DNA from: Ruegeria atlantica
Lineage (GTDB): Bacteria > Pseudomonadota > Alphaproteobacteria > Rhodobacterales > Rhodobacteraceae
Assembly: GCF_013032005.1 (NCBI RefSeq)
Contig: NZ_WQBE01000001.1
Coordinates: forward strand, 310,001-374,000
DNA length: 64,000 bases
Direction: 5' to 3'
The translations under genes and the position numbers were made by a program. How positions within the stretch are numbered: the first letter of the stretch is position 1; each line of letters starts with the position of its first letter. The notes beneath the pieces were generated by a model. That model was not told where the DNA came from. It did not search any database and worked only from the letters and a program-made list of their open reading frames with translations. This document shows, one piece after another, positions 1-64,000 of this stretch.

Positions 1-198
1 AGCCGGAATGCCGAAGCCGTGGCCACCGATCTTGTTGAACACGGGATCATGGCAGGAGGCGGCGATTTTTACGCCGTGCGCCCGTTGCAGGCGATGGGTG
101 TGGATTTGGATCAGGGCGTGCTGCGGGTCAGCTTTACGCACTATACCTCGCAACAGGAGATTGATCAGTTATTGGGTGCACTTGACGCCGTTTTGTGA
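1..198 (+). CDS. C-terminal end of a class V aminotransferase-like protein (partial)
   Basis: Reading frame 1 is open from the first base to a TGA at 196-198, giving 65 residues. The tail contains RVSFTHYTSQQEID followed by a hydrophobic helix, which is the usual C-terminal pattern of class V PLP aminotransferases and cysteine desulfurase-like proteins (arginine, then S/F-x-H-Y, then an EID-L helix). The PLP lysine and the N-terminal domain lie outside the window, so the exact substrate cannot be told. The photolyase gene follows after 48 bases on the same strand. Confidence 0.6.
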   Translation, partial: SRNAEAVATDLVEHGIMAGGGDFYAVRPLQAMGVDLDQGVLRVSFTHYTSQQEIDQLLGALDAVL

Positions 199-246
199 TC
201 CGGTTTCTGCTCGGCTTCGTAATGCGAAGAAAACAGCCGGGCGGTC

Positions 247-1668
247 ATGGAAAACAAACAATCACCGATCATCATGTGGTTCCGGCGGGATTTACGCCTG
301 TCGGACCATCCTGCGCTAAGTGCTGCGGCCCAAACGGGTCGTCCTATTCTGCCGGTTTTCATTCTGGATGATTTGGCTCAAGCGCTCGGTGCCGCGCCGA
401 AATGGCGGCTTGGGCTGGGGCTTGAAACTTTCGCGCAATCTCTGTCGCACATTGGCAGCCGGTTAATCTTGCGGCGCGGGGACGCGCTGACTGTTTTGCA
501 GAACCTTATCGCAGAAACCGGAGCCAGCGGCGTCTATTGGACGCGAGCGTATGATCCTGATGCCATCGACCGTGACACACGCATTAAGTCTGCTTTGGCA
601 GAGCAGGGGGTAGAGGCCAAATCCTTTGCGGGTCACTTACTGTTTGAGCCCTGGACCGTAGCAACCAAAACAGGCCAGCCGTTTCGTGTGTTCACACCGA
701 TGTGGCGATCCGTTCAAGGCCGAGAAGTTGCCACGCCTGAAGGCGTGTCGTCGATCAAAGCACCCTTGAATTGGCCGACTTCGGAAAACCTGACCGGTTG
801 GAACCTGGGTGCGGCAATGAACCGGGGCGCAGCCGTGGTCGCACCTTTTGTCCGCCCCGGTGAGAATGCCGCCTTTGAGGCTTTGCACGAGTTTCTGGAC
901 CGAATCCAAGACTATTCGCACGATCGGGACTGTTTGGATTTGGAGGGCACCTCGGATCTGTCCGAATACCTATCGCTTGGCGAAATCGGCCCCCGCAGTG
1001 TCTGGCATGCGGTACAGCGGGCTGCGATGAACGGCACGCAAGGGACAGACGCCTACTTGCGTCAATTAGTTTGGCGTGAGTTTGCGTATCACTTGATGTA
1101 TCACACACCCCGTTTGCTCAGCGGGAACTGGAAACCAGAATGGGACAGTTTCCCTTGGAACACGGACGCCGATCATCCCTCAGTTGTTGCTTGGCGACAG
1201 GCCCGCACCGGTATTCCTGTTGTCGATGCGGGGTTGCGTCAAATGTATGTGACCGGTCGTATGCACAACCGGGCGCGCATGATCGTCGCAAGCTACTTGA
1301 CCAAGCATCTGATGACGCACTGGAAAATCGGAATGAACTGGTTTGCCGACTGCCTGATAGACTGGGACCCGGCGGCGAATGCTATGGGTTGGCAGTGGGT
1401 TGCAGGCTCGGGTCCCGATGCATCACCGTTCTTTCGGATATTTAACCCGCTGACACAGCAGGAAAAATTTGATCCTGATGGTGTTTATCTAAAACACTGG
1501 ATCGCCGAAGGGCAGACCAAGCCTTCGGCTACGGCGTTGGCTTATTTTGGGGCGGTGCCGCATTCGTGGGCGCTTGATCCGGCGGAAAATTACCCTTCAC
1601 CAGTGGTCGATCTGGCCGCTGGCCGAGCGTGCGCCTTGGCGGCTTATGAAGGCCGAAAAACCGGGTAA
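247..1668 (+). CDS. phrB: Deoxyribodipyrimidine photo-lyase (class I CPD photolyase)
   Basis: This 473-residue flavoprotein uses light to split cyclobutane pyrimidine dimers in DNA. The N-terminal Rossmann domain, for the antenna pigment, opens with IIMWFRRDLRLSDHPAL, the hallmark of class I photolyases. The C-terminal FAD domain carries TGIPVVDAGLRQMYVTGRMH from about residue 319, followed by the NRAR and tryptophan-rich FAD-binding segment ending in FFRIFNPLTQ. Length and both domains are complete. The ATG at 247 gives the canonical N-terminus. A cryptochrome role cannot be excluded from sequence alone, but the bacterial CPD class fits best. It precedes the cfa gene by 69 bases and could be cotranscribed with it. 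Confidence 0.95.
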   Translation: MENKQSPIIMWFRRDLRLSDHPALSAAAQTGRPILPVFILDDLAQALGAAPKWRLGLGLETFAQSLSHIGSRLILRRGDALTVLQNLIAETGASGVYWTRAYDPDAIDRDTRIKSALAEQGVEAKSFAGHLLFEPWTVATKTGQPFRVFTPMWRSVQGREVATPEGVSSIKAPLNWPTSENLTGWNLGAAMNRGAAVVAPFVRPGENAAFEALHEFLDRIQDYSHDRDCLDLEGTSDLSEYLSLGEIGPRSVWHAVQRAAMNGTQGTDAYLRQLVWREFAYHLMYHTPRLLSGNWKPEWDSFPWNTDADHPSVVAWRQARTGIPVVDAGLRQMYVTGRMHNRARMIVASYLTKHLMTHWKIGMNWFADCLIDWDPAANAMGWQWVAGSGPDASPFFRIFNPLTQQEKFDPDGVYLKHWIAEGQTKPSATALAYFGAVPHSWALDPAENYPSPVVDLAAGRACALAAYEGRKTG

Positions 1669-1737
1669 GGAACTGAAAACTTGCCACAAACACAAACTCG
1701 GCCTAGCTTCTAACTGCGGCCGCACAGGGGAGAGCGG

Positions 1738-2946
1738 ATGATCCTGACGACAACTGAAGGGCAAAAAGACCTGCCCAGATACTTTGCTCAAGTGTTCAAA
1801 ATGTTGAACCGGATGGGTTCGGGGCGAATGGATATCGCTTTGCCCGATGGGCGCGTGTTCCGATCCGAAGGTGCCAAGCCGGGGCCAGTGGCGCGCGTGG
1901 ACATTCACGATCCCGACGTATTTGCGCGTTTGATCCGAGAGGGTGAGCTGGGTTTTTCGGATTCTTACCTAGAGGGTGGGTGGAGCACGCCCGACCTGCG
2001 ATCTTTCATGGATCTGGTGCATTTAGGGACCGAGACGGTGTATGACGATTTCACCGGAAGGTTCTTGGTGCAAGCCTATGAACGCCTTCGATTTTGGTTG
2101 CACAACAACAACCGTCGACAGGCCAAGAAGAACATCTCGTACCATTACGATTTGGGGAACGATTTCTACAGGCTGTGGCTGGATGAAACGATGACCTATT
2201 CCAGCGCGCTGTTCGAAACAGGGCAGGAAAGCCTGGAAAAAGCACAGACTGCGAAATATGCAAGCCTAGTCGATGAAATGGGTGCCAAACCCGGTGACCA
2301 CATCCTCGAGATCGGTTGCGGATGGGGCGGTTTCGCTGAATATGCCGCAAAAGAGCGTGGCCTTCGGGTCACAGGTTTGACGATCAGCCAGGAACAGTTA
2401 AGCTTTGCGCGGCAAAGAATTGAAAAAGCAGGACTTTCTGACCTTGTTGAGTTCAAATTGCAAGATTATCGCGACGAGCGTGGCCAGTATGACGGCATCG
2501 CCTCGATTGAGATGTTCGAAGCCGTCGGACAGAAATACTGGCCGGTTTACTTTGAGACTGTGCGTGATCGGCTAAAACCCGGTGCGCACGCGACCCTTCA
2601 AATCATAACCGTTGCCGATCACCGTTGGGACATTTACAAGAACGGCGTTGATTTCATTCAGAAATATATCTTTCCCGGCGGAATGCTCCCCGCGCCGACG
2701 ATCCTGAAACAACAGGTGGCAGAGGCAGGGTTGAACGTCGTGAAATCGCGGGAATTCGGTAAAAGTTATGACCTGACATTGCGGCGTTGGTACGAGACGT
2801 TCAACGACAAATGGGACGAAATTTCGGAAATGGGCTTTGACGAGCGTTTCCGGCGCATGTGGAACTATTATTTAACCGCGTGTGGCGCGGCCTTTGACAC
2901 TGGCAACTGCGATGTGACACAGATCACTATAGCAAAACCCAGTTAA
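1738..2946 (+). CDS. cfa: Cyclopropane-fatty-acyl-phospholipid synthase family methyltransferase
   Basis: The 402-residue cytosolic or membrane-peripheral enzyme transfers a methylene group from S-adenosylmethionine to unsaturated acyl chains of phospholipids, or carries out a related lipid methylation. The SAM-binding motif LEIGCGWGGFAEYAA lies near residues 188-202, preceded by SYHYDLGNDFYRLWLDETM, the typical CFA synthase lipid-domain/methyltransferase junction. YIFPGGMLP and the C-terminal RRWYETFNDKWDE segment are also family features. The ATG at 1738 follows GGGGAGAG. Photolyase and CFA synthase genes are often neighbours in proteobacteria, in stress and ECF-sigma-linked clusters, but no sigma factor gene is in view here. 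Confidence 0.92.
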   Translation: MILTTTEGQKDLPRYFAQVFKMLNRMGSGRMDIALPDGRVFRSEGAKPGPVARVDIHDPDVFARLIREGELGFSDSYLEGGWSTPDLRSFMDLVHLGTETVYDDFTGRFLVQAYERLRFWLHNNNRRQAKKNISYHYDLGNDFYRLWLDETMTYSSALFETGQESLEKAQTAKYASLVDEMGAKPGDHILEIGCGWGGFAEYAAKERGLRVTGLTISQEQLSFARQRIEKAGLSDLVEFKLQDYRDERGQYDGIASIEMFEAVGQKYWPVYFETVRDRLKPGAHATLQIITVADHRWDIYKNGVDFIQKYIFPGGMLPAPTILKQQVAEAGLNVVKSREFGKSYDLTLRRWYETFNDKWDEISEMGFDERFRRMWNYYLTACGAAFDTGNCDVTQITIAKPS

Positions 2947-2962
2947 CAAAGGGAAATTCCGA

Positions 2963-3403
2963 ATGCCCACTGCGCCGCGACTTGTTGCTTCACTATGCCT
3001 ATTGGCAGTGGCCTTTATCGTGTCGAGCATGATCATCAGCAACGGCGAAGAGGGCAAGGACTATGGCTGGTTCACCTATGTCAACATGATTATTGCGGTG
3101 GCCTGTGGTTGGAAGGTGATGGGAAAGCGCGTTGGTCGCGGCTGGACCGCCGCGGTCAATAATGGCATCGCTGGGGTTGTATCATTGGTATTCTGGGCCC
3201 TTTTTGTTCAGGGCTGCTACGAGATGTTCCGACTGGCCATGCGTCATCGCTATGACGGCCCGTTTGAGGCGCTCACGGCCATTTTCCAGATTGGTGTTGA
3301 GTACGGCAAACTGCTCATCGTTCCGGAAATTCTGTGGACTTTGGCTATCGGAGCTCTTATCGCAGGGCTTGCAACCGAAGAAGCCGGCCGTCGCTGGCGA
3401 TAA
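2963..3403 (+). CDS. trgA: TrgA family membrane protein (tellurite-resistance locus)
   Basis: The 146-residue protein has about four hydrophobic segments (residues 7-25, 35-50, 65-92 and 115-137) and is an integral inner-membrane protein of unknown biochemical activity. The identification rests on its small size, its membrane topology and its place immediately before a gamma-glutamylcyclotransferase-NUDIX protein and cysK. This is the trgA-trgB-cysK order described as a tellurite-resistance locus in Rhodobacter sphaeroides. An AAGGGA Shine-Dalgarno sequence precedes the ATG at 2963. How it would confer resistance is not known from sequence, and a role in thiol or redox homeostasis is an inference from cysK. 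Confidence 0.8.
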   Translation: MPTAPRLVASLCLLAVAFIVSSMIISNGEEGKDYGWFTYVNMIIAVACGWKVMGKRVGRGWTAAVNNGIAGVVSLVFWALFVQGCYEMFRLAMRHRYDGPFEALTAIFQIGVEYGKLLIVPEILWTLAIGALIAGLATEEAGRRWR

Positions 3404-3433
3404 CTCACCAGAATTTAGACGAGCTTTACTCTA

Positions 3434-4549
3434 GTGTCCGATTTGTTTTTTTACGGCACGCTCAGGCATTTGCCGCTGCTGGAATGTGTGCTTGGCCACC
3501 CGCTGTCACAAATAAAAATATCTCAGGCCAGTTTGCCGGACCATGCGGTTTATGGCGTGGCAGGCCAGGCCTTCCCGATGATTGTTCCAGAAAAGGGCAG
3601 TCAGGCCATGGGGTTGCTGGTTCAGGGTTTCAGCGCTGAAGACCTGAAACGATTGGCTTTTTACGAAGGTGGGTTCGACTATGACCTCAGCCCGCACGGT
3701 GTGGACGTTGCTGACGGCTCACGCGCCGAGGCTAGTGTGTTCTTTCCCGAACCCGAATTGTGGACACCAGACAAGCCGTGGTCGTTGCAGGCCTGGGTTG
3801 ATGAATGGTCCGAAGTGACCTTGCTGGCTGCACAAGAAGAGCTGGCCTATTACGGTAAGGTCGACGCAACCACGATCGCTCGTAACTTTGCGCCGATCCG
3901 CACCCGGGCTTGGGCTAAGCTGGCTGCGCGAAAACGCCAGACGGGCGATCCGCGTGACGTCGCAAAAGATGTGATCGTGCAAAGCCATCGGCGGGCCTAT
4001 GTCAATTATTTCGGTGTGGAAGAATTGGATGTGCAGCACCGCCAGCATGACGGAACGATGGGTCCCGTGCTGCACCGGAGCGGATTGATGCAGGGGGCCG
4101 CCGTCGTTGTTCTGCCTTATGACCCGGTGCGCGACACTGTTCTTTTGGTTGAACAATTCCGCGCGCCGGTTTTTCTGATAGACGATCCCGAACCGTGGAT
4201 GTGGGAGCCGGTAGCAGGCATGATCGACCCCGGTGAAACGCCGGATCAGGCCGCCCACCGCGAAGTGCAGGAAGAGGCGCAGGTGTCGCTGAACGCCTTG
4301 GAATATGCAGGCGGTGCCTACTCCTCGAGCGGGTCATCGACCGAGTATGTCTACCTTTATGTTGGGTTGGCTGATTTGACCCGGACCATCGACAATGGTG
4401 GCGTTGCTACGGAAGGTGAGGATATTCGCACACAAATCCTGCCATATGACGCGTTCCTTAAAAAGGTCGACAACAACGAATTCAAGGATTTGCCCCTGTT
4501 GATGATGGCAAATTGGCTGGCCCGGCATCGCGATCGTTTGCGCGGTTAA
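3434..4549 (+). CDS. trgB: TrgB: gamma-glutamylcyclotransferase-like plus NUDIX hydrolase fusion
   Basis: This 371-residue fusion starts at a GTG. The N-terminal AIG2/GGCT-like domain begins LFFYGTLRHLPLLE, the nucleotide-free beta-strand and loop that bind gamma-glutamyl substrates. The C-terminal half is an ADP-ribose-pyrophosphatase type NUDIX domain whose box, GETPDQAAHREVQEEA, lies near residues 265-280 with all catalytic glutamates present. The linker DVIVQSHRRAYVNYFGVEEL is typical of the ADPRase group. Such a fusion suggests turnover of glutathione-derived and ADP-ribose-type metabolites. It sits between trgA (30 bases upstream) and cysK (69 bases downstream), as in the Rhodobacter tellurite-resistance locus. 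Confidence 0.9.
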   Translation: MSDLFFYGTLRHLPLLECVLGHPLSQIKISQASLPDHAVYGVAGQAFPMIVPEKGSQAMGLLVQGFSAEDLKRLAFYEGGFDYDLSPHGVDVADGSRAEASVFFPEPELWTPDKPWSLQAWVDEWSEVTLLAAQEELAYYGKVDATTIARNFAPIRTRAWAKLAARKRQTGDPRDVAKDVIVQSHRRAYVNYFGVEELDVQHRQHDGTMGPVLHRSGLMQGAAVVVLPYDPVRDTVLLVEQFRAPVFLIDDPEPWMWEPVAGMIDPGETPDQAAHREVQEEAQVSLNALEYAGGAYSSSGSSTEYVYLYVGLADLTRTIDNGGVATEGEDIRTQILPYDAFLKKVDNNEFKDLPLLMMANWLARHRDRLRG

Positions 4550-4618
4550 CTATCGCCGCTTGTGGTTGTCGCACGGCATCTGTAAATCTTCGTTGATACG
4601 TAATGAAATGAGGGCGCC

Positions 4619-5653
4619 ATGCGCATTGCACGAGACCTTGCCGACGCAGTCGGGAAAACACCGCTGATCCGGTTGAAGCGCATCAGTGAAGAGACCGGTT
4701 GCGAGATTCTCGGGAAGGCCGAGTTCATGAACCCGGGGCAATCGGTCAAGGATCGCGCAGCGCTCTACATCATCAAGGACGCAATTGCGCGCGGTGAGCT
4801 GAAGCCCGGCGGAACCATTGTCGAAGGCACGGCCGGTAACACCGGTATTGGCCTTGCATTGGTGGGCGCGTCGATGGGGTTCAAAACGGTGATCGTGATT
4901 CCGGAAACCCAATCCGAGGAAAAGAAAGACATGCTGCGTCTGGCGGGCGCGCAACTGGTTCAGGTTCCGGCCGCCCCTTACCGCAACCCCAACAACTTTG
5001 TGCATTATTCGCGCCGTCTGGCCGAGGAACTGGCGCAGACTGAACCCAATGGCGCCATCTGGGCCAACCAGTTCGACAATGTTGCCAACCGTCAGGCCCA
5101 TGTGGAAACCACCGGCCCCGAAATTTGGGAGCAGACGGGCGGCAAAGTCGATGGCTTTGTCAGTGCAGTAGGCTCGGGTGGTACGCTGGCCGGCGTGGCC
5201 GACGCGTTGCAGCCCAAGGGCGTCAAGATCGCTCTGGTCGATCCGATGGGGGCAGGACTGTATTCGTACTACACCACTGGTGAGATCGCTATGGAGGGCA
5301 GCTCGATCGCCGAAGGTATCGGTCAAGTGCGCATTACCAAGAACCTTGAAGGGTTCAAGCCAGACTTCTCGTACCAGATGACCGATAACGAGGCGCTGCC
5401 ATACATCTTTGATCTGCTGCGCGAGGAGGGTCTGGTTATGGGCGGGTCGACCGCGATCAACATGGCGGGCGCGGTGCGTCTGGCCAAGGATCTGGGGCCG
5501 GGCCACACCATTGTGACGATCCTGTGCGACTTTGGCACGCGCTATCAGTCCAAACTGTTCAATCCCGAATTCCTGCGTGAAAAGGAACTGCCGGTGCCAG
5601 ATTGGATGACCGAAGCCCCACGCAGCATTCCTGGCGTATTCGAGGACGTATGA
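4619..5653 (+). CDS. cysK: Cysteine synthase A (O-acetylserine sulfhydrylase)
   Basis: This 344-residue fold-type II PLP enzyme makes L-cysteine from O-acetylserine and sulfide. The Schiff-base lysine is Lys44 in NPGQSVKDRA. The phosphate- and substrate-binding loop is EGTAGNTGIGLA, with alanine in place of the more usual serine of TSGNTG. VGSGGTLAGV is the PLP phosphate loop. It closes the trgA-trgB-cysK block. Its stop codon overlaps the start of the MscS-type gene (ATGA at 5650-5653), so those two genes are probably translationally coupled. Enteric CysK proteins are shorter, about 320 residues; the extra length lies mainly at the C-terminus. Confidence 0.93.
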   Translation: MRIARDLADAVGKTPLIRLKRISEETGCEILGKAEFMNPGQSVKDRAALYIIKDAIARGELKPGGTIVEGTAGNTGIGLALVGASMGFKTVIVIPETQSEEKKDMLRLAGAQLVQVPAAPYRNPNNFVHYSRRLAEELAQTEPNGAIWANQFDNVANRQAHVETTGPEIWEQTGGKVDGFVSAVGSGGTLAGVADALQPKGVKIALVDPMGAGLYSYYTTGEIAMEGSSIAEGIGQVRITKNLEGFKPDFSYQMTDNEALPYIFDLLREEGLVMGGSTAINMAGAVRLAKDLGPGHTIVTILCDFGTRYQSKLFNPEFLREKELPVPDWMTEAPRSIPGVFEDV

Positions 5654-8088
5654 TGCTGCGGCAGGTTCGCCTGTTTCTTGCGTTTCTTCTGGTTTGTTTT
5701 GCCATGCTGGGCGGCCCCGTTGCCGCCCAGTTGACTGATCGGCAAAGCGAATATTACCAGAACTGGCTTGAGACGGCGGATCGCGCCGAGAAGGATATCG
5801 AATCCGATCGCACGTCAAACGCGGCATTGGAAAACCTGCGGGCTGAAATCCACAACTATCGTGAGGATTTCAACAAGGCACGTGGCGCCAATACCGACCG
5901 TATCCAGACGCTGGACGCGCAGATCAAGGCGTTGGGGCCAGCCCCCGAAGGGGATGCGACCGAACCCGAAGAGATTGCCAAGCTTCGCGAGCATCTGGAA
6001 AACCAACTGACCAGCCTGCAGGTGCCGCAAATCATCTCGGAAGAAGCGTTCAGCCGCGCCAACGGCCTGATCAGCGAGATAGACAGCCTGTTGCGCGAGC
6101 GGCAGACAAAAGAGCTTTTAGAACGCGGTGTATCGCCGCTTAACCCTGTCTATTGGGGCCCAGCCTGGGTCGATATTGTCGAGGCCGTGCGAGGCCTGAT
6201 CAATGAATCTGCGCTGAACCTGAAAACCAACATCGTTCAAAAACACCTGAAAGAGCGCGGGCTGGGCATTTTCTTCCTGACCGTCGCTGCAGGGATTTTA
6301 CTGTACTACGGACGTTACTGGTCCGAGGCTGCAGGTGAATATCTACGGCAGTTGGGCGGTCGGGGCAGCGGCGTGTGGTCGTTTCTGGTTTCACTGCTGC
6401 GGATTCTGCTGCCATGGCTGGGTGTCTGGTTGCTGGTTCAGGCGATCATCATGACTGGCCTGCCGGGATTGCGCGGAACGCTATTAATCCAGAATGTTCC
6501 TTATTGGGCCGCGATTATATTTTATTACGACTGGATCGGACGTCAGGTTCACATCTCGCAGGCGGCACAGAACTTTAACCGGCTATCCCGCAAGAGTGTC
6601 ACGCAGTTGCGGGTATACTTGGATATTCTGGCGATCTTCCTGATCGTGTACGAATTCGGGCTGCTGTTTGATCAGATCGAAAACATTTCGGACGCGACCC
6701 GGGCCGTTATCAGCTTTCCTGTGGTAGTGGGAACAGCGCTGGTTCTTCTGCGTATCCGCCGGATTCAGACCTCAAAACCGGAAGCCGAAGACGGGCAATC
6801 TGGTGAAACGCCGCGAAGTGCCGGGCTGACCCAGCTGATGGACTTTCTGCGCAAGGCGATTTTTTTGCTGGGGATCGCGAGCCCGATTTTGGCGGCTATT
6901 GGATATACCAACGCAGCCGAGGGGATCGTTTTCCCGGCGGTGAAAACGCTGGTTCTGTTTGCGGCTTTGACGATCTTTCATCGCTTTATCACCTCGGTTT
7001 ACGGCTGGCTCAGCGGGCAAGGTGAGTCGGCGCGGGACTCACTGTTTTCGGTGTTGGCCGGGTTTATAATCGCCATTCTGACCTTGCCGGTTCTGGCGCT
7101 GTATTGGGGCGCACGACAGACTGACTTGCTTGAAGTCTGGTCGCGTTTGCTGCTTGGTTTTGACATTGGCGGCGTTACGATTTCGCCCCGCAACTTCTTT
7201 ACCTTCCTAATCGTGTTTGTCATCGGCTATGGCTTGACCCGGCTGTTGCAAAGCGGGCTGCGCAATTCGCTGCTGCCCAAGACCAGTATTGATCCGGGCG
7301 GTCAGAACGCGATTGCCGCGGGCACCGGCTATGTGGGGATATTCCTGGCCGCGCTGGTGGCCATCATGTTGGCGGGGTTTGATCTGTCTTCGCTGGCCAT
7401 TGTCGCCGGCGCGCTGTCGGTTGGGATCGGCTTTGGACTACAGACCATCGTGTCGAATTTTGTGTCGGGGATCATCCTGCTGGTCGAGCGTCCAATCTCC
7501 AAGGGGGACTGGATCGATGTGAATGGGATGATGGGTTATGTGCGCGATATCTCGGTGCGGTCTACGCGGATTGAGACTTTTGATCGTACCGATGTGATCG
7601 TTCCCAACTCGGACCTGATCAGCGGGGTGGTGACGAACTACACGCGGGGCAACACGATCGGGCGCGTTATCGTGCCGGTGGGCGTGGCCTACGGCACGGA
7701 TACCCGCGTGGTCGAGAAGATTTTAGGTGAGATTGCCAATTCCCATCCGATGGTTCTGGCGCATCCAGCGCCCAGCGTGGTGTTTCAGGGCTTTGGTGCG
7801 GATTCGCTGGATTTTGAAATTCGCGCCATCTTGCGCGACGTGAACTGGGTGCTTTCGGTGAAATCGGATATGAACCACGAAATCAACCGCCGGTTTGTCG
7901 AAGAAGGTATTGAAATCCCCTTCGCGCAGCGCGATGTCTGGCTGCGCAATCCTGAGACGCTGCGAGGGCAGGGGCCTGCGCAAGAAACCGAACCTGCAAC
8001 GGAAAAAACACCTACCGAACCCCTGTCTTCCAAGCCTGCGGACATGACCGAGGCCGATCTTGCAGACGGTGATGGGGACGAGCTGTAA
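5650..8088 (+). CDS. Large mechanosensitive channel of the MscS/DUF3772 type
   Basis: The start is placed at ATG 5650, which overlaps the cysK stop and gives a clean signal peptide ending in GPVAAQ. The 812-residue product has a periplasmic alpha-helical region (about residues 25-200, DUF3772-like), many membrane segments (about 215-600) and a C-terminal MscS core. The pore-lining and beta-domain region contains LSVGIGFGLQTIVSNFVSG (from about residue 590) and the RTDVIVPNSDLISG segment of MscS proteins. A low-complexity acidic tail rich in Glu, Thr and Pro ends the protein. It is predicted to act as an osmotic safety valve in the inner membrane. Coupling to cysK is seen in the sequence; its meaning is unknown. 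Confidence 0.9.
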   Translation: MMLRQVRLFLAFLLVCFAMLGGPVAAQLTDRQSEYYQNWLETADRAEKDIESDRTSNAALENLRAEIHNYREDFNKARGANTDRIQTLDAQIKALGPAPEGDATEPEEIAKLREHLENQLTSLQVPQIISEEAFSRANGLISEIDSLLRERQTKELLERGVSPLNPVYWGPAWVDIVEAVRGLINESALNLKTNIVQKHLKERGLGIFFLTVAAGILLYYGRYWSEAAGEYLRQLGGRGSGVWSFLVSLLRILLPWLGVWLLVQAIIMTGLPGLRGTLLIQNVPYWAAIIFYYDWIGRQVHISQAAQNFNRLSRKSVTQLRVYLDILAIFLIVYEFGLLFDQIENISDATRAVISFPVVVGTALVLLRIRRIQTSKPEAEDGQSGETPRSAGLTQLMDFLRKAIFLLGIASPILAAIGYTNAAEGIVFPAVKTLVLFAALTIFHRFITSVYGWLSGQGESARDSLFSVLAGFIIAILTLPVLALYWGARQTDLLEVWSRLLLGFDIGGVTISPRNFFTFLIVFVIGYGLTRLLQSGLRNSLLPKTSIDPGGQNAIAAGTGYVGIFLAALVAIMLAGFDLSSLAIVAGALSVGIGFGLQTIVSNFVSGIILLVERPISKGDWIDVNGMMGYVRDISVRSTRIETFDRTDVIVPNSDLISGVVTNYTRGNTIGRVIVPVGVAYGTDTRVVEKILGEIANSHPMVLAHPAPSVVFQGFGADSLDFEIRAILRDVNWVLSVKSDMNHEINRRFVEEGIEIPFAQRDVWLRNPETLRGQGPAQETEPATEKTPTEPLSSKPADMTEADLADGDGDEL

Positions 8089-8139
8089 CGGGGTCTGTGG
8101 CGGAACTGCGGAAGGTTGAATTTTCGCTTTAATCGCCCC

Positions 8140-8169
8140 TTGCAAATCCCCCGGCGATGGTCCAAATAT
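8140..8169 (+). promoter_or_regulatory. Possible promoter of the tRNA-Ser gene
   Basis: TTGCAA at 8140-8145 resembles a -35 box, and AAATAT at 8164-8169 resembles a weak -10 box, with an 18-base spacer. Transcription would then begin a few bases before the tRNA at 8179. The match is modest and was found by eye. Confidence 0.3.
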
Positions 8170-8178
8170 CGCGCGCAC

Positions 8179-8268
8179 GGAGAGGTGGCCGAGTGGTCGA
8201 AGGCGCACGCCTGGAAAGTGTGTAGGCGGGAAACCGTCTCCAGGGTTCGAATCCCTGTCTCTCCGCCA
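8179..8268 (+). tRNA. tRNA-Ser (anticodon GGA)
   Basis: The 90 bases including the encoded CCA fold as a class II tRNA. The acceptor stem GGAGAGG pairs with TCTCTCC. The D arm contains the serine-type GGCCGAGTGGTCGAAGG. The anticodon loop CTGGAAA gives anticodon GGA at 8213-8215. A long variable arm is present, the T arm is CAGGG-TTCGAAT-CCCTG, and the discriminator base is G. The long variable arm and the G discriminator support serine. It reads UCC and UCU codons. It stands alone between the MscS gene and a convergent radical SAM gene. No att-like repeat was noticed nearby. Confidence 0.97.
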
Positions 8269-8318
8269 TCCTTACCTGATTTCCGCATTTGAGCTTTGGC
8301 CTATTATATGCGCGGAAG

Positions 8319-9278
8319 TTACATCTCCTTACGGATCAGGATGTCGGCCAGACAAGAGCATGCGTCTTTTGTGCATCGAATTTGATCGCGAGGCAGGTCA
8401 AGCGCGTCGCCAAGAGTCCCTATTTTGCCCCCAACGCCGCAGACTCCCCGGAAGATTTCGCCATTCCCCCGGACCCGAAGAGATTCAAGCCCTACGTTGC
8501 ATTTATATCCACGCCAGCGGTTCATATCCCTAAGAAGGAAGTCATTGGGGCGGAGTATCTCAGTGTGGCCTGACCGCGTGGTTGCGCGCATCACTGATCG
8601 AGGTTCTTCACCAACCGGGGCCCTGTCCGAGGGCAAACCCATCGCGAGAACCTGCAACTGGTCGTCGGTGTAGTCGTACAGCTGCACTCCGAAATCTTTC
8701 CGCAACGGTTTCAAGGAAATCGAAGCGGTGGGCAGCGCCGCGCGTAATTCTCGCGCATCTTCAAGCGTCTGATCAAAACGATCTGGATGCATCGTCACGT
8801 TGATATGAACGGTTATACGGTCAGTCATCGTACCCGCCACTTGGATAAAATGGCTCAGCTCTGCAAATTCGGCATGATAGGTCAGGATAACGCTGTTCAG
8901 GCGGCTGTTGATCATCTCCCAAAACCGAAGTGTGCGCGACGCATTGCTGATCAGGCTGACCTTGAACCCTATATCGGACGCATGACCTAGCAGATCAATG
9001 ATGCGAGGATGCATTGTGGGTTCGCCGCCTGTAAACTGCAGCCAGACAATCTTGCCTAATTCGTCCACATAGTGTCGATTTAATTGACGGTACAGATTCA
9101 GAACGTCACCGGTTTTCTGCCACTCAAGCGAACCGTCGTGCAAAGCCTTTGGGCAATAACTGCACGCATAGCTGCACGAATTCCCGAGCGTCCAGTCCAC
9201 CACGACCATGTTGCCACACGCAGGATCGGGGTGGTCAATCAGAGTAAATAGGTCCGGATGGTTCTGGATATCTTCCAT
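8319..9278 (-). CDS. Radical SAM protein of unknown substrate
   Basis: The 319-residue protein carries the radical SAM signature C-x3-C-x2-C at Cys35, Cys39 and Cys42 (CSYACSYC), which binds the SAM-cleaving 4Fe-4S cluster. QFTGGEPTMHP follows near residues 81-91. The C-terminal part has a second set of cysteines (YKCNVG, GVCGVGG and CTKDACSC), suggesting a SPASM-like or twitch-like auxiliary cluster, although the spacing is not the textbook one. Such enzymes modify peptides, tRNA, sugars or cofactors, and nothing here fixes the substrate. It is convergent with tRNA-Ser and divergent from the glycosyltransferase block at 9626-15870, separated by a 347-base AT-rich gap. It might serve that block. 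Confidence 0.8.
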   Translation of the reverse strand: MEDIQNHPDLFTLIDHPDPACGNMVVVDWTLGNSCSYACSYCPKALHDGSLEWQKTGDVLNLYRQLNRHYVDELGKIVWLQFTGGEPTMHPRIIDLLGHASDIGFKVSLISNASRTLRFWEMINSRLNSVILTYHAEFAELSHFIQVAGTMTDRITVHINVTMHPDRFDQTLEDARELRAALPTASISLKPLRKDFGVQLYDYTDDQLQVLAMGLPSDRAPVGEEPRSVMRATTRSGHTEILRPNDFLLRDMNRWRGYKCNVGLESLRVRGNGEIFRGVCGVGGKIGTLGDALDLPRDQIRCTKDACSCLADILIRKEM

Positions 9279-9625
9279 TAAAATCCAAACGTTTAGCTAA
9301 GTTCCTCCGACAGTGCGACCAGAGTGGTCCTGTGGCCCCCACCATTTTTCCACAGCCTATCTTGAAATTGGAATTGGAACAAAATTTTTTGGAACACTAG
9401 GCATCAATGGCGCTTTGGTGGACGGTTTCGGATACCTGAGAACCCATTTCACAAGGCCAATTGCCTATGTGACAGGGCGATTGCGGGTTCGGTCGACTTG
9501 TTTTCGAGTGGCCATCTTTTTATAGTTTAAACATAATCTTTTAGAATTTACGGCGCTAAGGCGTAATCGGTTTGTCGAATTTACAATAAATTAGGGCCTG
9601 TTTCGGCGGCCAGTCGGGGGAATTT
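9279..9625. other. Long divergent intergenic region, AT-rich
   Basis: These 347 bases separate the radical SAM gene (-) from the large membrane-protein gene (+) and must hold both promoters. The part at about 9510-9595 is clearly richer in A and T than its surroundings. A GGGGGA Shine-Dalgarno sequence lies five bases before the ATG at 9626. I see no convincing RNA structure, inverted repeat or small gene; a short open frame at 9313-9525 has no coding character. Confidence 0.5.
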
Positions 9626-11863
9626 ATGACAAAGGCTAACGGCCCAAGAACTCGACCTAAAGTTGCCAAGAAAACTGCCAATCAAACGGCGGATATTTAT
9701 GATTTTGTGCAATCCCCCGAGTGGCAGAAGGTGCTTGAAAAAGCGCGGGTAGAACGAGAGAAAAACCTTTCGGCCCCTGCGCAGCAAAACAAAGAGGGTC
9801 AACAACCCAAACCGGTTCGCCGTAGGACCAACCAATCAACCACAAATGAGCGTGCCCAAAGCAAGCAAAAGCCATGGTCCGCTCAGGTCGAGGAAGCAAG
9901 ACACAAAAGAAATGAAGTGCTTGCCCGTCGTGCAGCCGAGTCGAAAAAAGCAGACCCCAGTAGTTCTGAGGCCCGTCAGGGAGATCTGCAAGGTGGAGAC
10001 AAAGCAACCTCTACACGGACACCGAGACAGGAAGACAAGCCGACCAATCGTGAACAGACTGATCGTGCAGCTGCCAAACCAGACCAAGCAACAGCCAAGA
10101 GCGTTCTGGAAGAAAAGGGCGCAGGGAGGCCGGGCCCGTCTGAGGACGCTCTGGCCAGCGAAGACGCGTCCTTAAGCGCGCTGACGAGGGCAGAGTTAAG
10201 TTTAATACTGTCTTCCGAGGAAGTTGATCATCGCTTGTCCAAAAAGCTCCTGCAACAGCTGAAAGATCACCAACGGACGCGGCGCAGGATCAGGTGGAGC
10301 TTGGTAGCCCTTGGATGCACCATCGGTGTGGTTGCTTCGTCTTCGATATTTCTGACTTTGTTCGGATTGGGTGTATCGAACCCGATTGAAAGCGCGGCTA
10401 TTGGGTCTACTGATGGTACAGCGGCAGACGATTTTGGCCAAACCGGACCATCGCAACCTGATGTGCCGAGTGGAGCAGGGGGCGAAACTGTCATTTCCGC
10501 CGAATTGTTCGACGCGTCATCATTGCCGTCGTCATCCGGCGCAGAATTGGAAGAGACGCAGGATTTGAGCAGTCTTGCCTCATCAGCGCCCCTTCAGTCC
10601 GAGTTGGCGGAAACGGCCGAGATCGTTGAGCCCGGCACTCCAAGTCTGGCCCCTAGCGTTCTGTCGTATGTTCCAACGCTTGAACCACCGTTACTACCGG
10701 TAGGCGGCGCTGGTTATTTGCCGAGACGAGAGGCTAATCCCAGTTTCCTGCCTTATGAGTTCGAACCAGAGTTTTTTACTACGTCGATCGCTTTGCTGGA
10801 CGAAATTTCGGCAGGCTTTGATCCAGTGGCGATTTCGATTGACCCGATCCCGCCCTCGCGGCGTACGACTACTGTTTCTTCTAGCACCGAGGTTGTTGAG
10901 CCCAGCGCCTCAAGCGTGCCACCTAGCGTTTTGTCATTTGTTGCAGCGCTTGAACCACCGCTGTTGCCGGTGGGCGGGGCTGGTGACCTACCAAAACAAG
11001 AGGCAAACCCGAGTTTTCTGCCTTATGAACTTGAACCAGAGCTTTTCGCCACGCGGATTGCCTTGGTGGATGAGATTTCCACAGAAATTGATCCTTTGAC
11101 GATTTCGATCGACCAGATCATTCCCCCGCAGCGCGCGCCCAGCGTGTCTTCACAGCTTGTGTCGTTGCAATCTCCGGTGGCTTTGGAGGCCGCAGAAGAT
11201 CACCAGTTGCTGTCAATTCGGATCCTGGAACCTCAGCCAGATCGTCCTTTGGCGGGTATTCTTGCTGAGCGTCCTTTGAAAGTCGTTTCATCTGATCCTT
11301 CTATCCAGCTGGAAGACGTAGCGCTTAGCCCTCCAATCCCACAGGCGCTTACTTTGAAACAGACACCAAACCCGCTGGATTCGGCCACACCCGCGGCATT
11401 GCCTGCCGAGGATATTGCGGCCCTACCGAGCGAAGACGCCAAGCCATCGAATCCGAGTGCAAGTGGTGGCGGCGCGTCATTCAGGCTCTACGCGCCAAAC
11501 AAGATTCCCAATGATGCTGTGGACTCATTTGTTGCTGAATTAACAACGACGGGGCATGAACTTAGCGGAACGGCGCGCGTTGGTTACAAAGTATCCCAAT
11601 CCAATGTGCGGTTTTATCACAGACAGGATGCGGCCAAAGCTGCCGCCCTTGCTAAGGACGCAGGCGCCTTGTTGCGCGATTTCACGGGATCGAAATCCAA
11701 AACACCCACCGGGGTGATCGAATTGTATTTGGCCGGCGAAGGTCTTGGCCAAGCTCCGGTCAAACGGGTGGCCAAGAAAAACCGCCGGTCCACAACCCAA
11801 AGTAGCCCGGTTAACCGCCTTAAAAGTCAGGTTCTGAAAAAACTCAGGACAACGACAAACTAA
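9626..11863 (+). CDS. Single-pass membrane protein with 90-residue tandem repeat and LytR_C-like end
   Basis: I recognise no named family over most of these 745 residues. Visible parts in order: a highly charged Lys/Arg/Glu/Gln-rich cytoplasmic region (1-217); one membrane segment (about 222-246) preceded by RRRIRW, giving an N-in/C-out orientation; a Ser/Pro/Glu-rich presumed periplasmic stalk with two consecutive 90-residue repeats (residues about 334-513); and a globular end from about residue 615. The end domain has VGYKVSQSNVRFYHRQDA and a TGVIELYLAG strand, reminiscent of the LytR C-terminal or cell-wall-associated domains of other Rhodobacteraceae proteins. A basic tail follows. It heads the glycosyltransferase block, so an envelope or polysaccharide-assembly role is plausible but unproven. 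Confidence 0.75.
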   Translation: MTKANGPRTRPKVAKKTANQTADIYDFVQSPEWQKVLEKARVEREKNLSAPAQQNKEGQQPKPVRRRTNQSTTNERAQSKQKPWSAQVEEARHKRNEVLARRAAESKKADPSSSEARQGDLQGGDKATSTRTPRQEDKPTNREQTDRAAAKPDQATAKSVLEEKGAGRPGPSEDALASEDASLSALTRAELSLILSSEEVDHRLSKKLLQQLKDHQRTRRRIRWSLVALGCTIGVVASSSIFLTLFGLGVSNPIESAAIGSTDGTAADDFGQTGPSQPDVPSGAGGETVISAELFDASSLPSSSGAELEETQDLSSLASSAPLQSELAETAEIVEPGTPSLAPSVLSYVPTLEPPLLPVGGAGYLPRREANPSFLPYEFEPEFFTTSIALLDEISAGFDPVAISIDPIPPSRRTTTVSSSTEVVEPSASSVPPSVLSFVAALEPPLLPVGGAGDLPKQEANPSFLPYELEPELFATRIALVDEISTEIDPLTISIDQIIPPQRAPSVSSQLVSLQSPVALEAAEDHQLLSIRILEPQPDRPLAGILAERPLKVVSSDPSIQLEDVALSPPIPQALTLKQTPNPLDSATPAALPAEDIAALPSEDAKPSNPSASGGGASFRLYAPNKIPNDAVDSFVAELTTTGHELSGTARVGYKVSQSNVRFYHRQDAAKAAALAKDAGALLRDFTGSKSKTPTGVIELYLAGEGLGQAPVKRVAKKNRRSTTQSSPVNRLKSQVLKKLRTTTN
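10625..11164 (+). repeat. Two tandem 270-base (90-codon) repeats inside the membrane-protein gene
   Basis: Unit 1 (10625-10894) and unit 2 (10895-11164) are in frame and exactly 90 codons apart. They share blocks such as LEPPLLPVGGAG, EANPSFLPYE and the IAL-DEIS motif. The units differ by many substitutions at protein and DNA level, so this is an old or selected duplication, not a recent slippage event. Confidence 0.9.
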
Positions 11864-11940
11864 TGGCGCTATTATAGGGTAAGTGCGAAGGACTAAGTTG
11901 AATTGTGTAAAGTTAAAAAGTATCGACGGGTTTTTGTAAA

Positions 11941-12249
11941 ATGACTGAAAGCAGACTTATTGGCATAGTAACCGCGCTACTATTTCTGACGACGGCGCAG
12001 GATGCGCGCGCTGAGATCACGCTTGAGCATCTCCTTGCCATCGATCAACTCTTGTCGGCCAATGACACCCAGGCGCTACGCTCGTATCTGGAAAGAAATC
12101 CCGGATTGCTGACCGGAACCGATGAACTGTCGGTCGAATTGCGCAGCTTTTACGAGGCCGCGTCCACGGGCACTTTGAACTTTGGCTATACCGCCGGTCC
12201 GACAGCCGGTACCGCGGCTGCTGCGACCGACAACGAGCTGGCGCATTAA
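11941..12249 (+). CDS. Small exported protein of unknown function
   Basis: The 102-residue product begins with a Sec-type signal peptide (hydrophobic IGIVTALLFLTTA, then AQDARA, with probable cleavage before EITLEH). The mature part is about 78 residues: a helical segment rich in Leu, Asp and Glu, then a Gly/Thr/Ala-rich low-complexity end (TAGPTAGTAAAATDNELAH). There are no cysteines. It ends five bases before the glycosyltransferase start at 12255, so it is almost certainly cotranscribed with it. No family is recognised. It could be an accessory factor of envelope glycan assembly, or a target of the neighbouring enzymes. Confidence 0.65.
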   Translation: MTESRLIGIVTALLFLTTAQDARAEITLEHLLAIDQLLSANDTQALRSYLERNPGLLTGTDELSVELRSFYEAASTGTLNFGYTAGPTAGTAAAATDNELAH

Positions 12250-12254
12250 AGCTT

Positions 12255-13337
12255 ATGTCGGCGCTTGAGGCCATCAATTGCTCAGTGCGTCCAAAGATCG
12301 CCTACATCATTGAACCGCGGTTTTCCGGTGGAACGTCAGTAGCGGTTGCGGCCGAACTGCGGGTGGCTGTGGACTTTGGAGCGCTAGAGGTGCACGCGAT
12401 AACTTCGCGAACTTTTGGTGAAAATCAATCTGTTGCGCCGGCACTGCGGCAGGTGTTGGACGAATTGCATATCCCGCTGATTTGGGATGCACCGCGTATT
12501 AGTGCGGATTACGTAATCCTGCATAATCCATCGTTTCTAAAGTTCAACGAGGCACTGAACACCAGAATTTTTGCCCGTGATCTGATCGTGGTGACGCATG
12601 AAAATTTCTTGCGTCCGGGCGGCGAGGAAGGGTTCGACGTTTCCGGCTGCCTGAACCAGATTGAGGCGTCATCTTTTGTGCTGAGGCGAACCCTGGCACC
12701 GATTTCTCCCCATAATCGCAAGACCGTGAACGATTGGTTGGACAGCTCGCGCTTGGCAAGGCAGTGGAGGGTTCGGGACACCGACTGGTTCAACATCTGC
12801 CATACGGATGTAAGTCCTCCGTGCGAAAAGCCACAGGACCGTCGGGGCAGGCATTCACGACCGGGGTTTGAAAAGTTCCCATCGCTTTCCGACCTCGACA
12901 TGTGCTTTCCCGAACATTCTCAAAGCAATGTCATTCTGGGTGCTGATGCCATGCTGAACGCGGGTGTTCTTCGGGCCCATTGGACCTTGCTGCCTTTTGA
13001 CGCCATTAGTGTGGACGAGTTTTTTGGAATGATCGATTTCTACGTCTATTTTACAGCGCCGACCTGGCAAGAAAGCTTTGGTCGCGTCGTGACCGAAGCG
13101 CTGGCCGCTGGCAAAGTGGTTCTTACCAATCCGGAAACCGGGGCAAATTTCGGCGATGGTGTCCTTACGTGTCATCCGGGCGACGTGGACCGGGTCATAT
13201 CTGATCTGGTCGCTGACCCGCAGCGATATCATGAACAGGTCTCACGGTCGCGAAAGGTGCTGGAGCGTTATTCGGCAGAGAGTTTCAGGGCAATGTTGTC
13301 AAATGTCCTGACTGCAGACAGCGGGGTTATGAAATGA
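12255..13337 (+). CDS. GT4-like glycosyltransferase
   Basis: The 360-residue cytosolic enzyme has a GT-B appearance. The N-terminal lobe starts with IAYIIEPRFSGGTSVAV, containing a glycine-rich acceptor loop. The C-terminal lobe contains PTWQESFGRVVTEALAAGKV, the E-x7-E nucleotide-sugar motif of GT1/GT4 families (Glu273 and Glu281). GRHSRPGFEKFP near the middle is the inter-lobe segment often seen in this family. The donor and acceptor sugars cannot be told. Its stop overlaps the next gene by four bases (ATGA at 13334-13337), so the two are coupled. It belongs to the 9626-15870 block. Confidence 0.85.
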   Translation: MSALEAINCSVRPKIAYIIEPRFSGGTSVAVAAELRVAVDFGALEVHAITSRTFGENQSVAPALRQVLDELHIPLIWDAPRISADYVILHNPSFLKFNEALNTRIFARDLIVVTHENFLRPGGEEGFDVSGCLNQIEASSFVLRRTLAPISPHNRKTVNDWLDSSRLARQWRVRDTDWFNICHTDVSPPCEKPQDRRGRHSRPGFEKFPSLSDLDMCFPEHSQSNVILGADAMLNAGVLRAHWTLLPFDAISVDEFFGMIDFYVYFTAPTWQESFGRVVTEALAAGKVVLTNPETGANFGDGVLTCHPGDVDRVISDLVADPQRYHEQVSRSRKVLERYSAESFRAMLSNVLTADSGVMK

Positions 13338-15397
13338 TTTTCATCGAGGCTGGCACGCGCTCGCTGCGGACCTTTGATGCGCAATTGATCTTTGCCGATC
13401 AGCTGACCGCACGCGGTTTTAACGTGTGTATCGATGCCGAATACTTGCCGAAAGACGCAGGTCGCGGCCGGGTTTACGATGCTGCCAAGTTTTTGGTCGA
13501 TCCGGGCGAGCATGAGGTCGAAAGGGTATTTGTGCTTGGTGCCGAGGAGATTGATGATTTTCTTCTTGCGTCCCTGCGGCAAAGGCAACTGCCGGCGGAT
13601 GTTCCAGTGGTTGCCACGGGCCGTTTCGAAACGCAGCAAAGTTATATCGGTGCAAAGGCGCGTCTGGCATATGCCCTTGGGCGTGAAGCCACGGTGTTGG
13701 ACCTTACGGACTTCCAGCCGCGCTCGATGTTACCTTCGGCGGCCTGTCCCTTGGTCGCAGACATTCGGCCAACGGCTCGTTCGGCGGTCGAAAAGCCAAA
13801 TGTTGCCGTGGTCTTGGGGTCCATGGAACTTGACGCGCCCGAGACGCTCTCTTGCTTGGCCCGGATGAGCAATCGCAGTGACTATACTCTGCAACTTATC
13901 GTCAACGGGGCGCAGAACAAGGTGATCAATGAGTCGCCCTTTCATGATCTGCCGACTATTTTGTATACCGATCTTTCCGCCCGTATTCTGGCAAAAACGA
14001 CAGATGTCCTGGTGATGTTTGGTCATGGTGTCGCCGGGGTTCGCATGGCCGCGCTTGCAGTCGAACTGATCGCCACTGGTGGGGTCGCGATAGATTGCAC
14101 GGATGATGAGGCCATTGTGTCCTCTGGCGCCCCGGCTTTGATCGGGCCCAAAACGCCGCTTGCCCTGGACGGGTACCTCACAGGGAAGATACTTGAAAAC
14201 CTTGCCGGGGTGGCTGAACAGGCGACAAAATCCCAGTGGCTGCATTCGGTGGACATTTCCCGTTTGGAAAAGGCAGCAGACCTAAAGCCCCAAAAACGGG
14301 AACCTATTCGAACGGCACAGCGAACAGTGTTTTTTCCAACCAACGGGGTTGGATTGGGGCACGCTCAGCGATGCGCTATCATTGCCAAAGAATTGCCGGA
14401 TGATATGGCCCCGATTTTTGCGGCCTTTCCCAGCTGCGTTCCACTTGTGCGCCGCGAAGGCTTGGACAGTATCCCTCTGGTTCAGCGGACTGAAGTTTCA
14501 GCCAACTTTAATGGCAACGATATCCTGACTTACCGCCGACTTGGCGCAGCGCTGCAGGAAAATGACAGGTTGGTGTTTGACGGCGGCTATGTCTTTGATT
14601 CCGTCTATCGAACGATCCTTGAGCGCAACTTGTCGGCGGTTTGGATACGGCGTGGGTTGTGGCCTGATGGGCGGTCCAGGCCAAGAATGCTTCAGCGTGA
14701 GGCCGTATTCGACAAGGTCATAGTGCCATCCGAAGCCTTTGAAGAGCTAAACGACACCTACAGTTACGGCGATCACGTTCGCAACGTTGGCCCGATCTTT
14801 CGCCGTGTGGTCCAGTCGGGTGATGAACGCCAAGGACTTAGGGGTCGGCTGGCTGAACGGTTCGGGCGTGAGTTTGATCATCTGGTTGTCAGCATGTTAG
14901 GCGGCGGCGTGGCGTCGGACCGGTCGGCGCAACTTCAGGCAATTTCCGGGATGCTTGAGGACCGGTCAGACTGTTTGCATCTTGTCGTAACCTGGCCGGG
15001 CAGCAAGGTTCAGCCGGCCACCTTCGGTTGGTCAAATACTCACGTTGTTCAGACCTTTGAGGCCACAACCCTTTGCCTGGCCGCGGATTTGGTCATTTCG
15101 GCGGCGGGATACAATTCTGTTCTCGAGATCCTGTACAACAAGATTCCGGCAATCCTGATCCCCCAATCAGCACCGTATCTGGACAATCAGGAACGACGCG
15201 CCCAGGCGTTGGCTGACCGCGACCTGTGCGCGATCATCACCGAAAAAGAGTTCATGAAACTCGAGCGAACGGTTTCAGACTGCTTGGATCAAGGTGATCT
15301 GGAGGTCTATCGGACCGCGTTGAATAAAATTGAATTGCCAGAACCGGGGGCGGCGAAAGCGGCCGAAATCATTGCAGAGGCCAAGTGCAGAAAATGA
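13334..15397 (+). CDS. Two-part glycosyltransferase with MurG/GT28-like C-terminal half
   Basis: The 687-residue protein is about twice the length of one GT-B enzyme. From about residue 333 the sequence FFPTNGVGLGHAQRCAII resembles the glycine-rich donor/acceptor loop of MurG-like (GT28) enzymes. HLVVSMLGGGVASD (about 517-530) and SAAGYNSVLEILYNKIPAIL (about 588-607) are the matching C-terminal motifs for UDP-sugar binding. The first 320 residues also look like an alpha/beta nucleotide-sugar fold with a GVAGVRMAALAVELIATGGV segment, but show no clear catalytic motif. This may be a fusion of two GT-B domains or a GT with a large regulatory lobe. It is coupled by ATGA overlaps both upstream (13334) and downstream (15394). 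Confidence 0.75.
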   Translation: MIFIEAGTRSLRTFDAQLIFADQLTARGFNVCIDAEYLPKDAGRGRVYDAAKFLVDPGEHEVERVFVLGAEEIDDFLLASLRQRQLPADVPVVATGRFETQQSYIGAKARLAYALGREATVLDLTDFQPRSMLPSAACPLVADIRPTARSAVEKPNVAVVLGSMELDAPETLSCLARMSNRSDYTLQLIVNGAQNKVINESPFHDLPTILYTDLSARILAKTTDVLVMFGHGVAGVRMAALAVELIATGGVAIDCTDDEAIVSSGAPALIGPKTPLALDGYLTGKILENLAGVAEQATKSQWLHSVDISRLEKAADLKPQKREPIRTAQRTVFFPTNGVGLGHAQRCAIIAKELPDDMAPIFAAFPSCVPLVRREGLDSIPLVQRTEVSANFNGNDILTYRRLGAALQENDRLVFDGGYVFDSVYRTILERNLSAVWIRRGLWPDGRSRPRMLQREAVFDKVIVPSEAFEELNDTYSYGDHVRNVGPIFRRVVQSGDERQGLRGRLAERFGREFDHLVVSMLGGGVASDRSAQLQAISGMLEDRSDCLHLVVTWPGSKVQPATFGWSNTHVVQTFEATTLCLAADLVISAAGYNSVLEILYNKIPAILIPQSAPYLDNQERRAQALADRDLCAIITEKEFMKLERTVSDCLDQGDLEVYRTALNKIELPEPGAAKAAEIIAEAKCRK

Positions 15398-15870
15398 CAG
15401 ATATTTCATGGTACGATATCCTAAGCAGAACAACGCCTAAACGACCTGTTCAATTGGATGATCTGATATCTGGCGATCAAGAACCCAAGCCGCACGGGAA
15501 TGTTGTATTTCCTGAAATGGGCCTGATCCCTTCCGTTGCGCTTTGGGAGCGGGATGAGGGCGGGCCAACGCATATCGGTGTTCGGATCGTGAGCCCCATG
15601 AAATCAGTGTACAATGTAGCGAGATTTCTTGCTGCAGCTGCGTTGGAGCGCGAGGTGTATCCGGTCATTCTAAGCCGCATAGATTACAGCGGATTTGAGC
15701 AGTTCGGCTTCCGCGTTGAGCGCGTACCGGATGAACCGATGGCTGCGCAGTTCGCTGAAGAAGAGATCCGAAAATTCTGGGATCTGGCGATCATTATCGA
15801 CGGCGACGATATCGGGCTTTGGGCCGGTCAAAAGGCCCAGTCCCAGAGCCCGTCGGATAACAGCAAATGA
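15394..15870 (+). CDS. Conserved-looking protein of unknown function in the glycosyltransferase block
   Basis: The start is placed at ATG 15394, overlapping the previous stop as ATGA; a GTG at 15385 would add three residues. The 158-residue product has no signal peptide or membrane segment. It has an alternating strand-helix composition with VRIVSPMKSVYNVARFLAAA and LAIIIDGDDIGLWAG, the latter like a Rossmann-type strand and acidic loop. I recognise no family. Tight coupling to the GT28-like gene suggests a partner or small transferase-related subunit of the same pathway. It is the last gene of the block; the next gene is convergent. Confidence 0.65.
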   Translation: MTDISWYDILSRTTPKRPVQLDDLISGDQEPKPHGNVVFPEMGLIPSVALWERDEGGPTHIGVRIVSPMKSVYNVARFLAAAALEREVYPVILSRIDYSGFEQFGFRVERVPDEPMAAQFAEEEIRKFWDLAIIIDGDDIGLWAGQKAQSQSPSDNSK

Positions 15871-15910
15871 CCGTACAGCGTTATGAGCCGGGGCAGGGCG
15901 GTCGCCGGTG

Positions 15911-16618
15911 TTACACCGACCGTGTCAGCCCACCGTCTACTCGGATGTTCTGGCCGGTGATATATGCTCCACCGTCCGACGCGAGAAAAGCTACGGTTGC
16001 TGCGATTTCGTCATAGGCCTTGCCATATCGTTCCATCGGGATGCGGGCCTTCCAGTCCGGGTTTTCCGGCAGGCTGTCAATGAAGCCCGGCAGCACGTTG
16101 TTCATGCGCACATTGTCAGTCGCATGTTTGTCCGCGAACAATTTGGTGTAGGCTGCCAGACCCGCCCGCATCACACCAGACGTTGGAAACACCGGGTCGG
16201 GTTCGAACGCCGCGAAGGTCGAGATGTTGATGATTGCTCCGGACTTTTGGTCGATCATGATCGGGGTGATGATCCGCGCGGCCCTTACCGCGTTGAGGAA
16301 ATAGACCTCAAGCCCTTCGTGCCAGTCGTCATCACTGATCTCAAGAACCGGGGCGCGGGGGCCGTGTCCAGCTGAATTCACCAACACATCAACGCGACCC
16401 CAGCGGTCCATGGTCATGTCCACCAACCTTTGCATGTCTGCGCTGGATCTGTTGGTGCCGGTCAAGCCGATGCCGCCCAATTCAGTCGCCAAAGCTTCGC
16501 CTTTACCCGATGATGACAGGATGGCGACGTTGAACCCATCATCTGCCAAACGACGGGCGCTTTCCGCGCCCATGCCGCTGCCGCCGCCCATGATGATTGC
16601 GACTTTGTTGTCCGTCAT
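15911..16618 (-). CDS. SDR-family oxidoreductase with atypical active site
   Basis: The start is placed at ATG 16618, preceded by a GAGG Shine-Dalgarno sequence; an ATG four codons upstream has none. The 235-residue Rossmann protein has the cofactor loop GGGSGMGAESA, NSAG and the C-terminal ITGQNIRVDGG strand of classical SDRs. The serine of NISTFA is in place, but the catalytic Tyr-x3-Lys is missing: the region reads FPTSGVMRAGLAAYTKL. It may therefore have unusual catalysis or a binding role. It is divergent from the LysR gene at 16732, which may control it. Confidence 0.85.
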   Translation of the reverse strand: MTDNKVAIIMGGGSGMGAESARRLADDGFNVAILSSSGKGEALATELGGIGLTGTNRSSADMQRLVDMTMDRWGRVDVLVNSAGHGPRAPVLEISDDDWHEGLEVYFLNAVRAARIITPIMIDQKSGAIINISTFAAFEPDPVFPTSGVMRAGLAAYTKLFADKHATDNVRMNNVLPGFIDSLPENPDWKARIPMERYGKAYDEIAATVAFLASDGGAYITGQNIRVDGGLTRSV

Positions 16619-16731
16619 GTTGCACCTCATTGTGTCTACTTAGGATGAAAAATGGCGTCAGCGGTGGCGTTTGACCAATCAGTAATTCTGCCTTAACCTT
16701 GTAGAAAATCTATCGTGTTGAATCCCTAACC

Positions 16732-17670
16732 ATGCGTAGTTTACCCCCCTTGAACGCGTTAAAGGCTTTTGAAGCGTCCGGGCGCCATCTGAACTTCAGC
16801 CGGGCTGCTGATGAGTTGGGCGTCACGCAAGGCGCTGTGGCCCAACAGGTGCGGGCGCTTGAGGAAGTATTGCAAATCAAACTGTTCCACAGGCAGGCCA
16901 GAGGGCTGTCCCTGACTGATGAGGGCCGGGCCTATCTTGCACCGCTCCGTCGCGCTTTTGACTTGATGGCCGAGGCAACCGCAAACTTGTCACCGCAAGA
17001 CGTTGTCGCCACGATCAGTTCAACCCCTTCTTTTGCTACACGGTGGCTGGTGCCGAGATTGGGGTATTTCGCACAGGATCATCCCGATATCCGGCTACGT
17101 CTGGATGCGTCGAACACGTTGGCGAATTTCCAGACGGACGGGGTCGATATCGCGATCCGGCAGGGTAAGCCACCGTTTGGTCCGGGATTGGTCTCCGTGC
17201 CTTTGTTTTCTGCAGAGTTGATCGCTGTCTGCCATCCTGATCTCGCGTCAGGGCATAGCCCCGTTCAGTCGCCTGCAGACCTGATCAACCATGTTCTGCT
17301 CGAAGACACCCATGGCCAGTGGCCCCTGTTTCTGGAGGCCGCTTTGGGAGAGGTGCCTGTATCCGGGCTAAAGACTATGGCGTTCAGCCAGACTTCGCTG
17401 GCCATCGATGCAGCAATCGCCGGGCAGGGCATCGCGCTGGCCAACCGGGAATTTGTCGCTGGGGACCTTGAGGCCGGGCGCTTGTGCCAACCCGTTTCTT
17501 TTGCAACCCCGGTGCAAGAAGGGTACCACGTCGTCACCCAACGCACGCCCAGACAGGCAAAGGTCGCCGAGGCGGTTCGGAACTGGTTGATCAAACAGGT
17601 TCAGGAAGCGTCATCGCCAGTTCAGGCTGAAACAAAGGTGAATTGTCACGGAAATCAGAACGCCCTATGA
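16732..17670 (+). CDS. LysR-family transcriptional regulator, GcvA-like
   Basis: The 312-residue protein has the GcvA-type N-terminus PPLNALKAFEASGRHLNFSR followed by the winged HTH AADELGVTQGAVAQQVRALE (about residues 26-45). A periplasmic-binding-protein-like effector domain starts near residue 90, with the STPSFATRWLVPRLG segment typical of this subgroup. It is divergent from the SDR gene with a 113-base shared promoter region, the usual layout for a LysR protein controlling its neighbour. The effector is unknown. Confidence 0.9.
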   Translation: MRSLPPLNALKAFEASGRHLNFSRAADELGVTQGAVAQQVRALEEVLQIKLFHRQARGLSLTDEGRAYLAPLRRAFDLMAEATANLSPQDVVATISSTPSFATRWLVPRLGYFAQDHPDIRLRLDASNTLANFQTDGVDIAIRQGKPPFGPGLVSVPLFSAELIAVCHPDLASGHSPVQSPADLINHVLLEDTHGQWPLFLEAALGEVPVSGLKTMAFSQTSLAIDAAIAGQGIALANREFVAGDLEAGRLCQPVSFATPVQEGYHVVTQRTPRQAKVAEAVRNWLIKQVQEASSPVQAETKVNCHGNQNAL

Positions 17671-17671
17671 A

Positions 17672-17698
17672 GGGCACTGATTTTAGCACTAAGTGCCC
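17672..17698. terminator. Inverted repeat after the LysR gene
   Basis: GGGCACT (17672-17678) is perfectly complementary to AGTGCCC (17692-17698) across a 13-base loop, directly after the LysR stop codon. No T-run follows, so it may be an mRNA-stabilising hairpin instead of an intrinsic terminator. Confidence 0.4.
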
Positions 17699-17736
17699 CT
17701 GCGGCGCACGTTTCTCATGATTGGGACCTGACAGAC

Positions 17737-18348
17737 ATGATTGACCTAAGCGGCCACACCCCGCTACGCGAAAGCCGCAACTACAAGATTTTCCAACACC
17801 CTGAAATTGAATGCGCGTTGTTGAAAGTTCGGGTGGATGAACCTATTCGACATCATGCGATTCCGCGATATGCGGCCTGGCGCTATGGCAATCTGCGGCA
17901 GTGGAATCGAGAAGCGAACGAATATCTGGCCGCGTTGAATCGCGGCTGCCCGGAAATCGAACGCCTCGCGCGGTTCATGGGGTATGCGCCGACGTCGCAA
18001 GGCCCGGCATTGGTTGTTGAAAAACTGACTGGTTCAGATGGTGGGCTTGCGCCGACCCTGCAATCCGAAAAGCGTGCGGTTGCGTCGGACAGGGAGGCGC
18101 GCCAACGGCTGCATGATGAGTTCATGGAACTGATGGACGATCTCAAAAAAGGGCAGATCATTGTCGGTGACATGGGGTTTGAAAACATCGTCCGCGCGCA
18201 GGAACGCGGCGGAAAGCTGGTCATCATCGACGGGCTAGGTGAACGGGTGATGTTCCCGCTTGTTTTGTTCAGCAAGTTGGCGTTTCACAAGTCGATTGAA
18301 CGTCGCCGGGAACGTATGTCCAAAGCGTTCAATCTCGGGACGAGTTAA
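17737..18348 (+). CDS. YrbL family protein (kinase-like fold)
   Basis: The 203-residue protein matches the YrbL family (named from the E. coli PhoP-regulated protein). It begins DLSGHTPLRESRNYKIFQHP, where the family has a short nucleotide-loop-like strand. IIVGDMGFENIV and LVIIDGLGERV in the C-terminal half correspond to the catalytic-loop and metal-loop regions of aminoglycoside-kinase-like folds. Biochemical activity is not established for the family. It lies 66 bases after the LysR gene and is convergent with the next LysR gene, ending one base before it. Confidence 0.8.
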   Translation: MIDLSGHTPLRESRNYKIFQHPEIECALLKVRVDEPIRHHAIPRYAAWRYGNLRQWNREANEYLAALNRGCPEIERLARFMGYAPTSQGPALVVEKLTGSDGGLAPTLQSEKRAVASDREARQRLHDEFMELMDDLKKGQIIVGDMGFENIVRAQERGGKLVIIDGLGERVMFPLVLFSKLAFHKSIERRRERMSKAFNLGTS

Positions 18349-18349
18349 C

Positions 18350-19219
18350 TCAGCCTGCGTCGGTCACAGGCATCGTGGTCTCAACCTCTTTACGGATTTC
18401 CTGAATGAGAGCTATTGCAGCCGGGTTTCGGCGCTTTAGATGCGTGCGCGCGACAAAGGCGATACGGGGCGGAACAGGGAAAAGCTTGTCGATGATTTCC
18501 ATGTCCGAAGTGATGTGCATTCCGTTCAACAATGCGACACCCAAACCCGACCGCACCGCCGATTGGATGCCCGCCGCACTCGGGCACTCCAGAACGTTAT
18601 CGAACTGGTGCAGCTTTTGTCCCATGCCCCATTGTTTATAAAAACACTGGCTATCGAAGGATAGAAAAGGCACAGGCGAGGATAAATCCGGGTGAAATTC
18701 CGGCGACTTGACCCAGTGCAGCGTGTCTTCAAACAGGATCAAATCGTCAGGCAGAATGTCCTTACGAAAGATCTGCATCACCGCCACATCCAGCTCTCCG
18801 GCTTTCAACCAGGACTGCACGTTTAGGCTTTGACTGGTGCGGGTGCGGACACGAATGTCAGGGTACAACCGCGTGAAACGACCCACAATTCTGGCGATGT
18901 CGCTTGTGGCGGTGTCCTCGGTCATGCCCAGGCGGATGGTTCCGGTCAGAGGTTTCTTGCCCAAAGATGATAACGCTTCGTCATGCAAATCAGTGATCCG
19001 GCGTGCATAGTCGCACAGCCGTTGACCGGCTTCGGTAAACAAGGGGCCACCGGCGCGGCGGGCCAGCAAGTTACAATCCAACGCCTGCTCTAGCCGACGA
19101 ATTTTGTGGCTGACCGCAGATTGAGACAATGCCAGATGTTCCGCCGCGCGGGTCACGCCACCATGTGCAGCAATGGCCAGCAAGGCGCGTAGGGCGTCAA
19201 TTTCTAGGCGTTCGTTCAT
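18350..19219 (-). CDS. LysR-family transcriptional regulator
   Basis: The 289-residue protein has an N-terminal winged HTH (ALRALLAIAAHGGVTRAAEH then LALSQSAVSHKIRRLEQAL, residues about 8-46) and an effector-binding domain with TIRLGMTEDTATSDIARIVG from about residue 95. It is divergent from the small membrane-protein gene at 19386, with a 166-base intergenic region that contains an inverted repeat at 19262-19278. By the usual LysR arrangement it may control that gene. The effector is unknown. Confidence 0.88.
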   Translation of the reverse strand: MNERLEIDALRALLAIAAHGGVTRAAEHLALSQSAVSHKIRRLEQALDCNLLARRAGGPLFTEAGQRLCDYARRITDLHDEALSSLGKKPLTGTIRLGMTEDTATSDIARIVGRFTRLYPDIRVRTRTSQSLNVQSWLKAGELDVAVMQIFRKDILPDDLILFEDTLHWVKSPEFHPDLSSPVPFLSFDSQCFYKQWGMGQKLHQFDNVLECPSAAGIQSAVRSGLGVALLNGMHITSDMEIIDKLFPVPPRIAFVARTHLKRRNPAAIALIQEIRKEVETTMPVTDAG

Positions 19220-19261
19220 GTGCTGCCATATGACAAAATAAGATCACAGAATGACAATCAT

Positions 19262-19278
19262 TCATTTGAGTCACATGA
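19262..19278. promoter_or_regulatory. Possible LysR operator
   Basis: TCAT (19262-19265) and ATGA (19275-19278) form a short dyad around a 9-base centre in the divergent region between the LysR gene (18350-19219) and the small membrane-protein gene. The arms are short, so the call is weak. Confidence 0.25.
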
Positions 19279-19385
19279 TAGCCTTGGTCTAGTCACAGGA
19301 AAAGACAAAACATCAAAGGCCCAAAATGACATTTTTTATCACTGAGCCCGCTCCGATAAACCGCATGACAGGACAGGGGTGAAGC

Positions 19386-19634
19386 ATGGAAAAACTCGAA
19401 ACCTCGCGTCGCAGTCTGACTACGGTGTTTGAAATCACCGGGTCCGTGTTGGCGATGGCCTATGCCTTGCTGATCGCCTCGAATATCGGGGCGGAGCTGA
19501 TGGGTTTTACGCTTCTGCTATTGTCGTCGGGTCTGTTTGCAGCCTGGGCTGTGATCGACCGTCGCTGGACATTTCTGTTGCTACAGGGGTTTTACGCAAC
19601 ATCAGCCATCATCGGGTTGATCCGCTGGGCTTGA
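19386..19634 (+). CDS. Small three-helix membrane protein
   Basis: The 82-residue product has three predicted membrane segments (about residues 15-33, 36-55 and 60-79) and almost no soluble part. Similar small proteins of unknown function occur next to regulators in many proteobacteria; I do not recognise a functional family. The ATG follows a GGGGTGAAGC stretch. It is divergent from a LysR gene and 44 bases before the GlxA-type regulator gene on the same strand. Confidence 0.65.
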   Translation: MEKLETSRRSLTTVFEITGSVLAMAYALLIASNIGAELMGFTLLLLSSGLFAAWAVIDRRWTFLLLQGFYATSAIIGLIRWA

Positions 19635-19678
19635 AACTTCGCTTAGGGCAGCGGTGGATTTCCTGCTAGGACAGGTCC

Positions 19679-20683
19679 ATGCGGACTGAAAACAGAATCG
19701 AGATCGGCTTTTTGCTGTTTGATGGCTTTCCCATGGCTTGCCTGACCTCGGTGATCGAGCCGCTGCGGGCGGCCAATGAAATCGCGGGGCAAGAAGCGTT
19801 CCTCTGGTCGCTGATTTCCGAGAATGGCCAAAAGGTCCAATCCAGCGCAGGTGTCGGATTCGAAGCCGAGCGATCTCTGGCAGCCTGCAAGGACATTGAC
19901 ATTATTTTCCTTCTCAGCAGTCCGACTTCGGTCTTCGACAACCCGAGTTTTGGCAACGGTGCCCTGCGCAGTCTAGGCCGCCACGGGACGGTTCTGGGTG
20001 GGATCAGCGCAGGTGTTTTTCCGTTGGTTCGGTCGGGTGTCATGCAGGGTCATCCGGTGTCGGTTCATTGGTGTTATGAGGCCGCGTTCGAAGCGGAATT
20101 CCCTGACATGGATGCCCGCAGTGAAGTGATCGTCAGAGATGCCAGTCGAACAACCGTTTCGGGCGCGGCGGCAGGGTTTGATCTGGCATTGCATCTTATT
20201 CAGGACAGGTTGGGTGGGGACGTCGCACATGAAGTCGCCTGTTGGTTCCAGCACCCGATGATGCGCGGCGCCGGTGTGCAACAGCAGGTGCCCAGAGCAA
20301 CTGCGCCCGACACGGGCGATAACCTGCCGCCTCTGGTTTCCCGCAGTGTTGCGTTGTTCGCTGCGCATATGAGCGAGCCGATTTCCGTGGCAGAGGTGGC
20401 GCAGCAGATGGGGGTGACGCCCCGACAGATCGAACGGGCTTTCAAACAGGCAACCAGTCAAAGTCCCAGCCACTATTACCGCGCCATGCGTATGAAGGCT
20501 GCGCGGCAGATGGTGGTTTATACGAAAGACCCGATCCCCCAGATCGCCTCAGCCGTCGGGTACGGTTCGGTCGCGCCTCTGGTGACGCATTATCGGGCGG
20601 CCTTCGGGCTCAGCCCCAGCGAAGATCGCCGCAGAATCAACCGTTTTCGCGTTGAAGATAACGCCCCGCTCCCGTCGGTCTGA
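19679..20683 (+). CDS. GlxA-family transcriptional regulator (DJ-1/PfpI domain plus AraC HTH)
   Basis: The 334-residue protein has an N-terminal DJ-1/PfpI-like domain (about residues 8-185). At the nucleophile elbow GGISAGVFPL has serine where enzymes of the fold carry cysteine, so this is a sensor domain, not an amidase. The C-terminal AraC domain (about 225-325) has two HTH units: VAQQMGVTPRQIERAFKQAT and IASAVGYGSVAPLVTHYRAAFG. Relatives such as GbdR, CdhR and SouR sense glycine betaine, carnitine or sarcosine-type metabolites in Pseudomonas. Convergent orientation next to soxBDAG supports, but does not prove, control of the sarcosine oxidase operon. Confidence 0.88.
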   Translation: MRTENRIEIGFLLFDGFPMACLTSVIEPLRAANEIAGQEAFLWSLISENGQKVQSSAGVGFEAERSLAACKDIDIIFLLSSPTSVFDNPSFGNGALRSLGRHGTVLGGISAGVFPLVRSGVMQGHPVSVHWCYEAAFEAEFPDMDARSEVIVRDASRTTVSGAAAGFDLALHLIQDRLGGDVAHEVACWFQHPMMRGAGVQQQVPRATAPDTGDNLPPLVSRSVALFAAHMSEPISVAEVAQQMGVTPRQIERAFKQATSQSPSHYYRAMRMKAARQMVVYTKDPIPQIASAVGYGSVAPLVTHYRAAFGLSPSEDRRRINRFRVEDNAPLPSV

Positions 20684-20691
20684 ACGATGGA

Positions 20692-21252
20692 TCAAAGTGC
20701 CGAGCGCATCGCCGTCAAAAGGGCATGATGCAGTGAACCGGCCGAGGATCGTGGACCGTAGAAACTGAAGCTCTCGGGTGTTCGGCACAGAACAAAACAA
20801 CCGATATGATGGATCGAACAGCGCGCCGCGCTGCCTGGGTCAAGCTTGCGCAGATCAAGCTGGCACAGGAGTTCCAGAACCGCAGGAATATGATCTCCGT
20901 TCAGGTCGAACCGCGTCCAACCGTCCGTTTGCTCGGTGACCGAGGCGGCATCTCCCATGGCGGTTTTGACCTGTTCGGCAAGCGCTTCGTGGGTGTCAAA
21001 GGGGGCCTCAATCATCCATTGATCGGGGCCGGCCCAGAACGCGCTGATCGTTGTACCGGCCCAGCGACCAATATCGGGGGTGGGGGCATCGATCAACTTG
21101 GCCAGAGAAGTGGCAGTATTGTCTTCCTGCCCCATCCGGGCCGCGACCGAGGCTAGCGCCACGCCGGGCACTTCGGTACATGTGACACCTCCGACGGTGT
21201 CCACGTGCGGGTCAGTCCCGCCCAGGGCGGTTATAGCAACAAGATCATGCAC
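20692..21252 (-). CDS. soxG: Sarcosine oxidase gamma subunit
   Basis: The start is placed at GTG 21252, which overlaps the end of soxA by eight bases and has AAGGAG nine bases upstream. A TTG at 21294 would add 14 residues. The 186-residue product has the gamma-subunit pattern: ALASVAARMG near the N-terminus, ISAFWAGPDQWMIEAP, and a GCVT-like C-terminus with RCSIHHIGCFVLCRTPESF. SoxG completes the alpha-beta-gamma-delta heterotetramer that oxidatively demethylates sarcosine to glycine, with transfer of the methyl group to tetrahydrofolate. It is the last gene of the soxBDAG operon and converges on the GlxA regulator gene. Confidence 0.88.
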   Translation of the reverse strand: MHDLVAITALGGTDPHVDTVGGVTCTEVPGVALASVAARMGQEDNTATSLAKLIDAPTPDIGRWAGTTISAFWAGPDQWMIEAPFDTHEALAEQVKTAMGDAASVTEQTDGWTRFDLNGDHIPAVLELLCQLDLRKLDPGSAARCSIHHIGCFVLCRTPESFSFYGPRSSAGSLHHALLTAMRSAL

Positions 21253-24190
21253 GTAGACGCTCTCCTTCAGGGTCGACGAAATGGGCGGAGACAAGTTCCA
21301 CCTCGACGGTCAGGTCAGTCAGGGGTGAGACCAGACGCATAGTCTCGCCCAGCCGCTCAGCCCCGTTTTTCACAAGGCCTAGGCCGATATTGCTGTTGAG
21401 GATCGGCGAGTAGACAGCCGAAGTGACATACCCCTGATCATGCGCCGCATCGACCGGGCCTTCGCTGTTCATCAGATGTCCGCCTGCTGTGACCTTATCT
21501 TCGGGTTGCAGAGGTTTGATCCCGACAAGTCGCAGGACATCCGGCTCGACCAGAGCCTTGCGTTCGGACAGGACCGAGCCGATACTGTCTTTCTTCTTTG
21601 ACACCATCTTGCCCAAGCCAAGGTTCAGTGCCGTGGTGGTGCCGTTCAGTTCACTCCCTGCGGCATGGCCTTTTTCAACCCGCATCACGCCCAACGCTTC
21701 GGTGCCATAGGGGGTTACGTCGAATTCTTCACCCTCGGCCATCAGCCGCCGCATCAGCGCGTCGCCATAACGTGAGGGCACCGCGATTTCGTAGGCCAGC
21801 TCGCCTGAGAACGAGATTCGGAACAACCGCGCCCGTAGCCCACCGCAGACGGTGACGTTGCCACAGGCCATGAACGGGAAGGCGTCGTTTGAAAGATCGA
21901 ACTCTGGGTCCAAGATCTTTTGCAGCAGTTTGCGCGAATTGGGGCCGGCCACGGCGTACTGTGCCCAGGCTTCGGTGGTTGAAATCAACTGGACATCCAT
22001 GTCCGGATACAGGCACTGGCGCGCAAATTCCATGTGGCGGTAGACACTTACAGCGTTCGCCGTGGTTGTGGTGACGACGAAGTGATCCTCGGCCATCCGC
22101 GCGGCGGTGCCGTCATCCATGACCATTCCGTCTTCGCGCAGCATCAGTCCGTACCGGGTTTTTCCTACGGCCAGCTTTGCGAAGCCATTGGCGTAGATGC
22201 GGTTCAGAAACTCGGCCGCATCGGTGCCCTGAACGTCGATCTTGCCCAGTGTCGTACAATCGCACACCCCGACCGAGGCGCGGGTTTGGCGTACCTCACG
22301 ATCCACGGACTGCCGCCAATGGGTTTCACCGGGCAGGGGGAACCACTGCGCACGCAGCCAGTTGCCAACCTCGACAAACACGGCGCCGCGTTCCTTGGCC
22401 CAATAGTGCGAGGGCGTCAGGCGGGTCGGGTGAAATTCCTGCCCCTTCATCCGGCCCGCGAAAGTGCCAATCGGCACGGGCGTGTAAGGCGGGCGGAAGA
22501 TGGTGGTTCCGACCTCGGGGATCGACTTGCCGGCCACCTCGGCCATGATCGCAAGGCCGGTGATGTTCGAGGTCTTGCCCTGATCCGTTGCCATGCCCAG
22601 CGTGGTATAGCGTTTCAGGTGCTCGACTGATCGGAACCCTTCCTGATAGCTGAGCTTGACGTCCTTAACGGTTACGTCGTTCTGCTGATCCACCCAGGCG
22701 CGCTTGCATCCTTGCACATACCAGAATGGCGTTTGCGAGACAGGAGCATCCTCAGCTTCGGGCAAGTCGGGCAGGACACCTGTCAGTTCCAGCGCGTTGG
22801 CCGCGCCTTCCGCACCGGATTGCAGGGCGCCATGTGTCGACATCACCCCGTTTGCAGCACCAGCAACCGACAGGCCGACGGGCAGGTTTTCTCCGGGCAC
22901 AAAGGCGGCCAAAGCGTCATCCCAGACCGGACGTCCGCGTTGATGGCATGTCATATGCACGTTCGGGTTCCAGCCGCCGGACACGCCCAGCGCCCCGCTT
23001 TCCAGAGTGCGGGTTGAGCCGTCAGCCAAGGCGACCTCGACAAAGGTCAGCCCGTGGCGGCCTTTGGTATCAATGACTTGTGCGCCTTTCAGGACCTCAT
23101 AGTCATAGCAGGTAGGTGCGTCCTCGCGCACATCTACGACGGCAGTGATTGTGACGCCCTTGGCATGCAGATCGGCCGCGGTGCGATGGCCGTCATCATT
23201 GTTGGTAAAGATCGCCACACGTTGCGACGCGGTGGCAGCGAACCGGTTGGCATAGGTTCGCAATGCGCTGGCCATCATGATGCCGGGCCGGTCGTTGTTT
23301 TCGAACGCGATGGGGCGCTCCGTGGCTCCGGCACAAAGCAGTGCTTTTTGAGTGTAAATACGCCATAGAATCTGACGGGGTTTGCCTGCGGGAACGGAAG
23401 CCAGGTGATCCCCGGTCCGTTCCACAGCGCCATAAATTCCGTGATCAAAGGCGCCGATCACGGTGGTGCGCGGCATCAGCCGGACGTTGGGCAATGACGA
23501 TAGTTCTGCCACGGCTTGTGCGGCCCAGTCCGAGGCGCTGTGATCACCCAGCGCAAAAGTTTCGCTGTTCAGACGGCCACCTAGCGTGAAATCCTCATCC
23601 GCCAGAATGACGTCTACCCCGGCACGTCCTGCGGTCAACGCCGCCATCAAACCGGCAGGCCCGGCACCGATTATCAGCAGATCGCAGTGACGGAACCCTT
23701 TGTCGTATTCATCCGGGTCAGCCTCTTGCGACAACGCTCCCAGACCGGCGGCGCGGCGGATCATCGGTTCGTAGAGCTTTTCCCAGAACGCGGCAGGCCA
23801 CATGAAGGTCTTGTAGTAAAACCCTGCCGACAGGAAGTTCGAGAACATATCGTTCACGGCCAGCGCGTCGAATTTCAAGCTCGGCCAGCGGTTCTGTGAC
23901 TTCGCCTCAAGCCCGTCGAACATCTCGATCGTTGTGGCGCGGGTGTTGGGTTCCTTAAGGGCACCGGTGCGCAGTTCGACCATGCCGTTGGGTTCTTCGG
24001 ACCCGGCGGTCAGCAGCCCGCGAGGGCGGTGGTATTTGAACGACCGCCCGATCAGCCGCACGTCATTGGCCAGCAAGGCCGAGGCCAGAGTATCGCCGGG
24101 ATGCGCCGTATAGCTGCGCCCGTCAAATTTGAAGGATAAAGAGGTGTTGCGGTCGATCTGGCCGCCATTCAGCCGGTTTGTCTGCGTCAT
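21245..24190 (-). CDS. soxA: Sarcosine oxidase alpha subunit
   Basis: The 981-residue protein has the expected domains. A 2Fe-2S_4-type N-terminal domain (about 1-95) includes YTAHPGDTLASALLANDVRL. A Rossmann NAD-binding domain follows, with DLLIIGAGPAGLMAALTAGR near 168-187 and ATERPIAFENNDRPGIMM further on. The C-terminal third is a folate-binding aminomethyltransferase domain with GVCDCTTLGKIDVQGTDAAE and RISFSGELAYEIAVP. In the heterotetramer this subunit binds NAD and passes the methyl group to tetrahydrofolate. It overlaps soxD by four bases upstream and soxG downstream. The length is normal for the family, about 970-1000 residues. Confidence 0.96.
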   Translation of the reverse strand: MTQTNRLNGGQIDRNTSLSFKFDGRSYTAHPGDTLASALLANDVRLIGRSFKYHRPRGLLTAGSEEPNGMVELRTGALKEPNTRATTIEMFDGLEAKSQNRWPSLKFDALAVNDMFSNFLSAGFYYKTFMWPAAFWEKLYEPMIRRAAGLGALSQEADPDEYDKGFRHCDLLIIGAGPAGLMAALTAGRAGVDVILADEDFTLGGRLNSETFALGDHSASDWAAQAVAELSSLPNVRLMPRTTVIGAFDHGIYGAVERTGDHLASVPAGKPRQILWRIYTQKALLCAGATERPIAFENNDRPGIMMASALRTYANRFAATASQRVAIFTNNDDGHRTAADLHAKGVTITAVVDVREDAPTCYDYEVLKGAQVIDTKGRHGLTFVEVALADGSTRTLESGALGVSGGWNPNVHMTCHQRGRPVWDDALAAFVPGENLPVGLSVAGAANGVMSTHGALQSGAEGAANALELTGVLPDLPEAEDAPVSQTPFWYVQGCKRAWVDQQNDVTVKDVKLSYQEGFRSVEHLKRYTTLGMATDQGKTSNITGLAIMAEVAGKSIPEVGTTIFRPPYTPVPIGTFAGRMKGQEFHPTRLTPSHYWAKERGAVFVEVGNWLRAQWFPLPGETHWRQSVDREVRQTRASVGVCDCTTLGKIDVQGTDAAEFLNRIYANGFAKLAVGKTRYGLMLREDGMVMDDGTAARMAEDHFVVTTTTANAVSVYRHMEFARQCLYPDMDVQLISTTEAWAQYAVAGPNSRKLLQKILDPEFDLSNDAFPFMACGNVTVCGGLRARLFRISFSGELAYEIAVPSRYGDALMRRLMAEGEEFDVTPYGTEALGVMRVEKGHAAGSELNGTTTALNLGLGKMVSKKKDSIGSVLSERKALVEPDVLRLVGIKPLQPEDKVTAGGHLMNSEGPVDAAHDQGYVTSAVYSPILNSNIGLGLVKNGAERLGETMRLVSPLTDLTVEVELVSAHFVDPEGERLRA

Positions 24191-24474
24191 TTGGATCGCC
24201 CCCGTGCGCGGGCCACGTCACGGGCCAGTTCCACCTTTGAAATCTCATGCGTCAGCGTGTTTCGCGTGACGACCAACCAGGATCGGTCTCCGGCCTCGTG
24301 ATACCATAGCTCTTGATGCTCGCCGGCGGGGTTGTCTCGCAGGTAGCCGTATTCATAGAAGGCCTCGGATACGTTCTCGGCCTGCCAGTCCGGGCGATCG
24401 ATCAGTGAGGCATCACCCAGATATGTGAACTCCGAGGCATCGCGCGGACCCAAAAGGGGATGGTTGATAATCAT
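24187..24474 (-). CDS. soxD: Sarcosine oxidase delta subunit, zinc-ligand-free variant
   Basis: The 95-residue protein aligns end to end with SoxD: the start MIINHPLLGPRDASEFTYLG, then YLRDNPAG, then LWYHEAGDRSWLVVTR. In characterised SoxD proteins a zinc ion is bound by two N-terminal cysteines in a CPxCG motif plus a histidine and a cysteine in an HxxGC motif. Here the N-terminal pair is His5 and Leu8. The later pair is His59 and Asp63, so only one of the four usual ligands is kept. The fold probably remains, but the metal site looks lost. The gene sits between soxB and soxA, 12 bases after soxB. Confidence 0.9.
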   Translation of the reverse strand: MIINHPLLGPRDASEFTYLGDASLIDRPDWQAENVSEAFYEYGYLRDNPAGEHQELWYHEAGDRSWLVVTRNTLTHEISKVELARDVARARGRSK

Positions 24475-24486
24475 TGTACAGTCCCC

Positions 24487-25737
24487 TCAGTGCAGATTGG
24501 GCTGGTTGCCCACGCCTTTTTCGTCGATCATCCGGCCCGTCCGGAACCGGTCGAGGCGGTAGGCGGTGGCGACCGGGTGCGGCTCGTCCTTCGCCAACAG
24601 ATGCGCAAAGCAATGGCCCGAGGCCGGGGTTGCCTTGAACCCGCCGTAACACCAACCGCCGTTGAAATAGAGCCCCTCGACCGGCGTACGGTCGATGATG
24701 GGCGAGCCATCCATCGACATGTCCATCACACCGCCCCACATTCGCAAAAGGCGAGCGCGGCCGATCATGGGCATCAGGGCCACGCCGCCTTCACAAACAT
24801 CCTCGACCACGGGCAAGTTGCCGCGTTGGGCATAGGTGTTATAGCCGTCGATATCACCGCCAAAGACAAGCCCTCCCTTATCGGATTGGCTGACATAGAA
24901 ATGGCCCGCGCCGAAGGTGATGACACTGGGCAGAACTGGTTTCAGACCCTCGGAAACAAACGCCTGCAAAACGTGGCTCTCGATGGGCAATCGCATTCCG
25001 GCCATTCCCATCACGCGGCCGGAACTGCCCGCAACCGCGCAGCCTACTTTGTTCGCGCCGATGAAGCCCTTAGTCGTTTCAACGCCCAGGCATTTGCCAT
25101 TCTCAATCCGCAGGCCTGTGACCTCGCAATTCTGGATGATGTCGACGCCGTGCAGGTCAGCCGATCGCGCAAACCCCCACGCCACCGCGTCATGACGGGC
25201 AGTACCCGCGCGGCGCTGAACTAAGCCGCCCTTGATCGGAAAGCGGGCATCGTCAAAATTTAAATAGGGATGCTCTTTGCGGACCTGATCCGCATCTAGC
25301 AACTCGGCATCCGCGCCATTTAGGATCATCGCGTTGCCGCGCCTTGTATAGGCGTCTCGCTGACCGTCGGTGTGGAACAGATTGATGATCCCGCGCTGGC
25401 TCATCATGGCGTTGTAGTTCAAGTCCTGTTCAAGCCCTTCCCACAGCTTCATTGAGAACTCGTAGAACGGTTCATTCCCGTCCAGCATATAGTTCGAGCG
25501 CACAATCGTCGTGTTCCGTCCCACATTGCCGCCGCCGATCCAACCTTTTTCGACCACCGCCACATTGCGCTGACCATAGACCTTGGACAGGTAGTGCGCT
25601 GTTGCCAGCCCATGACCACCACCGCCGATGACGATGATGTCGTAATGCGCTTTGGGTTCGGGCTCACGCCAGACCGGTTTCCACCCTTTGTGGCCGGTGA
25701 GCGCCTCTTTGATGACTCGGAAGCCGGAATATCGCAT
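24487..25737 (-). CDS. soxB: Sarcosine oxidase beta subunit
   Basis: This 416-residue DAO-family flavoprotein is the catalytic subunit. The FAD-binding strand and loop YDIIVIGGGGHGLATAHYL lies at residues 32-50, with the acidic end VVEKGWIGGGNVGRN. His182 in TARHDAVAWG is at the position where heterotetrameric sarcosine oxidases attach FMN covalently. The C-terminal part has NGGWCYGGFKATPASG, the DAO-type substrate region. It is the first gene of the (-) operon soxB-soxD-soxA-soxG. The promoter must lie in the 84 bases between it and the LysR gene at 25822. Confidence 0.96.
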   Translation of the reverse strand: MRYSGFRVIKEALTGHKGWKPVWREPEPKAHYDIIVIGGGGHGLATAHYLSKVYGQRNVAVVEKGWIGGGNVGRNTTIVRSNYMLDGNEPFYEFSMKLWEGLEQDLNYNAMMSQRGIINLFHTDGQRDAYTRRGNAMILNGADAELLDADQVRKEHPYLNFDDARFPIKGGLVQRRAGTARHDAVAWGFARSADLHGVDIIQNCEVTGLRIENGKCLGVETTKGFIGANKVGCAVAGSSGRVMGMAGMRLPIESHVLQAFVSEGLKPVLPSVITFGAGHFYVSQSDKGGLVFGGDIDGYNTYAQRGNLPVVEDVCEGGVALMPMIGRARLLRMWGGVMDMSMDGSPIIDRTPVEGLYFNGGWCYGGFKATPASGHCFAHLLAKDEPHPVATAYRLDRFRTGRMIDEKGVGNQPNLH

Positions 25738-25821
25738 GAATCGGACCTTTTTCGCCAGAATTCACTAAAATAAGGCCTTTGGATATCCTCAGATGCGACA
25801 TCCACTTGTTTGAATCAGACG

Positions 25822-26679
25822 TTAAATGCGACTTACCTCAGGCAGTGCGCCGGAAAACCATTCCAGAAATGCGTCTACCTCGGGTGAGCGGCGTTGGACC
25901 GCCAGAAAATACCCTTCGGTTGCGGGGGCCGAGGCTTCGGTGGCACGTTTGACCCGACCGGTGCGCAATGCGTGTTCCGCGACCAAGGCGTTGACCAAAG
26001 CCACCCCGTTTCCGGTGGTGGCGAGTTGTAGAGCGAGACCGTAAGAATCCACGTAGAAGGTGGGGATTGGGATTGTGTACCCAGTTGCCTCGGACCAAGA
26101 CGACCAATTGCCGGATGTGCCGACCGCCTCGATCAACGGCAGGTCCGGCAAGTCGCCGTCCAACTGGGGAGATTTCACCGCGATCAGGTCATTGGGCAAC
26201 AGTTCGGTTGCGTCCCGACCCACCTGTTTTGCAGATCCGAACCGTATTTCGATGTCCGCGCGAGAGGCCGAGTATTCATCCGGCCAGATCGTGCTGACAA
26301 AACGCACGGATGTGTCCGGGTTTCGCGACCGGAATTGCGGCAACGCAGGGGATATCACCCATTCCAGCACGCTGACCGACGCCGCAACGGTAAGGTGACG
26401 CGCGCGTTCCTCGGCCAGATACGGTGACGCCGCCGAGTGCAGCATCTCCAGCGCGGCTTCGACCTTCGGCAGCAGCTTTCGGCCCTCGTCGGTCAACGAC
26501 AGGCCGCGCGCGTGGCGGTGAAACAACACCACACCCAACCGCGTTTCCAGCGATCTGATCTGTTGGCTGACGGCGGATTGCGTCAGGCCGATCTCGTCAG
26601 CGGCGGCGGTGGAACTGAGCCGTCGTGCGGCGGCTTCGAACGATCTGAACCACGTGAGCGGGGGCAGGGTTTTGGGCAT
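25822..26679 (-). CDS. LysR-family regulator, probable controller of the pyridinium-type operon
   Basis: The start is placed at ATG 26679, preceded by AGG; a GTG at 26703 would fall inside the palindrome. The 285-residue GcvA-like protein has PPLTWFRSFEAAARRLS, then the HTH AADEIGLTQSAVSQQIRSLE. It is divergent from the operon starting at 26787, and the shared 107-base region carries a clear T-N11-A dyad (26692-26708). A LysR regulator divergent from this exact set of catabolic genes matches tgnR/homR of the trigonelline and homarine clusters. Control of soxB, which lies downstream on the same strand, is less likely. Confidence 0.88.
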   Translation of the reverse strand: MPKTLPPLTWFRSFEAAARRLSSTAAADEIGLTQSAVSQQIRSLETRLGVVLFHRHARGLSLTDEGRKLLPKVEAALEMLHSAASPYLAEERARHLTVAASVSVLEWVISPALPQFRSRNPDTSVRFVSTIWPDEYSASRADIEIRFGSAKQVGRDATELLPNDLIAVKSPQLDGDLPDLPLIEAVGTSGNWSSWSEATGYTIPIPTFYVDSYGLALQLATTGNGVALVNALVAEHALRTGRVKRATEASAPATEGYFLAVQRRSPEVDAFLEWFSGALPEVSRI

Positions 26680-26691
26680 TTGTAACCTACA

Positions 26692-26708
26692 TATTAGAGT
26701 CACTAATA
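26692..26708. promoter_or_regulatory. LysR-type operator (T-N11-A palindrome)
   Basis: TATTAG (26692-26697) and CTAATA (26703-26708) are perfect inverted repeats around a five-base centre, containing the T-N11-A core typical of LysR binding sites. It lies between the divergent LysR gene and the catabolic operon, 12 bases upstream of the LysR ATG, where it could mediate autorepression and operon activation. Confidence 0.65.
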
Positions 26709-26786
26709 CCTAAGACCAAAGTTCTTTCGTTTGTCAAAGCAGCCCCTGGCCGAGGATAGTTTGCCAATCAATCAAAGGGGGCGTTT

Positions 26787-27386
26787 GTGCAGCCAAATAT
26801 TCGAAAAATCGTGACCTACGACGAAGAGGTTCTGGTTGAAGGGTTTCGCGAGGCAGACCGACCATGGCGGATGTTCGCGGTGGCGGCTGTGATCACCAAC
26901 CCGTGGGCCGGACGTTATGTCGAGGACCTGAGGCCTGAGATTCTGAGCTTTGCCCCTGTTTTAGGTGAGGAACTGACCGGACGAATGATTGCGTTGGCTG
27001 GCAGCGGCGATGCAATCGAAGCCTATGGTAAGGCCGCTGTTGTCGGGCTGGACGGAGAGGTCGAGCATGCCTCGGGCCTGATCCACACGCTGCATTTCGG
27101 TAATCATTTCCGGCAGGCGGTTGGGGCGAAATCCTACCTGTCTTTCACCAATACCCGAGGGCCAGCCAACGCACCGATCATGGTGCCGCTGATGGACAAG
27201 AACGATGCCGGTCGCCGGTCGCATTATCTGACGCTGCAATTCGCCATTCCCGACGCACCGCGCGCTGATGAGGTTGTGATTGTGCTGGGCGGCGCGACGA
27301 CGGGGCGTCCGCACCATCGGATTGGGGATCGTTATCAGGACTTGAAGGATTTGGGTCATGACGTGGACAACCCGGCCTCGGTCTAA
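26787..27386 (+). CDS. DUF1185 (amino acid synthesis family) protein
   Basis: The 199-residue protein starts at a GTG after an AAAGGGGG stretch. It matches DUF1185, with ITNPWAGRYVEDLRP, HASGLIHTLHFGNHFRQAVG and SYLSFTNTRGPANAP. The catalytic role of the family is not established; its members are found in operons with flavin-dependent ring-opening enzymes. It is the first gene of the six-gene operon and overlaps the hydrolase gene by 29 bases. In the homarine cluster of roseobacters I recall five structural genes plus a regulator, and this would be one of them. Confidence 0.82.
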   Translation: MQPNIRKIVTYDEEVLVEGFREADRPWRMFAVAAVITNPWAGRYVEDLRPEILSFAPVLGEELTGRMIALAGSGDAIEAYGKAAVVGLDGEVEHASGLIHTLHFGNHFRQAVGAKSYLSFTNTRGPANAPIMVPLMDKNDAGRRSHYLTLQFAIPDAPRADEVVIVLGGATTGRPHHRIGDRYQDLKDLGHDVDNPASV

Positions 27387-28137
27387 GTTCGATGATCTGG
27401 CCGCGATTGACGTGGGCGAGGGGCCTCTGGTCGTGCTGTTGCACGGTGTCGGTCTGAGGGCCGAAGCGTGGGGCGGGCAGATCGAGCCTTTGGTTTCTGC
27501 TGGGTATCGCGTGGTTTGCCCGGACATGCTGGGTCACGGGGAAACGGCATTTACCGCGCCAAGTGGAATGAATAGCTACGCCGCGCCGATTGCCGCGTTG
27601 TTCAACGAGCCTGCGGTGCTGATCGGGCATTCGATGGGTGCGCTGATTGCCACGCAAATAGCGGCCTCGGACAATCGAAATATCAAAGGGGTTGCGGCCC
27701 TGAACGCCATTTACAAAAGGTCAGACGCGGCTCGACAAGCGGTCTTGTCGCGGGCTCATGCGCTTGATGCGCAGCAGCCGAACGACGCCTCGGTCACTCT
27801 GCGCCGGTGGTTTGCAGAGAGTGCATCAGCGGAACGCGATGCCTGCGCGCGATGGCTGCAAGAGGTCGATCCACGCGCCTATAAGGCGGCCTATACGGTC
27901 TTTGCCGAAAGCGACGGCCCGACCGAAGCGCAGTTGGCTGCGGTTACATGTCCGGCCATATTTGTGACCGGCGCGGATGAGCCGAACTCGACCCCCGTTA
28001 TGTCGCTAAAGATGGCCAGCCTTGCACCAAAGGGGCGGGCAGAGATCATCCCCGGTGCAGCACACATGATGCCGATGACCCATGCGGCGCAGGTCAACGC
28101 CACGCTGTTGCCCTTTGTTCAGGAGTGCCTGACATGA
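27358..28137 (+). CDS. Alpha/beta hydrolase of the ring-cleavage operon
   Basis: The 259-residue protein has the alpha/beta-hydrolase fold: oxyanion strand VVLLHGVGLRAEAW, nucleophile elbow GHSMG, acid region TGADEPNSTP and histidine region GAAHMMPMT. In the trigonelline pathway of Acinetobacter, TgnD is an alpha/beta hydrolase that cleaves the N-methylformamido-methylene-succinate intermediate to methylamine, formate, CO2 and succinate semialdehyde. The gene order here supports an equivalent role. It overlaps DUF1185 upstream by 29 bases and the flavin reductase gene by four bases (ATGA at 28134-28137). Confidence 0.85.
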   Translation: MTWTTRPRSKFDDLAAIDVGEGPLVVLLHGVGLRAEAWGGQIEPLVSAGYRVVCPDMLGHGETAFTAPSGMNSYAAPIAALFNEPAVLIGHSMGALIATQIAASDNRNIKGVAALNAIYKRSDAARQAVLSRAHALDAQQPNDASVTLRRWFAESASAERDACARWLQEVDPRAYKAAYTVFAESDGPTEAQLAAVTCPAIFVTGADEPNSTPVMSLKMASLAPKGRAEIIPGAAHMMPMTHAAQVNATLLPFVQECLT

Positions 28138-29042
28138 CCACGTTGGACCCACGCGCCCTGCGCGATGCCTTTGGCAGCTTCATGACCGGTGTGACAGTGG
28201 TGACCACCCGCGATGAAAATGGCGTGCCGGTTGGATTCACGGCAAACTCGTTTTCCTCGGTGTCTCTAGACCCGCCGCTGCTGCTGGTGTGCCCAGGCAA
28301 GTTCCTGTCCAGCTATGAAGTGTTCACCGATTGCCGTCATTTCGCCGTCAACATTCTGGCTGAAGGTCAGCAAGAGGTTTCGAACACTTTTGCAGGGCAT
28401 AAAGGCGACCGGTTCGCGAAAGTTCCCCATCATAACGGCGAGCATGACTTGCCGCTGATCGACGGAGCGGTGGCGCAATTCTGTTGCGAAACCCATCAGG
28501 CCATTCCGGCAGGCGATCATACCATCCTGATGGGCCGTGTGCTTGAATTCTCACACGTTGCAGGCGACGGATTAGGCTATGTGGGCGGATCGTATTTCAG
28601 CCTGGGTCTTGAGGCCGAAATGGACGCCAAAGTCCCAACGGTTTGCGGTGCGATTATTACTGCTGGCGACCAAGTGCTTTTGGAACGCCATGGCGCTGCG
28701 TTTCGCCCGGTTCAAGTCTCGGGTGCTGAGACTGGTGGTCAACGGAACAGGCTGGCGCAGGGGTTGTCGGAACGCGGTATCCATGCGCGGATCGAACAGG
28801 TCTATTCGTCGTTCAATGACGCCGAGACCAAGCTGCAATATACGTTTTTCCTGGCGTCAGCAGATCAGCCCTGCGCATCTACGAATGCCCAGTGGGTACC
28901 GGTTGCGAACCTGCCCAACCTGACCTTCGCCACTCAAGGCATTCACCACATGATGACCCGCTTTGCACGCGAGGTTCAGACCGGGGATTTCGCCTTGTAT
29001 CTGGGCGACGCCGAACGCGGCGACATTCACAGTTTTCGCTAA
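28134..29042 (+). CDS. Flavin reductase with a C-terminal Nudix-like domain
   Basis: The start is placed at ATG 28134 in the ATGA overlap with the hydrolase gene. Residues 1-165 form a flavin-reductase-like FMN-binding domain (ALRDAFGSFMTGVTVVTTRD and GFTANSFSSVSLDPPLLLVC). It would supply reduced FMN to the neighbouring luciferase-like monooxygenase, as TgnB does for TgnA. The remaining 135 residues look like a Nudix fold (VCGAIITAGDQVLLERHG and a later FLASADQPC strand) but without the GX5EX7REUXEEXGU catalytic box. The extra domain may be regulatory or may bind the partner. Confidence 0.85.
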   Translation: MTTLDPRALRDAFGSFMTGVTVVTTRDENGVPVGFTANSFSSVSLDPPLLLVCPGKFLSSYEVFTDCRHFAVNILAEGQQEVSNTFAGHKGDRFAKVPHHNGEHDLPLIDGAVAQFCCETHQAIPAGDHTILMGRVLEFSHVAGDGLGYVGGSYFSLGLEAEMDAKVPTVCGAIITAGDQVLLERHGAAFRPVQVSGAETGGQRNRLAQGLSERGIHARIEQVYSSFNDAETKLQYTFFLASADQPCASTNAQWVPVANLPNLTFATQGIHHMMTRFAREVQTGDFALYLGDAERGDIHSFR

Positions 29043-29054
29043 AGGAGCCGATTG

Positions 29055-30089
29055 ATGGAGTTTTCGCTGTTTGCCCATATGGAACGCCAGACGCCGGATC
29101 AGCCGCATGACGTTCTGTATGACGAGTTCGTTAGTCTGGTGAAAATGGCCGATGAGGGCGGGATGCGTGCGGTTTGGACGGGCGAGCATCATGGCATGGA
29201 ATTCACCATTGCGCCGAATCCGTTCCTGTCTCTGGTCGATCTGGCGCATCATACGAAGAATGTGCGCCTTGGCACGGGTACGGTGGTCGCGCCATTTTGG
29301 CATCCGATCAAGCTGGCCGGTGAGGCCGCAGCGGCAGATCAGATCACCAAGGGTCGGATCGAATTGGGAATTGCACGCGGAGCCTATTCCTTTGAATACG
29401 AACGTCTGATGCCCGGGATGGACGCATGGGAGGCCGGTCAGAGGATGCGGGAAACCACGCCACTACTGCCACAAATTTGGCAGGGGGACTGCGCGCATGA
29501 GGGTGAGTTCTACTCGTTCCCGGCCACGACCTCGGCCCCGAAGCCTCTGCAGAAAGGTGGCCCGCCGATTTGGATCGCGGCGCGTGATCCAAACAGCCAC
29601 GAGTTCGGCGTCCATAACGGGTTCAACATTCAGGTTACACCGCTGTGGCAGGGGATGGAGGAAATTGAAACGCTGATGGGCCGGTTCAACGGTGCTTGCG
29701 ATAGCTATGCCGGGCCGCGGCCCAAGATTATGTTGCTGCATCACACCTATGTCGGCAAGGATGACGAAGATGTGGCACAGGGTGTTCAGGATTTGCGGCG
29801 GTACTACAACTATTTCGGTGCCTGGTTCCTGAATAAACGCCCGGTCCAGCAGGGTTTGATCGAGCCGATCACACAGGCAGAAATGGACGCCAATCCGATG
29901 TATACCACCGAAAAGCTGGGCCGCGATCTGACCGTTGGAACCACGCAGCAGGTGATTGACCGGATCAAACGGTACGAGGATCTGGGATATGATGAGTTTT
30001 CGTTCTGGGTCGACAGCGGCATGACTAACGAACGTAAACGCGCCTCTCTGGCGCGGTTCATCGACGACGTTATGCCAGCTTTTCAGTGA
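29055..30089 (+). CDS. Luciferase-like (LLM class) FMN-dependent monooxygenase
   Basis: The start is ATG 29055, after AAAGGAG. The 344-residue TIM-barrel protein has the bacterial-luciferase pattern: a short N-terminal strand EFSLFAHMERQT, WTGEHHGMEF in the active-site region, VRLGTGTVVAPFWHPIKLAGE and GRIELGIARG. Enzymes of this class use reduced FMN from a separate reductase, encoded directly upstream here. In trigonelline degradation the homologous TgnA opens the N-methylpyridinium ring between C2 and C3. Homarine (N-methylpicolinate) would be the marine counterpart. Other heterocycles cannot be excluded from sequence. Confidence 0.9.
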   Translation: MEFSLFAHMERQTPDQPHDVLYDEFVSLVKMADEGGMRAVWTGEHHGMEFTIAPNPFLSLVDLAHHTKNVRLGTGTVVAPFWHPIKLAGEAAAADQITKGRIELGIARGAYSFEYERLMPGMDAWEAGQRMRETTPLLPQIWQGDCAHEGEFYSFPATTSAPKPLQKGGPPIWIAARDPNSHEFGVHNGFNIQVTPLWQGMEEIETLMGRFNGACDSYAGPRPKIMLLHHTYVGKDDEDVAQGVQDLRRYYNYFGAWFLNKRPVQQGLIEPITQAEMDANPMYTTEKLGRDLTVGTTQQVIDRIKRYEDLGYDEFSFWVDSGMTNERKRASLARFIDDVMPAFQ

Positions 30090-30097
30090 GGATCACC

Positions 30098-31576
30098 ATG
30101 GGAAATCTTCCGCATTTTCAACTGTTCATTGATGGCAAATGGTCCGAAGGGTCAAACGCACAGGTCATGACATCAGAAAACCCAGCGACGGGGCAGGGAT
30201 GGGCCACGTTCGCTTGTGCCTCGGCCGCGGATGTCGGTCGCGCAGTTGCGGCTGCCAAACGCGTTCTGGACGATCCGGCGTGGCGGGATATGACGCAGAC
30301 CGCACGAGGCAAGCTGTTGTACCGACTGGCCGATCTGGTGGCCGAACATGCGACTAAGTTGGGTGAACTGGAGACGACCGATAGCGGCAAGCTGCTGGCG
30401 GAAACTTCAGCACAAACGGGTTATGTAGCGGACTACTACCGCTATTTCGCGGGTCTGGCGGATAAGGTCGAAGGAACGGTTCTGCCTATTGACAAGCCCG
30501 ACATGCACGTCTTTACGACCCGCGAACCTATCGGAGTTGTTGCTGCCATCGTGCCATGGAACGCGCAGATGTTCCTGACGGCGACCAAATTGGGTCCGGC
30601 ACTGGCGGCGGGGTGCTCGGTCGTTTTGAAAGCTTCAGAAATTGCGCCTGCGCCGATGCTGGAGTTTGCGCGGTTGATTGAACAGGCCGGGTTTCCACCC
30701 GGTGTCGTCTCGGTCATCACGGGTGACGCTGAAAACTGCGCCATTCCGCTGACCCGCCACCCGGATATTGACCGTATTGCCTTTACGGGTGGGCCAGAGA
30801 CTGCGCGGCATGTGGTGCGCAACTCGGCCGAGAACTTTGCTGTCACCTCGTTGGAACTGGGGGGCAAATCCCCGATTCTGGTGTTTGAAGATGCCGATCT
30901 GGATGGCGCGGCCAATGGTCTGATCGCCGGGAACTTTGGCGCCTCGGGGCAGAGTTGCGTAGCAGGAACACGAGGTTTGGTGCATCGATCCATTCTGGAA
31001 CCGCTGATCGAACGGATTGAGCAAAAGGCCAGCGGCATCCGGCTGGGCGACCCACTGCAGGCGGAAACGCATGTGGGGCCGCTCTGCACTGCAACACAGG
31101 TGCGACGGATCGAGGAAACGCTGGCCAAAGCGCGCGGGCAGGGCGCGACGGTCCGCTTTGGGGGCGAGATCGCGGATCGACCGGGGAATTACATGAAGCC
31201 AACACTGGTTCAGTGCGCCTCGGCTGATACAGAAACGCTAAAGGTCGAAATGTTCGGGCCAGTGATGTCTCTGTTGCCGTTTGATACCGAGGATGAAGCG
31301 ATCGCGCTGGCGAACAGCACACCTTATGGGCTGGGGTCAGGCGTGTTCACGCAGAATCTCGCGCGGGCGCATCGGGTGTCGAAACGGATCAGAGCAGGGA
31401 TTTGCTGGGTGAATACGTATCGTGCGATCTCACCGATTGCGCCCTTTGGCGGGTTCAACCAATCGGGCTATGGGCGCGAGGCCGGGGTTGAGGCAATATT
31501 GGATTACACCAGAACCAAAACAACCTGGATCAACACCGCGCAAGAGCCGATGGCGAACCCGTTCATTATGCGCTAA
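30098..31576 (+). CDS. Aldehyde dehydrogenase of the ring-cleavage operon
   Basis: The start is ATG 30098, preceded by GAGG; an earlier GTG at 30086 overlaps the previous gene and has no ribosome site. The 492-residue NAD(P)-dependent aldehyde dehydrogenase has IVPWNAQMFLTATKLGPALA, the general-base motif LELGGKSP and the nucleophile region GASGQSCVAGTRG with the catalytic cysteine. TgnC in the trigonelline pathway oxidises the hydroxylactone/aldehyde ring-opening product, and this gene sits in the matching position. It lies nine bases after the monooxygenase gene. Confidence 0.92.
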   Translation: MGNLPHFQLFIDGKWSEGSNAQVMTSENPATGQGWATFACASAADVGRAVAAAKRVLDDPAWRDMTQTARGKLLYRLADLVAEHATKLGELETTDSGKLLAETSAQTGYVADYYRYFAGLADKVEGTVLPIDKPDMHVFTTREPIGVVAAIVPWNAQMFLTATKLGPALAAGCSVVLKASEIAPAPMLEFARLIEQAGFPPGVVSVITGDAENCAIPLTRHPDIDRIAFTGGPETARHVVRNSAENFAVTSLELGGKSPILVFEDADLDGAANGLIAGNFGASGQSCVAGTRGLVHRSILEPLIERIEQKASGIRLGDPLQAETHVGPLCTATQVRRIEETLAKARGQGATVRFGGEIADRPGNYMKPTLVQCASADTETLKVEMFGPVMSLLPFDTEDEAIALANSTPYGLGSGVFTQNLARAHRVSKRIRAGICWVNTYRAISPIAPFGGFNQSGYGREAGVEAILDYTRTKTTWINTAQEPMANPFIMR

Positions 31577-31605
31577 GCCTGTGCAAAAGCATGGGGAGAG
31601 CGTTG

Positions 31606-32472
31606 ATGAAACTGGTAAACCCGAACTTCGCGGCACCAACGGATGCAGATGACCGCAAGGCCATCCAACCGGTCATTTGCTACCCGCCCGAGACGTTGAC
31701 GCAACCGGACCTGACCGCGTTGGCCAAACTGCGGCAAGGGGCCAGCAAAACCGCCGAGGCCATCGCAGCGCCACGTGATGCGGCCTGTATCGACGTGCCC
31801 GCAGGCGCGTTTGTTCGGGTGTTGTCGGTCGATGGGCCGCAGGTCGGCGACCTGAACATGTGGAGCAAGCACGACCTGTCCGAGCGGTTCTATTCCGGCA
31901 AAACCCGCGCTTTGCACGGCACCCATCTGTCGACCGGGGATCGCATGTGGTCGAGCTTTCCCAACATGCGCCCTATGGCGACTGTCGTAGATGATACGCT
32001 GGATTGGTACGGGTTCGACGCGTTCGGCGGTTCGGTCCATGACGTAATCGGCACGCGCTGCGATCCCTATACGGGGCGGTTGTTGTCCGGCGACGATTAC
32101 CATTATTGCTGCCATTCCAACCTGACCCGTGCGCTGGCCAGCCATTGCAACCTGCCGCTGCACGAGGCCGAGATGCTGGTGCATGACGTCCTGAACGTGT
32201 TCATGTGTACCGGGTTCACGCGCGACACCGGGCAGTATTTCATGAAGGCCAGCCCGGTGCGCCCCGGTGACTATCTTGAGTTCTACGCCGAGATCGATTT
32301 GATCGTCGGTCTTTCGGCCTGTCCCGGAGGGGATTGTTCGTCAGAGCATTCCTCGGACGCTGCCGCCTGCTATCCGCTGGTGATGGAGGTCTATGATCCC
32401 GGTGAAGATGCGCGCGCCGCGCATGTGCAACCCGCGCGCTCAGCCTATGACCGCACGCACGGAGCCAGTTAA
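31606..32472 (+). CDS. Urea carboxylase-associated family protein (DUF1989)
   Basis: The start is ATG 31606, after GGGGAGAG; an ATG at 31591 lies upstream of that site. The 288-residue protein matches DUF1989: ACIDVPAGAFVRVLSVDGPQ, GDLNMWSKHD, GTRCDPYTGRLLSGDDYHYC and the cysteine-rich SACPGGDCSSEHS. Members accompany urea or guanidine degradation genes, and some are carboxyguanidine deiminase subunits, but the activity of this one is unknown. It ends the operon and overlaps the convergent M20 gene by four bases. It is not a component I recall from tgn clusters, so it may be an add-on for nitrogen release. Confidence 0.82.
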   Translation: MKLVNPNFAAPTDADDRKAIQPVICYPPETLTQPDLTALAKLRQGASKTAEAIAAPRDAACIDVPAGAFVRVLSVDGPQVGDLNMWSKHDLSERFYSGKTRALHGTHLSTGDRMWSSFPNMRPMATVVDDTLDWYGFDAFGGSVHDVIGTRCDPYTGRLLSGDDYHYCCHSNLTRALASHCNLPLHEAEMLVHDVLNVFMCTGFTRDTGQYFMKASPVRPGDYLEFYAEIDLIVGLSACPGGDCSSEHSSDAAACYPLVMEVYDPGEDARAAHVQPARSAYDRTHGAS

Positions 32473-33626
32473 GCGATCAGGCGGCGGCCCAGGCGGTTCA
32501 GCATTCGGCAGCACAGATCAAGCTGCTCGATCTCGACATACTCGTCCGCTTTGTGCGCTTGGGTGATCGAGCCCGGCCCGCAGACAATGGCATGTACGCC
32601 CAGTTGCTGAAACAGGCCGGCCTCGGTGGCGAAAGCGACGACGCCAGTGCCATTGGCGCCGGTCAGTTCGGCCACCAATTCGCGCGCGGCGTTTTCGTCC
32701 ATGGGTTCAAGCCCTTCGACCTCGGCCACGGCTTCTTGCGTGATGCTCGCGTCGGGGTGGACGGCCTGCATTTCGGGCAACAAGCTGTGCTTGACGTAAT
32801 CTGATAGGGTGCTTCTGACCAGTTCGGCGTCGCTGGATTGAACGGGGCGCATTTCCCACGCGACCTCGGCTTTGCTGGCGATGACATTATGGGCAACACC
32901 GCCCGAGATGCGCCCGACATTGACCGTGGTCCAGGGCGGTTCAAACGGGCTGCCCTTTGGCGCGCGCGATTTCAAGATATGACGCAGCTCCAGTAGTTTG
33001 CCGATATAGCGCGCCGCGTATTCAGCCGCATTGACGCCGTCATCAGGGGCCGAACTATGCCCTTCAAGCCCAACGAAAATGGTGGTGTATTCGAAGCAGC
33101 CCTTGTGCCCTTCGATCACGCGCATCTCGGTTGGTTCGCCGATGATCGCGATGTCTGGTACGATGCCGCGTTCGGATAGGTCACTGACAAGGTTCTGCGC
33201 GCCCAGACAGCCGGTTTCTTCGTCATAGGTAAAGGCGAAATGCAGCGGTTGGGTCAGCTTTCTTACGTCCAGCGTTTCGGCAAAAGCCAGCGCGGCGGCG
33301 ATAAACCCTTTCATGTCACAGGTGCCGCGACCGTAGAGTTTGCCGTCTCTCTCGGTCATCTCAAACGGGTTCGTGGCCCAGTCCTGATCGGCCACCGGAA
33401 CCACATCCGTATGGCCTGACAGCAGGATGCCGCCCGCCATATCTGGGCCAAGCGTGGCAAAGACATTGGCCTTTTTCCCGGTCGCGTCCCGCGTTTCGAT
33501 ACAGCGCGCGCCCAAAGCTTCAAGGCGTTCGGTTAAATAGCGGATGATCTCAAGGTTGCTGTCAGCGGACACCGTTTCAAAGGCGATCAGGTCCGCAAGG
33601 ATTTCCGTGGTTCTTAGCAGGGTCAT
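32469..33626 (-). CDS. M20 metallodeacetylase (ArgE/DapE type)
   Basis: The 385-residue protein is a di-zinc M20 hydrolase: SGHTDVVPVADQDW contains the first zinc histidine and catalytic Asp, GRGTCDMKGFIAA the bridging Asp, and YDEETGCLGA the catalytic Glu-Glu pair. A dimerisation domain follows (VGRISGGVAHNVIASKAEV). The closest description is acetylornithine deacetylase. It is coupled by a four-base overlap to the upstream DoeA-type gene, so it more likely deacetylates an N-acetylated product of that enzyme, such as N-acetyl-diaminobutyrate, than takes part in arginine synthesis. In characterised ectoine pathways this step is done by EutE/DoeB of another family. Confidence 0.85.
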   Translation of the reverse strand: MTLLRTTEILADLIAFETVSADSNLEIIRYLTERLEALGARCIETRDATGKKANVFATLGPDMAGGILLSGHTDVVPVADQDWATNPFEMTERDGKLYGRGTCDMKGFIAAALAFAETLDVRKLTQPLHFAFTYDEETGCLGAQNLVSDLSERGIVPDIAIIGEPTEMRVIEGHKGCFEYTTIFVGLEGHSSAPDDGVNAAEYAARYIGKLLELRHILKSRAPKGSPFEPPWTTVNVGRISGGVAHNVIASKAEVAWEMRPVQSSDAELVRSTLSDYVKHSLLPEMQAVHPDASITQEAVAEVEGLEPMDENAARELVAELTGANGTGVVAFATEAGLFQQLGVHAIVCGPGSITQAHKADEYVEIEQLDLCCRMLNRLGRRLIA

Positions 33627-34807
33627 GGCTTAACGAACAGTTTTCGCGGCCGGTTGCAAAAGCACTCCGCGGCTCCGGTTTTGGTGATCAGGATCGACTC
33701 GGTGATCTCAAGCCCCCAGTCGTCCATCCAGAGGCCCGGCATGAAATGAAAGGTCATGCCGGGTTCCAGAAAAGTCTCATCCTCGGGGCGCAATGAGATG
33801 GTGCGCTCGCCCCAATCCGGCGGATAGCTGAGGCCAATCGGATAGCCACACCGCGCACCGCGTTCGATTCCGGCGCGTTCCAAAGGGGCAGCCAGAGCCA
33901 ACGCAATATCCCGCGCCTGATTGCCCGCGCGGGCAGCGTCCAGCCCGGCCTCTAGCCCTTCGACCAACGCCGCTTCGGCTCGCAGCAGATAATCGGGTGG
34001 TTGACCCAGAAAAACTGAGCGGCAGAAAGGCGCGTGGTAGCGGCGGTAACAGCCAGAGAGTTCAAAGAATGTGCATTCTCCGGATTTGAACGGCGCACCA
34101 TCCCATGTCAGATGCGGGGCCGCAGCATCCGAGCCCGAAGGCAGCAGCGGCACGATGGCGGCATAGTCCCCCCAATCCTCGCCCACACCCAGGATCGCAT
34201 CGTGGTAAATCTGCGCGACCAGTTCGTTCTTATGTAGGCCGGGTTCGATCCGGTCAAGCACACCGTCGATAACATGTTCCGAGATCCGCGCGGCCTTGCG
34301 CATCAGGGCAATTTCTTCATCCGATTTCACCGCACGTTGCCAATTCACCAGCCCATTCGCATCGGCCAGTTCGGCCTGCGGCAGTTCGGCCATCAAGGTC
34401 AGATGCGCCTTGGCCGAGTAATAGTAGTTGTCCAATTCGACACCGATCCGACCCGCTGCCAGTCCACAGTCCCGGATCACAGCCGCAAAGTCCTGCATCG
34501 GGTGGCGGACGGTCGATTGCACATAGTGATCCGCGTATCCGCGAATCCGATCGTCTTTCATCCAGACCGTGCGCCGCGCGCCGTTGGCGTCCTGATTGCG
34601 GCCCCACCAAATCGGGTCACGGTCATGCAGAACCAATACGCCCTGATGCACGTAGAATGACCAACCCTCATATCCCGTCAGCCATGTCATATTAGACGGG
34701 TCTTCAATGAACAGCGCATCCAGACCAGCTGCTGCCATGGCAGCACGCGTCTTTGCCAGCCGACGATCATACTCAGATGGGCTGAATGCCGGATTGGCAT
34801 GGGCCAT
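33623..34807 (-). CDS. doeA: Ectoine hydrolase-like M24 protein (DoeA/EutD type)
   Basis: The 394-residue protein starts at ATG 34807 after AGGAG. It shows the DoeA pattern: SNMTWLTGYEGWSFYVHQ, GRNQDANGARRTVWM, YADHYVQSTVRHP, IVPLLPSGSDAAAPHLTWDG and YPIGLSYPPDWGERTISLRP. DoeA/EutD opens the ectoine ring to N-acetyl-diaminobutyrates. The pita-bread (M24) fold is clear, but the Asp-Asp metal ligands of true aminopeptidases are not conserved: the segment reads FFELSGCYRRYHAPF. That is expected for this subgroup. It is divergent from the PLP lyase gene with about 85 bases between. The exact substrate could be ectoine or a related cyclic amidine. Confidence 0.82.
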   Translation of the reverse strand: MAHANPAFSPSEYDRRLAKTRAAMAAAGLDALFIEDPSNMTWLTGYEGWSFYVHQGVLVLHDRDPIWWGRNQDANGARRTVWMKDDRIRGYADHYVQSTVRHPMQDFAAVIRDCGLAAGRIGVELDNYYYSAKAHLTLMAELPQAELADANGLVNWQRAVKSDEEIALMRKAARISEHVIDGVLDRIEPGLHKNELVAQIYHDAILGVGEDWGDYAAIVPLLPSGSDAAAPHLTWDGAPFKSGECTFFELSGCYRRYHAPFCRSVFLGQPPDYLLRAEAALVEGLEAGLDAARAGNQARDIALALAAPLERAGIERGARCGYPIGLSYPPDWGERTISLRPEDETFLEPGMTFHFMPGLWMDDWGLEITESILITKTGAAECFCNRPRKLFVKP

Positions 34808-34892
34808 GGGACGCTCCTGTGGTGACCGAGTTTTGTTGACAGAACTTGACGAATCCGATCACGTCAATGGGCAACTCAGGAAAGACGCTCAA

Positions 34893-35936
34893 TTGAAAAT
34901 CACATCCAACCCTCATCGCGGCGGCCAGAAACTGATCGAGGCCGCACCGTACCCTTCGACCAATGTCGCGCGCGCGTCAGAATTGATCGCACGCTGCCTG
35001 TCGGACAAAGAAACGCCTCTGACCGAAGTGAAGGGGTTGGCCGATGTCGCACACCTGTGGGCAAAGGATGAACGTGGTCGGATGGATCTGGGGTCGTTCA
35101 AAGCCTTGGGTGCGGCCTATGTCATCGCGCGCCATGCGGCGGTTATCGCGGAAAACCCGGACGCCTCGACACTGGCGGGTCGGACCTATGTCACCGCCAG
35201 TGCAGGCAATCACGGCCTAAGCGTCGCGTCCGGTGCGAGCCGTTTCGGGGCCAATTCTGTCGTTTATATCGCAGACACCGTACCCGAAAGTTTTGCCGAA
35301 CGCCTGCGCGCTCAGGGTGCTGATGTTGTGCGCGAGGGCGTGGACTATGCCGCCAGCATGGAGGCCGCAAGTAAAGCAGCGCAGGATAACGGATGGATAT
35401 TGCTGTCGGACAGTTCGTGGGAGGGGTATTACGAACTGCCGCATACTCTGATGGAGGGGTACCTGCAGATGGCCGCCGAAGCTGTGCGCCAATGCCCGCA
35501 AGTGCCGACCCATATCATGTTGCAGGCCGGTGTTGGTGGTTTGGCCGGAGCGGCCGCAGCCTATATGAGGACGGCTTGGGGGCAAGAACCTCAGATCATC
35601 GTTGTCGAACCTGATGCAGCTCCGGCCTTGCAGGCCAGTATCGAGGCTGGCGCCTGCGTGTTCGCCGATGGCCCTGACAGCGTCATGGGGCGTCTCGATT
35701 GCAAGGAACCGTCTCTGATTGCCTTGAACGGATTGGCCAGAGATGCCGACAGTTTCCTGACCCTGACCGATGAGCAGGTGACTGAACATCTTCCCGCAAT
35801 GGCCGATGCTGGCATCGCTACAACGGCTTCGGGCGGGGCGGGGGTTGCCGCCGTGATGAATGCCGATGCGCGGGCGGGTCTGGGCATCGAGCCAAATGCT
35901 CGTGTTCTGTGCATTATCTCAGAGATTGCCGAATGA
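34893..35936 (+). CDS. Diaminopropionate ammonia-lyase-like PLP enzyme
   Basis: A fold-type II PLP enzyme with the lysine in DLGSFKALGAAYVIAR (Lys70), TASAGNHGLSVASGA as the substrate loop and LQAGVGGLAGAAAAYM as the phosphate loop. Overall it resembles DpaL, which deaminates 2,3-diaminopropionate. No ATG suits the N-terminus. TTG 34893 is chosen because AGGAAAG lies eight bases upstream and it gives 347 residues starting just before YPSTN; the frame stays open upstream into the doeA region. EutB in ectoine clusters is a related PLP protein, so a role in hydroxyectoine or diamino-acid catabolism is possible. Its stop overlaps the next start (ATGA at 35933). Confidence 0.75.
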   Translation: MKITSNPHRGGQKLIEAAPYPSTNVARASELIARCLSDKETPLTEVKGLADVAHLWAKDERGRMDLGSFKALGAAYVIARHAAVIAENPDASTLAGRTYVTASAGNHGLSVASGASRFGANSVVYIADTVPESFAERLRAQGADVVREGVDYAASMEAASKAAQDNGWILLSDSSWEGYYELPHTLMEGYLQMAAEAVRQCPQVPTHIMLQAGVGGLAGAAAAYMRTAWGQEPQIIVVEPDAAPALQASIEAGACVFADGPDSVMGRLDCKEPSLIALNGLARDADSFLTLTDEQVTEHLPAMADAGIATTASGGAGVAAVMNADARAGLGIEPNARVLCIISEIAE

Positions 35937-37078
35937 GGGGCTTTGAAGCGTCCGAATTCCAGTCGCGGACCGAGCGTGCGCAACATCGGATGGCGCAAGA
36001 GGGGCTGTCGGCGCTGTTGCTGACCACAGAACCCGAGGTTCGCTATTTTACAGGGTATCTGACCCGGTTTTGGGAAAGCCCGACGCGCCCGTGGTACCTG
36101 ATCGTGCCTGCAACTGGCAAACCGATCGCCGTCATCCCATCGATCGGGGCGGCATTGATGGCGACAACCTGGATCGAAGACATTCGCACCTGGAGCGCGC
36201 CGGACTTGACCGACGATGGTGTTAGCCTGCTGGCCGACGCTTTGTTCGAAATCTGCCCTGCAGATGCGGTAATCGGTCTGCCGGATGGTCACGAAACCCA
36301 TGTTCGCATGCCTTTGGCCGATCTTAACAGGTTGCAGGAAAGGTTGGGTTCCCGTCGTCTGGGCAGTGACGAAGGTATTCTCCGTGCGCTGCGGATGGTG
36401 AAATCCGAGGCAGAGATTGCCAAGATCGAAACCGCCTGCGCAATCGGGGGCAGGGCCTTTCAACGCGTGCCCGAGATCGCCGCTGAAGATGTTGCTTTGG
36501 ACGAGGTGTTCCGCCGTTTTCAGATGCTGTGCCTTGAGGAAGGCGCGGATTGGGTGCCGTATCTGGCTGGCGGGGCCGAGCAGGGCGGGTATGCCGATGT
36601 GATTTCTCCAGCCCGTCCAACCGCATTGGTGCCGGGGGATGTTTTAATGCTGGACACGGGCTTGGTGTGGGACGGGTATTTTTGCGATTACGACCGCAAT
36701 TGGTCGGTCGGGCAGGCGTCGGCGCAGGTGCGCGACGCTTATGCCACGTTGATCGAAGCATCAGATGCGGGGTTTGAAGCGGCACGCCCAGGCGCAACTG
36801 CAGCTGATCTGTTCCACGCAATGAACGCGATCTTGTCCCGAAACAGCGAAGACACCGGTGCAGGGAGGTTGGGACATGGCCTTGGCATGTCGTTGACGGA
36901 ATGGCCTTCTCTGATCCCATCGGATCACACGGTATTGGAACCCGGGATGGTCCTGACATTAGAGCCAGGCATCGCCGTGGGCGATAAAATACTGGTCCAC
37001 GAAGAAAATATCGTCATCACGCAAGGCGCACCGCGCTTTATCAGCCCAAGAGTCGGCGCGGAGTTGCCCCAGATATGA
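35933..37078 (+). CDS. M24 family metallopeptidase (Xaa-Pro dipeptidase-like)
   Basis: The start is ATG 35933, overlapping the previous stop. The 381-residue protein has the N-terminal creatinase-like domain (LLLTTEPEVRYFTGYLTRFW) and a complete metal-binding M24 domain. The Asp pair is in LMLDTGLVWDGYFCDYDRNW, the histidine in GHGLGMSLTEWP, and the glutamates in LTLEPGIAV and VHEENIV. Unlike the DoeA-type and creatinase proteins of this region, it retains all five dimetal ligands, so it is a true metal-dependent peptidase or amidohydrolase. The substrate is unknown. It overlaps the Asp/Glu racemase-like gene by four bases (37075-37078). Confidence 0.85.
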   Translation: MRGFEASEFQSRTERAQHRMAQEGLSALLLTTEPEVRYFTGYLTRFWESPTRPWYLIVPATGKPIAVIPSIGAALMATTWIEDIRTWSAPDLTDDGVSLLADALFEICPADAVIGLPDGHETHVRMPLADLNRLQERLGSRRLGSDEGILRALRMVKSEAEIAKIETACAIGGRAFQRVPEIAAEDVALDEVFRRFQMLCLEEGADWVPYLAGGAEQGGYADVISPARPTALVPGDVLMLDTGLVWDGYFCDYDRNWSVGQASAQVRDAYATLIEASDAGFEAARPGATAADLFHAMNAILSRNSEDTGAGRLGHGLGMSLTEWPSLIPSDHTVLEPGMVLTLEPGIAVGDKILVHEENIVITQGAPRFISPRVGAELPQI

Positions 37079-37785
37079 GCTATCTTCCCTATACGTTGGA
37101 TGCGGATGATCCAGCTGCCTCACCAATGGGTCTGATCGTTTTGCAAACGGATGAGACCATTGAGCCAGAGTTCAATGCCTATTTCGCCGATCGAACCTAT
37201 CCGATCTATGTCTCGCGTATTCCAAGTGGGACAGAGGTTACGACTGATACCTTGGCGCAAATGGAAAAGGCTTTGCCCGCAGCGGCGGATTTGCTGCCGA
37301 AAATTCGCCCCTACAAGGTGGTTGGATATGGATGCACATCCGCCAGTTCCGTCATCGGATCCGAACAGGTCGAGCGTATGGTGCAAGAGACCTGCAATAC
37401 TGCTGTGGTCACCAACCCTTTGCGTGCCGCATCGGCCTGCGCGGCGCATTTGGGAGTCTCAAAATTCGCGCTGCTGTCGCCATATATACAAGATGTGAAC
37501 GAACCATTACGTCGGGCATTCGCCGAAAACGGGGTTTCAATGGATGTTTTCGGTTCGTTCGGAGAGGCTGAAGAATCGAAAGTTGTGCGCATTTCGCGGC
37601 GCTCTGTGGTTGATGCAGCGCTCAAGCTTGGGGCTGATTCTTCGGTTGAAGCTATTTTTCTAAGCTGCACAAATCTAAGAACTTTTGATGCGATCTGTGA
37701 GATTCAGGAGCGGCTAGGAAAGCCGGTTTTGTCCAGCAATCAAAGCCTTGCGTGGCACATGCGGGAACTGAATTCGCATCAATGA
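37075..37785 (+). CDS. Asp/Glu racemase superfamily protein (maleate isomerase / EutA-like)
   Basis: The 236-residue protein belongs to the group of arylmalonate decarboxylase, maleate cis-trans isomerase and EutA. It has the two catalytic cysteine sites of the superfamily: VVGYGCTSASSVIG near residue 87 and AIFLSCTNLRTFDAI near residue 202. The N-terminal region has MGLIVLQTDETIEPEF. In ectoine utilisation clusters EutA is a member of this family. It is coupled by ATGA to the M24 gene before it and is followed after 146 bases by the ABC transporter genes. Its reaction cannot be fixed from sequence. Confidence 0.82.
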   Translation: MSYLPYTLDADDPAASPMGLIVLQTDETIEPEFNAYFADRTYPIYVSRIPSGTEVTTDTLAQMEKALPAAADLLPKIRPYKVVGYGCTSASSVIGSEQVERMVQETCNTAVVTNPLRAASACAAHLGVSKFALLSPYIQDVNEPLRRAFAENGVSMDVFGSFGEAEESKVVRISRRSVVDAALKLGADSSVEAIFLSCTNLRTFDAICEIQERLGKPVLSSNQSLAWHMRELNSHQ

Positions 37786-37931
37786 AGGGGTGACCGTATC
37801 CAAAATTGTAGTGCTTCAAATATATTTTTGGTTGCACGGCGCGCCCTGCATGTCCTTAAATGTCCCCAATGGTCTTTGAGATCCGGATAAACCGGGCAAC
37901 CAACAGACCGCACAGGGAGCCAAGTCGGTAT

Positions 37932-39023
37932 ATGTCCAATGACGCTGCGTTCGTCGAGTTTCAACGTGTCCAGAAGTCTTATGATGGTGAAATACTCGTT
38001 GTAAAAGATCTAAACCTCTCGTTGCCAAAAGGTGAGTTTCTGACAATGTTGGGCCCGTCAGGGTCTGGCAAGACAACTTGCCTGATGATGTTGGCAGGGT
38101 TTGAAACCGCCACACATGGCGAGATCATGTTGGACGGGAAACCGATCAACAATATTCCCCCGCATAAACGTGGAATCGGGATGGTGTTCCAGAACTATGC
38201 CCTGTTTCCGCACATGACGGTGGCCGAAAACCTGTCCTTTCCTTTGGAAGTGCGGAAAATGGGCAAGGATCAGCGCGAGGAAAAGGTCAAGCGCGCGCTG
38301 GATATGGTTCAGATGGGGGCCTTTGGCAGCCGCCGCCCGGCGCAGCTTTCGGGTGGTCAGCAACAGCGTATCGCCTTGGCGCGGGCGCTGGTCTTCGAAC
38401 CCGAATTGGTGCTGATGGACGAACCGCTGGGCGCGCTGGACAAACAGCTGCGCGAACATATGCAGTTTGAAATCACCCGACTGGCGCATGAGCTTGGGAT
38501 CACCACGGTCTATGTGACACACGACCAGACCGAAGCGTTGACGATGTCGGACCGTGTCGCAGTGTTTGACGATGGGCGCATTCAGCAATTGGCCCCACCC
38601 GATCTTCTGTACGAAGAACCCGAAAATAGCTTCGTTGCGCAGTTTATTGGCGAAAACAATACGTTGGAAGGCGTTGTTAAATCCATCGACGGCGATTCAT
38701 GCGTGGTGGCTTTGGACGATGGGTCTGAGATTGACGCCAAACCGGTAAACGTCCACAACCCGGGAGATCGGACCAAGGTTTCCATCCGCCCCGAACGGGT
38801 CGAGTTCAACAAAGATCGTCTGCACGCCGATGCGCATACGCTGAAGGCAACGGTCAAAGAATTCATCTATATGGGTGACGTGTTCCGCTTCCGCCTGTCT
38901 GTTGCGGGGAACGACGATTTCATCATCAAAACCCGAAACGCGCCGGATGCGGTAAAACTGCAGCCGGGCCAAGAGGTTGAAATCGGCTGGCTGGCCCATG
39001 ATTGCCGGGCGCTTGACGCCTGA
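37932..39023 (+). CDS. ABC transporter ATP-binding protein (PotA-like)
   Basis: The start is set at ATG 37932, which gives the normal N-terminus; an in-frame ATG at 37860 would add 24 unlikely residues. The 363-residue ATPase has Walker A GPSGSGKTT (41-49), the signature LSGGQQQRIALARAL, Walker B LVLMDEPLGALD, the switch YVTHDQTEA and a C-terminal TOBE domain (VSIRPERVEF). It energises uptake through the two permeases encoded downstream. The system is of the spermidine/putrescine type by family, but its neighbours suggest creatine, an ectoine derivative or another small N-compound as substrate. Confidence 0.93.
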   Translation: MSNDAAFVEFQRVQKSYDGEILVVKDLNLSLPKGEFLTMLGPSGSGKTTCLMMLAGFETATHGEIMLDGKPINNIPPHKRGIGMVFQNYALFPHMTVAENLSFPLEVRKMGKDQREEKVKRALDMVQMGAFGSRRPAQLSGGQQQRIALARALVFEPELVLMDEPLGALDKQLREHMQFEITRLAHELGITTVYVTHDQTEALTMSDRVAVFDDGRIQQLAPPDLLYEEPENSFVAQFIGENNTLEGVVKSIDGDSCVVALDDGSEIDAKPVNVHNPGDRTKVSIRPERVEFNKDRLHADAHTLKATVKEFIYMGDVFRFRLSVAGNDDFIIKTRNAPDAVKLQPGQEVEIGWLAHDCRALDA

Positions 39024-39034
39024 GCAAGGAAATA

Positions 39035-39061
39035 CCCGCGCGCTCTGCCCGGACGCGCGGG
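39035..39061 (+). terminator. Intercistronic hairpin between ATPase and binding-protein genes
   Basis: CCCGCGCG (39035-39042) pairs perfectly with CGCGCGGG (39054-39061) across an 11-base loop. No T-run follows directly. It may stop decay or attenuate transcription, helping to set binding-protein mRNA apart from that of the ATPase. Confidence 0.45.
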
Positions 39062-39070
39062 ATATCAGAT

Positions 39071-39094
39071 GATCAGGCACCCCGTGACCTGATC
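39071..39094 (+). other. Second hairpin upstream of the binding-protein gene
   Basis: GATCAGG (39071-39077) pairs perfectly with CCTGATC (39088-39094), loop ten bases. It lies 39 bases before the ATG at 39134 and is followed by an A-rich stretch, so it is a probable 5'-stabilising or promoter-proximal element for the binding-protein mRNA. Confidence 0.4.
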
Positions 39095-39133
39095 TGAAAA
39101 GCTAAAATTAACGGGAATAACAGGGAGTTAACA

Positions 39134-40231
39134 ATGAAAGTTACCAAAACCACTCTATTGGCGAGTGCGGTTGCCGCAATTGCTGGTGGCGCTATGGCCG
39201 AAGAGATGACAATCGTCTCGTGGGGCGGCGCGTATTCCAAATCGCAGTTGAAAGCGTATCACGAGCCCTATTCGGAAAAGACTGGTGTTACCATTCTGAA
39301 TGATGACAGCTCGCCCGAAGGTGTTGCTAAGCTGCGCGCTATGAACGAAGCGGGCAACGTCACGTGGGACGTTGTCGATCTTGAAGCCGCTGACAATATT
39401 CGTGCCTGCGACGAAGGTCTGATCATTGAAATCGACCCGGACGTGCATTTGGCTCCTGCGCCCGATGGGACACCTGCGTCTGAGGACTTTGGTGATCAAC
39501 TTGTCTCACCTTGCTATATTCCGACGATCGTATACTCGACAACCTTCGGCTATCGCACCGATATGGTGCCAGAAGGTGTAGAGCCTCCGACCGGAGCGTG
39601 CGATGTATTCGACCTTGAGAAGTATCCAGGCAAACGCGCACTCAACAAACGCCCAATCGCCAATATGGAATGGGCCCTGCTTTGTGATGGCGTAGCGTAC
39701 GAAGACGTATATGACACGCTTGAAACTGAAGAGGGTGTTGAACGTGCGTTGGCCAAGCTGGACACGATCAAGGACCAGACGATCTGGTGGTCGGCCGCCG
39801 CCGAGCCGGTTCAGCTTTTGGCTGATGGCGAGATCTTTATGGGGTCCACCTATAATGGCCGTCTGTTCTCGATGATTGTCGAGCAGAATCAGCCTGTTGG
39901 CATGGCTTGGGACTGGCAGATGTTTGATCTGGACGGCTGGGCGATCCCGGCTGGTCTGAGCCCTGAGCGTGAGGCACGGGCCTTGGATTACATCCGGTTC
40001 TCGTCCGATACACAGCGTCTGGCGGATCAGGCAAAATACATTTCGTATGGTCCGGCACGTAAGTCCTCGGCGCCTCTGGTCGATAAGCATGCCGATCTGG
40101 GTATCGACATGGCACCGCACATGCCGACCGATCCGCGTAACGCGAAGAACACCTTTGTGAACAACTACGAATGGTGGGCTGACTACCGCGATGATCTGGA
40201 CGCACGTTTCCAGGCCTGGCTGTCGCAGTAA
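39134..40231 (+). CDS. Periplasmic substrate-binding protein of the polyamine-type ABC system
   Basis: The 365-residue protein has a clear signal peptide (TTLLASAVAAIAGGAMA, cleavage after about residue 22). The mature start EEMTIVSWGGAYSKSQLKAY is typical of PotD-like (COG0687) binding proteins, as are WDVVDLEAADNIRACDEGLI and the C-terminal NNYEWWADYRDDLDARFQAW. It delivers its ligand to the permeases encoded at 40302 and 41582. The ATG follows CAGGGAG. Hairpins flank the gene on both sides, a common way to give binding proteins higher expression than the membrane parts. Confidence 0.93.
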   Translation: MKVTKTTLLASAVAAIAGGAMAEEMTIVSWGGAYSKSQLKAYHEPYSEKTGVTILNDDSSPEGVAKLRAMNEAGNVTWDVVDLEAADNIRACDEGLIIEIDPDVHLAPAPDGTPASEDFGDQLVSPCYIPTIVYSTTFGYRTDMVPEGVEPPTGACDVFDLEKYPGKRALNKRPIANMEWALLCDGVAYEDVYDTLETEEGVERALAKLDTIKDQTIWWSAAAEPVQLLADGEIFMGSTYNGRLFSMIVEQNQPVGMAWDWQMFDLDGWAIPAGLSPEREARALDYIRFSSDTQRLADQAKYISYGPARKSSAPLVDKHADLGIDMAPHMPTDPRNAKNTFVNNYEWWADYRDDLDARFQAWLSQ

Positions 40232-40253
40232 CCTTTCAAGTTCAAAAAAACAG

Positions 40254-40297
40254 TCAGGGGGCGGCACGCTGCCCCTTGACCCATAAAACCAAGGGGC
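40254..40297 (+). promoter_or_regulatory. Alternative RNA hairpins covering the permease ribosome-binding site
   Basis: The segment GCCCCTT (40271-40277) can pair upstream with the TCAGGGGGC region (40254-40262) or downstream with AAGGGGC (40291-40297). The downstream pairing would hide the AAGGGG Shine-Dalgarno sequence of the permease whose ATG is at 40302; the upstream one would free it. The two pairings exclude each other. Any regulatory role is an inference. Confidence 0.45.
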
Positions 40298-40301
40298 ACT
40301 G

Positions 40302-41576
40302 ATGACTGACGCAAGCCAAAACGCAGGACCGATGCTGGCCGCGGACGGAACGCCGCTCAAGCAATCTCTGGCACGTTCACTAAGACGGCAAAAGCTGCGC
40401 GCTCTGTTATTGATTGCGCCCCTTCTTCTGTTCGTTCTGTTCTCGTTCATAATTCCGATTGCGTCGATGCTATTCCGTTCGGTGGAAAACGGTATCGTGG
40501 AAAAAACGCTGCCTCTGACGGTCGTGGCGTTAGAAAATTGGGATGAAAAAAGCGGCGAACTGCCGGACGAGGCCGTCTATGACGCCTTTGTCAATGATAT
40601 GATCGTTGCGGTTGCTGAAAAGAAACACACCCGGTTGGGATCACGGTTGAACTATGAAGAACCGGGCATCTCGTCCCTGTTCCGTAAATCCGGTCGAAAA
40701 ATCCGGAAATGGGACCCTGAAGCGGATGCGCCGTTCAAAGAAAAGCTTATTGACGCGGACAAAGGATGGGGGGACGTCGAAAACTGGCGTGTGATCAAGA
40801 CCCATTCCCGAAACGTGACCCCCGGCTATTTTCTTGCAGCCGTCGATTTAAGGCTGACGCCCGACGGCGTTGCTGCGCAGCCAGAAGACAAGCAGATACT
40901 TGTAAAGCTGTTTGGCCGTACGCTGTTCATGTCCCTGATCATTACTGGGTCCTGTATCCTGTTGGCCTATCCGGTTTCCTACCTGTTGGCGAATTTGCCG
41001 ATGCGTGTTTCGAACATGCTGATGATCCTGGTGCTGTTGCCCTTCTGGACATCGCTTCTGGTGCGAACTTCGGCTTGGAAAGTGATGCTGCAACAACAAG
41101 GTGTCATTAACGAAACTCTGGTTTGGCTTGGGTTGGTCGCAGATGATGCGCGACTTGTGATCATCAACAACCAGATCGGCACGATCGTCGCGATGACGCA
41201 TATCCTGCTGCCGTTCATGATCCTGCCGATGTATTCGGTGATGCAGACGATCCCGCCGTCTTATACCCGTGCGGCCAAGTCGATGGGGGCCACCAACTGG
41301 ACTACTTTCTGGCGGATTTACTTCCCACAATCAATTCCGGGAATTGGGGCCGGTTCGATCCTCGTGTTCATTCTGGCCATTGGCTACTACATCACGCCCG
41401 AGATCGTGGGTGGTACCAAGGGTGTCTTCATCTCGAACCGGATTGCGTATCACATCTCGTCCTCGCTGAACTGGGGACTGGCTGCGGCGTTGGGGACGAT
41501 CCTGCTGGCGGTCGTCATGCTACTGTACTGGTGCTACGACAAGATCGTGGGCATCGATAACGTGAAATTGGGATAA
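40302..41576 (+). CDS. ABC transporter permease 1 (PotB-like) with large periplasmic insertion
   Basis: This 424-residue inner-membrane permease is longer than the roughly 290-residue PotB proteins. After a first membrane helix (LLLIAPLLLFVLFSFIIPIA, about residues 34-53) comes a hydrophilic stretch of about 150 residues before the conserved core of five helices begins at about 207 (TLFMSLIITGSCILLAYPVS). The EAA-type cytoplasmic loop that contacts the ATPase is RAAKSMGATNWTTFWRIYFP. The insertion presumably faces the periplasm. The gene is preceded by the alternative hairpins at 40254-40297 and followed after five bases by the second permease. Confidence 0.92.
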   Translation: MTDASQNAGPMLAADGTPLKQSLARSLRRQKLRALLLIAPLLLFVLFSFIIPIASMLFRSVENGIVEKTLPLTVVALENWDEKSGELPDEAVYDAFVNDMIVAVAEKKHTRLGSRLNYEEPGISSLFRKSGRKIRKWDPEADAPFKEKLIDADKGWGDVENWRVIKTHSRNVTPGYFLAAVDLRLTPDGVAAQPEDKQILVKLFGRTLFMSLIITGSCILLAYPVSYLLANLPMRVSNMLMILVLLPFWTSLLVRTSAWKVMLQQQGVINETLVWLGLVADDARLVIINNQIGTIVAMTHILLPFMILPMYSVMQTIPPSYTRAAKSMGATNWTTFWRIYFPQSIPGIGAGSILVFILAIGYYITPEIVGGTKGVFISNRIAYHISSSLNWGLAAALGTILLAVVMLLYWCYDKIVGIDNVKLG

Positions 41577-41581
41577 ATATC

Positions 41582-42793
41582 ATGGCAGCACTTACACCAA
41601 TATCCCGCAAGCCGTTGTCGATGGTTCTGCCCACAGTCGCCGCCGCCGGAGGTTTCCTCGGCATGTTCGTCGGGGCCGGGCAGGGCAGTGCCCTGCTGGG
41701 CATCCTGATAGGTGCCGCGCTGATGGCGGCGCTGGCCTGGGTCTATATCACGGTTCTGGACAATGAACGTGTCGCACGCTGGATCACCATTCTTGGGATG
41801 GGGGTGATCGGTTTTCTGTTCGCCGGATTCACGGGGTTGATCGTCGGCTTGCTGGCCGGTTGGTTCTTTGCCTTCTTCATCTTCTGGCTGTACGAGGGGC
41901 GCTATCGGCAAAGGCTGCTGCCCTATTTGACGGGCCAGCAGGTGTTTGGACATTACCTGTTTCGGGTTATCTGCGGCGCGATCTTCGTGTTCCTGATCAC
42001 GCCCATCCTTGTGGTTTTGCCGCTATCGTTCAACGCACAGGACTTCTTTACCTTCACGCCTGAGATGCTGCGTTTGGACCCCGAAGGCTACTCGCTCAAG
42101 CATTACCGTGATTTCTTCACCAACAATGAATGGCAGCGCAGCTTCAAAAACTCGCTGATTATCGCGCCAATCGCGACCATCATTTCGGTTTCACTGGGGA
42201 CGCTGGCTGCCATTGGTCTCAGCCAGTCGCACGTGCCCGGTCGTCGGGCGATCATGGGTATCCTGATCTCACCCATGATTGTGCCGCTGATCATTTCGGC
42301 TACGGGTATGTTCTTTTTCTACAGCGACATCGGTCGTTTCATGGAGGGAACATTGGGCATGGACAAGAACTTTGTCGGATACATCAAAGTTGTTCTGGCT
42401 CATGCGGTTCTGGGTATTCCGTTCGTTATCATTACGGTGACGGCGACGTTGGTCGGGTTTGACCGATCCCTGACTCGGGCCGCGGCGAATATGGGGGCAG
42501 GGCCAGTACGGACCTTCTTCAAAATCCAGATGCCGCTGATCTTGCCGGGCGTAATCTCGGGTGGCTTGTTCGCCTTCATCACGTCGTTTGATGAGGTTGT
42601 TGTGGTTCTGTTCGTCGGTTCGGCCAGTCAGAAAACGTTGCCCTGGCAGATGTTCACTGGCCTGCGCGAGCAGATCAGCCCGACCATTCTGGCGGTTGCG
42701 ACCATTCTTGTTGTGATCTCGATCGCGCTGTTGACTACGGTCGAACTGCTGCGGCGTCGGTCTGAACGCTTGCGGGGTCTCAGCCCGGCTTGA
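41582..42793 (+). CDS. ABC transporter permease 2 (PotC-like)
   Basis: The 403-residue inner-membrane protein has three extra N-terminal hydrophobic segments (about residues 17-110) before the normal permease core, which starts near residue 125 with FRVICGAIFVFLITPILVVL. The ATPase-contact loop is RAAANMGAGPVRTFFKIQMP, and SFDEVVVVLFVG is conserved in PotC-type permeases. It is expected to pair with permease 1. The extra helices are shared with some roseobacter relatives, as I recall, and have no known function. The creatinase gene follows after 157 bases. Confidence 0.92.
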   Translation: MAALTPISRKPLSMVLPTVAAAGGFLGMFVGAGQGSALLGILIGAALMAALAWVYITVLDNERVARWITILGMGVIGFLFAGFTGLIVGLLAGWFFAFFIFWLYEGRYRQRLLPYLTGQQVFGHYLFRVICGAIFVFLITPILVVLPLSFNAQDFFTFTPEMLRLDPEGYSLKHYRDFFTNNEWQRSFKNSLIIAPIATIISVSLGTLAAIGLSQSHVPGRRAIMGILISPMIVPLIISATGMFFFYSDIGRFMEGTLGMDKNFVGYIKVVLAHAVLGIPFVIITVTATLVGFDRSLTRAAANMGAGPVRTFFKIQMPLILPGVISGGLFAFITSFDEVVVVLFVGSASQKTLPWQMFTGLREQISPTILAVATILVVISIALLTTVELLRRRSERLRGLSPA

Positions 42794-42950
42794 CGCGACT
42801 CGAAAGCTGATTTAGCGATTTCACCATGAACCTCGGTCACGATGGCGTCGTGACGCAACGCGGGGTGCATGGCTCTCGGTTCCCGAGGCCGCTTGTCCTG
42901 AACGCCGGGACTTGTGGCCGGGCTTTGCCTGTCCGGCATTGAGGAGAGAG

Positions 42951-44174
42951 ATGATGAAAGACCTGATCAATCGCCCCGAGTTCTTCACCAGCCACAATGG
43001 TGACAAGGCGCCGTTGCCGTTTAGCAAGGCAGAATATGACCGACGTCTGGCCAGCCTGCGTGCGACGATGGCGGCGCGTGATATCCCGGCGGTGCTGCTG
43101 ACGTCGATGCACAACATCGCCTACTACTCGGGCTTTTTGTATTGCGCGTTTGGACGCCCGTATGGCTGCGTTGTCACCCAAGAAAGCTGCACCACGGTTT
43201 CGGCGAATATCGACGCTGGCCAGCCTTGGCGGCGCTCGGTCGAAGAGAATGTGATCTATACCGATTGGCAACGGAACAACTATTGGCGTGCGGTGGCCAG
43301 CCTGATTGGGTCTGCGGGACGGATCGGTATCGAGGGCGATCACATGACACTGGCGATGCGCGATACGGCGTTGGACATATTGGGCGGGCCAGAGTTAGTG
43401 GACATCGCGCCGGATACGATGGCCGCGCGCATGGTAAAATCGGCTGAAGAGATCGAACTGATCAAAGGTGGCGCGCGTACGGCTGATGTCGGTGGCGCGG
43501 CCATCCATGCCGCGATCCGCGAAGGCGCGACCGAGATTGAGATCGCCATGGCCGGCCGCGACGCGATGGAGGCTGAGATTGCGCGTGCCTATCCGGATGC
43601 AGAATATCGCGACACGTGGGTTTGGTTCCAGTCCGGTCTGAATACCGATGGGGCGCATAACCCGGTCACAAAACGGGCGCTGCAAAAGGGCGATATCCTG
43701 TCGCTGAACACGTTCCCGATGATCTCGGGCTATTACACTGCGCTGGAACGCACCTTGTTTCTGGGTGAACCCGACCCCGAAAGCCTGCGCATCTGGAAGG
43801 CGAATGTCGCTGCGCATGAGTTGGGCCTGGGCCTGATCAAACCTGGCGCGACCTGCTCTGGAATCTGTGAAGAGATCAACCGGTTCTTCGCTGACGAAGG
43901 TTTGCTGCAATACCGCTCGTTCGGCTATGGTCATTCCTTCGGCATTCTCAGCCACTATTACGGTCGCGAGGCTGGGCTTGAGCTGCGCGAAGACATCGAC
44001 ACTGTGCTGGAGCCCGGTATGGTCGTATCCATTGAACCGATGCTGTGGATCCCCGAAGGCCAGAAAGGCGCAGGCGGGTATCGCGAGCATGACATCCTTG
44101 TGGTCGAGGATTCTGGAGCCGAAAACATCACCGGCTTCCCCTATGGCCCCGAACACAACACGATCAGCACCTGA
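42951..44174 (+). CDS. Creatinase (creatine amidinohydrolase)
   Basis: The 407-residue protein closely resembles Pseudomonas creatinase along its whole length: SMHNIAYYSGFLYCAFGRPY, ANIDAGQPWRR, FQSGLNTDGAHNPVTKR with the catalytic histidine (His236 here, equivalent to His232 of the Pseudomonas enzyme), GYYTALERTLFLG, and FGYGHSFGILSHYYGREAGL. It hydrolyses creatine to sarcosine and urea without metal. GAGGAG precedes two adjacent ATGs (42951 and 42954), and either may be used. The ABC transporter genes just upstream on the same strand are a natural candidate for substrate uptake, and the sox operon in this window could consume the sarcosine. Confidence 0.9.
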   Translation: MMKDLINRPEFFTSHNGDKAPLPFSKAEYDRRLASLRATMAARDIPAVLLTSMHNIAYYSGFLYCAFGRPYGCVVTQESCTTVSANIDAGQPWRRSVEENVIYTDWQRNNYWRAVASLIGSAGRIGIEGDHMTLAMRDTALDILGGPELVDIAPDTMAARMVKSAEEIELIKGGARTADVGGAAIHAAIREGATEIEIAMAGRDAMEAEIARAYPDAEYRDTWVWFQSGLNTDGAHNPVTKRALQKGDILSLNTFPMISGYYTALERTLFLGEPDPESLRIWKANVAAHELGLGLIKPGATCSGICEEINRFFADEGLLQYRSFGYGHSFGILSHYYGREAGLELREDIDTVLEPGMVVSIEPMLWIPEGQKGAGGYREHDILVVEDSGAENITGFPYGPEHNTIST

Positions 44175-44308
44175 TCGGATCGGCAGGAAGGGCGATCTGC
44201 CTTTCCTGCCTCACGTTGACGGCAATGGTCAGCGTGGTCATGCCCAGGTGGGGTTGATTGTCCGGCTCAGCGGTGTGTATCTGACGACAGTGTTTGAAAG
44301 GATGCGCC

Positions 44309-45151
44309 GTGGGACATTACGAACTGCCATCGGGAGCTGCTGCCTATTTTATTAACCTGGATCGGGTGCCCGAGCGGGCCGAGTTCATGGAAGGTCAGTT
44401 CGCCGACACAGGATTGCGTGGCGCACAGCGGTTCAGCGCAGTGGACGGTCAGCAACCCGGCGCACTGGATGACAATTGCTACGTTCCCGGCGCCGGTACC
44501 CGATGGGGGCTGACACAAAGCGAAATCGCCTGCTTTGAAAGCCACCGCGCCGTTTGGCGGGTTGCTGTGGATCAGAACCTGAGCAAGGTTGCGATTTTTG
44601 AGGATGACGTTGAAATGTCGGCTCAGGCCGGGGCCGCCATCGCGGCTTTGCTGGCGGATGATGCGGGTTTTGATCTGATCAAGCTGGATTATTCGCCACG
44701 TTCCATGCGGTTTGGGCCGCTTGAGTCGATTGCAGACGTTCCAGTTCGCCCAATGTTGGAAATGGCCCCCAGTTCTGCTGCCTACATTCTGACGCAAGCG
44801 GCTTGTCGCAAACTGCTGTCCTGGTCTGAGGAGTATTCGGACCATCTGGACGACTTTATCTCGCTCCCACGTCCCGACTGGCGCATGTGTCAGTGTTTTC
44901 CGGCCGTAGGGGTGCAGATGATGTGGTCCAAGCAGCAGGAACAGACTGCCGAACCCGTCAAGGTTAGCGAGCGGTCGCAGGATCAGAAAACCAACAGCGG
45001 GTTGGACAAGGGGCCATTGGGGTTCCGTATACGCCGCGAGCTGCAAGCCGCGCGGCGCAAACTGTATTGGCGCGCAGGCGGGCAGGACAGGTTGTTGGCA
45101 CAGGGTGGGTTTGCGGGCTTTATTCCCTGCGCCGAAGACCTAAACGTCTAA
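44309..45151 (+). CDS. Glycosyltransferase family 25 (LPS-type) protein
   Basis: The start is GTG 44309, preceded by AAAGGA; a TTG at 44294 is less likely. The 280-residue protein has AAYFINLDRVPERAEFMEGQ at the N-terminus and LTQSEIACFESHRAVWRVAV with KVAIFEDDVEM, the GT25 signature including the acidic nucleotide-sugar site. Such enzymes usually add galactose or related sugars to lipopolysaccharide core or to proteins. It stands alone, 134 bases after creatinase, and is probably a separate transcription unit. Confidence 0.87.
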   Translation: MGHYELPSGAAAYFINLDRVPERAEFMEGQFADTGLRGAQRFSAVDGQQPGALDDNCYVPGAGTRWGLTQSEIACFESHRAVWRVAVDQNLSKVAIFEDDVEMSAQAGAAIAALLADDAGFDLIKLDYSPRSMRFGPLESIADVPVRPMLEMAPSSAAYILTQAACRKLLSWSEEYSDHLDDFISLPRPDWRMCQCFPAVGVQMMWSKQQEQTAEPVKVSERSQDQKTNSGLDKGPLGFRIRRELQAARRKLYWRAGGQDRLLAQGGFAGFIPCAEDLNV

Positions 45152-45279
45152 CTTGTCACATAGGCCGCCTAAAGGGCGTTCGTGACCATTGATCTGGTAA
45201 CCCTCGCATAAGCGTTAACAAAACTGTCAGTTTGATATAAGCTTTCAGTGTTTTTGTGGTTGAAGCTTGGGTGTGCGGT

Positions 45280-45648
45280 GTGAGTCAGACAATCTATGAA
45301 AGATACGGCGGATTCAAAACGATCAGTCGGATCGTTATGACGTTCTATGAAATGGCATTGGACTCCGATCAGATCGGTGGTCATTTCGAAGACATCGACA
45401 TGCCGCGCCTGATCGATCACCAGACCAAGTTCGTGTCTTCTCTGGTTGGTGGTCCTGCTTCTTTTAGCGATGACAGGATTGAGGCGGTTCATCGACACCT
45501 GAATATCTCTCATGCGGATTTTGATGAGATGGCCGAACTATTTGCCGAGGCCCTTTCTATGCACGGTATGGAAGACGGTCACATCAAGATCGCCTTGAAC
45601 GCCATTGAATCCAAACGCGCAATTATTGTAACCCGTGACGCCGCATGA
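45280..45648 (+). CDS. Truncated haemoglobin (group 1 type)
   Basis: The 122-residue globin starts at GTG 45280 (MSQTIYERYGG); upstream in-frame GTGs at 45256 and 45271 are possible but give an atypical N-terminus. Family features are YGGFKTISRIVMTFYEMAL with the B10-region tyrosine, HFEDIDMPRLIDHQTKFVSS in the E helix, and HRHLNISHADFDEM with the proximal (F8) histidine. It would bind O2, NO or CO through haem. Its stop overlaps the start of the cyclase gene by four bases (ATGA at 45645-45648), so the two proteins are made together. Confidence 0.87.
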   Translation: MSQTIYERYGGFKTISRIVMTFYEMALDSDQIGGHFEDIDMPRLIDHQTKFVSSLVGGPASFSDDRIEAVHRHLNISHADFDEMAELFAEALSMHGMEDGHIKIALNAIESKRAIIVTRDAA

Positions 45649-46703
45649 GTATTTCAGCGATAAACGAACAGTTGCTGCGGGCGATCGGAGTTGGCGTGGC
45701 TGTTGTGCGTGCCTCAGACCTGAGTTTTGTGTTTCACAATGGGCCGTTTGCCGAATGGTTTGGGGTTCCGACCGAAGGACAGACCCTGCTGGATTTGCTT
45801 CCATCTTTGGATCAGCGTGAATTGGAGGACGTCAAGCAATCGGGGCTTCGCTATACAGTCGAATTGCAGATCAAGCCAAAACGCAGAACGCTGATTTTTG
45901 CAACGGCTGTATCGCTCGCGAATGGCTTGTCTGAACAGGTTTTGGTTGTGGAATGCCAGAACATTACTCGCATCCGCGAGCTGGAAAGCATGATCGATAG
46001 CTACTCGACAATGGTCGAACGCAACACGCGCGAATTGGAGCGTGAGAAAGAGCGTGTCGAGCGGTTGCTGCTGAACCTTATGCCGCGGGCAGTGTACGAA
46101 GAGTTCAAGACCTTCGGTGTCGTTACGCCGCAGCTATATGATCAGGTGTCGGTGGTGATGCTGGATTTCGTGGGCTTTACCGATTTCGCCGCCAAGACCG
46201 ATCCAACCGTCACGTTAAGCGAGTTGAACGACATCTTCACTGCGTTCGACCGTATCGTCGAACAATTCGGATGCGAGCGGATCAAGACCATCGGTGACGC
46301 CTATCTGGCAGTGTCTGGTATGCCTGACGCGACACCGGATCATGCCACGGCCGTGGCACATTGCGCCGTTCGCTTCCTACGGTATCTGGAGCGGCGCAAT
46401 GAAAGCCATCCGCATAAATGGCAGGCCCGGATTGGCCTTGGCATGGGGGCTGCGGTGGGCTCTGTCGTTGGGATACAGAAATACGTCTATGACGTGTTCG
46501 GTCCGGCTGTGAACATTGCTTCGCGCCTGCAAGTCTTTGCAAACCCAATGCATATCGTCGCCCCAGAAGAGATGAAATTTGCCTTGATTGATGAGTTCCA
46601 GGTCGCGGATATCGGGCGCGTGGATATCAAAGGCATGGGGGAAATGGAGTTGATTAACGTCACCTCTGGCCTCAGCGCACCACAGCCGCTGAGCAGGTTC
46701 TGA
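45645..46703 (+). CDS. PAS-linked class III adenylate cyclase
   Basis: The 352-residue soluble protein has a PAS-like sensor (about 10-110, starting GVGVAVVRASDLSFVFHNG), a coiled coil (about 112-145, ELEREKERVERLLLNLMP) and a class III cyclase domain (about 165-345). Catalytic residues are complete: metal Asp174 and Asp218, adenine-specifying Lys214 and Asp283, and transition-state Asn290 and Arg294 (VYDVFGPAVNIASR). These predict ATP, not GTP, as substrate, giving cAMP. The coiled-coil linker ending in LLLNLMP resembles that of haem- and gas-sensing guanylate cyclases. The coupled globin gene suggests gas-responsive signalling. Confidence 0.9.
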   Translation: MSISAINEQLLRAIGVGVAVVRASDLSFVFHNGPFAEWFGVPTEGQTLLDLLPSLDQRELEDVKQSGLRYTVELQIKPKRRTLIFATAVSLANGLSEQVLVVECQNITRIRELESMIDSYSTMVERNTRELEREKERVERLLLNLMPRAVYEEFKTFGVVTPQLYDQVSVVMLDFVGFTDFAAKTDPTVTLSELNDIFTAFDRIVEQFGCERIKTIGDAYLAVSGMPDATPDHATAVAHCAVRFLRYLERRNESHPHKWQARIGLGMGAAVGSVVGIQKYVYDVFGPAVNIASRLQVFANPMHIVAPEEMKFALIDEFQVADIGRVDIKGMGEMELINVTSGLSAPQPLSRF

Positions 46704-46706
46704 TCG

Positions 46707-47321
46707 TCAGTCGTCCTGCGGCACCAACCCCAAACCCCGCAAATAAATGCCGATGCCGGATTCCAGCAAGTCTTCGGGTGAAAATGGGGAACTGGCGCCA
46801 GTGTTGCGGGCGTAAAGTTCAACAACGCCGTGGCTCATGGCCCAGATATGGGCGCTGAACATGGATGCGGGCGGGCGCTTTTCCGGTGGAATGTGTTGCG
46901 ACAGATCAGCCGCTGCTTTCTCCAGTACTGCTTTGGCACGGTTTGCGGCCAAGGATAGTTCAGGTGTTCGATTGATCGAAATCCCGCTTTCGAACATCGC
47001 GATGTAATGGCCAGGATGTTTGCGGGCAAATGCCAGATAGGCACGGCCTGTCGCCTCGAACGCGGCGAGCGCTGAGGGCTGGCCCTTGTCATAGGCGTAT
47101 TGCATCAGATCCGAGAACATCTCGAACCCTTGCCGGGCGGCTTCGGCGATCAGGTCTTCGCGCCCGTGGAAATGCCGGTAAACCGCAGCGGGGGTGACAC
47201 CGGCGGTTTTCGCCGCTTCGGACAGGGTAAAGCCGGTCGGACCTTTTTCTTCGATCAGAGACAGAGCAGCCTCGATCAAAGCCTGTTTCAGGTTCCCGTG
47301 GTGATACCCGCGTTTTGTCAT
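46707..47321 (-). CDS. TetR/AcrR-family transcriptional regulator
   Basis: The 204-residue protein has the N-terminal TetR HTH: YHHGNLKQALIEAALSLIEE, then LSEAAKTAGVTPAAVYRHFH. The C-terminal domain carries a WHG-type segment (HIWAMSHGVVELYARN). These regulators usually repress nearby genes until a small ligand binds. It converges on the cyclase gene, ending four bases after it, and is followed upstream by ppk2 on the same strand after 75 bases. No operator was identified with confidence. Confidence 0.9.
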   Translation of the reverse strand: MTKRGYHHGNLKQALIEAALSLIEEKGPTGFTLSEAAKTAGVTPAAVYRHFHGREDLIAEAARQGFEMFSDLMQYAYDKGQPSALAAFEATGRAYLAFARKHPGHYIAMFESGISINRTPELSLAANRAKAVLEKAAADLSQHIPPEKRPPASMFSAHIWAMSHGVVELYARNTGASSPFSPEDLLESGIGIYLRGLGLVPQDD

Positions 47322-47396
47322 TCCTGCTTCAGGTGCCCTTTTTCAAGTTATAGAATTCATGACATAATTCGCGAAAAGACATTCGTCCACCACCTG

Positions 47397-48266
47397 TCAC
47401 GCATCCCAAATCTCTGGCCCGCCACAGATATCGGGGTCATTCGCGCCTATGGCGTCTTCGTCCTTTTCGTCATAGTCCAGCGCGTGCAGAACCGTACGAA
47501 TAGCAGCCAGCCGCGCGCGTTTCTTGTCGTCGGATCGCACGATGGTCCAGGGGCAGTGTTCCGTGTGGCTGCGCGTCAGGGTTTCTTCGATCGACTGGCT
47601 GTATTCATCCCATTTGTTCAGACCCGCGATATCAATCGGGCTGAGTTTCCACTGCTTCAGTGGGTCAGTTTCACGCGCCAGAAAACGGTTGAGCTGTTCT
47701 GCTCGCCCGACATTGAGCCAGAATTTAAACAGTTTGATCCCGTCATTCACCAAACCGGTTTCCAACGGCAGGACCTGTCGGAAAAACCGTTCACGTTCTT
47801 CTGCTGTGCAAAAGCCAAAGACGTTTTCAACAACACCGCGGTTATACCAGCTGCGGTCAAAGAACACGATCTCACCAGCGGCAGGCAAATGTGCGATATA
47901 TCGTTGAAAATACCACTGACTGCGCTCAGTGTCCGAGGGTTTGCTTAGCGCAACATTGCGTGCGCCGCGTGGGTTCAGGTTTTCGCGGAACCGCTTGATC
48001 GTGCCCCCTTTGCCAGCAGCGTCCCGACCTTCGAAAATAAGCAATATGCGATGGTCGGTTTCCTTGAGCCAGGACTGCATCTTGACCAGTTCGATCTGAA
48101 GCATTTCCATCTGTTTTTCGTATTCCTTACGCTTCATTCGTTCGTCGTAAGGGAAGGTGGGGTTCAGGATGTCGCCTTTTTCGGACTTTTCGATGGCCGA
48201 ACGCACCTCTTTCGGGGCGTCATTCTTAAAGTACTTTTCGATGGAGCCTTTTTCGGAACGGGCCAT
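47397..48266 (-). CDS. ppk2: Polyphosphate kinase 2
   Basis: The 289-residue enzyme has Walker A in [16 protein letters not shown] (about 79-94), the Walker B/lid region [20 protein letters not shown], and [16 protein letters not shown] of the PPK2 family. PPK2 enzymes make NTPs from NDPs with polyphosphate, or the reverse. The single-domain length and motifs fit class I, which phosphorylates nucleoside diphosphates. It lies between a TetR gene and an alpha/beta hydrolase gene on the same strand. A perfect inverted repeat precedes it (48284-48305). Confidence 0.93.
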
Positions 48267-48283
48267 GTGTTACCTCGCCATAA

Positions 48284-48305
48284 AATCCATATCCTACTAT
48301 GGATT
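48284..48305. promoter_or_regulatory. Perfect 8-base inverted repeat upstream of ppk2
   Basis: AATCCATA (48284-48291) and TATGGATT (48298-48305) are exact inverted repeats with a six-base centre, 18 bases before the ppk2 ATG. It could be an operator, for example for the nearby TetR protein, or an intercistronic hairpin. Its AT-rich arms make a strong terminator unlikely. Confidence 0.4.
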
Positions 48306-48315
48306 AGCGGCGGGC

Positions 48316-49263
48316 CTAACGCAAACCCGCTCGTTGTGCGGCACGGTCGATGGCGGCAGCAACTTCGGGTGCAGCAACGACCTGTGGCATGTGCCCAATT
48401 CCAGGCAGTTCAATCAGTTCCGCTCCGGGGATTTGTTCGATCAGTCGATGTGAATGCCAGCCCAACCCAACGGTATCATCGGCGGTGCCATGGACGATCT
48501 CGGTCGGCACGTCTATCTCGCCGTATCGCGGTTGTAGGGCGCGGACTTCTTTCAGCAAATTGGCGCGCTGCTTGGCATTTGCATGCATCGAAGCCCGGCG
48601 CATGGTTAGTCCGGGGCCGAAATGGTCGGCATATCCTTCGGGTGCGGTCTGCGGTGCGAACACCTTGTCCAAAGCTTTTTCAACGTACCATTCGGGCACA
48701 AAGGCAGTGATCAGGGGCAGGGCGGTGACATTGCCGGTGGGTGTCGCCGCCAATGTGTTGAACCCGTCCAGAGGTGTCTCCCACGGGATGGCGGCAGCTG
48801 CGATCAGGACCAGCCCCGAGATATTGTCTGGCCGCGTAACAGCCCAAGCAAGTGAGACGGATCCGCCATAACTTTGCCCTGCGACGATAGGTTTTTCCGC
48901 ACCCAGTTGCGCGGCAGCCTTTTGCAGGATTTCCGCTTGCTGCTCAATGGTCTCACCGTCCGGATTGAAGCTGGCGCTATATCCCAGACCCGGTCGATCA
49001 AACACAATCACACGGTAGTTTTCCGCCAGGATAGGAGCCAAGGCAAAGGTCATGTCGCGCGTGTTGCCGCTGGACCCATGGATCAGCACAACATCCGGGC
49101 CTTCACCCATCACCACCGCATGCACTGGGATGCCATTGACTTCGACGATTTGACCTTCGGGGGGGAAGGCGGCTTCGGCACGGGCTTCATTCCGACCAGC
49201 GCGCCAGAGTGCGAGGGCCCATAGCAAGACCAGCAAAGTCAAAGCTATGAGGCCGACGCGCAT
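48316..49263 (-). CDS. Membrane-anchored alpha/beta hydrolase
   Basis: The start is ATG 49263. The 315-residue protein has an N-terminal signal anchor (VGLIALTLLVLLWALALW), the oxyanion strand DVVLIHGSSGNTRDM, FDRPGLGYSA, nucleophile elbow GQSYGG, and the C-terminal Asp (HGTADDTVG) and His (GIGHMPQ). The catalytic domain would sit on the periplasmic side. Substrate unknown. It lies seven bases downstream of metA on the same strand, so the two may be cotranscribed. Confidence 0.85.
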   Translation of the reverse strand: MRVGLIALTLLVLLWALALWRAGRNEARAEAAFPPEGQIVEVNGIPVHAVVMGEGPDVVLIHGSSGNTRDMTFALAPILAENYRVIVFDRPGLGYSASFNPDGETIEQQAEILQKAAAQLGAEKPIVAGQSYGGSVSLAWAVTRPDNISGLVLIAAAAIPWETPLDGFNTLAATPTGNVTALPLITAFVPEWYVEKALDKVFAPQTAPEGYADHFGPGLTMRRASMHANAKQRANLLKEVRALQPRYGEIDVPTEIVHGTADDTVGLGWHSHRLIEQIPGAELIELPGIGHMPQVVAAPEVAAAIDRAAQRAGLR

Positions 49264-49270
49264 CACCGGA

Positions 49271-50209
49271 TCAGGCCCTCAGATCGGTCTGATCGACACC
49301 GATCCGATTGATATCATAGGGCGTTGTCCCATAAATCTCGCTGATCCAGTTGCCATAGAGCAAATGCGCATGGCTGCGCCACCTGTTCTGTGGTGTCTGG
49401 CTTGGATCGTCGTCCGGATAGTAATTCATGGGCACGTTGATCGGCGTGCCGTTGGCAACATCGCGGTCGTATTCTTGCTTCAACGTATCGCTGTCATATT
49501 CGAAATGGTTGAAGATATAGATGGCACGATGGTTCCGATCTTCGACCAGACAGGGACCAACATCGTCGCTGCCCAGCAGGGTTACCAAACCGTTTGCGGC
49601 ATCAATCTCATTTTGTTTCATTTCCGTCCAGCGGCTGACCGGAATCACGCAATCATCCGAGAATCCGCGCAGGAACGGCGAGGCCGGATTAAGGTTCGCA
49701 TGCCGGAAACAACCAAACGCCTTAGCGTCCAACATATGTTTCTTGACGCCATGGAAGTGATTGATCATCGCCATTCCACCCCAGCACACTCCAAAGGTAG
49801 AATGCACATTGGTCTGCGTCCATTCGAATACTTCGCGCATTTCGTCCCAATAGGTGACGTTGTCGAATTCCAAATGCTCAATCGGGGCACCGGTGATGAT
49901 CAGCCCGTCAAATTTCTCGTCCTTCACCTCCTGAAAAGGGCGATAGAATTCGGCCATATGCTCGGCCGCGGTGTTCTTGGTGCGGTGTTCCGTCATCCGG
50001 ATCAGCGACAAATCGATCTGCAACGGAGTCGCCCCGATCAGGCGGGCAAACTGATTTTCAGTCTGAATCTTCTTGGGCATCAGATTCAGTAACCCGATCC
50101 GCAGGGGGCGAATGTCTTGACGCATTGCCTGATCCTCGGCCATGACCGATACGCCCTCTTGGGTGAGAACTTCAAATGCGGGCAGGTCAGAGGGGATCTT
50201 GATCGGCAT
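49271..50209 (-). CDS. metA: Homoserine O-acyltransferase MetA, predicted acetyl-CoA type
   Basis: The start is ATG 50209, giving the standard [12 protein letters not shown]-terminus; a TTG three codons upstream is unlikely. With this numbering the nucleophile is Cys142 (FGVCWGGMA), and the His-Glu pair lies in FNHFEYDSD. The acyl-CoA-selecting residue is Glu111 ([10 protein letters not shown]). Glu at 111 marks acetyl-CoA-using MetA enzymes such as that of Bacillus cereus, while the succinyl-using E. coli enzyme has Gly. The product is therefore probably O-acetylhomoserine, the first committed step of methionine synthesis. No SAM riboswitch is seen in the short upstream gap. Confidence 0.93.
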
Positions 50210-50248
50210 CAGGTACAAGCCTTTGGAGTTACAGTGTAGAGGCGGTAA

Positions 50249-51121
50249 TTAAGCCCGGTTTGCGCGGGTCTCAAGGGTGCGTTCGATCAACTCATCGAAA
50301 TCAGCGGCATCACGGACCTTGTGCATGTCATCAGCGGTGACTGTTACACCCCAATTGTCCGCCATCGCCTGATAGCGGGGTTGCCGATGCGCCAGCGCCT
50401 GCGCGTAAGTCCAGCGGATGAACGCGTCGGGGTCTACATCCTCGGATCGGCAGTTATGCTGGGTCAGATAGTCGTCCCAAACACGGACCAGAAATTCGGG
50501 CTGATAAGACATCGGTTTGGGCGCTTTATCAAAGCGGCTGATCAGCTCTGCCGTGTGATCTTCATCCCCTTGAATCCAAATCATCAAGGTTTGGCGAGAC
50601 AGTTCGGACAACACGTGATCTGTAGAATTTTCCGGGTCTACCCATTCGCAGATCGACCCGCCGGTGTCGCAGATAAAATGCGGGTATTCGTACAGACGTT
50701 GTGCCCGGTCGATGAAATACTCGGTATCCAGAAGCGCGTGAATCTCCGCCTGCCGGAATTGTTCCTGCCTGCGTTTGTATTCGGGCAGTTCCAAACCACC
50801 TAGCGCCGGATTTCCGGGCTTACCCAAATAGGCGGCGACAGGCGTCAGGTTCTCGAACGAGATATTCGAGCCAATAAAGATCGAATCCGACAACAGCAGT
50901 TCGCGCAGAAAGGGGACTTTCATCGCCTCGGCTTTGGCATTGTCAGCGATGTATTCACCCATGTACCGGGTACCGATGCGGTAATCGATCGAATAGTGGA
51001 ACCAATCGCCCGAGTCGCGCAGCACGTTCGACACATAGGTTTTGCCCAGGCCCGACATGCCAAAGAACAGCACCTTTTTTCGCGCCGCATCGCGCCAATC
51101 TTTTGCCGAGCTGTAGATCAT
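50249..51121 (-). CDS. P-loop ATPase/kinase-like protein of unknown role
   Basis: The 290-residue protein has a Walker A motif GMSGLGKT at residues 21-28, and LMIWIQGDEDHTAEL may be a later core strand. The rest (YSIDYRIGTRYMGEYIADNA and YPHFICDTGGSICEWVDPEN) resembles a conserved alphaproteobacterial group annotated only as ATPase. It may be a small-molecule kinase, but no acceptor motif is recognisable. It lies 39 bases upstream of metA on the same strand and is probably the first gene of that unit. Confidence 0.75.
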   Translation of the reverse strand: MIYSSAKDWRDAARKKVLFFGMSGLGKTYVSNVLRDSGDWFHYSIDYRIGTRYMGEYIADNAKAEAMKVPFLRELLLSDSIFIGSNISFENLTPVAAYLGKPGNPALGGLELPEYKRRQEQFRQAEIHALLDTEYFIDRAQRLYEYPHFICDTGGSICEWVDPENSTDHVLSELSRQTLMIWIQGDEDHTAELISRFDKAPKPMSYQPEFLVRVWDDYLTQHNCRSEDVDPDAFIRWTYAQALAHRQPRYQAMADNWGVTVTADDMHKVRDAADFDELIERTLETRANRA

Positions 51122-51607
51122 TGTCCGCCGTCCTTTTTTCCGACCTTGCTAAAACGGGCAGCGGGTGGCGTCAATCGTGTGTACCCGAACGGATTTGGAT
51201 CAACGGCCTGATGGCGGCTGCACCGCCTAGTATCTAAGCCCCACTTTTATGGCGAGAGATCAGATCAGGTGTTCATCGTTTAAAAAACAATGCCCCTATG
51301 GTGACGCCAAAAATCGTCGTCACTGACTTTAGAGTCCAGGTCAGTACGGTCTAGATATGAAATCGCCCCCGGCCCGCAGGGGAAACGGAGCCGCTTCGTC
51401 CAACAGACCCATGACAAAAGAACCATACAAAGGCGCGGACGGCGCAAAAAAGTTAAACGCTGGATTGAGGTAACCAGCCAACGCATCAGCATAGCCCAGA
51501 ACACGCCAAGCAAAAAAGTTCGCCCAATTCGTTGGGGAAAGGTGTATTAGTACGGCCTTGCCCGTTTTTATTTACCCAAGATTCTACCGACTTGGAAACC
51601 GCGCAAA
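51122..51607. other. Long intergenic region with possible gene remnant
   Basis: Nearly 490 bases without a convincing gene. On the minus strand, 51341-51571 is a 76-codon open stretch with protein-like composition (for example NPAFNFFAPSAPLYGSF and GLLDEAAPFPLRAGGDF) but no good start codon or ribosome site. It may be the decayed end of a lost gene. A different-frame stretch at 51280-51513 has poor composition. The promoter of the P-loop gene must lie at the left edge. Confidence 0.4.
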
Positions 51608-51637
51608 GAAAAACCCTGCCGCACAGGCAGGGTTTTC
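51608..51637 (-). terminator. Rho-independent terminator of the porin-like gene
   Basis: AAAACCCTGCC and GGCAGGGTTTT form an 11-base-pair stem around GCACA. Read on the minus strand the stem is followed by TTTTTCTTT, a proper T-run. It lies 27 bases after the stop codon of the gene at 51665. Confidence 0.85.
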
Positions 51638-51664
51638 CAGAGATTTGCAGGTTGTACTAAACCC

Positions 51665-52588
51665 TCAGAAAGTGGTGTCTTCCAGCGTTGTCAGAGCGTT
51701 GTGACGCGGGGCCATCGCCGCACGCGCTACGCTGTTGAGCGGAGTGGAGGAAGTGCGACCGCCAAGAGGGAAGGTCAGACCAAAGCGAAGGGTGTCGATA
51801 TCGCCGCTTGCACCGCCGACATCGATATCCGTTCTGGCCAACTCCAGAGACACTTGGCCTGGGATCTCGCTGATCTCAAGCAGGTTATAATCCACGCCGA
51901 TGCCAAGCGTTGTGTAGTCCAAATCAAGATCGCTAAACGACTGATGCACTAGACCTGCATAAGTCCCCCAACCGCTGTTGAACCGATAGTAACCGCCAAG
52001 GCCAACACTATATAGGTCAAGGTTTACGCCACCACCTGACACGTCGCTGCGAACATAGTGACCGCCGAATACGGCACTATCCGACGCTTGATAGCGGAAT
52101 CGTGCGCCGAAATCGGTCCAATCCGTGCCGTTTGGCAGGCTTGGGGAGGTTTCCGATTCGCCGATCCAGGCTTCGAACCCGGCATTTTCAACGACATACC
52201 CGCCCGAAATACCGTACGAAGTCACATCGCTGGAAAGGTTGAGCCCCAGACCAGAATCGAAATCGGCATAGTCGAGATAGCCACCCAGAACGCCGCCGTT
52301 GTCAAATTGGTAGTTCAATGTCGTGCCCAGATCCCACAGGGAAACATCCCCGGAAATATTGTCGGGATCGGCATTGTAATACTTGGCGTCAAAGCCCCAG
52401 TGCAGACCGTTGTCGAAGCTCAAAGTACCGGTGAAATCGCCGGTGAAGGTGCCGAAATCGCCACCGCCGTTGGAAATGGAAGATTGTCCATAGCCCAAGG
52501 TGGCAGCACCGTTAAATTCCTGTGCGCCTGCAATAGCCGGGGTCAGTGAAATCATTGCTAATATTGAAATTTTGCCTGGATTCAACAA
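51665..52588 (-). CDS. Outer-membrane beta-barrel (porin-like) protein
   Basis: No ATG fits. TTG 52588 is chosen because GAGGA lies eight bases upstream and it yields a signal peptide (ISILAMISLTPAIAGA) with cleavage before QEFNGAATLGYGQ. The 307-residue product is rich in Gly, Asp, Ser and aromatic residues in alternating strands, for example GTTLNYQFDNGGVLGGYLDY and VGLGGYYRFNSGWGTYAGLV, as expected for a 10- to 14-strand barrel. I recognise no specific family. A strong terminator follows. Upstream in-frame codons extend into the terminator of the next gene and are not used. Confidence 0.75.
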   Translation of the reverse strand: MLNPGKISILAMISLTPAIAGAQEFNGAATLGYGQSSISNGGGDFGTFTGDFTGTLSFDNGLHWGFDAKYYNADPDNISGDVSLWDLGTTLNYQFDNGGVLGGYLDYADFDSGLGLNLSSDVTSYGISGGYVVENAGFEAWIGESETSPSLPNGTDWTDFGARFRYQASDSAVFGGHYVRSDVSGGGVNLDLYSVGLGGYYRFNSGWGTYAGLVHQSFSDLDLDYTTLGIGVDYNLLEISEIPGQVSLELARTDIDVGGASGDIDTLRFGLTFPLGGRTSSTPLNSVARAAMAPRHNALTTLEDTTF

Positions 52589-52754
52589 TGTAGTGTCCTC
52601 TTTTTTTTTGTTGTGCCGGTCCCCTAGTTGATCCGGCCAGGGACCGACAGAGAGAAAACTAATGTGAGATTGTGAAACCGACGAATTCACGGAAACTGTG
52701 GCTTTAACGCAATGAGGTTTCTGGAATTCATATTTTGGATAGCCCGCAAAGAAA

Positions 52755-52777
52755 AACCCCGCCGGAAGGGCGGGGTT
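52755..52777 (-). terminator. Rho-independent terminator of the FadL-like gene
   Basis: AACCCCGCC and GGCGGGGTT form a nine-base-pair GC-rich stem around a GGAAG loop. On the minus strand it is followed by TTTCTTT. It lies 22 bases after the stop of the gene at 52799. The flank CGCAAAGAAAAACCC is nearly the same as that of the terminator at 51608. Confidence 0.85.
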
Positions 52778-52798
52778 CAACGTTCATTGTTTTATGGA

Positions 52799-53932
52799 TC
52801 AGCCCAGCGAGTAAGTGATCTGGAAGCCGACGCTCCAAGCGCTGTTGCCGCTGAATTCTCCTCCGGTGGTGGTAGTGGCGTCTCCAATGTCTGTATACCG
52901 GACACCACCGGAAATCTGAGCGCGTTCGAGAGAGTAGGTTCCACCGAGCCCAAGGCTCCAGAACCCATCTGTCGGGCCCAAATTTGTGACTTCGGAACCA
53001 GTGGATGTTTCATACCCAGCAGTTACCGCACCCGAAAATTCTTCCGAGAACTGATAGCCGAGCCCCAGCGTATACGTGAACGTATCATCTTCGTAGTCGA
53101 CGAGGTTATCCCCGACAATGTTGACATAGTTGGGCGGCGCAAAAACAGTTTGCGGCCAGTCCACCCATCGAATTGAACCAAACAGCAATGTTTTGGGGGC
53201 TACACCGGTTTGGAAATCCAGATTGATGGATTGAGGTGATTCAATCTCAGACTCGGTTTCCGCTGTGACCAGCACCGCACTAGGCGGGAATACAGGCGGC
53301 ACGAAGTTGAATGACTCTGTCTGGGAAAAATCGTGTGTGATTTTTGAGTTGTAAGTCAGAGCCACACGTGCGGCAATTTCTGGCTTTTCCCACGCAACGC
53401 CGACGACATACCCAAATGCGATGTCAGAATCTGTGTCGACTTCGTACCCCGCAGCGGCGGGCACTGCCACGTTGGCTTTCAAACGTTGCGCGCGCAGACC
53501 TCCGATAGCGCTGAAGCCACCGTCGAATTTATACCGAACAAGCGCAGTAATTGCGTCCACATCCGCTTTGGCGCGCAGAACATCCGTGCGCCCACCAAAC
53601 GGCGTTGTCGGGTTAATCGACAACGGGTAGTTTGACGGATACTCGATATCCGCGCCGAACGGCTCATCATAGACCAGTGCGAAATCCAGTCTGTCTGTAA
53701 AAGCATGTTTATAGGCTAAATGCGGTGTGAAGAATGACTCGGCAACATTGCCGGAATCCACGCCATTTTGAGTGCCGCTTACGCTTGGATCAGTATAGCC
53801 GAGACGGAATTGTACAACTGATCCCTCTTCGAACAGGATATTGACACCCTGTCCGCTACGATCCAGACCGCCGGCGTAAGCTCCTGTTGTCCCAACGCAC
53901 ACCGCGCACGCCTGTAGAAGCGCTTTTTTCAT
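52799..53932 (-). CDS. FadL/OMPP1/TodX-family outer-membrane transport protein
   Basis: The 377-residue protein starts at ATG 53932 after GGGAGGA, with a signal peptide (ALLQACAVCVGTTGAYA) and the mature start GGLDRSGQGVNILFEEGSV, which matches the FadL hatch region. Later strands include ATALVRYKFDGGFSAIGGLR-type aromatic-girdle patterns and a C-terminal phenylalanine-like end (VGFQITYSLG). FadL proteins let long-chain fatty acids or aromatic hydrophobic compounds cross the outer membrane. It is an isolated transcription unit with its own terminator (52755-52777). Confidence 0.87.
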   Translation of the reverse strand: MKKALLQACAVCVGTTGAYAGGLDRSGQGVNILFEEGSVVQFRLGYTDPSVSGTQNGVDSGNVAESFFTPHLAYKHAFTDRLDFALVYDEPFGADIEYPSNYPLSINPTTPFGGRTDVLRAKADVDAITALVRYKFDGGFSAIGGLRAQRLKANVAVPAAAGYEVDTDSDIAFGYVVGVAWEKPEIAARVALTYNSKITHDFSQTESFNFVPPVFPPSAVLVTAETESEIESPQSINLDFQTGVAPKTLLFGSIRWVDWPQTVFAPPNYVNIVGDNLVDYEDDTFTYTLGLGYQFSEEFSGAVTAGYETSTGSEVTNLGPTDGFWSLGLGGTYSLERAQISGGVRYTDIGDATTTTGGEFSGNSAWSVGFQITYSLG

Positions 53933-54053
53933 TCTGTCCTCCCAAAAGGTGTCCTGTTATTCAGACCGGACTATCGAGTGGTGAAGGCCGATCTGTCTTG
54001 TGGTGCTCGATACTTTCTTGAGGGTTATATTACCGTCAACTAGTGACGGTGCG

Positions 54054-54959
54054 TTATTCAGGGTGAGTGTGCCGGGAAACTGTTGCCAAACTGTTACGAT
54101 TTTCGGCGTGCACGTTCAAAAAGATGCCCGAAAAGATCACGACGGCCCCTAGCAGCGTCCAGTGATCCAGCGGCTCGTGGTACAGAATCATTCCGATCAC
54201 GGCAATTGTGGGCAGGCGGACAAAATCGAACGGTACAACCACAGTCGCAGGCGCAATAGCCAGAGCGTTGGTGATGCAATAATGCGCCAGTAGTCCTGCC
54301 AACCCAATCAATACCAGGAAGGGGATCGTGTTCGCGGTTGGCAGAGCGATCTGCCCATCAATCCCTGCGGCCATCAATCCCAGGACAGCCTGCATGACGG
54401 TCAGCCAGAACATGATGCATCCAATGCTGGCAAAACGGGTCAGGGTTTTGGTGGAAATCGTTGTAAATGCGAAGAATACCGCAGACAAAGCAGCAGCCAT
54501 AATACCAGCGCTCAGAGGCACGGCACCGGGGCGGGTAATAAGCAGGACACCGGCAAAACCAATCAAGGCAGACAGCGCGCGTACAGGTGTTAGCCGTTCC
54601 TTCAGCAGCAGCGGAGACAGCAGGATCACCCAGATGGGTTGCGTGAACTCAAGCGCAAAAACCTGTGCCAGAGGAATGACGGTTACCGCGTAGAACCACA
54701 AATTCTGACCAATAAAATGCGTCAGGTTTCGGACACCGTGCAGCCCCAGTCTGTATGTCGAGACCTGATCCCATTTGCGCGACAGGGTCAGAATCACCGC
54801 TACAACGAGGATGCCGACGAGGCTGCGGTAAAACATGATTTCGAATGTATCATGGGCCACGCTCAATTCGCGACCGGCAACCGCCATCGATGAGAAAGAG
54901 GCAATTGCCCCCGTCATCCAAAGCGCGGCTTTTCCGATCTGCGGTCTACTGCTGTCCAT
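54054..54959 (-). CDS. DMT-superfamily (EamA) transporter
   Basis: The 301-residue inner-membrane protein has ten predicted helices in two EamA repeats. The first repeat includes HDTFEIMFYRSLVGILVVAV and AQVFALEFTQPIWVILLSPL; the second includes VLIGLAGLLAHYCITNALAI and YHEPLDHWTLLGAVVIFSG. Such proteins export or exchange amino acids and related metabolites, but the substrate here is unknown. The bidirectional terminator of guaA lies just upstream at 55030-55050, so the gene has its own promoter in the short gap. Confidence 0.9.
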   Translation of the reverse strand: MDSSRPQIGKAALWMTGAIASFSSMAVAGRELSVAHDTFEIMFYRSLVGILVVAVILTLSRKWDQVSTYRLGLHGVRNLTHFIGQNLWFYAVTVIPLAQVFALEFTQPIWVILLSPLLLKERLTPVRALSALIGFAGVLLITRPGAVPLSAGIMAAALSAVFFAFTTISTKTLTRFASIGCIMFWLTVMQAVLGLMAAGIDGQIALPTANTIPFLVLIGLAGLLAHYCITNALAIAPATVVVPFDFVRLPTIAVIGMILYHEPLDHWTLLGAVVIFSGIFLNVHAENRNSLATVSRHTHPE

Positions 54960-55029
54960 TTACCTGCCTGCGGGAATCGCGGAATTCTAATTTAAAACCT
55001 ATGGGTTTCTTGCAGGACTTAAACAAAAA

Positions 55030-55050
55030 AGCCGGGTCAAAGCCCGGCTT
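55030..55050. terminator. Rho-independent terminator of guaA
   Basis: AGCCGGG and CCCGGCT form a seven-base-pair stem with a six-base loop. T-runs lie on both sides (TTTTTTG on the minus strand and TTTTTG on the plus strand), so it can work both ways. It follows the guaA stop codon within a few bases. Confidence 0.85.
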
Positions 55051-55054
55051 TTTG

Positions 55055-56614
55055 TCATTCCCACTCAATCGTTCCCGGAGGTTTCGAGGTGATGTCATAA
55101 GTGCATCGGTTGATGCCCTTGACCTCGTTGATGATCCGCGTGGCGGTCTCACCGAGGAATTCGTGGCTGAACGGATAGTAGTCGGCGGTCATGCCATCGA
55201 CCGAAGTTACAGCGCGCAGCGCACATGCATAATCATATGTGCGCCCGTCACCCATCACACCGACGGTGCGTACCGGAAGGATGGCAACAAAAGCCTGCCA
55301 GATATCATCGTACAGACCGTGTTTGCGAATCTGGTCGATATAGATGGCGTCGGCTTCGCGCAGGATTTCCAGTTTTTCACGGGTGATCTCGCCTGGGCAG
55401 CGAATCGCCAGACCCGGCCCGGGGAAGGGGTGGCGCCCGATGAAGCTCTGCGGCAGGCCAAGTTCGCGGCCCAGTGCGCGAACCTCGTCTTTGAACAGCT
55501 CTCGCAGAGGTTCGACCAGTTTCAGGCCCATCTTTTCAGGCAGGCCTCCGACATTGTGGTGCGATTTGATCGTGACCGAGGGGCCGCCCGAGAACGAAAC
55601 CGATTCGATCACGTCGGGATAGAGCGTGCCCTGGGCCAGGAATTCGGCCCCTTCGATCGTATCAGCGTGTTTCTGGAACACGTCGATGAACAGCTTTCCG
55701 ATGATCTTGCGTTTGGTTTCCGGGTCGGATTGGCCGTCCAGCTCTCCCAAAAACAGGTCGCTTTCATCTGCGTGTATCAGCTGAATGTTGTAGTTGTCGC
55801 GGAACATACCGACGACTTCTTCGGCCTCGTTCTTGCGCAACAGGCCGTGATCGACAAACACGCAAGTCAGTTGATCACCAATCGCTTCATGGATCAGGAT
55901 CGCCGCGACCGAGCTGTCGACGCCGCCGGACAGGCCGCAGATGACCTTTTTGTCGCCGACTTGCTTGCGAATCTTTTCGATCATCTGTTCGCGATAGGCA
56001 CCCATAGTCCAATCGCCGTTGAAGCCAGCCAGTTTTACGAAGTTTTCGTACAGTTTCGCGCCTCTGGGCGTGTGGTGCACCTCGGGGTGGAACTGAACGG
56101 CATAGAAATGGCGGTTGGTATCAGCCGTGATCGCATAAGGCGCGTTGGGTGAGGTGCCGAAGACCTCGAACCCGGTGGCGATTTCGCTGACGTGGTCGCC
56201 GTGGCTCATCCAGACTTGTTCGTCGCCATCCGCGAACCAGCCGTTCAGAATATCCAGTTGGTTTTTCGGAGTGACAAAGGCGCGACCGAACTCGGCAGTG
56301 CCGTGGCCGCTTTCGACCTTGCCGCCAAGCTGATGCATCATGACTTGCTGTCCATAGCAGATGCCAAGGATCGGCACGCCATAGTCAAAAATCTCTTGCG
56401 GGGCGCGGGGGGACCCCTCGCGCGTCACGCTGTCCGGCCCACCGGAAAAGATCACGGCCTTGGGCGCCATTTCGCGCACAAAGTCCATCGTGACGTTTTG
56501 ATAGGGGTGGATTTCACAATAGACATTCAACTCGCGCAGGCGGCGTGCGATCAGCTGCGTCACCTGGCTGCCGAAGTCGATGATCAAAAGGCGGTCATGG
56601 GATGTCTGGCTCAT
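55055..56614 (-). CDS. guaA: GMP synthase (glutamine-hydrolysing)
   Basis: The 519-residue enzyme converts XMP to GMP using ATP and glutamine. The N-terminal class I amidotransferase domain has the nucleophile elbow [11 protein letters not shown] and the His-Glu pair in [12 protein letters not shown]. The ATP-pyrophosphatase domain has the P-loop [10 protein letters not shown], and the C-terminal dimerisation domain ends with the conserved [16 protein letters not shown]. Length and motifs are complete. It is a single-gene unit with a terminator just after the stop. Confidence 0.98.
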
Positions 56615-56695
56615 GACTGGCTCTTAGGTCGCGCGGCGGTTATGTGCAAGCGTTATGAAGGCGATTTCAGTCAGATGCGGAAGGAGATGGGATCA

Positions 56696-57133
56696 ATGGC
56701 CGTCATTCGTTTCACGGATGCAACGCAGGATGACGTCGAGGCGGTCACAGACTGCATCAGGGCGGCTTATGCCAAAGCGCGTAGTTCTATTGATGATCTG
56801 CCTGATGTGACGAGTGGTTTGGCGCAAGATATTGCGGAACGTCGCGTGGTCCTGGCCCGCAGCGATGATGGGTTGGCTGGTGTTATTGTGTTTGCGCAAC
56901 AGGGTGCTGTGATGAAGGTTATCAATCTGGCCGTGTCACCGTCGGCCCAAGGGCAAGGAGTCGCTGGAAAACTGCTGTCCCGCGCCGAGGCTGAAGCGCG
57001 CGAGGTTGGCTGCCCCTTTATGGAACTGCGTACCCATCGTCTGATGCAAGATACGAGGGCGATTTACGCGCATCTCGGCTGGATCGAAACTGAAGTGGCC
57101 GGGAATTCGGTTGCGATGCGTAAAAACCTTTGA
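56696..57133 (+). CDS. GNAT-family N-acetyltransferase
   Basis: The start is ATG 56696, preceded by GGAAGGAG at nine bases. The open frame continues far upstream on the strand opposite guaA and is not used. The 145-residue protein has the acetyl-CoA loop VSPSAQGQGVAGKLLSRAEA, preceded by the strand VMKVINLAV, and the later ELRTHRLMQDTRAIYAHLGW typical of GNATs. The acceptor is unknown. It is divergent from guaA. Confidence 0.87.
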   Translation: MAVIRFTDATQDDVEAVTDCIRAAYAKARSSIDDLPDVTSGLAQDIAERRVVLARSDDGLAGVIVFAQQGAVMKVINLAVSPSAQGQGVAGKLLSRAEAEAREVGCPFMELRTHRLMQDTRAIYAHLGWIETEVAGNSVAMRKNL

Positions 57134-57415
57134 GGTTTGTCAGCCCGTCAATTTAGATTTCTCACAACCATCTTGCGAAATGCGACGTACCCAAATTCTG
57201 TCGCGTAAAGGAGTTTTCGCTCAGCTAGCGGTTAGACGGATTTTGCGATTTCGGTTCCATGCTTCTATCATTAGCGTCAGGAATTAGGGGTTCAAACGAC
57301 ATCGAATAGGCGATCATGTCGCTTTTACCCCTATAGCGCCGTAATCCACGTCTGGTGTGATCTGCGGTTCCGGTAACACGATTTGCAACGTGAACATGAC
57401 TAACGGGATTATCTC

Positions 57416-58960
57416 ATGGCAGAGGCAAACACCCGACGCAGAGCCAGAGGCGGTGGTGGTGCCGCCCGCAGGGCCGAGCGCACCGCAGTTCGAATCGAAA
57501 CTGCAAAATACATCGAACGGAATATTCCGAATTTCGAGGTCCTCAACGCGGAAGCGTTGGAGATCATTGAAACCAATGCGGAAACCATTCTGGCTGAGGT
57601 CGGCGTCAATTTCGTCGACAATCCAGGTGCGTTGCAGCGCTGGAAAGATGCCGGAGCCGATGTCGATGGAGAACGTGTTCGCATCCCGCGTGGTCTGGCG
57701 CGCGAGCTGATCAAAACTGCCCCCAGCGAGTTCACACAACACGCGCGCAACCCCAAAAAATCGGTTGTCATCGGGGGGCGCAATCTGGTGCTGGCGCCGG
57801 TCTACGGCCCTCCATTCGTGCGTGACGCGCAAGGTGGCCGTCGCTATGCGACCATGGACGATTTCAACAAGTTCGTGAAACTGGCCTATATGTCCAAGTG
57901 GTTGCACCACTCGGGCGGGACTGTGTGCGAGCCGACCGACGTGCCGGTGAACAAGCGTCACCTGGACATGCTGATGGCGCATATGACCCTGTCGGACAAG
58001 CCGTTCATGGGCTCGGTCACCGACCCCAGCCGGGCGCAGGATTCGGTAGAGATGTGCGAGATCCTGTTCGGCAAAGAGTTCGTGCAGGAAAACACAGTGA
58101 TGACCTCGCTGACCAACATCAACTCGCCGATGACCTTCGACGACGTGATGATGGGTTCGCTTGAAGTTTACGCGGCTAACAATCAGGCCTGCATTATCTC
58201 TCCCTTTATCGTGGGTGGCGCGATGGCACCGGTTTCGGTGGCAGGGACGCTGACGCAGGTTCTGGCCGAAGTTCTGGCCGGTGTCGCGTATAGCCAGATC
58301 ATCCGTCCGGGTGCCCCGGCAATTTTTGGTGCCTTCGTGTCATCGATTGACATGAACTCGGGCGCGCCGACCTTCGGTACGCCCGAGGCGTCGATGGTCA
58401 CCTATGGTGCGGGTCAGTTGGCGCGTCGCCTGAACCTGCCGTTCCGCTCGGCCGGGTCGTTCTGTGGCTCGAAACTGCCCGACGCGCAGGCTGCTTACGA
58501 AACAGCAAACTCGCTGAACATGGGCCTGATGTCAGGCGTGAACTTCATGCTGCATTCCTGCGGTTGGCTCGAAGGCGGTCTGGTCGCGGATTTCGAGAAG
58601 TTCGTCATGGATGCGGATCAACTGGGTGTGCTGCACGGCTTGGCCAAAGGCGTGGCTTACGACGAGAACGCGCAGGCAATGGATGCGATCCGCGAAGTCG
58701 GTCCTGGCGGCCACTATCTGGGTTGTGCCCATACGCAGGCAAACTTCAAAGACGCGTTCTGGAAGTCTGAAATGCTGGATTACAAACCGTTCGAAACCTG
58801 GGAAGATGAAGGTGGGCGTGACACGCGCCAACTGGCATCTGCCCGAGTCGAGCATCTGCTGGCCAACTACCAGCAACCGCAACTCGACCCGGCAATCAAT
58901 GCTGCTCTGAACGAGTACGTTGACAAGAAAAAAGCATCCATGCCGGATGCCTTTACCTGA
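57416..58960 (+). CDS. Trimethylamine methyltransferase (MttB) superfamily protein, non-pyrrolysine
   Basis: The 514-residue TIM-barrel protein belongs to the MttB superfamily: YIERNIPNFEVLNAEALEII, AEVGVNFVDNPGALQRWKDA, APVYGPPFVRDAQGGRRYAT and YMSKWLHHSGGTVCEPTDVP. It has no in-frame TAG, so it lacks pyrrolysine and is not a classical trimethylamine enzyme. Pyl-free relatives such as MtgB demethylate glycine betaine or other quaternary amines with a corrinoid protein. Roseobacters carry many paralogues, some of them near sarcosine oxidase or betaine genes. No corrinoid protein gene is beside it. The 282-base gap upstream probably holds its promoter. Confidence 0.9.
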   Translation: MAEANTRRRARGGGGAARRAERTAVRIETAKYIERNIPNFEVLNAEALEIIETNAETILAEVGVNFVDNPGALQRWKDAGADVDGERVRIPRGLARELIKTAPSEFTQHARNPKKSVVIGGRNLVLAPVYGPPFVRDAQGGRRYATMDDFNKFVKLAYMSKWLHHSGGTVCEPTDVPVNKRHLDMLMAHMTLSDKPFMGSVTDPSRAQDSVEMCEILFGKEFVQENTVMTSLTNINSPMTFDDVMMGSLEVYAANNQACIISPFIVGGAMAPVSVAGTLTQVLAEVLAGVAYSQIIRPGAPAIFGAFVSSIDMNSGAPTFGTPEASMVTYGAGQLARRLNLPFRSAGSFCGSKLPDAQAAYETANSLNMGLMSGVNFMLHSCGWLEGGLVADFEKFVMDADQLGVLHGLAKGVAYDENAQAMDAIREVGPGGHYLGCAHTQANFKDAFWKSEMLDYKPFETWEDEGGRDTRQLASARVEHLLANYQQPQLDPAINAALNEYVDKKKASMPDAFT

Positions 58961-59260
58961 TCACTGATATTGCGCGGCGCGGCTGGCCTGAAACAGCTGC
59001 GCCTCGCCCAACAACGCGATCAGCAGGTCCAAATGACGGACCAGCGAATAGGCTGCGTCCTCTTCTACGCGCTGCGCGTTAACCTCTCGCTCCATTTCCA
59101 TCAGCCGCATCAGAGCCGCGCCCGTGCCGGGCAGTGATCCATAGCCAAGGATGCGCTGCAGGTGCCGATCCCGGTCATAGTCCTGCGCCCCGTGTTTCGC
59201 GGCTCGTGCCAACAGGCGAGGGCGGCGGAGAGTGGTAATCATGGTCATCAGGTCCTGCAT
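58961..59260 (-). CDS. DUF6477-type small protein
   Basis: The start is ATG 59260, preceded by AAGGGAA; a GTG at 59305 would add 15 residues. The 99-residue protein has TTLRRPRLLARAAKHGAQDY and HLQRILGYGSLPGTGAALMR, which I recall as the DUF6477 pattern of Rhodobacteraceae. It is helical, with no membrane segment. It is divergent from the DUF6456 HTH gene, and the two are regularly neighbours in this family of bacteria. It may belong to the same regulatory circuit. It converges on the MttB gene, their ends touching. Confidence 0.75.
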   Translation of the reverse strand: MQDLMTMITTLRRPRLLARAAKHGAQDYDRDRHLQRILGYGSLPGTGAALMRLMEMEREVNAQRVEEDAAYSLVRHLDLLIALLGEAQLFQASRAAQYQ

Positions 59261-59401
59261 TCCGGGGTTCCCTTGTGTGAGTGAACGTCCCTGAATGTGT
59301 GACACAACCTAAGAGGGTGTTGCCTTGATTGGGTTCGCGCCGAACTCTGACTTCATGAGTGTTTATGTTTTTGAATCAAATCTGGTCCTTGTCGCCGCGG
59401 G

Positions 59402-59446
59402 TTAACGAACGAGTAACGAAAGCAACTCTAGTTAGAATTGGTTAAC
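59402..59446. promoter_or_regulatory. Possible CtrA-binding region upstream of the DUF6456 gene
   Basis: On the minus strand 59402-59416 reads TTAC-N7-TTAA, one mismatch from the CtrA consensus TTAA-N7-TTAA. At 59438-59445 the minus strand reads TTAACCAA, seven of eight bases of the CtrA half-site TTAACCAT. Both lie in the divergent gap before the gene at 59502. Found by eye; no score was calculated. Confidence 0.4.
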
Positions 59447-59501
59447 AAATTCATCGGGGGCGATTGAAAACAGATTGTTGTGTCGACGAGGGCAAGTAAC
59501 T

Positions 59502-60623
59502 ATGGAAAACAACATGGCATTCACCATTCCGGCTTGGGTACCTGAGGGGGCACAACGATACCTTGCCCACACAGAAACCGGACAGTCGATCCGCGATATT
59601 GCGCGATCCGCTGGGTGCCATGCTTCGACCATACTCAGACAAATCAGGCGCATCGAAATGCGACGGGACGATCCCTTGGTGGATGCCGCGCTGCAATCTC
59701 TGGCGGAAACGCATTTCTCGGATTCAGCCGATGGCACGGGCCCGATCCAATTCGGGGCCTTGGCTGTGACCGAAGAGGAAACCGCCGCCGCCAAGGACGA
59801 AGAATTCAACCGCGAGGCACTGCGAATTTTGCGCCGTTTGTGTGAAACGGGGTCAGTGCTTGCGGTGGCTGAGGAAATGGACAAGGCCGTGGTGGTCCGC
59901 GACACCGGAGACAGCGGCGCCACACGAACAGCGGTTGTGGATTGCAAGATTGCGCAGGCGCTGGCGCTGAAAGACTGGATTTCCTGCAACAATCCCGGAC
60001 GGATTTCGCGGTATCGGATTTCTTCGTCGGGCCGCTCGGCACTGAGCCGCCTTATGGCCGAGGCCGAGAACAAAGCGCGTGAGCGTAGTGAATTTGGAAT
60101 GGCAGATGCACAAGCTCCGTTCCAAGCGCAAATGTCACCTAATCAAAGTGCGACTGCGAAACCCGACCGTCCTCGGCGGATTCGTTATAGTGCAGCGGAA
60201 AGTCCCCTGATCGCATTGGCACGTCGGCGAGATCGGGATGGAAAGCCCTTTCTTGATGAAACACTTGTGGCGGCGGGCGAACGCCTGCGTGAGGATTTCG
60301 AACTGGCGCAGATTGGCCCTCAGGTCGCACAGAATTGGGACCATTTTCTGACTGCAGGGGGGCGCGGTGGTTTCAACAGTGAAGCCCATGCTGGGCACGG
60401 GGCGTCGGACGCACGGGATCGGGTTGAACATGCTTTGTCGGATCTGGGTCCAGGCCTCAGCGATGTTGCTTTGCGCTGCTGTTGCTACCTCGAAGGGCTA
60501 GAGCTTGCGGAAAAGCGGATGGGCTGGTCGGCGCGCTCGGGCAAGATCGTGTTGCGGATCGCGTTGCAGAGGCTCAAGCGACATTATGTGGGGCAGTCCG
60601 AGCGCAATCGCATGATCGGTTAA
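59502..60623 (+). CDS. HTH/DUF6456 protein, probable GafA-type activator of gene transfer agents
   Basis: The start is ATG 59502. The 373-residue protein has an N-terminal HTH (GQSIRDIARSAGCHASTILR), a variable middle and a C-terminal DUF6456 domain (AESPLIALARRRDRDGKPFL, later LRCCCYLEGLELAEKRMGW and IALQRLKRHYVG). This architecture and the adjacent DUF6477 gene match what I recall of GafA (rcc01865 of Rhodobacter capsulatus), which directly activates the gene transfer agent operon and is itself controlled by CtrA. The identification is from memory of the family, so gafA is proposed, not asserted. No GTA structural genes are in the window. Confidence 0.75.
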   Translation: MENNMAFTIPAWVPEGAQRYLAHTETGQSIRDIARSAGCHASTILRQIRRIEMRRDDPLVDAALQSLAETHFSDSADGTGPIQFGALAVTEEETAAAKDEEFNREALRILRRLCETGSVLAVAEEMDKAVVVRDTGDSGATRTAVVDCKIAQALALKDWISCNNPGRISRYRISSSGRSALSRLMAEAENKARERSEFGMADAQAPFQAQMSPNQSATAKPDRPRRIRYSAAESPLIALARRRDRDGKPFLDETLVAAGERLREDFELAQIGPQVAQNWDHFLTAGGRGGFNSEAHAGHGASDARDRVEHALSDLGPGLSDVALRCCCYLEGLELAEKRMGWSARSGKIVLRIALQRLKRHYVGQSERNRMIG

Positions 60624-60675
60624 TGGTGCGATATGTTTTGGTTGCACTTGGGTGGATGGGTGATAATCAAAGGTT

Positions 60676-61599
60676 ATGAATTTTACCCTTAGACAGCTGA
60701 AATACTTCAGTGCAGTCGCAGAACAGCGCAATTTCGGTCGGGCCGCCCAGGTGTGCCACGTGTCTCAGCCCGCCTTGTCCGTGCAGATCAAGGCGTTAGA
60801 GGACAGTTTGGGCGGTCCGCTTTTCGAACGTCAGGCGCGTGATATTCTGCTGACCCCGCTAGGGCGCGACGTGCTGGATCATGCGCGTCAGGTTCTTGGA
60901 GCGGCGGACAGGTTAGATCAGTTTGCCAAGGATCGCTCTGGGGGGCACAGGTCGTTGGCGATCGGGATCATCCCAACGATCGCGCCGTATTTACTGCCGG
61001 GTGTGCTGGCTGGGTTGCGATCGTCCGATGTGTCGTTGCGCGTGCAGGTGCGCGAAGCTAGAACTGAGCGTTTGCTGACTATGCTGCGCGCCGGGGAAAT
61101 CGACGCCGGCGTCATGGCTTTGCCCGCCGGTGGGAGTGAGTTGTTCGAACTGCCTCTGTTTCAGGATCGCTTCCTGTTGGCTGGCAGCTCAGCGCGCTTG
61201 AAGGGCATGGTCCCCAACCCCGAAGCATTACGGCCGCTGGACCTGCAGACCGCGCAACTGATGTTGCTTGATGACGGTCACTGTCTGACCGATCAGGCGC
61301 TTGAGGTCTGCGGTCGGGATCGAAGCAGCGGCCTGATCAATATGGGTGCGTCATCGCTTGCGACGTTGTCACGATTGGTGGCTGAGGGGTTTGGTCTGAC
61401 TCTCATGCCCGAACTGGCCGCGCGCGCGGAATCTGACGCCGTTCCCGGATTGAAACTGCTGCGCTTTGGGACGCCGCAACCGGCGCGGACGGTTGGTCTG
61501 GTCCGGCGTGCATCGACTGTGGGGGAGGATTGGTTCGACGGTCTGGCTCAGGTCATCCGCCAAGTCGGAGAGGACATCGTCACCGCAACACGCGCCTGA
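60676..61599 (+). CDS. oxyR: OxyR, hydrogen peroxide-inducible LysR activator
   Basis: The 307-residue LysR protein starts TLRQLKYFSAVAEQRNFGRA with the HTH AAQVCHVSQPALSVQIKALE. In the effector domain LLDDGHCLTDQALEVCGRD has Cys203 and Cys212, nine residues apart and in the same context as the redox pair Cys199/Cys208 of E. coli OxyR, so disulfide sensing of peroxide is well supported. It lies 52 bases after the DUF6456 gene and converges on a peroxiredoxin gene, a likely OxyR target. Confidence 0.93.
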   Translation: MNFTLRQLKYFSAVAEQRNFGRAAQVCHVSQPALSVQIKALEDSLGGPLFERQARDILLTPLGRDVLDHARQVLGAADRLDQFAKDRSGGHRSLAIGIIPTIAPYLLPGVLAGLRSSDVSLRVQVREARTERLLTMLRAGEIDAGVMALPAGGSELFELPLFQDRFLLAGSSARLKGMVPNPEALRPLDLQTAQLMLLDDGHCLTDQALEVCGRDRSSGLINMGASSLATLSRLVAEGFGLTLMPELAARAESDAVPGLKLLRFGTPQPARTVGLVRRASTVGEDWFDGLAQVIRQVGEDIVTATRA

Positions 61600-61609
61600 A
61601 ATGAAAAGA

Positions 61610-61626
61610 CCCGCCATGGGCGGGCC
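61610..61626. terminator. Bidirectional terminator between oxyR and the peroxiredoxin gene
   Basis: CCCGCC and GGCGGG form a short GC-rich hairpin in the 50-base gap between two convergent genes. Flanking sequences are CCTTTGCTTTG on the plus side and TCTTTTC on the minus side, so T-tracts are present but interrupted. Confidence 0.6.
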
Positions 61627-61649
61627 TTTGCTTTGATTTAGCGCGAAGC

Positions 61650-62198
61650 TTAGGCCAGTGCGGGCTCTTTGGCTTCGTTCAGGTGCTTTTTAAGGTTGTC
61701 CGGGGACGACACGCCATAGGGGTCTTCGGGGCAGTTATCCATCAGGCCGGGCTCTTCGAACCATGCCTCAACCACACCGTCATTGACGATGGCGGCATAG
61801 CGCCACGAGCGCATGCCGAAACCCAGATTGTCCTTGTCGACCAGCATGCCCATCTTGCGAGTGAACTCTCCAGATCCGTCTGGAATGACCTTGACGTTTT
61901 CCAGACCTTGGTCCTGTGCCCATTTGTTCATGACAAAGCTGTCATTCACTGACATGCAATAGATGTCGTCGATGCCTTTTTCCTTGAATTCGGCATAGCC
62001 GTTTTCAAACCCGGGCAGTTGGTAGGTCGAACAGGTGGGGGTGAATGCACCGGGCAACGAGAACAGGATCACCCGTTTACCGGCAAAGTAATCTGCAGTG
62101 GTTTTGTCTTCCCAACGGAACGGGTTGGGGCCTTCGACAGCCTCGTCACGGACGCGGGTGTGAAAGGTTACGTCAGGCAGTTTAGTACCGGATTTCAT
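61650..62198 (-). CDS. Peroxiredoxin (Prx5-type)
   Basis: The start is ATG 62198, after CAGGAAA; an ATG seven codons upstream has no good ribosome site. The 182-residue protein has the peroxidatic Cys56 in SLPGAFTPTCSTYQLPGF, the Prx5/AhpE-like active site, followed by CMSVNDSFVMNKWAQDQ and GMRSWRYAAIVNDG, both typical of glutathione- or glutaredoxin-dependent Prx5. A second cysteine (MDNCPEDPYG) lies near the C-terminus. It reduces hydroperoxides in the cytosol. It is convergent with oxyR, fitting a peroxide-defence pair. Confidence 0.93.
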   Translation of the reverse strand: MKSGTKLPDVTFHTRVRDEAVEGPNPFRWEDKTTADYFAGKRVILFSLPGAFTPTCSTYQLPGFENGYAEFKEKGIDDIYCMSVNDSFVMNKWAQDQGLENVKVIPDGSGEFTRKMGMLVDKDNLGFGMRSWRYAAIVNDGVVEAWFEEPGLMDNCPEDPYGVSSPDNLKKHLNEAKEPALA

Positions 62199-62462
62199 GC
62201 TCAATTTCCTGTGATTCATCTGTGAACTGCCGAAGATTTAAAACAGTTCTAAATTGGCTTCAACGTGATTGTTGCTGCGAACGCGAATTCTTGTGAAGTC
62301 CTCAAAGCGTGCTGTTTTCAATAAATCTTTGTCGGGATTTGCTGGGTGCTCTTCTGCAATTGCATAGTGCGCTGTTATGGCAGCTATGCATGGGTGGCGT
62401 AGCTAACCGCTGCAGTTTATATTATGTCGAAGCAAAATGACCCAAAGTCAGGAAAGCAAACC

Positions 62463-63413
62463 GTGCGTGATCTGAAGATCCCCGAACAACGTCATCCCGA
62501 AAAGGCGCATCGTCAGGACAATGCGCAACCGAAAAAGCCGAAGTGGATTCGCGTAAAGGCACCCGGTGGTAAGGGCTATGCCGAAACTCACAAAATCATG
62601 CGCGAGAACAATCTGGTTACTGTCTGCGAAGAGGCCGGGTGTCCGAACGTGGGCGAATGCTGGAGCCAGGGCCACGCCACCATGATGATCATGGGCGAGA
62701 TCTGTACCCGCGGCTGTACATTCTGCAACATTGCAACCGGCCGCCCAGATGATCTGGACGCGTTTGAGCCCGGACGCGTGGCACACGCCGTGCAGAAACT
62801 GGGGCTGAACCACGTGGTCATAACGTCCGTAGACCGCGATGACCTGACCGACGGTGGGGCGGAACATTTCGCGCAGACCATTCGCGCCGTACGGCACCGT
62901 TCGCCCAAGACAACGATCGAAATTCTGACGCCTGATTTTCTGAAATGTGACCCCTCGGTTCTGGAAGTTGTCGTCGAAGCCAAGCCGGACGTGTTCAACC
63001 ACAACCTTGAAACCGTCCCGGGTCTGTATCCCGAAGTACGCCCCGGTGCGCGCTATTTCCATTCGCTGCGCCTATTGCAGCGGGTCAAAGAAATGGACCC
63101 TTCGATTTTCACTAAATCGGGCATCATGGTCGGTCTGGGGGAAGACGAACAGCAGGTCCGGCAAGTCATGGATGACATGCGCGCCGCTGACATCGATTTC
63201 CTGACCATCGGCCAATACCTGCAGCCCACGCCGAAACACCATGGCGTCGACCGCTTTGTCACGCCGGAAGAGTTCGCATCTTATGAGAAAGCAGCCTTTG
63301 GCAAGGGCTTCCTGATGGTTTCCGCAACGCCTCTGACCCGGTCGTCTTACCACGCGGGCGACGATTTTGCCCGCCTGCGCGATGCACGCCAGAAGAAGTT
63401 AGAGCAAGGGTGA
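62463..63413 (+). CDS. lipA: Lipoyl synthase
   Basis: The start is GTG 62463, preceded by AGGAAAG and giving the family-typical [18 protein letters not shown]-terminus and 316 residues. An ATG at 62424 would add 13 residues. LipA inserts two sulfurs into octanoyl groups on lipoyl domains. The auxiliary cluster cysteines are Cys55, Cys60 and Cys66 ([12 protein letters not shown]), and the radical SAM cluster cysteines are Cys81, Cys85 and Cys88 (CTRGCTFC). Conserved [17 protein letters not shown] and [16 protein letters not shown] follow. Its stop overlaps the GTG start of the M20 gene. Confidence 0.97.
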
Positions 63414-64000
63414 CACCTGACACACGCGCGCAGCTTACACGCCTTCGTCACGAACTGCACCAATCTCCGGAACTTTCGGGCCAAGAAGAGTTGACGGCCG
63501 CTCGGATCGCGGACGAATTGCGGGCCCGTGGCGCAGATCAGGTTTTGACGGGAATCGGTGGGCACGGCGTGGCGGGTGTGTTCGACAGCGGGCAGGCCGG
63601 GCCGACAGTTGCCATTCGATGCGAGCTTGATGGTTTGCCTATTCAAGAGCAGTCCGAAGCAGCCTATGCTTCACGCATTTCGGGCAAGGGGCATCTGTGT
63701 GGGCATGACGGGCATATGGTGATGGTTCTGGGTGTCGCAGACCATCTGAACCAGTATCGTCCTCAGCTAGGCCGGGTGGTTTTGATCTTCCAACCCGCTG
63801 AAGAAACCGGGCAGGGGGCCATTGCCTACCGGGCCGACCCCAAGTTTTCCGAGATCGCGCCGGATTATGTGTTTTCCCTGCACAATCTGCCGGGGCTACC
63901 ATTGGGTGATGTGCAGTTGTGCGAAGGACCAGCGAACTGCGCGTCTCGCGGGATGAAGGTTGTTCTGTCGGGCAAGACCTCGCATGCGGCGGCGCCGCAG
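63410..64000 (+). CDS. M20 family amidohydrolase (partial, N-terminal part)
   Basis: GTG 63410 overlaps the lipA stop (GTGA), and the frame is open to the window end, giving 197 residues. The pattern is that of hippurate/N-acyl-amino-acid amidohydrolases: [48 protein letters not shown] with metal cysteine and histidines, [11 protein letters not shown] with the catalytic glutamates, and [12 protein letters not shown]. The dimerisation domain begins at [16 protein letters not shown] before the cut. The substrate is unknown; coupling to lipA is probably only positional. Confidence 0.88.

Follow-up and report, generated by a model that had tools for sequence, protein, structure and literature searches.

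A LysR-linked candidate operon for opening N-methylpyridinium carboxylate rings beside N-methylglutamate dehydrogenase-like genes in Ruegeria

Passages of PMC8269262 and of its correction, PMC10134881, describe trigonelline and homarine as plankton metabolites; a statement in the former that Ruegeria pomeroyi grows better on trigonelline than on homarine was set aside, a portion of the correction recording its deletion by the authors. Sections of PMC12817926 report that R. pomeroyi consumes homarine, and sections of PMC13390433 give Mgd a part in homarine catabolism. TgnF of the trigonelline genes is a homologue of the DUF1185-family protein HcdD (PMC7913881). Five core genes stand in identical order at a locus of Acinetobacter, with a GntR gene and a succinate-semialdehyde dehydrogenase (SSADH) gene (tgnA-F content), and on S. 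medicae pSymA, with an SSADH gene and adjoining nodL and noeA; both SSADH sequences exceed the TIGR01780 cut-off. A porin label for a gene of an Acinetobacter locus was dropped because no family match supports it. We call this lineage type B and, from its gene content and the known genetics, take it to be the presumed trigonelline lineage. A homarine operon, homABCDER, has reportedly been named by Ferrer-Gonzalez et al. in 2026.

We analyzed a window of 64,000 nucleotides from Ruegeria atlantica (Table 1). The seven genes listed in the earlier note, a LysR gene divergent from six plus-strand genes, were all found where it had placed them and gave strong Pfam matches. From DUF1185 to DUF1989 the operon is tightly packed, its genes overlapping by 29, 13, and 4 nt at three junctions and standing 9 and 14 nt apart at the other two. 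The hydrolase carries a GHSMG nucleophile motif and a presumed catalytic residue at His 237, and the aldehyde dehydrogenase (ALDH) retains GQSC and ELGGK motifs. The flavin reductase has an extra C-terminal domain (about residues 172-286); its AlphaFold model (pLDDT 76, pTM 0.57) had as top fold match 3rh7, the S. meliloti protein SMa0793, with 37% over 289 columns but a TM of 0.45 and an rmsd of 13.

Table 1. Features of the window that bear on the operon and its neighbors
Feature	Coordinates	Strand	Evidence
AraC regulator, TmaR-like	19679..20683	+	56% to AraC gene beside R. pomeroyi mgd candidate
SoxG-like subunit, N-methylglutamate dehydrogenase-like	20692..21294	-	NCBIfam soxG 51 bits, under cut-off; position
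SoxA-like subunit, N-methylglutamate dehydrogenase-like	21245..24190	-	71-79% to R. pomeroyi, two pieces
SoxD-like subunit, N-methylglutamate dehydrogenase-like	24187..24474	-	73% to R. pomeroyi
SoxB-like subunit, N-methylglutamate dehydrogenase-like	24487..25737	-	78% to R. pomeroyi operon beside TmaR candidate
LysR regulator, GcvA-like	25822-26703; with likely ATG start 25822..26679	-	Pfam HTH_1 5e-21, LysR_substrate 4e-18
Putative LysR operator, ATTAG-N5-CTAAT	26693..26707	.	conserved among type-A intergenic regions
Promoter-like TTGTCA-N18-GATAGT	26731..26760	+	TTTGTCAAA element conserved
DUF1185 / AA_synth protein, TgnF type	26787..27386	+	Pfam AA_synth 5e-72
Alpha/beta hydrolase, TgnD type	27358..28137	+	Pfam Abhydrolase_6 6e-24
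Flavin reductase, TgnA type	28125..29042	+	Pfam Flavin_Reduct 2e-38
LLM flavin monooxygenase, TgnB type	29052..30089	+	Pfam Bac_luciferase 8e-50
Aldehyde dehydrogenase (ALDH), TgnC type	30086..31576	+	Pfam Aldedh 1e-153
DUF1989 protein	31591..32472	+	Pfam DUF1989 7e-45
ArgE and DoeA-like genes	32469-34807	-	
Module: DAPAL-like lyase, M24 hydrolase, EutA-like, Pot-type ABC transporter, M24 hydrolase	34707..44174	+	

Neighbor counts were taken from tblastn. For type A, as we call the lineage of the window, they refer to the best 80 named loci, mainly from roseobacter genera known to be marine; these were preferred over a 96-locus set that repeats some genomes. The match to trigonelline genes drawn in the earlier note held for the five core genes, which are syntenic homologues, and failed for the linked regulator, which is a GntR homologue at 35 of 36 type-B loci and not a LysR protein. 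The DUF1185 protein shares 69% identity with its counterparts at the Acinetobacter and S. meliloti loci, and the LLM oxygenase 66% with the S. meliloti and 63% with the Acinetobacter copy. Type A is a sister lineage of type B with its tgnA-F content, GntR, and SSADH. Full-length SSADH (TgnE, at least 55% identity) was near none of the 80 named type-A loci, compared with 9/36 type-B loci; one type-A locus holds a remnant of 69 residues. An SSADH gene may still be encoded at a distance from the operon.

The oxygenase changed least between the two types. At pocket positions picked from known luciferase contacts, A and B agree at every site that each of them conserves, and type C (37%) differs at many; in this comparison one type-B sequence (70% identity) fell under A by the identity cut. 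Fixed A/B differences in the LLM gene numbered 10 among 179 sites conserved in both, the smallest share among the five core genes; the ALDH had 54/278, and five of the 11 in the hydrolase gather at the catalytic His. At LLM identities of 66-70%, A-B pairs (n = 216) were lower than B-B pairs (n = 17) both in the ALDH (57.7% vs. 73.4%) and in the hydrolase (43.5% vs. 55.6%). The fixed differences in the ALDH and at the hydrolase His suggest that the ring-opened intermediate may differ between types A and B.

Types A and B occurred together in none of 54 same-genus genomes, with 7.2 expected (P = 4e-6 without a tree). When both types were simulated on the guaA tree, which holds four A/B sister pairs, the exclusion gave P = 0.0007 (2 of 3000); an independent-pair sign test on that tree gave p = 0.06-0.125, and the family sample alone P = 0.11. 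It could be that A and B are interchangeable but mutually incompatible operons with one oxygenase specificity and different ALDH/hydrolase halves, so that co-presence would misroute a reactive aldehyde, the type-A half having been rebuilt for N-methylglutamate metabolism; we consider this rather improbable.

The LysR protein scored 189 bits with the NCBIfam GcvA model, under its cut-off of 288. A divergent LysR-DUF1185 pair was present in 68 of the 80 named type-A loci, an arrangement in excess of chance; several of the other 12 are truncated at contig ends. A best site with at most one mismatch to the putative operator was found in 56 of the 68 type-A intergenic regions, which are related by descent and hence not independent, compared with 0.4% of letter shuffles. 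Shuffles of the window yield 0.6 sites at this tolerance. The genome holds a single exact copy of the operator, as it does of a reversed control pattern. A GTG start at 26703 would run into the operator, and the LysR start is therefore likely the ATG at 26679. Promoter-like sites numbered 6 in the region, compared with 3.5 expected, and the TTTGTCAAA element was present with at most one mismatch in 53/68 type-A loci. Control of the operon is probably exerted by the divergent LysR protein, acting at this conserved putative operator.

The genes on the other side of LysR had been read in the earlier note as a sarcosine oxidase operon. NCBIfam and PDB matches pointed that way, the SoxB model TIGR01373 scoring 695.7 (cut-off 529) and the SoxA model TIGR01372 1327.5 (cut-off 1164), models that may not separate Sox from Mgd. 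This assignment was set aside after comparison with the R. pomeroyi mgd candidate: the genes are Mgd-like, 71-79% identical to the inferred R. pomeroyi mgdABCD, and the operon appears to be its syntenic orthologue. The AraC regulator scored 202 bits with NCBIfam GbdR, under the cut-off. Methylamine genes are neighbors of type A in three lineages, with mgd-like genes at 11/80 loci and gmaS/mgs-like genes at 2/80 (type B, 0/36), a linkage with which the methylamine release proposed in the earlier note agrees. Since 4/27 type-C loci likewise have a GmaS- or MgsA-like gene nearby, the gmaS/mgs-like linkage is not unique to type A.

These neighbors make it most likely that the operon opens an N-methylpyridinium carboxylate ring and frees methylamine, and we regard this part of the reading as quite probable. 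What the sequences show is the gene content with its synteny and lineage, the conservation of the operator, the linkage to mgd-like and gmaS/mgs-like genes, and the exclusion between A and B; we infer every reaction, the substrate, and the products, the reaction chemistry being that of the trigonelline pathway. The flavin reductase would provide reduced flavin, with which the LLM oxygenase would break the ring between C5 and C6. Oxidation of the resulting N-formyl-N-methyl aldehyde would fall to the ALDH, the hydrolase would take off the N-formyl group, and the N-methyl amine would leave as methylamine, to be used via N-methylglutamate by the adjacent TmaR/MgdABCD-like genes; DUF1185 would be an accessory protein.

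As to the substrate, the sequences make trigonelline, as in type B, more likely than homarine, because the LLM pocket is that of type B and the two types never co-occur; in two same-genus genomes, moreover, type B has module neighbors like those of type A here. Since full-length SSADH is absent near type A and the ALDH and hydrolase have diverged, the whole explanation with trigonelline as substrate is held tentatively, at a little under an even chance. It is possible, though we would not favor it, that the operon serves homarine and is homABCDER or a close relative: ring opening of N-methylpicolinate would give N-formyl-N-methyl-dehydroglutamate, and hydrolysis N-methyliminoglutarate, yielding 2-oxoglutarate and methylamine, or N-methylglutamate, for the adjacent Mgd. 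The reported role of Mgd (sections of PMC13390433), with mgd-like genes as direct neighbors here, argues for homarine, as do the 80 loci without full-length SSADH, their origin mainly in roseobacter genera known to be marine, and an ALDH and, less clearly, a hydrolase more diverged than the oxygenase. The shared pocket and the exclusion between A and B argue against it. So does the homarine consumer R. pomeroyi, whose genome (identified by a 100% SPO0826 match) held neither a type-A nor a type-B copy at E <= 1e-50 and only a type-C copy of 37%, a result counted in favor of trigonelline. The core operon also lacks a ketimine reductase, and the gmaS/mgs-like neighbors at two type-A loci suggest free methylamine. 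The R. pomeroyi type-C locus, placed by position near SPO2706, was considered as a carnitine locus and rejected, the verified carnitine transporter being SPO2995-2998 in the relevant part of PMC10130141. Another N-methylated ring compound, or acceptance of both isomers, would suit a conserved oxygenase with diverged downstream enzymes, and operons of all three types, A, B, and C, lie beside parts of the transporter and M24 module; with close synteny to the trigonelline-type set and no specific candidate compound, we find this unlikely.

DUF1989, which the earlier note had left as an unexplained addition, is now partly explained: it occurred in 11 of the 80 named type-A loci, every one of the close Ruegeria group, and elsewhere near the DAPAL/M24/EutA/ABC module, including genomes in which its neighbor is M24b and no LLM operon is at that place. 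It fits better with the neighboring hydrolase/transporter module than with the ring-opening operon, and is unlikely to be a step of this pathway. A single pathway made up of the ring-opening operon, DUF1989, and the module to its right is improbable in our estimation, even though module genes are found next to type A in at least two arrangements, next to type B in two same-genus genomes (ArgE, EutA, and ABC transporter, one also with DAPAL and M24b), and next to type C in a further genome. Of the 13 genomes whose M24b reaches at least 70% identity, 4 have an LLM gene within 20 kb; most module copies have no LLM operon nearby, and exact matching found no second operator copy in the genome.

A genomic marker for trigonelline or homarine use needs lineages A, B, and C separated, and ecological surveys would be misled if all LLM/ALDH/DUF1185 clusters were labeled "homarine" or all "trigonelline" clusters. 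The adjacency to TmaR/Mgd-like genes connects ring degradation with recovery of methylamine nitrogen, and the A/B swap between sister species of the genus is a ready natural experiment.

Going by its name, homABCDER would have five structural genes and a regulator, like the core operon and LysR here. The involvement of Mgd in homarine use, as given in sections of PMC13390433, parallels the mgd-like neighbors, but R. pomeroyi uses homarine without the lineage of the window. In TmaR-MgdABCD of that species (SPO1584-1588, tags inferred from position and context), three of four subunits were compared and are 71-79% identical to the window genes, and the AraC gene is 56% identical with the same divergent layout; the R. 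pomeroyi candidate sits near gmaS/mgs-like genes and, according to its paper, dmm, whereas the window copy adjoins the ring-opening operon. With tgn of Acinetobacter baylyi and trc of Sinorhizobium pSym the window shares the LLM and flavin reductase pair (TgnB/TgnA), the latter resembling the two-domain reductase SMa0793 (3rh7), the DUF1185 protein (TgnF), the strongly diverged ALDH (TgnC) and hydrolase (TgnD) with motifs intact, and the core order DUF1185-hydrolase-flavin reductase-LLM-ALDH. It differs from them in its LysR in place of the linked GntR, in the adjacent mgd-like genes (gmaS/mgs-like in other type-A loci), and in the added DUF1989, a feature of the Ruegeria group.

The seven closely packed genes that the earlier note had placed here were borne out, and Pfam assigned them to the LysR, AA_synth (DUF1185), alpha/beta hydrolase, flavin reductase, bacterial-luciferase-like, aldehyde dehydrogenase and DUF1989 families. 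Among the NCBIfam matches listed for the seven genes there was no trigonelline enzyme family.

Coordinates of the features in the window and in compared loci
Feature	Position	Strand	Where
AraC-type gene	19679..20683	+	window
mgd-like operon	20692..25737	-	window
Seven-gene set with divergent LysR	25822..32472	+ (LysR -)	window
ATTAG-N5-CTAAT	26693-26707		window, between LysR and DUF1185
DoeA-like gene	33623-34807		window
Right-hand module: DAPAL-like lyase, M24 hydrolase, EutA-like, Pot-type ABC transporter, second M24	34707-44174		window
GmaS-like/MgsA-like/AraC/sarcosine-oxidase-type stretch	1.66-1.69 Mb		R. pomeroyi (G449)
Type-C locus	~2.85-2.87 Mb		L221, inferred R. pomeroyi
SSADH remnant	6549-6755		L153, Yoonia MAG
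Hydrolase-reductase coding sequence	7205-9004		L016, Mesorhizobium ciceri

The luciferase-like flavin monooxygenase (LLM) was matched at E<=1e-60 in 77 of 295 family genomes. By LLM identity these were split into type A, the window-like lineage (about 70% and above; 22 genomes), type B (about 60-70%; 27 genomes) and the rest, with type C copies only (34-42%). The named type-A loci (the best 80 of 590 relatives) came mainly from roseobacter genera, plus Roseibium/Labrenzia and a few other MAGs, sources that are marine; R. halocynthiae and R. meonggei had the nearest LLMs among them (94%), by which the window's genome is probably a Ruegeria. LysR was divergent from DUF1185, hydrolase, reductase, LLM and aldehyde dehydrogenase (ALDH) genes in 68 of these 80, and the Silicimonas/Boseongicola group of type A had an M24 gene at the LysR place, or no LysR. 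GntR was found in 35/36 type-B loci. Layouts of type C differed, with RidA, CaiB-reductase fusions, enoyl-CoA hydratase, 3-hydroxyacyl-CoA dehydrogenase and BKACE. Quick trees of LLM, ALDH, hydrolase and DUF1185 all placed type A on one side of a branch. A further locus (L220, genome G296), with a 52% LLM beside GntR, reductase and ALDH, is possibly basal to types A and B.

The best site in 56 of 68 type-A intergenic regions had at most one mismatch to ATTAG-N5-CTAAT, compared with 0.4% of letter shuffles, a count that reflects conservation and not independent trials, the regions being from related loci. The exact pattern occurred once in the 4.4 Mb genome, as did a backward-read control. LysR thus most likely acts at this putative operator.

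The neighbouring operon had been read as one for sarcosine oxidase. According to PMC13390433, the AraC-type gene tmaR (SPO1584) of R. pomeroyi is located downstream of dmmDABC and upstream of the N-methylglutamate dehydrogenase genes mgdABCD (SPO1585-1588). A genome that we took as R. pomeroyi (SPO0826 match, 100% over 182 residues) carries in one stretch genes for a type III glutamine synthetase (GmaS-like) and a GATase (MgsA-like), together with an AraC gene and a set of four genes of the sarcosine oxidase type. The SoxB-, SoxD- and SoxA-like proteins of the window were 71-79% identical to proteins of this stretch, and the AraC proteins 56%. Sarcosine oxidase models were also passed by the window genes, but this identity favours mgd, and the neighbour is most likely TmaR-MgdABCD. 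Such mgd-like genes adjoin 11 of the 80 best type-A loci, all in the close Ruegeria group, and gmaS/mgs-like genes adjoin two more (Yoonia sediminilitoris and a Sulfitobacter MAG), whose GmaS-like proteins both exceeded the TIGR03105 cut-off. Neither kind adjoined any of 36 type-B loci; a GmaS- or MgsA-like gene was present in 4/27 type-C loci. With three separate joins of type A to methylamine genes, the best reading is an N-methylated substrate with methylamine among the predicted products. The earlier suggestion of methylamine release is thus strengthened, with its sarcosine oxidase partner replaced by an mgd-like one.

DUF1989, noted earlier as an unexplained sixth gene, does follow ALDH, in 11/11 close Ruegeria type-A loci and in 0/69 of the other named ones (50% identity or more; best 80 of 590 relatives). 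In 13 family-sample genomes with an M24b of at least 70% identity (window genome included, read by eye), 11 had the solute-binding protein within 5 kb, 5 had DUF1989 within 10 kb and 4 had an LLM gene within 20 kb. DUF1989 therefore appears to be an addition of the close Ruegeria group that goes better with the DAPAL-M24b-EutA-ABC module than with the LLM operon. Parts of this module adjoin LLM operons of types A, B and C elsewhere, but most copies have no LLM operon near, and its solute-binding protein had a relative in 248/295 family genomes. Beside the module, a DoeA-like ectoine hydrolase scored 601.8 bits, slightly below the NCBIfam cut-off of 613, and an M20 deacetylase gene adjoins it.

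As substrate we lean tentatively, at somewhat under even chances, towards trigonelline, as for type B, over homarine. At pocket positions picked by luciferase contacts, type A (94 sequences) equalled type B (35) wherever both were conserved, and type C (28) differed at many; positions 191 and 193, adjoining this set, differ between A and B. Fixed A/B differences per site conserved in both were fewest in the LLM (10/179), with 15/124 in DUF1185, 11/83 in the reductase, 11/70 in the hydrolase and 54/278 in ALDH. Among 54 same-genus genomes, 26 held A, 15 B, 13 neither and none both; the two types were interspersed on the guaA tree, where four sister pairs differ. Independent evolution on that tree gave zero overlap in 2/3000 simulations; an independent-pair sign test gave p = 0.06-0.125 (4-5 informative pairs), and the family sample alone P = 0.11. 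In two same-genus genomes the type-B operon is adjoined by ArgE, EutA and the ABC transporter, in one also by DAPAL and M24b, all of them neighbours of the window's type-A operon.

That type A would instead act on homarine is a somewhat less likely alternative. It draws on the full-length succinate-semialdehyde dehydrogenase (SSADH), near 0/80 named type-A loci (best 80 of 590) versus 9/36 of type B, on an ALDH divergence greater than the LLM predicts, and on hydrolase changes clustered at the catalytic His. The hydrolase also diverged in excess at LLM 66-70%, an excess made less clear because B-B pairs at LLM 55-66% are just as low in hydrolase identity (42.5%). A part for Mgd in homarine catabolism is cited in PMC13390433. 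R. pomeroyi, however, draws homarine down within hours (PMC12817926), and its only LLM at E<=1e-50 is of type C. This sole relative lies in a candidate homarine locus (L221) with ABH, a CaiB-flavin reductase fusion, ALDH, ECH, BKACE, an ABC transporter and DUF1185. Among the papers searched there was none on the window operon; an earlier description of type A is possible.

The flavin reductase model (pLDDT 76, pTM 0.57; second domain ~172-286) had 3rh7 (SMa0793, S. meliloti) as best solved match (289 columns, 37%); with rmsd 13 and TM 0.45, the domain arrangement of 3rh7 was not reproduced. The S. medicae type-B-locus reductase matched 3rh7 end to end, at 677 bits. For DUF1185, PMC7913881 describes TgnF of A. 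baylyi as a stimulator of the TgnE-dependent oxidation of succinate semialdehyde and proposes a like action for its own homologous protein, although its attempts to detect one were unsuccessful.

A plasmid tblastn search with the LLM matched 1034 records, 256 of them at 60-80% identity. On S. medicae pSymA, GntR, DUF1185, hydrolase, flavin reductase, LLM, ALDH, NIPSNAP, ABC transporter and SSADH follow on a single strand beside nodL and noeA, and the S. meliloti 1021 locus is almost identical in layout. An Acinetobacter baumannii record has a divergent GntR, then DUF1185, hydrolase, reductase, LLM, ALDH, an NCS1-type transporter and SSADH; both the pSymA and the Acinetobacter SSADH exceeded the TIGR01780 cut-off. 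In a Yoonia MAG the type-A LysR has as its immediate neighbour a 69-residue C-terminal SSADH remnant that is 85% identical to the Sinorhizobium copy. In Mesorhizobium ciceri, hydrolase and reductase of a type-B operon are apparently fused in one coding sequence. Type B is here taken as the trigonelline (tgn/trc) set, for which we assume the tgn gene assignments and reaction scheme, trc presumably being the locus on pSym.
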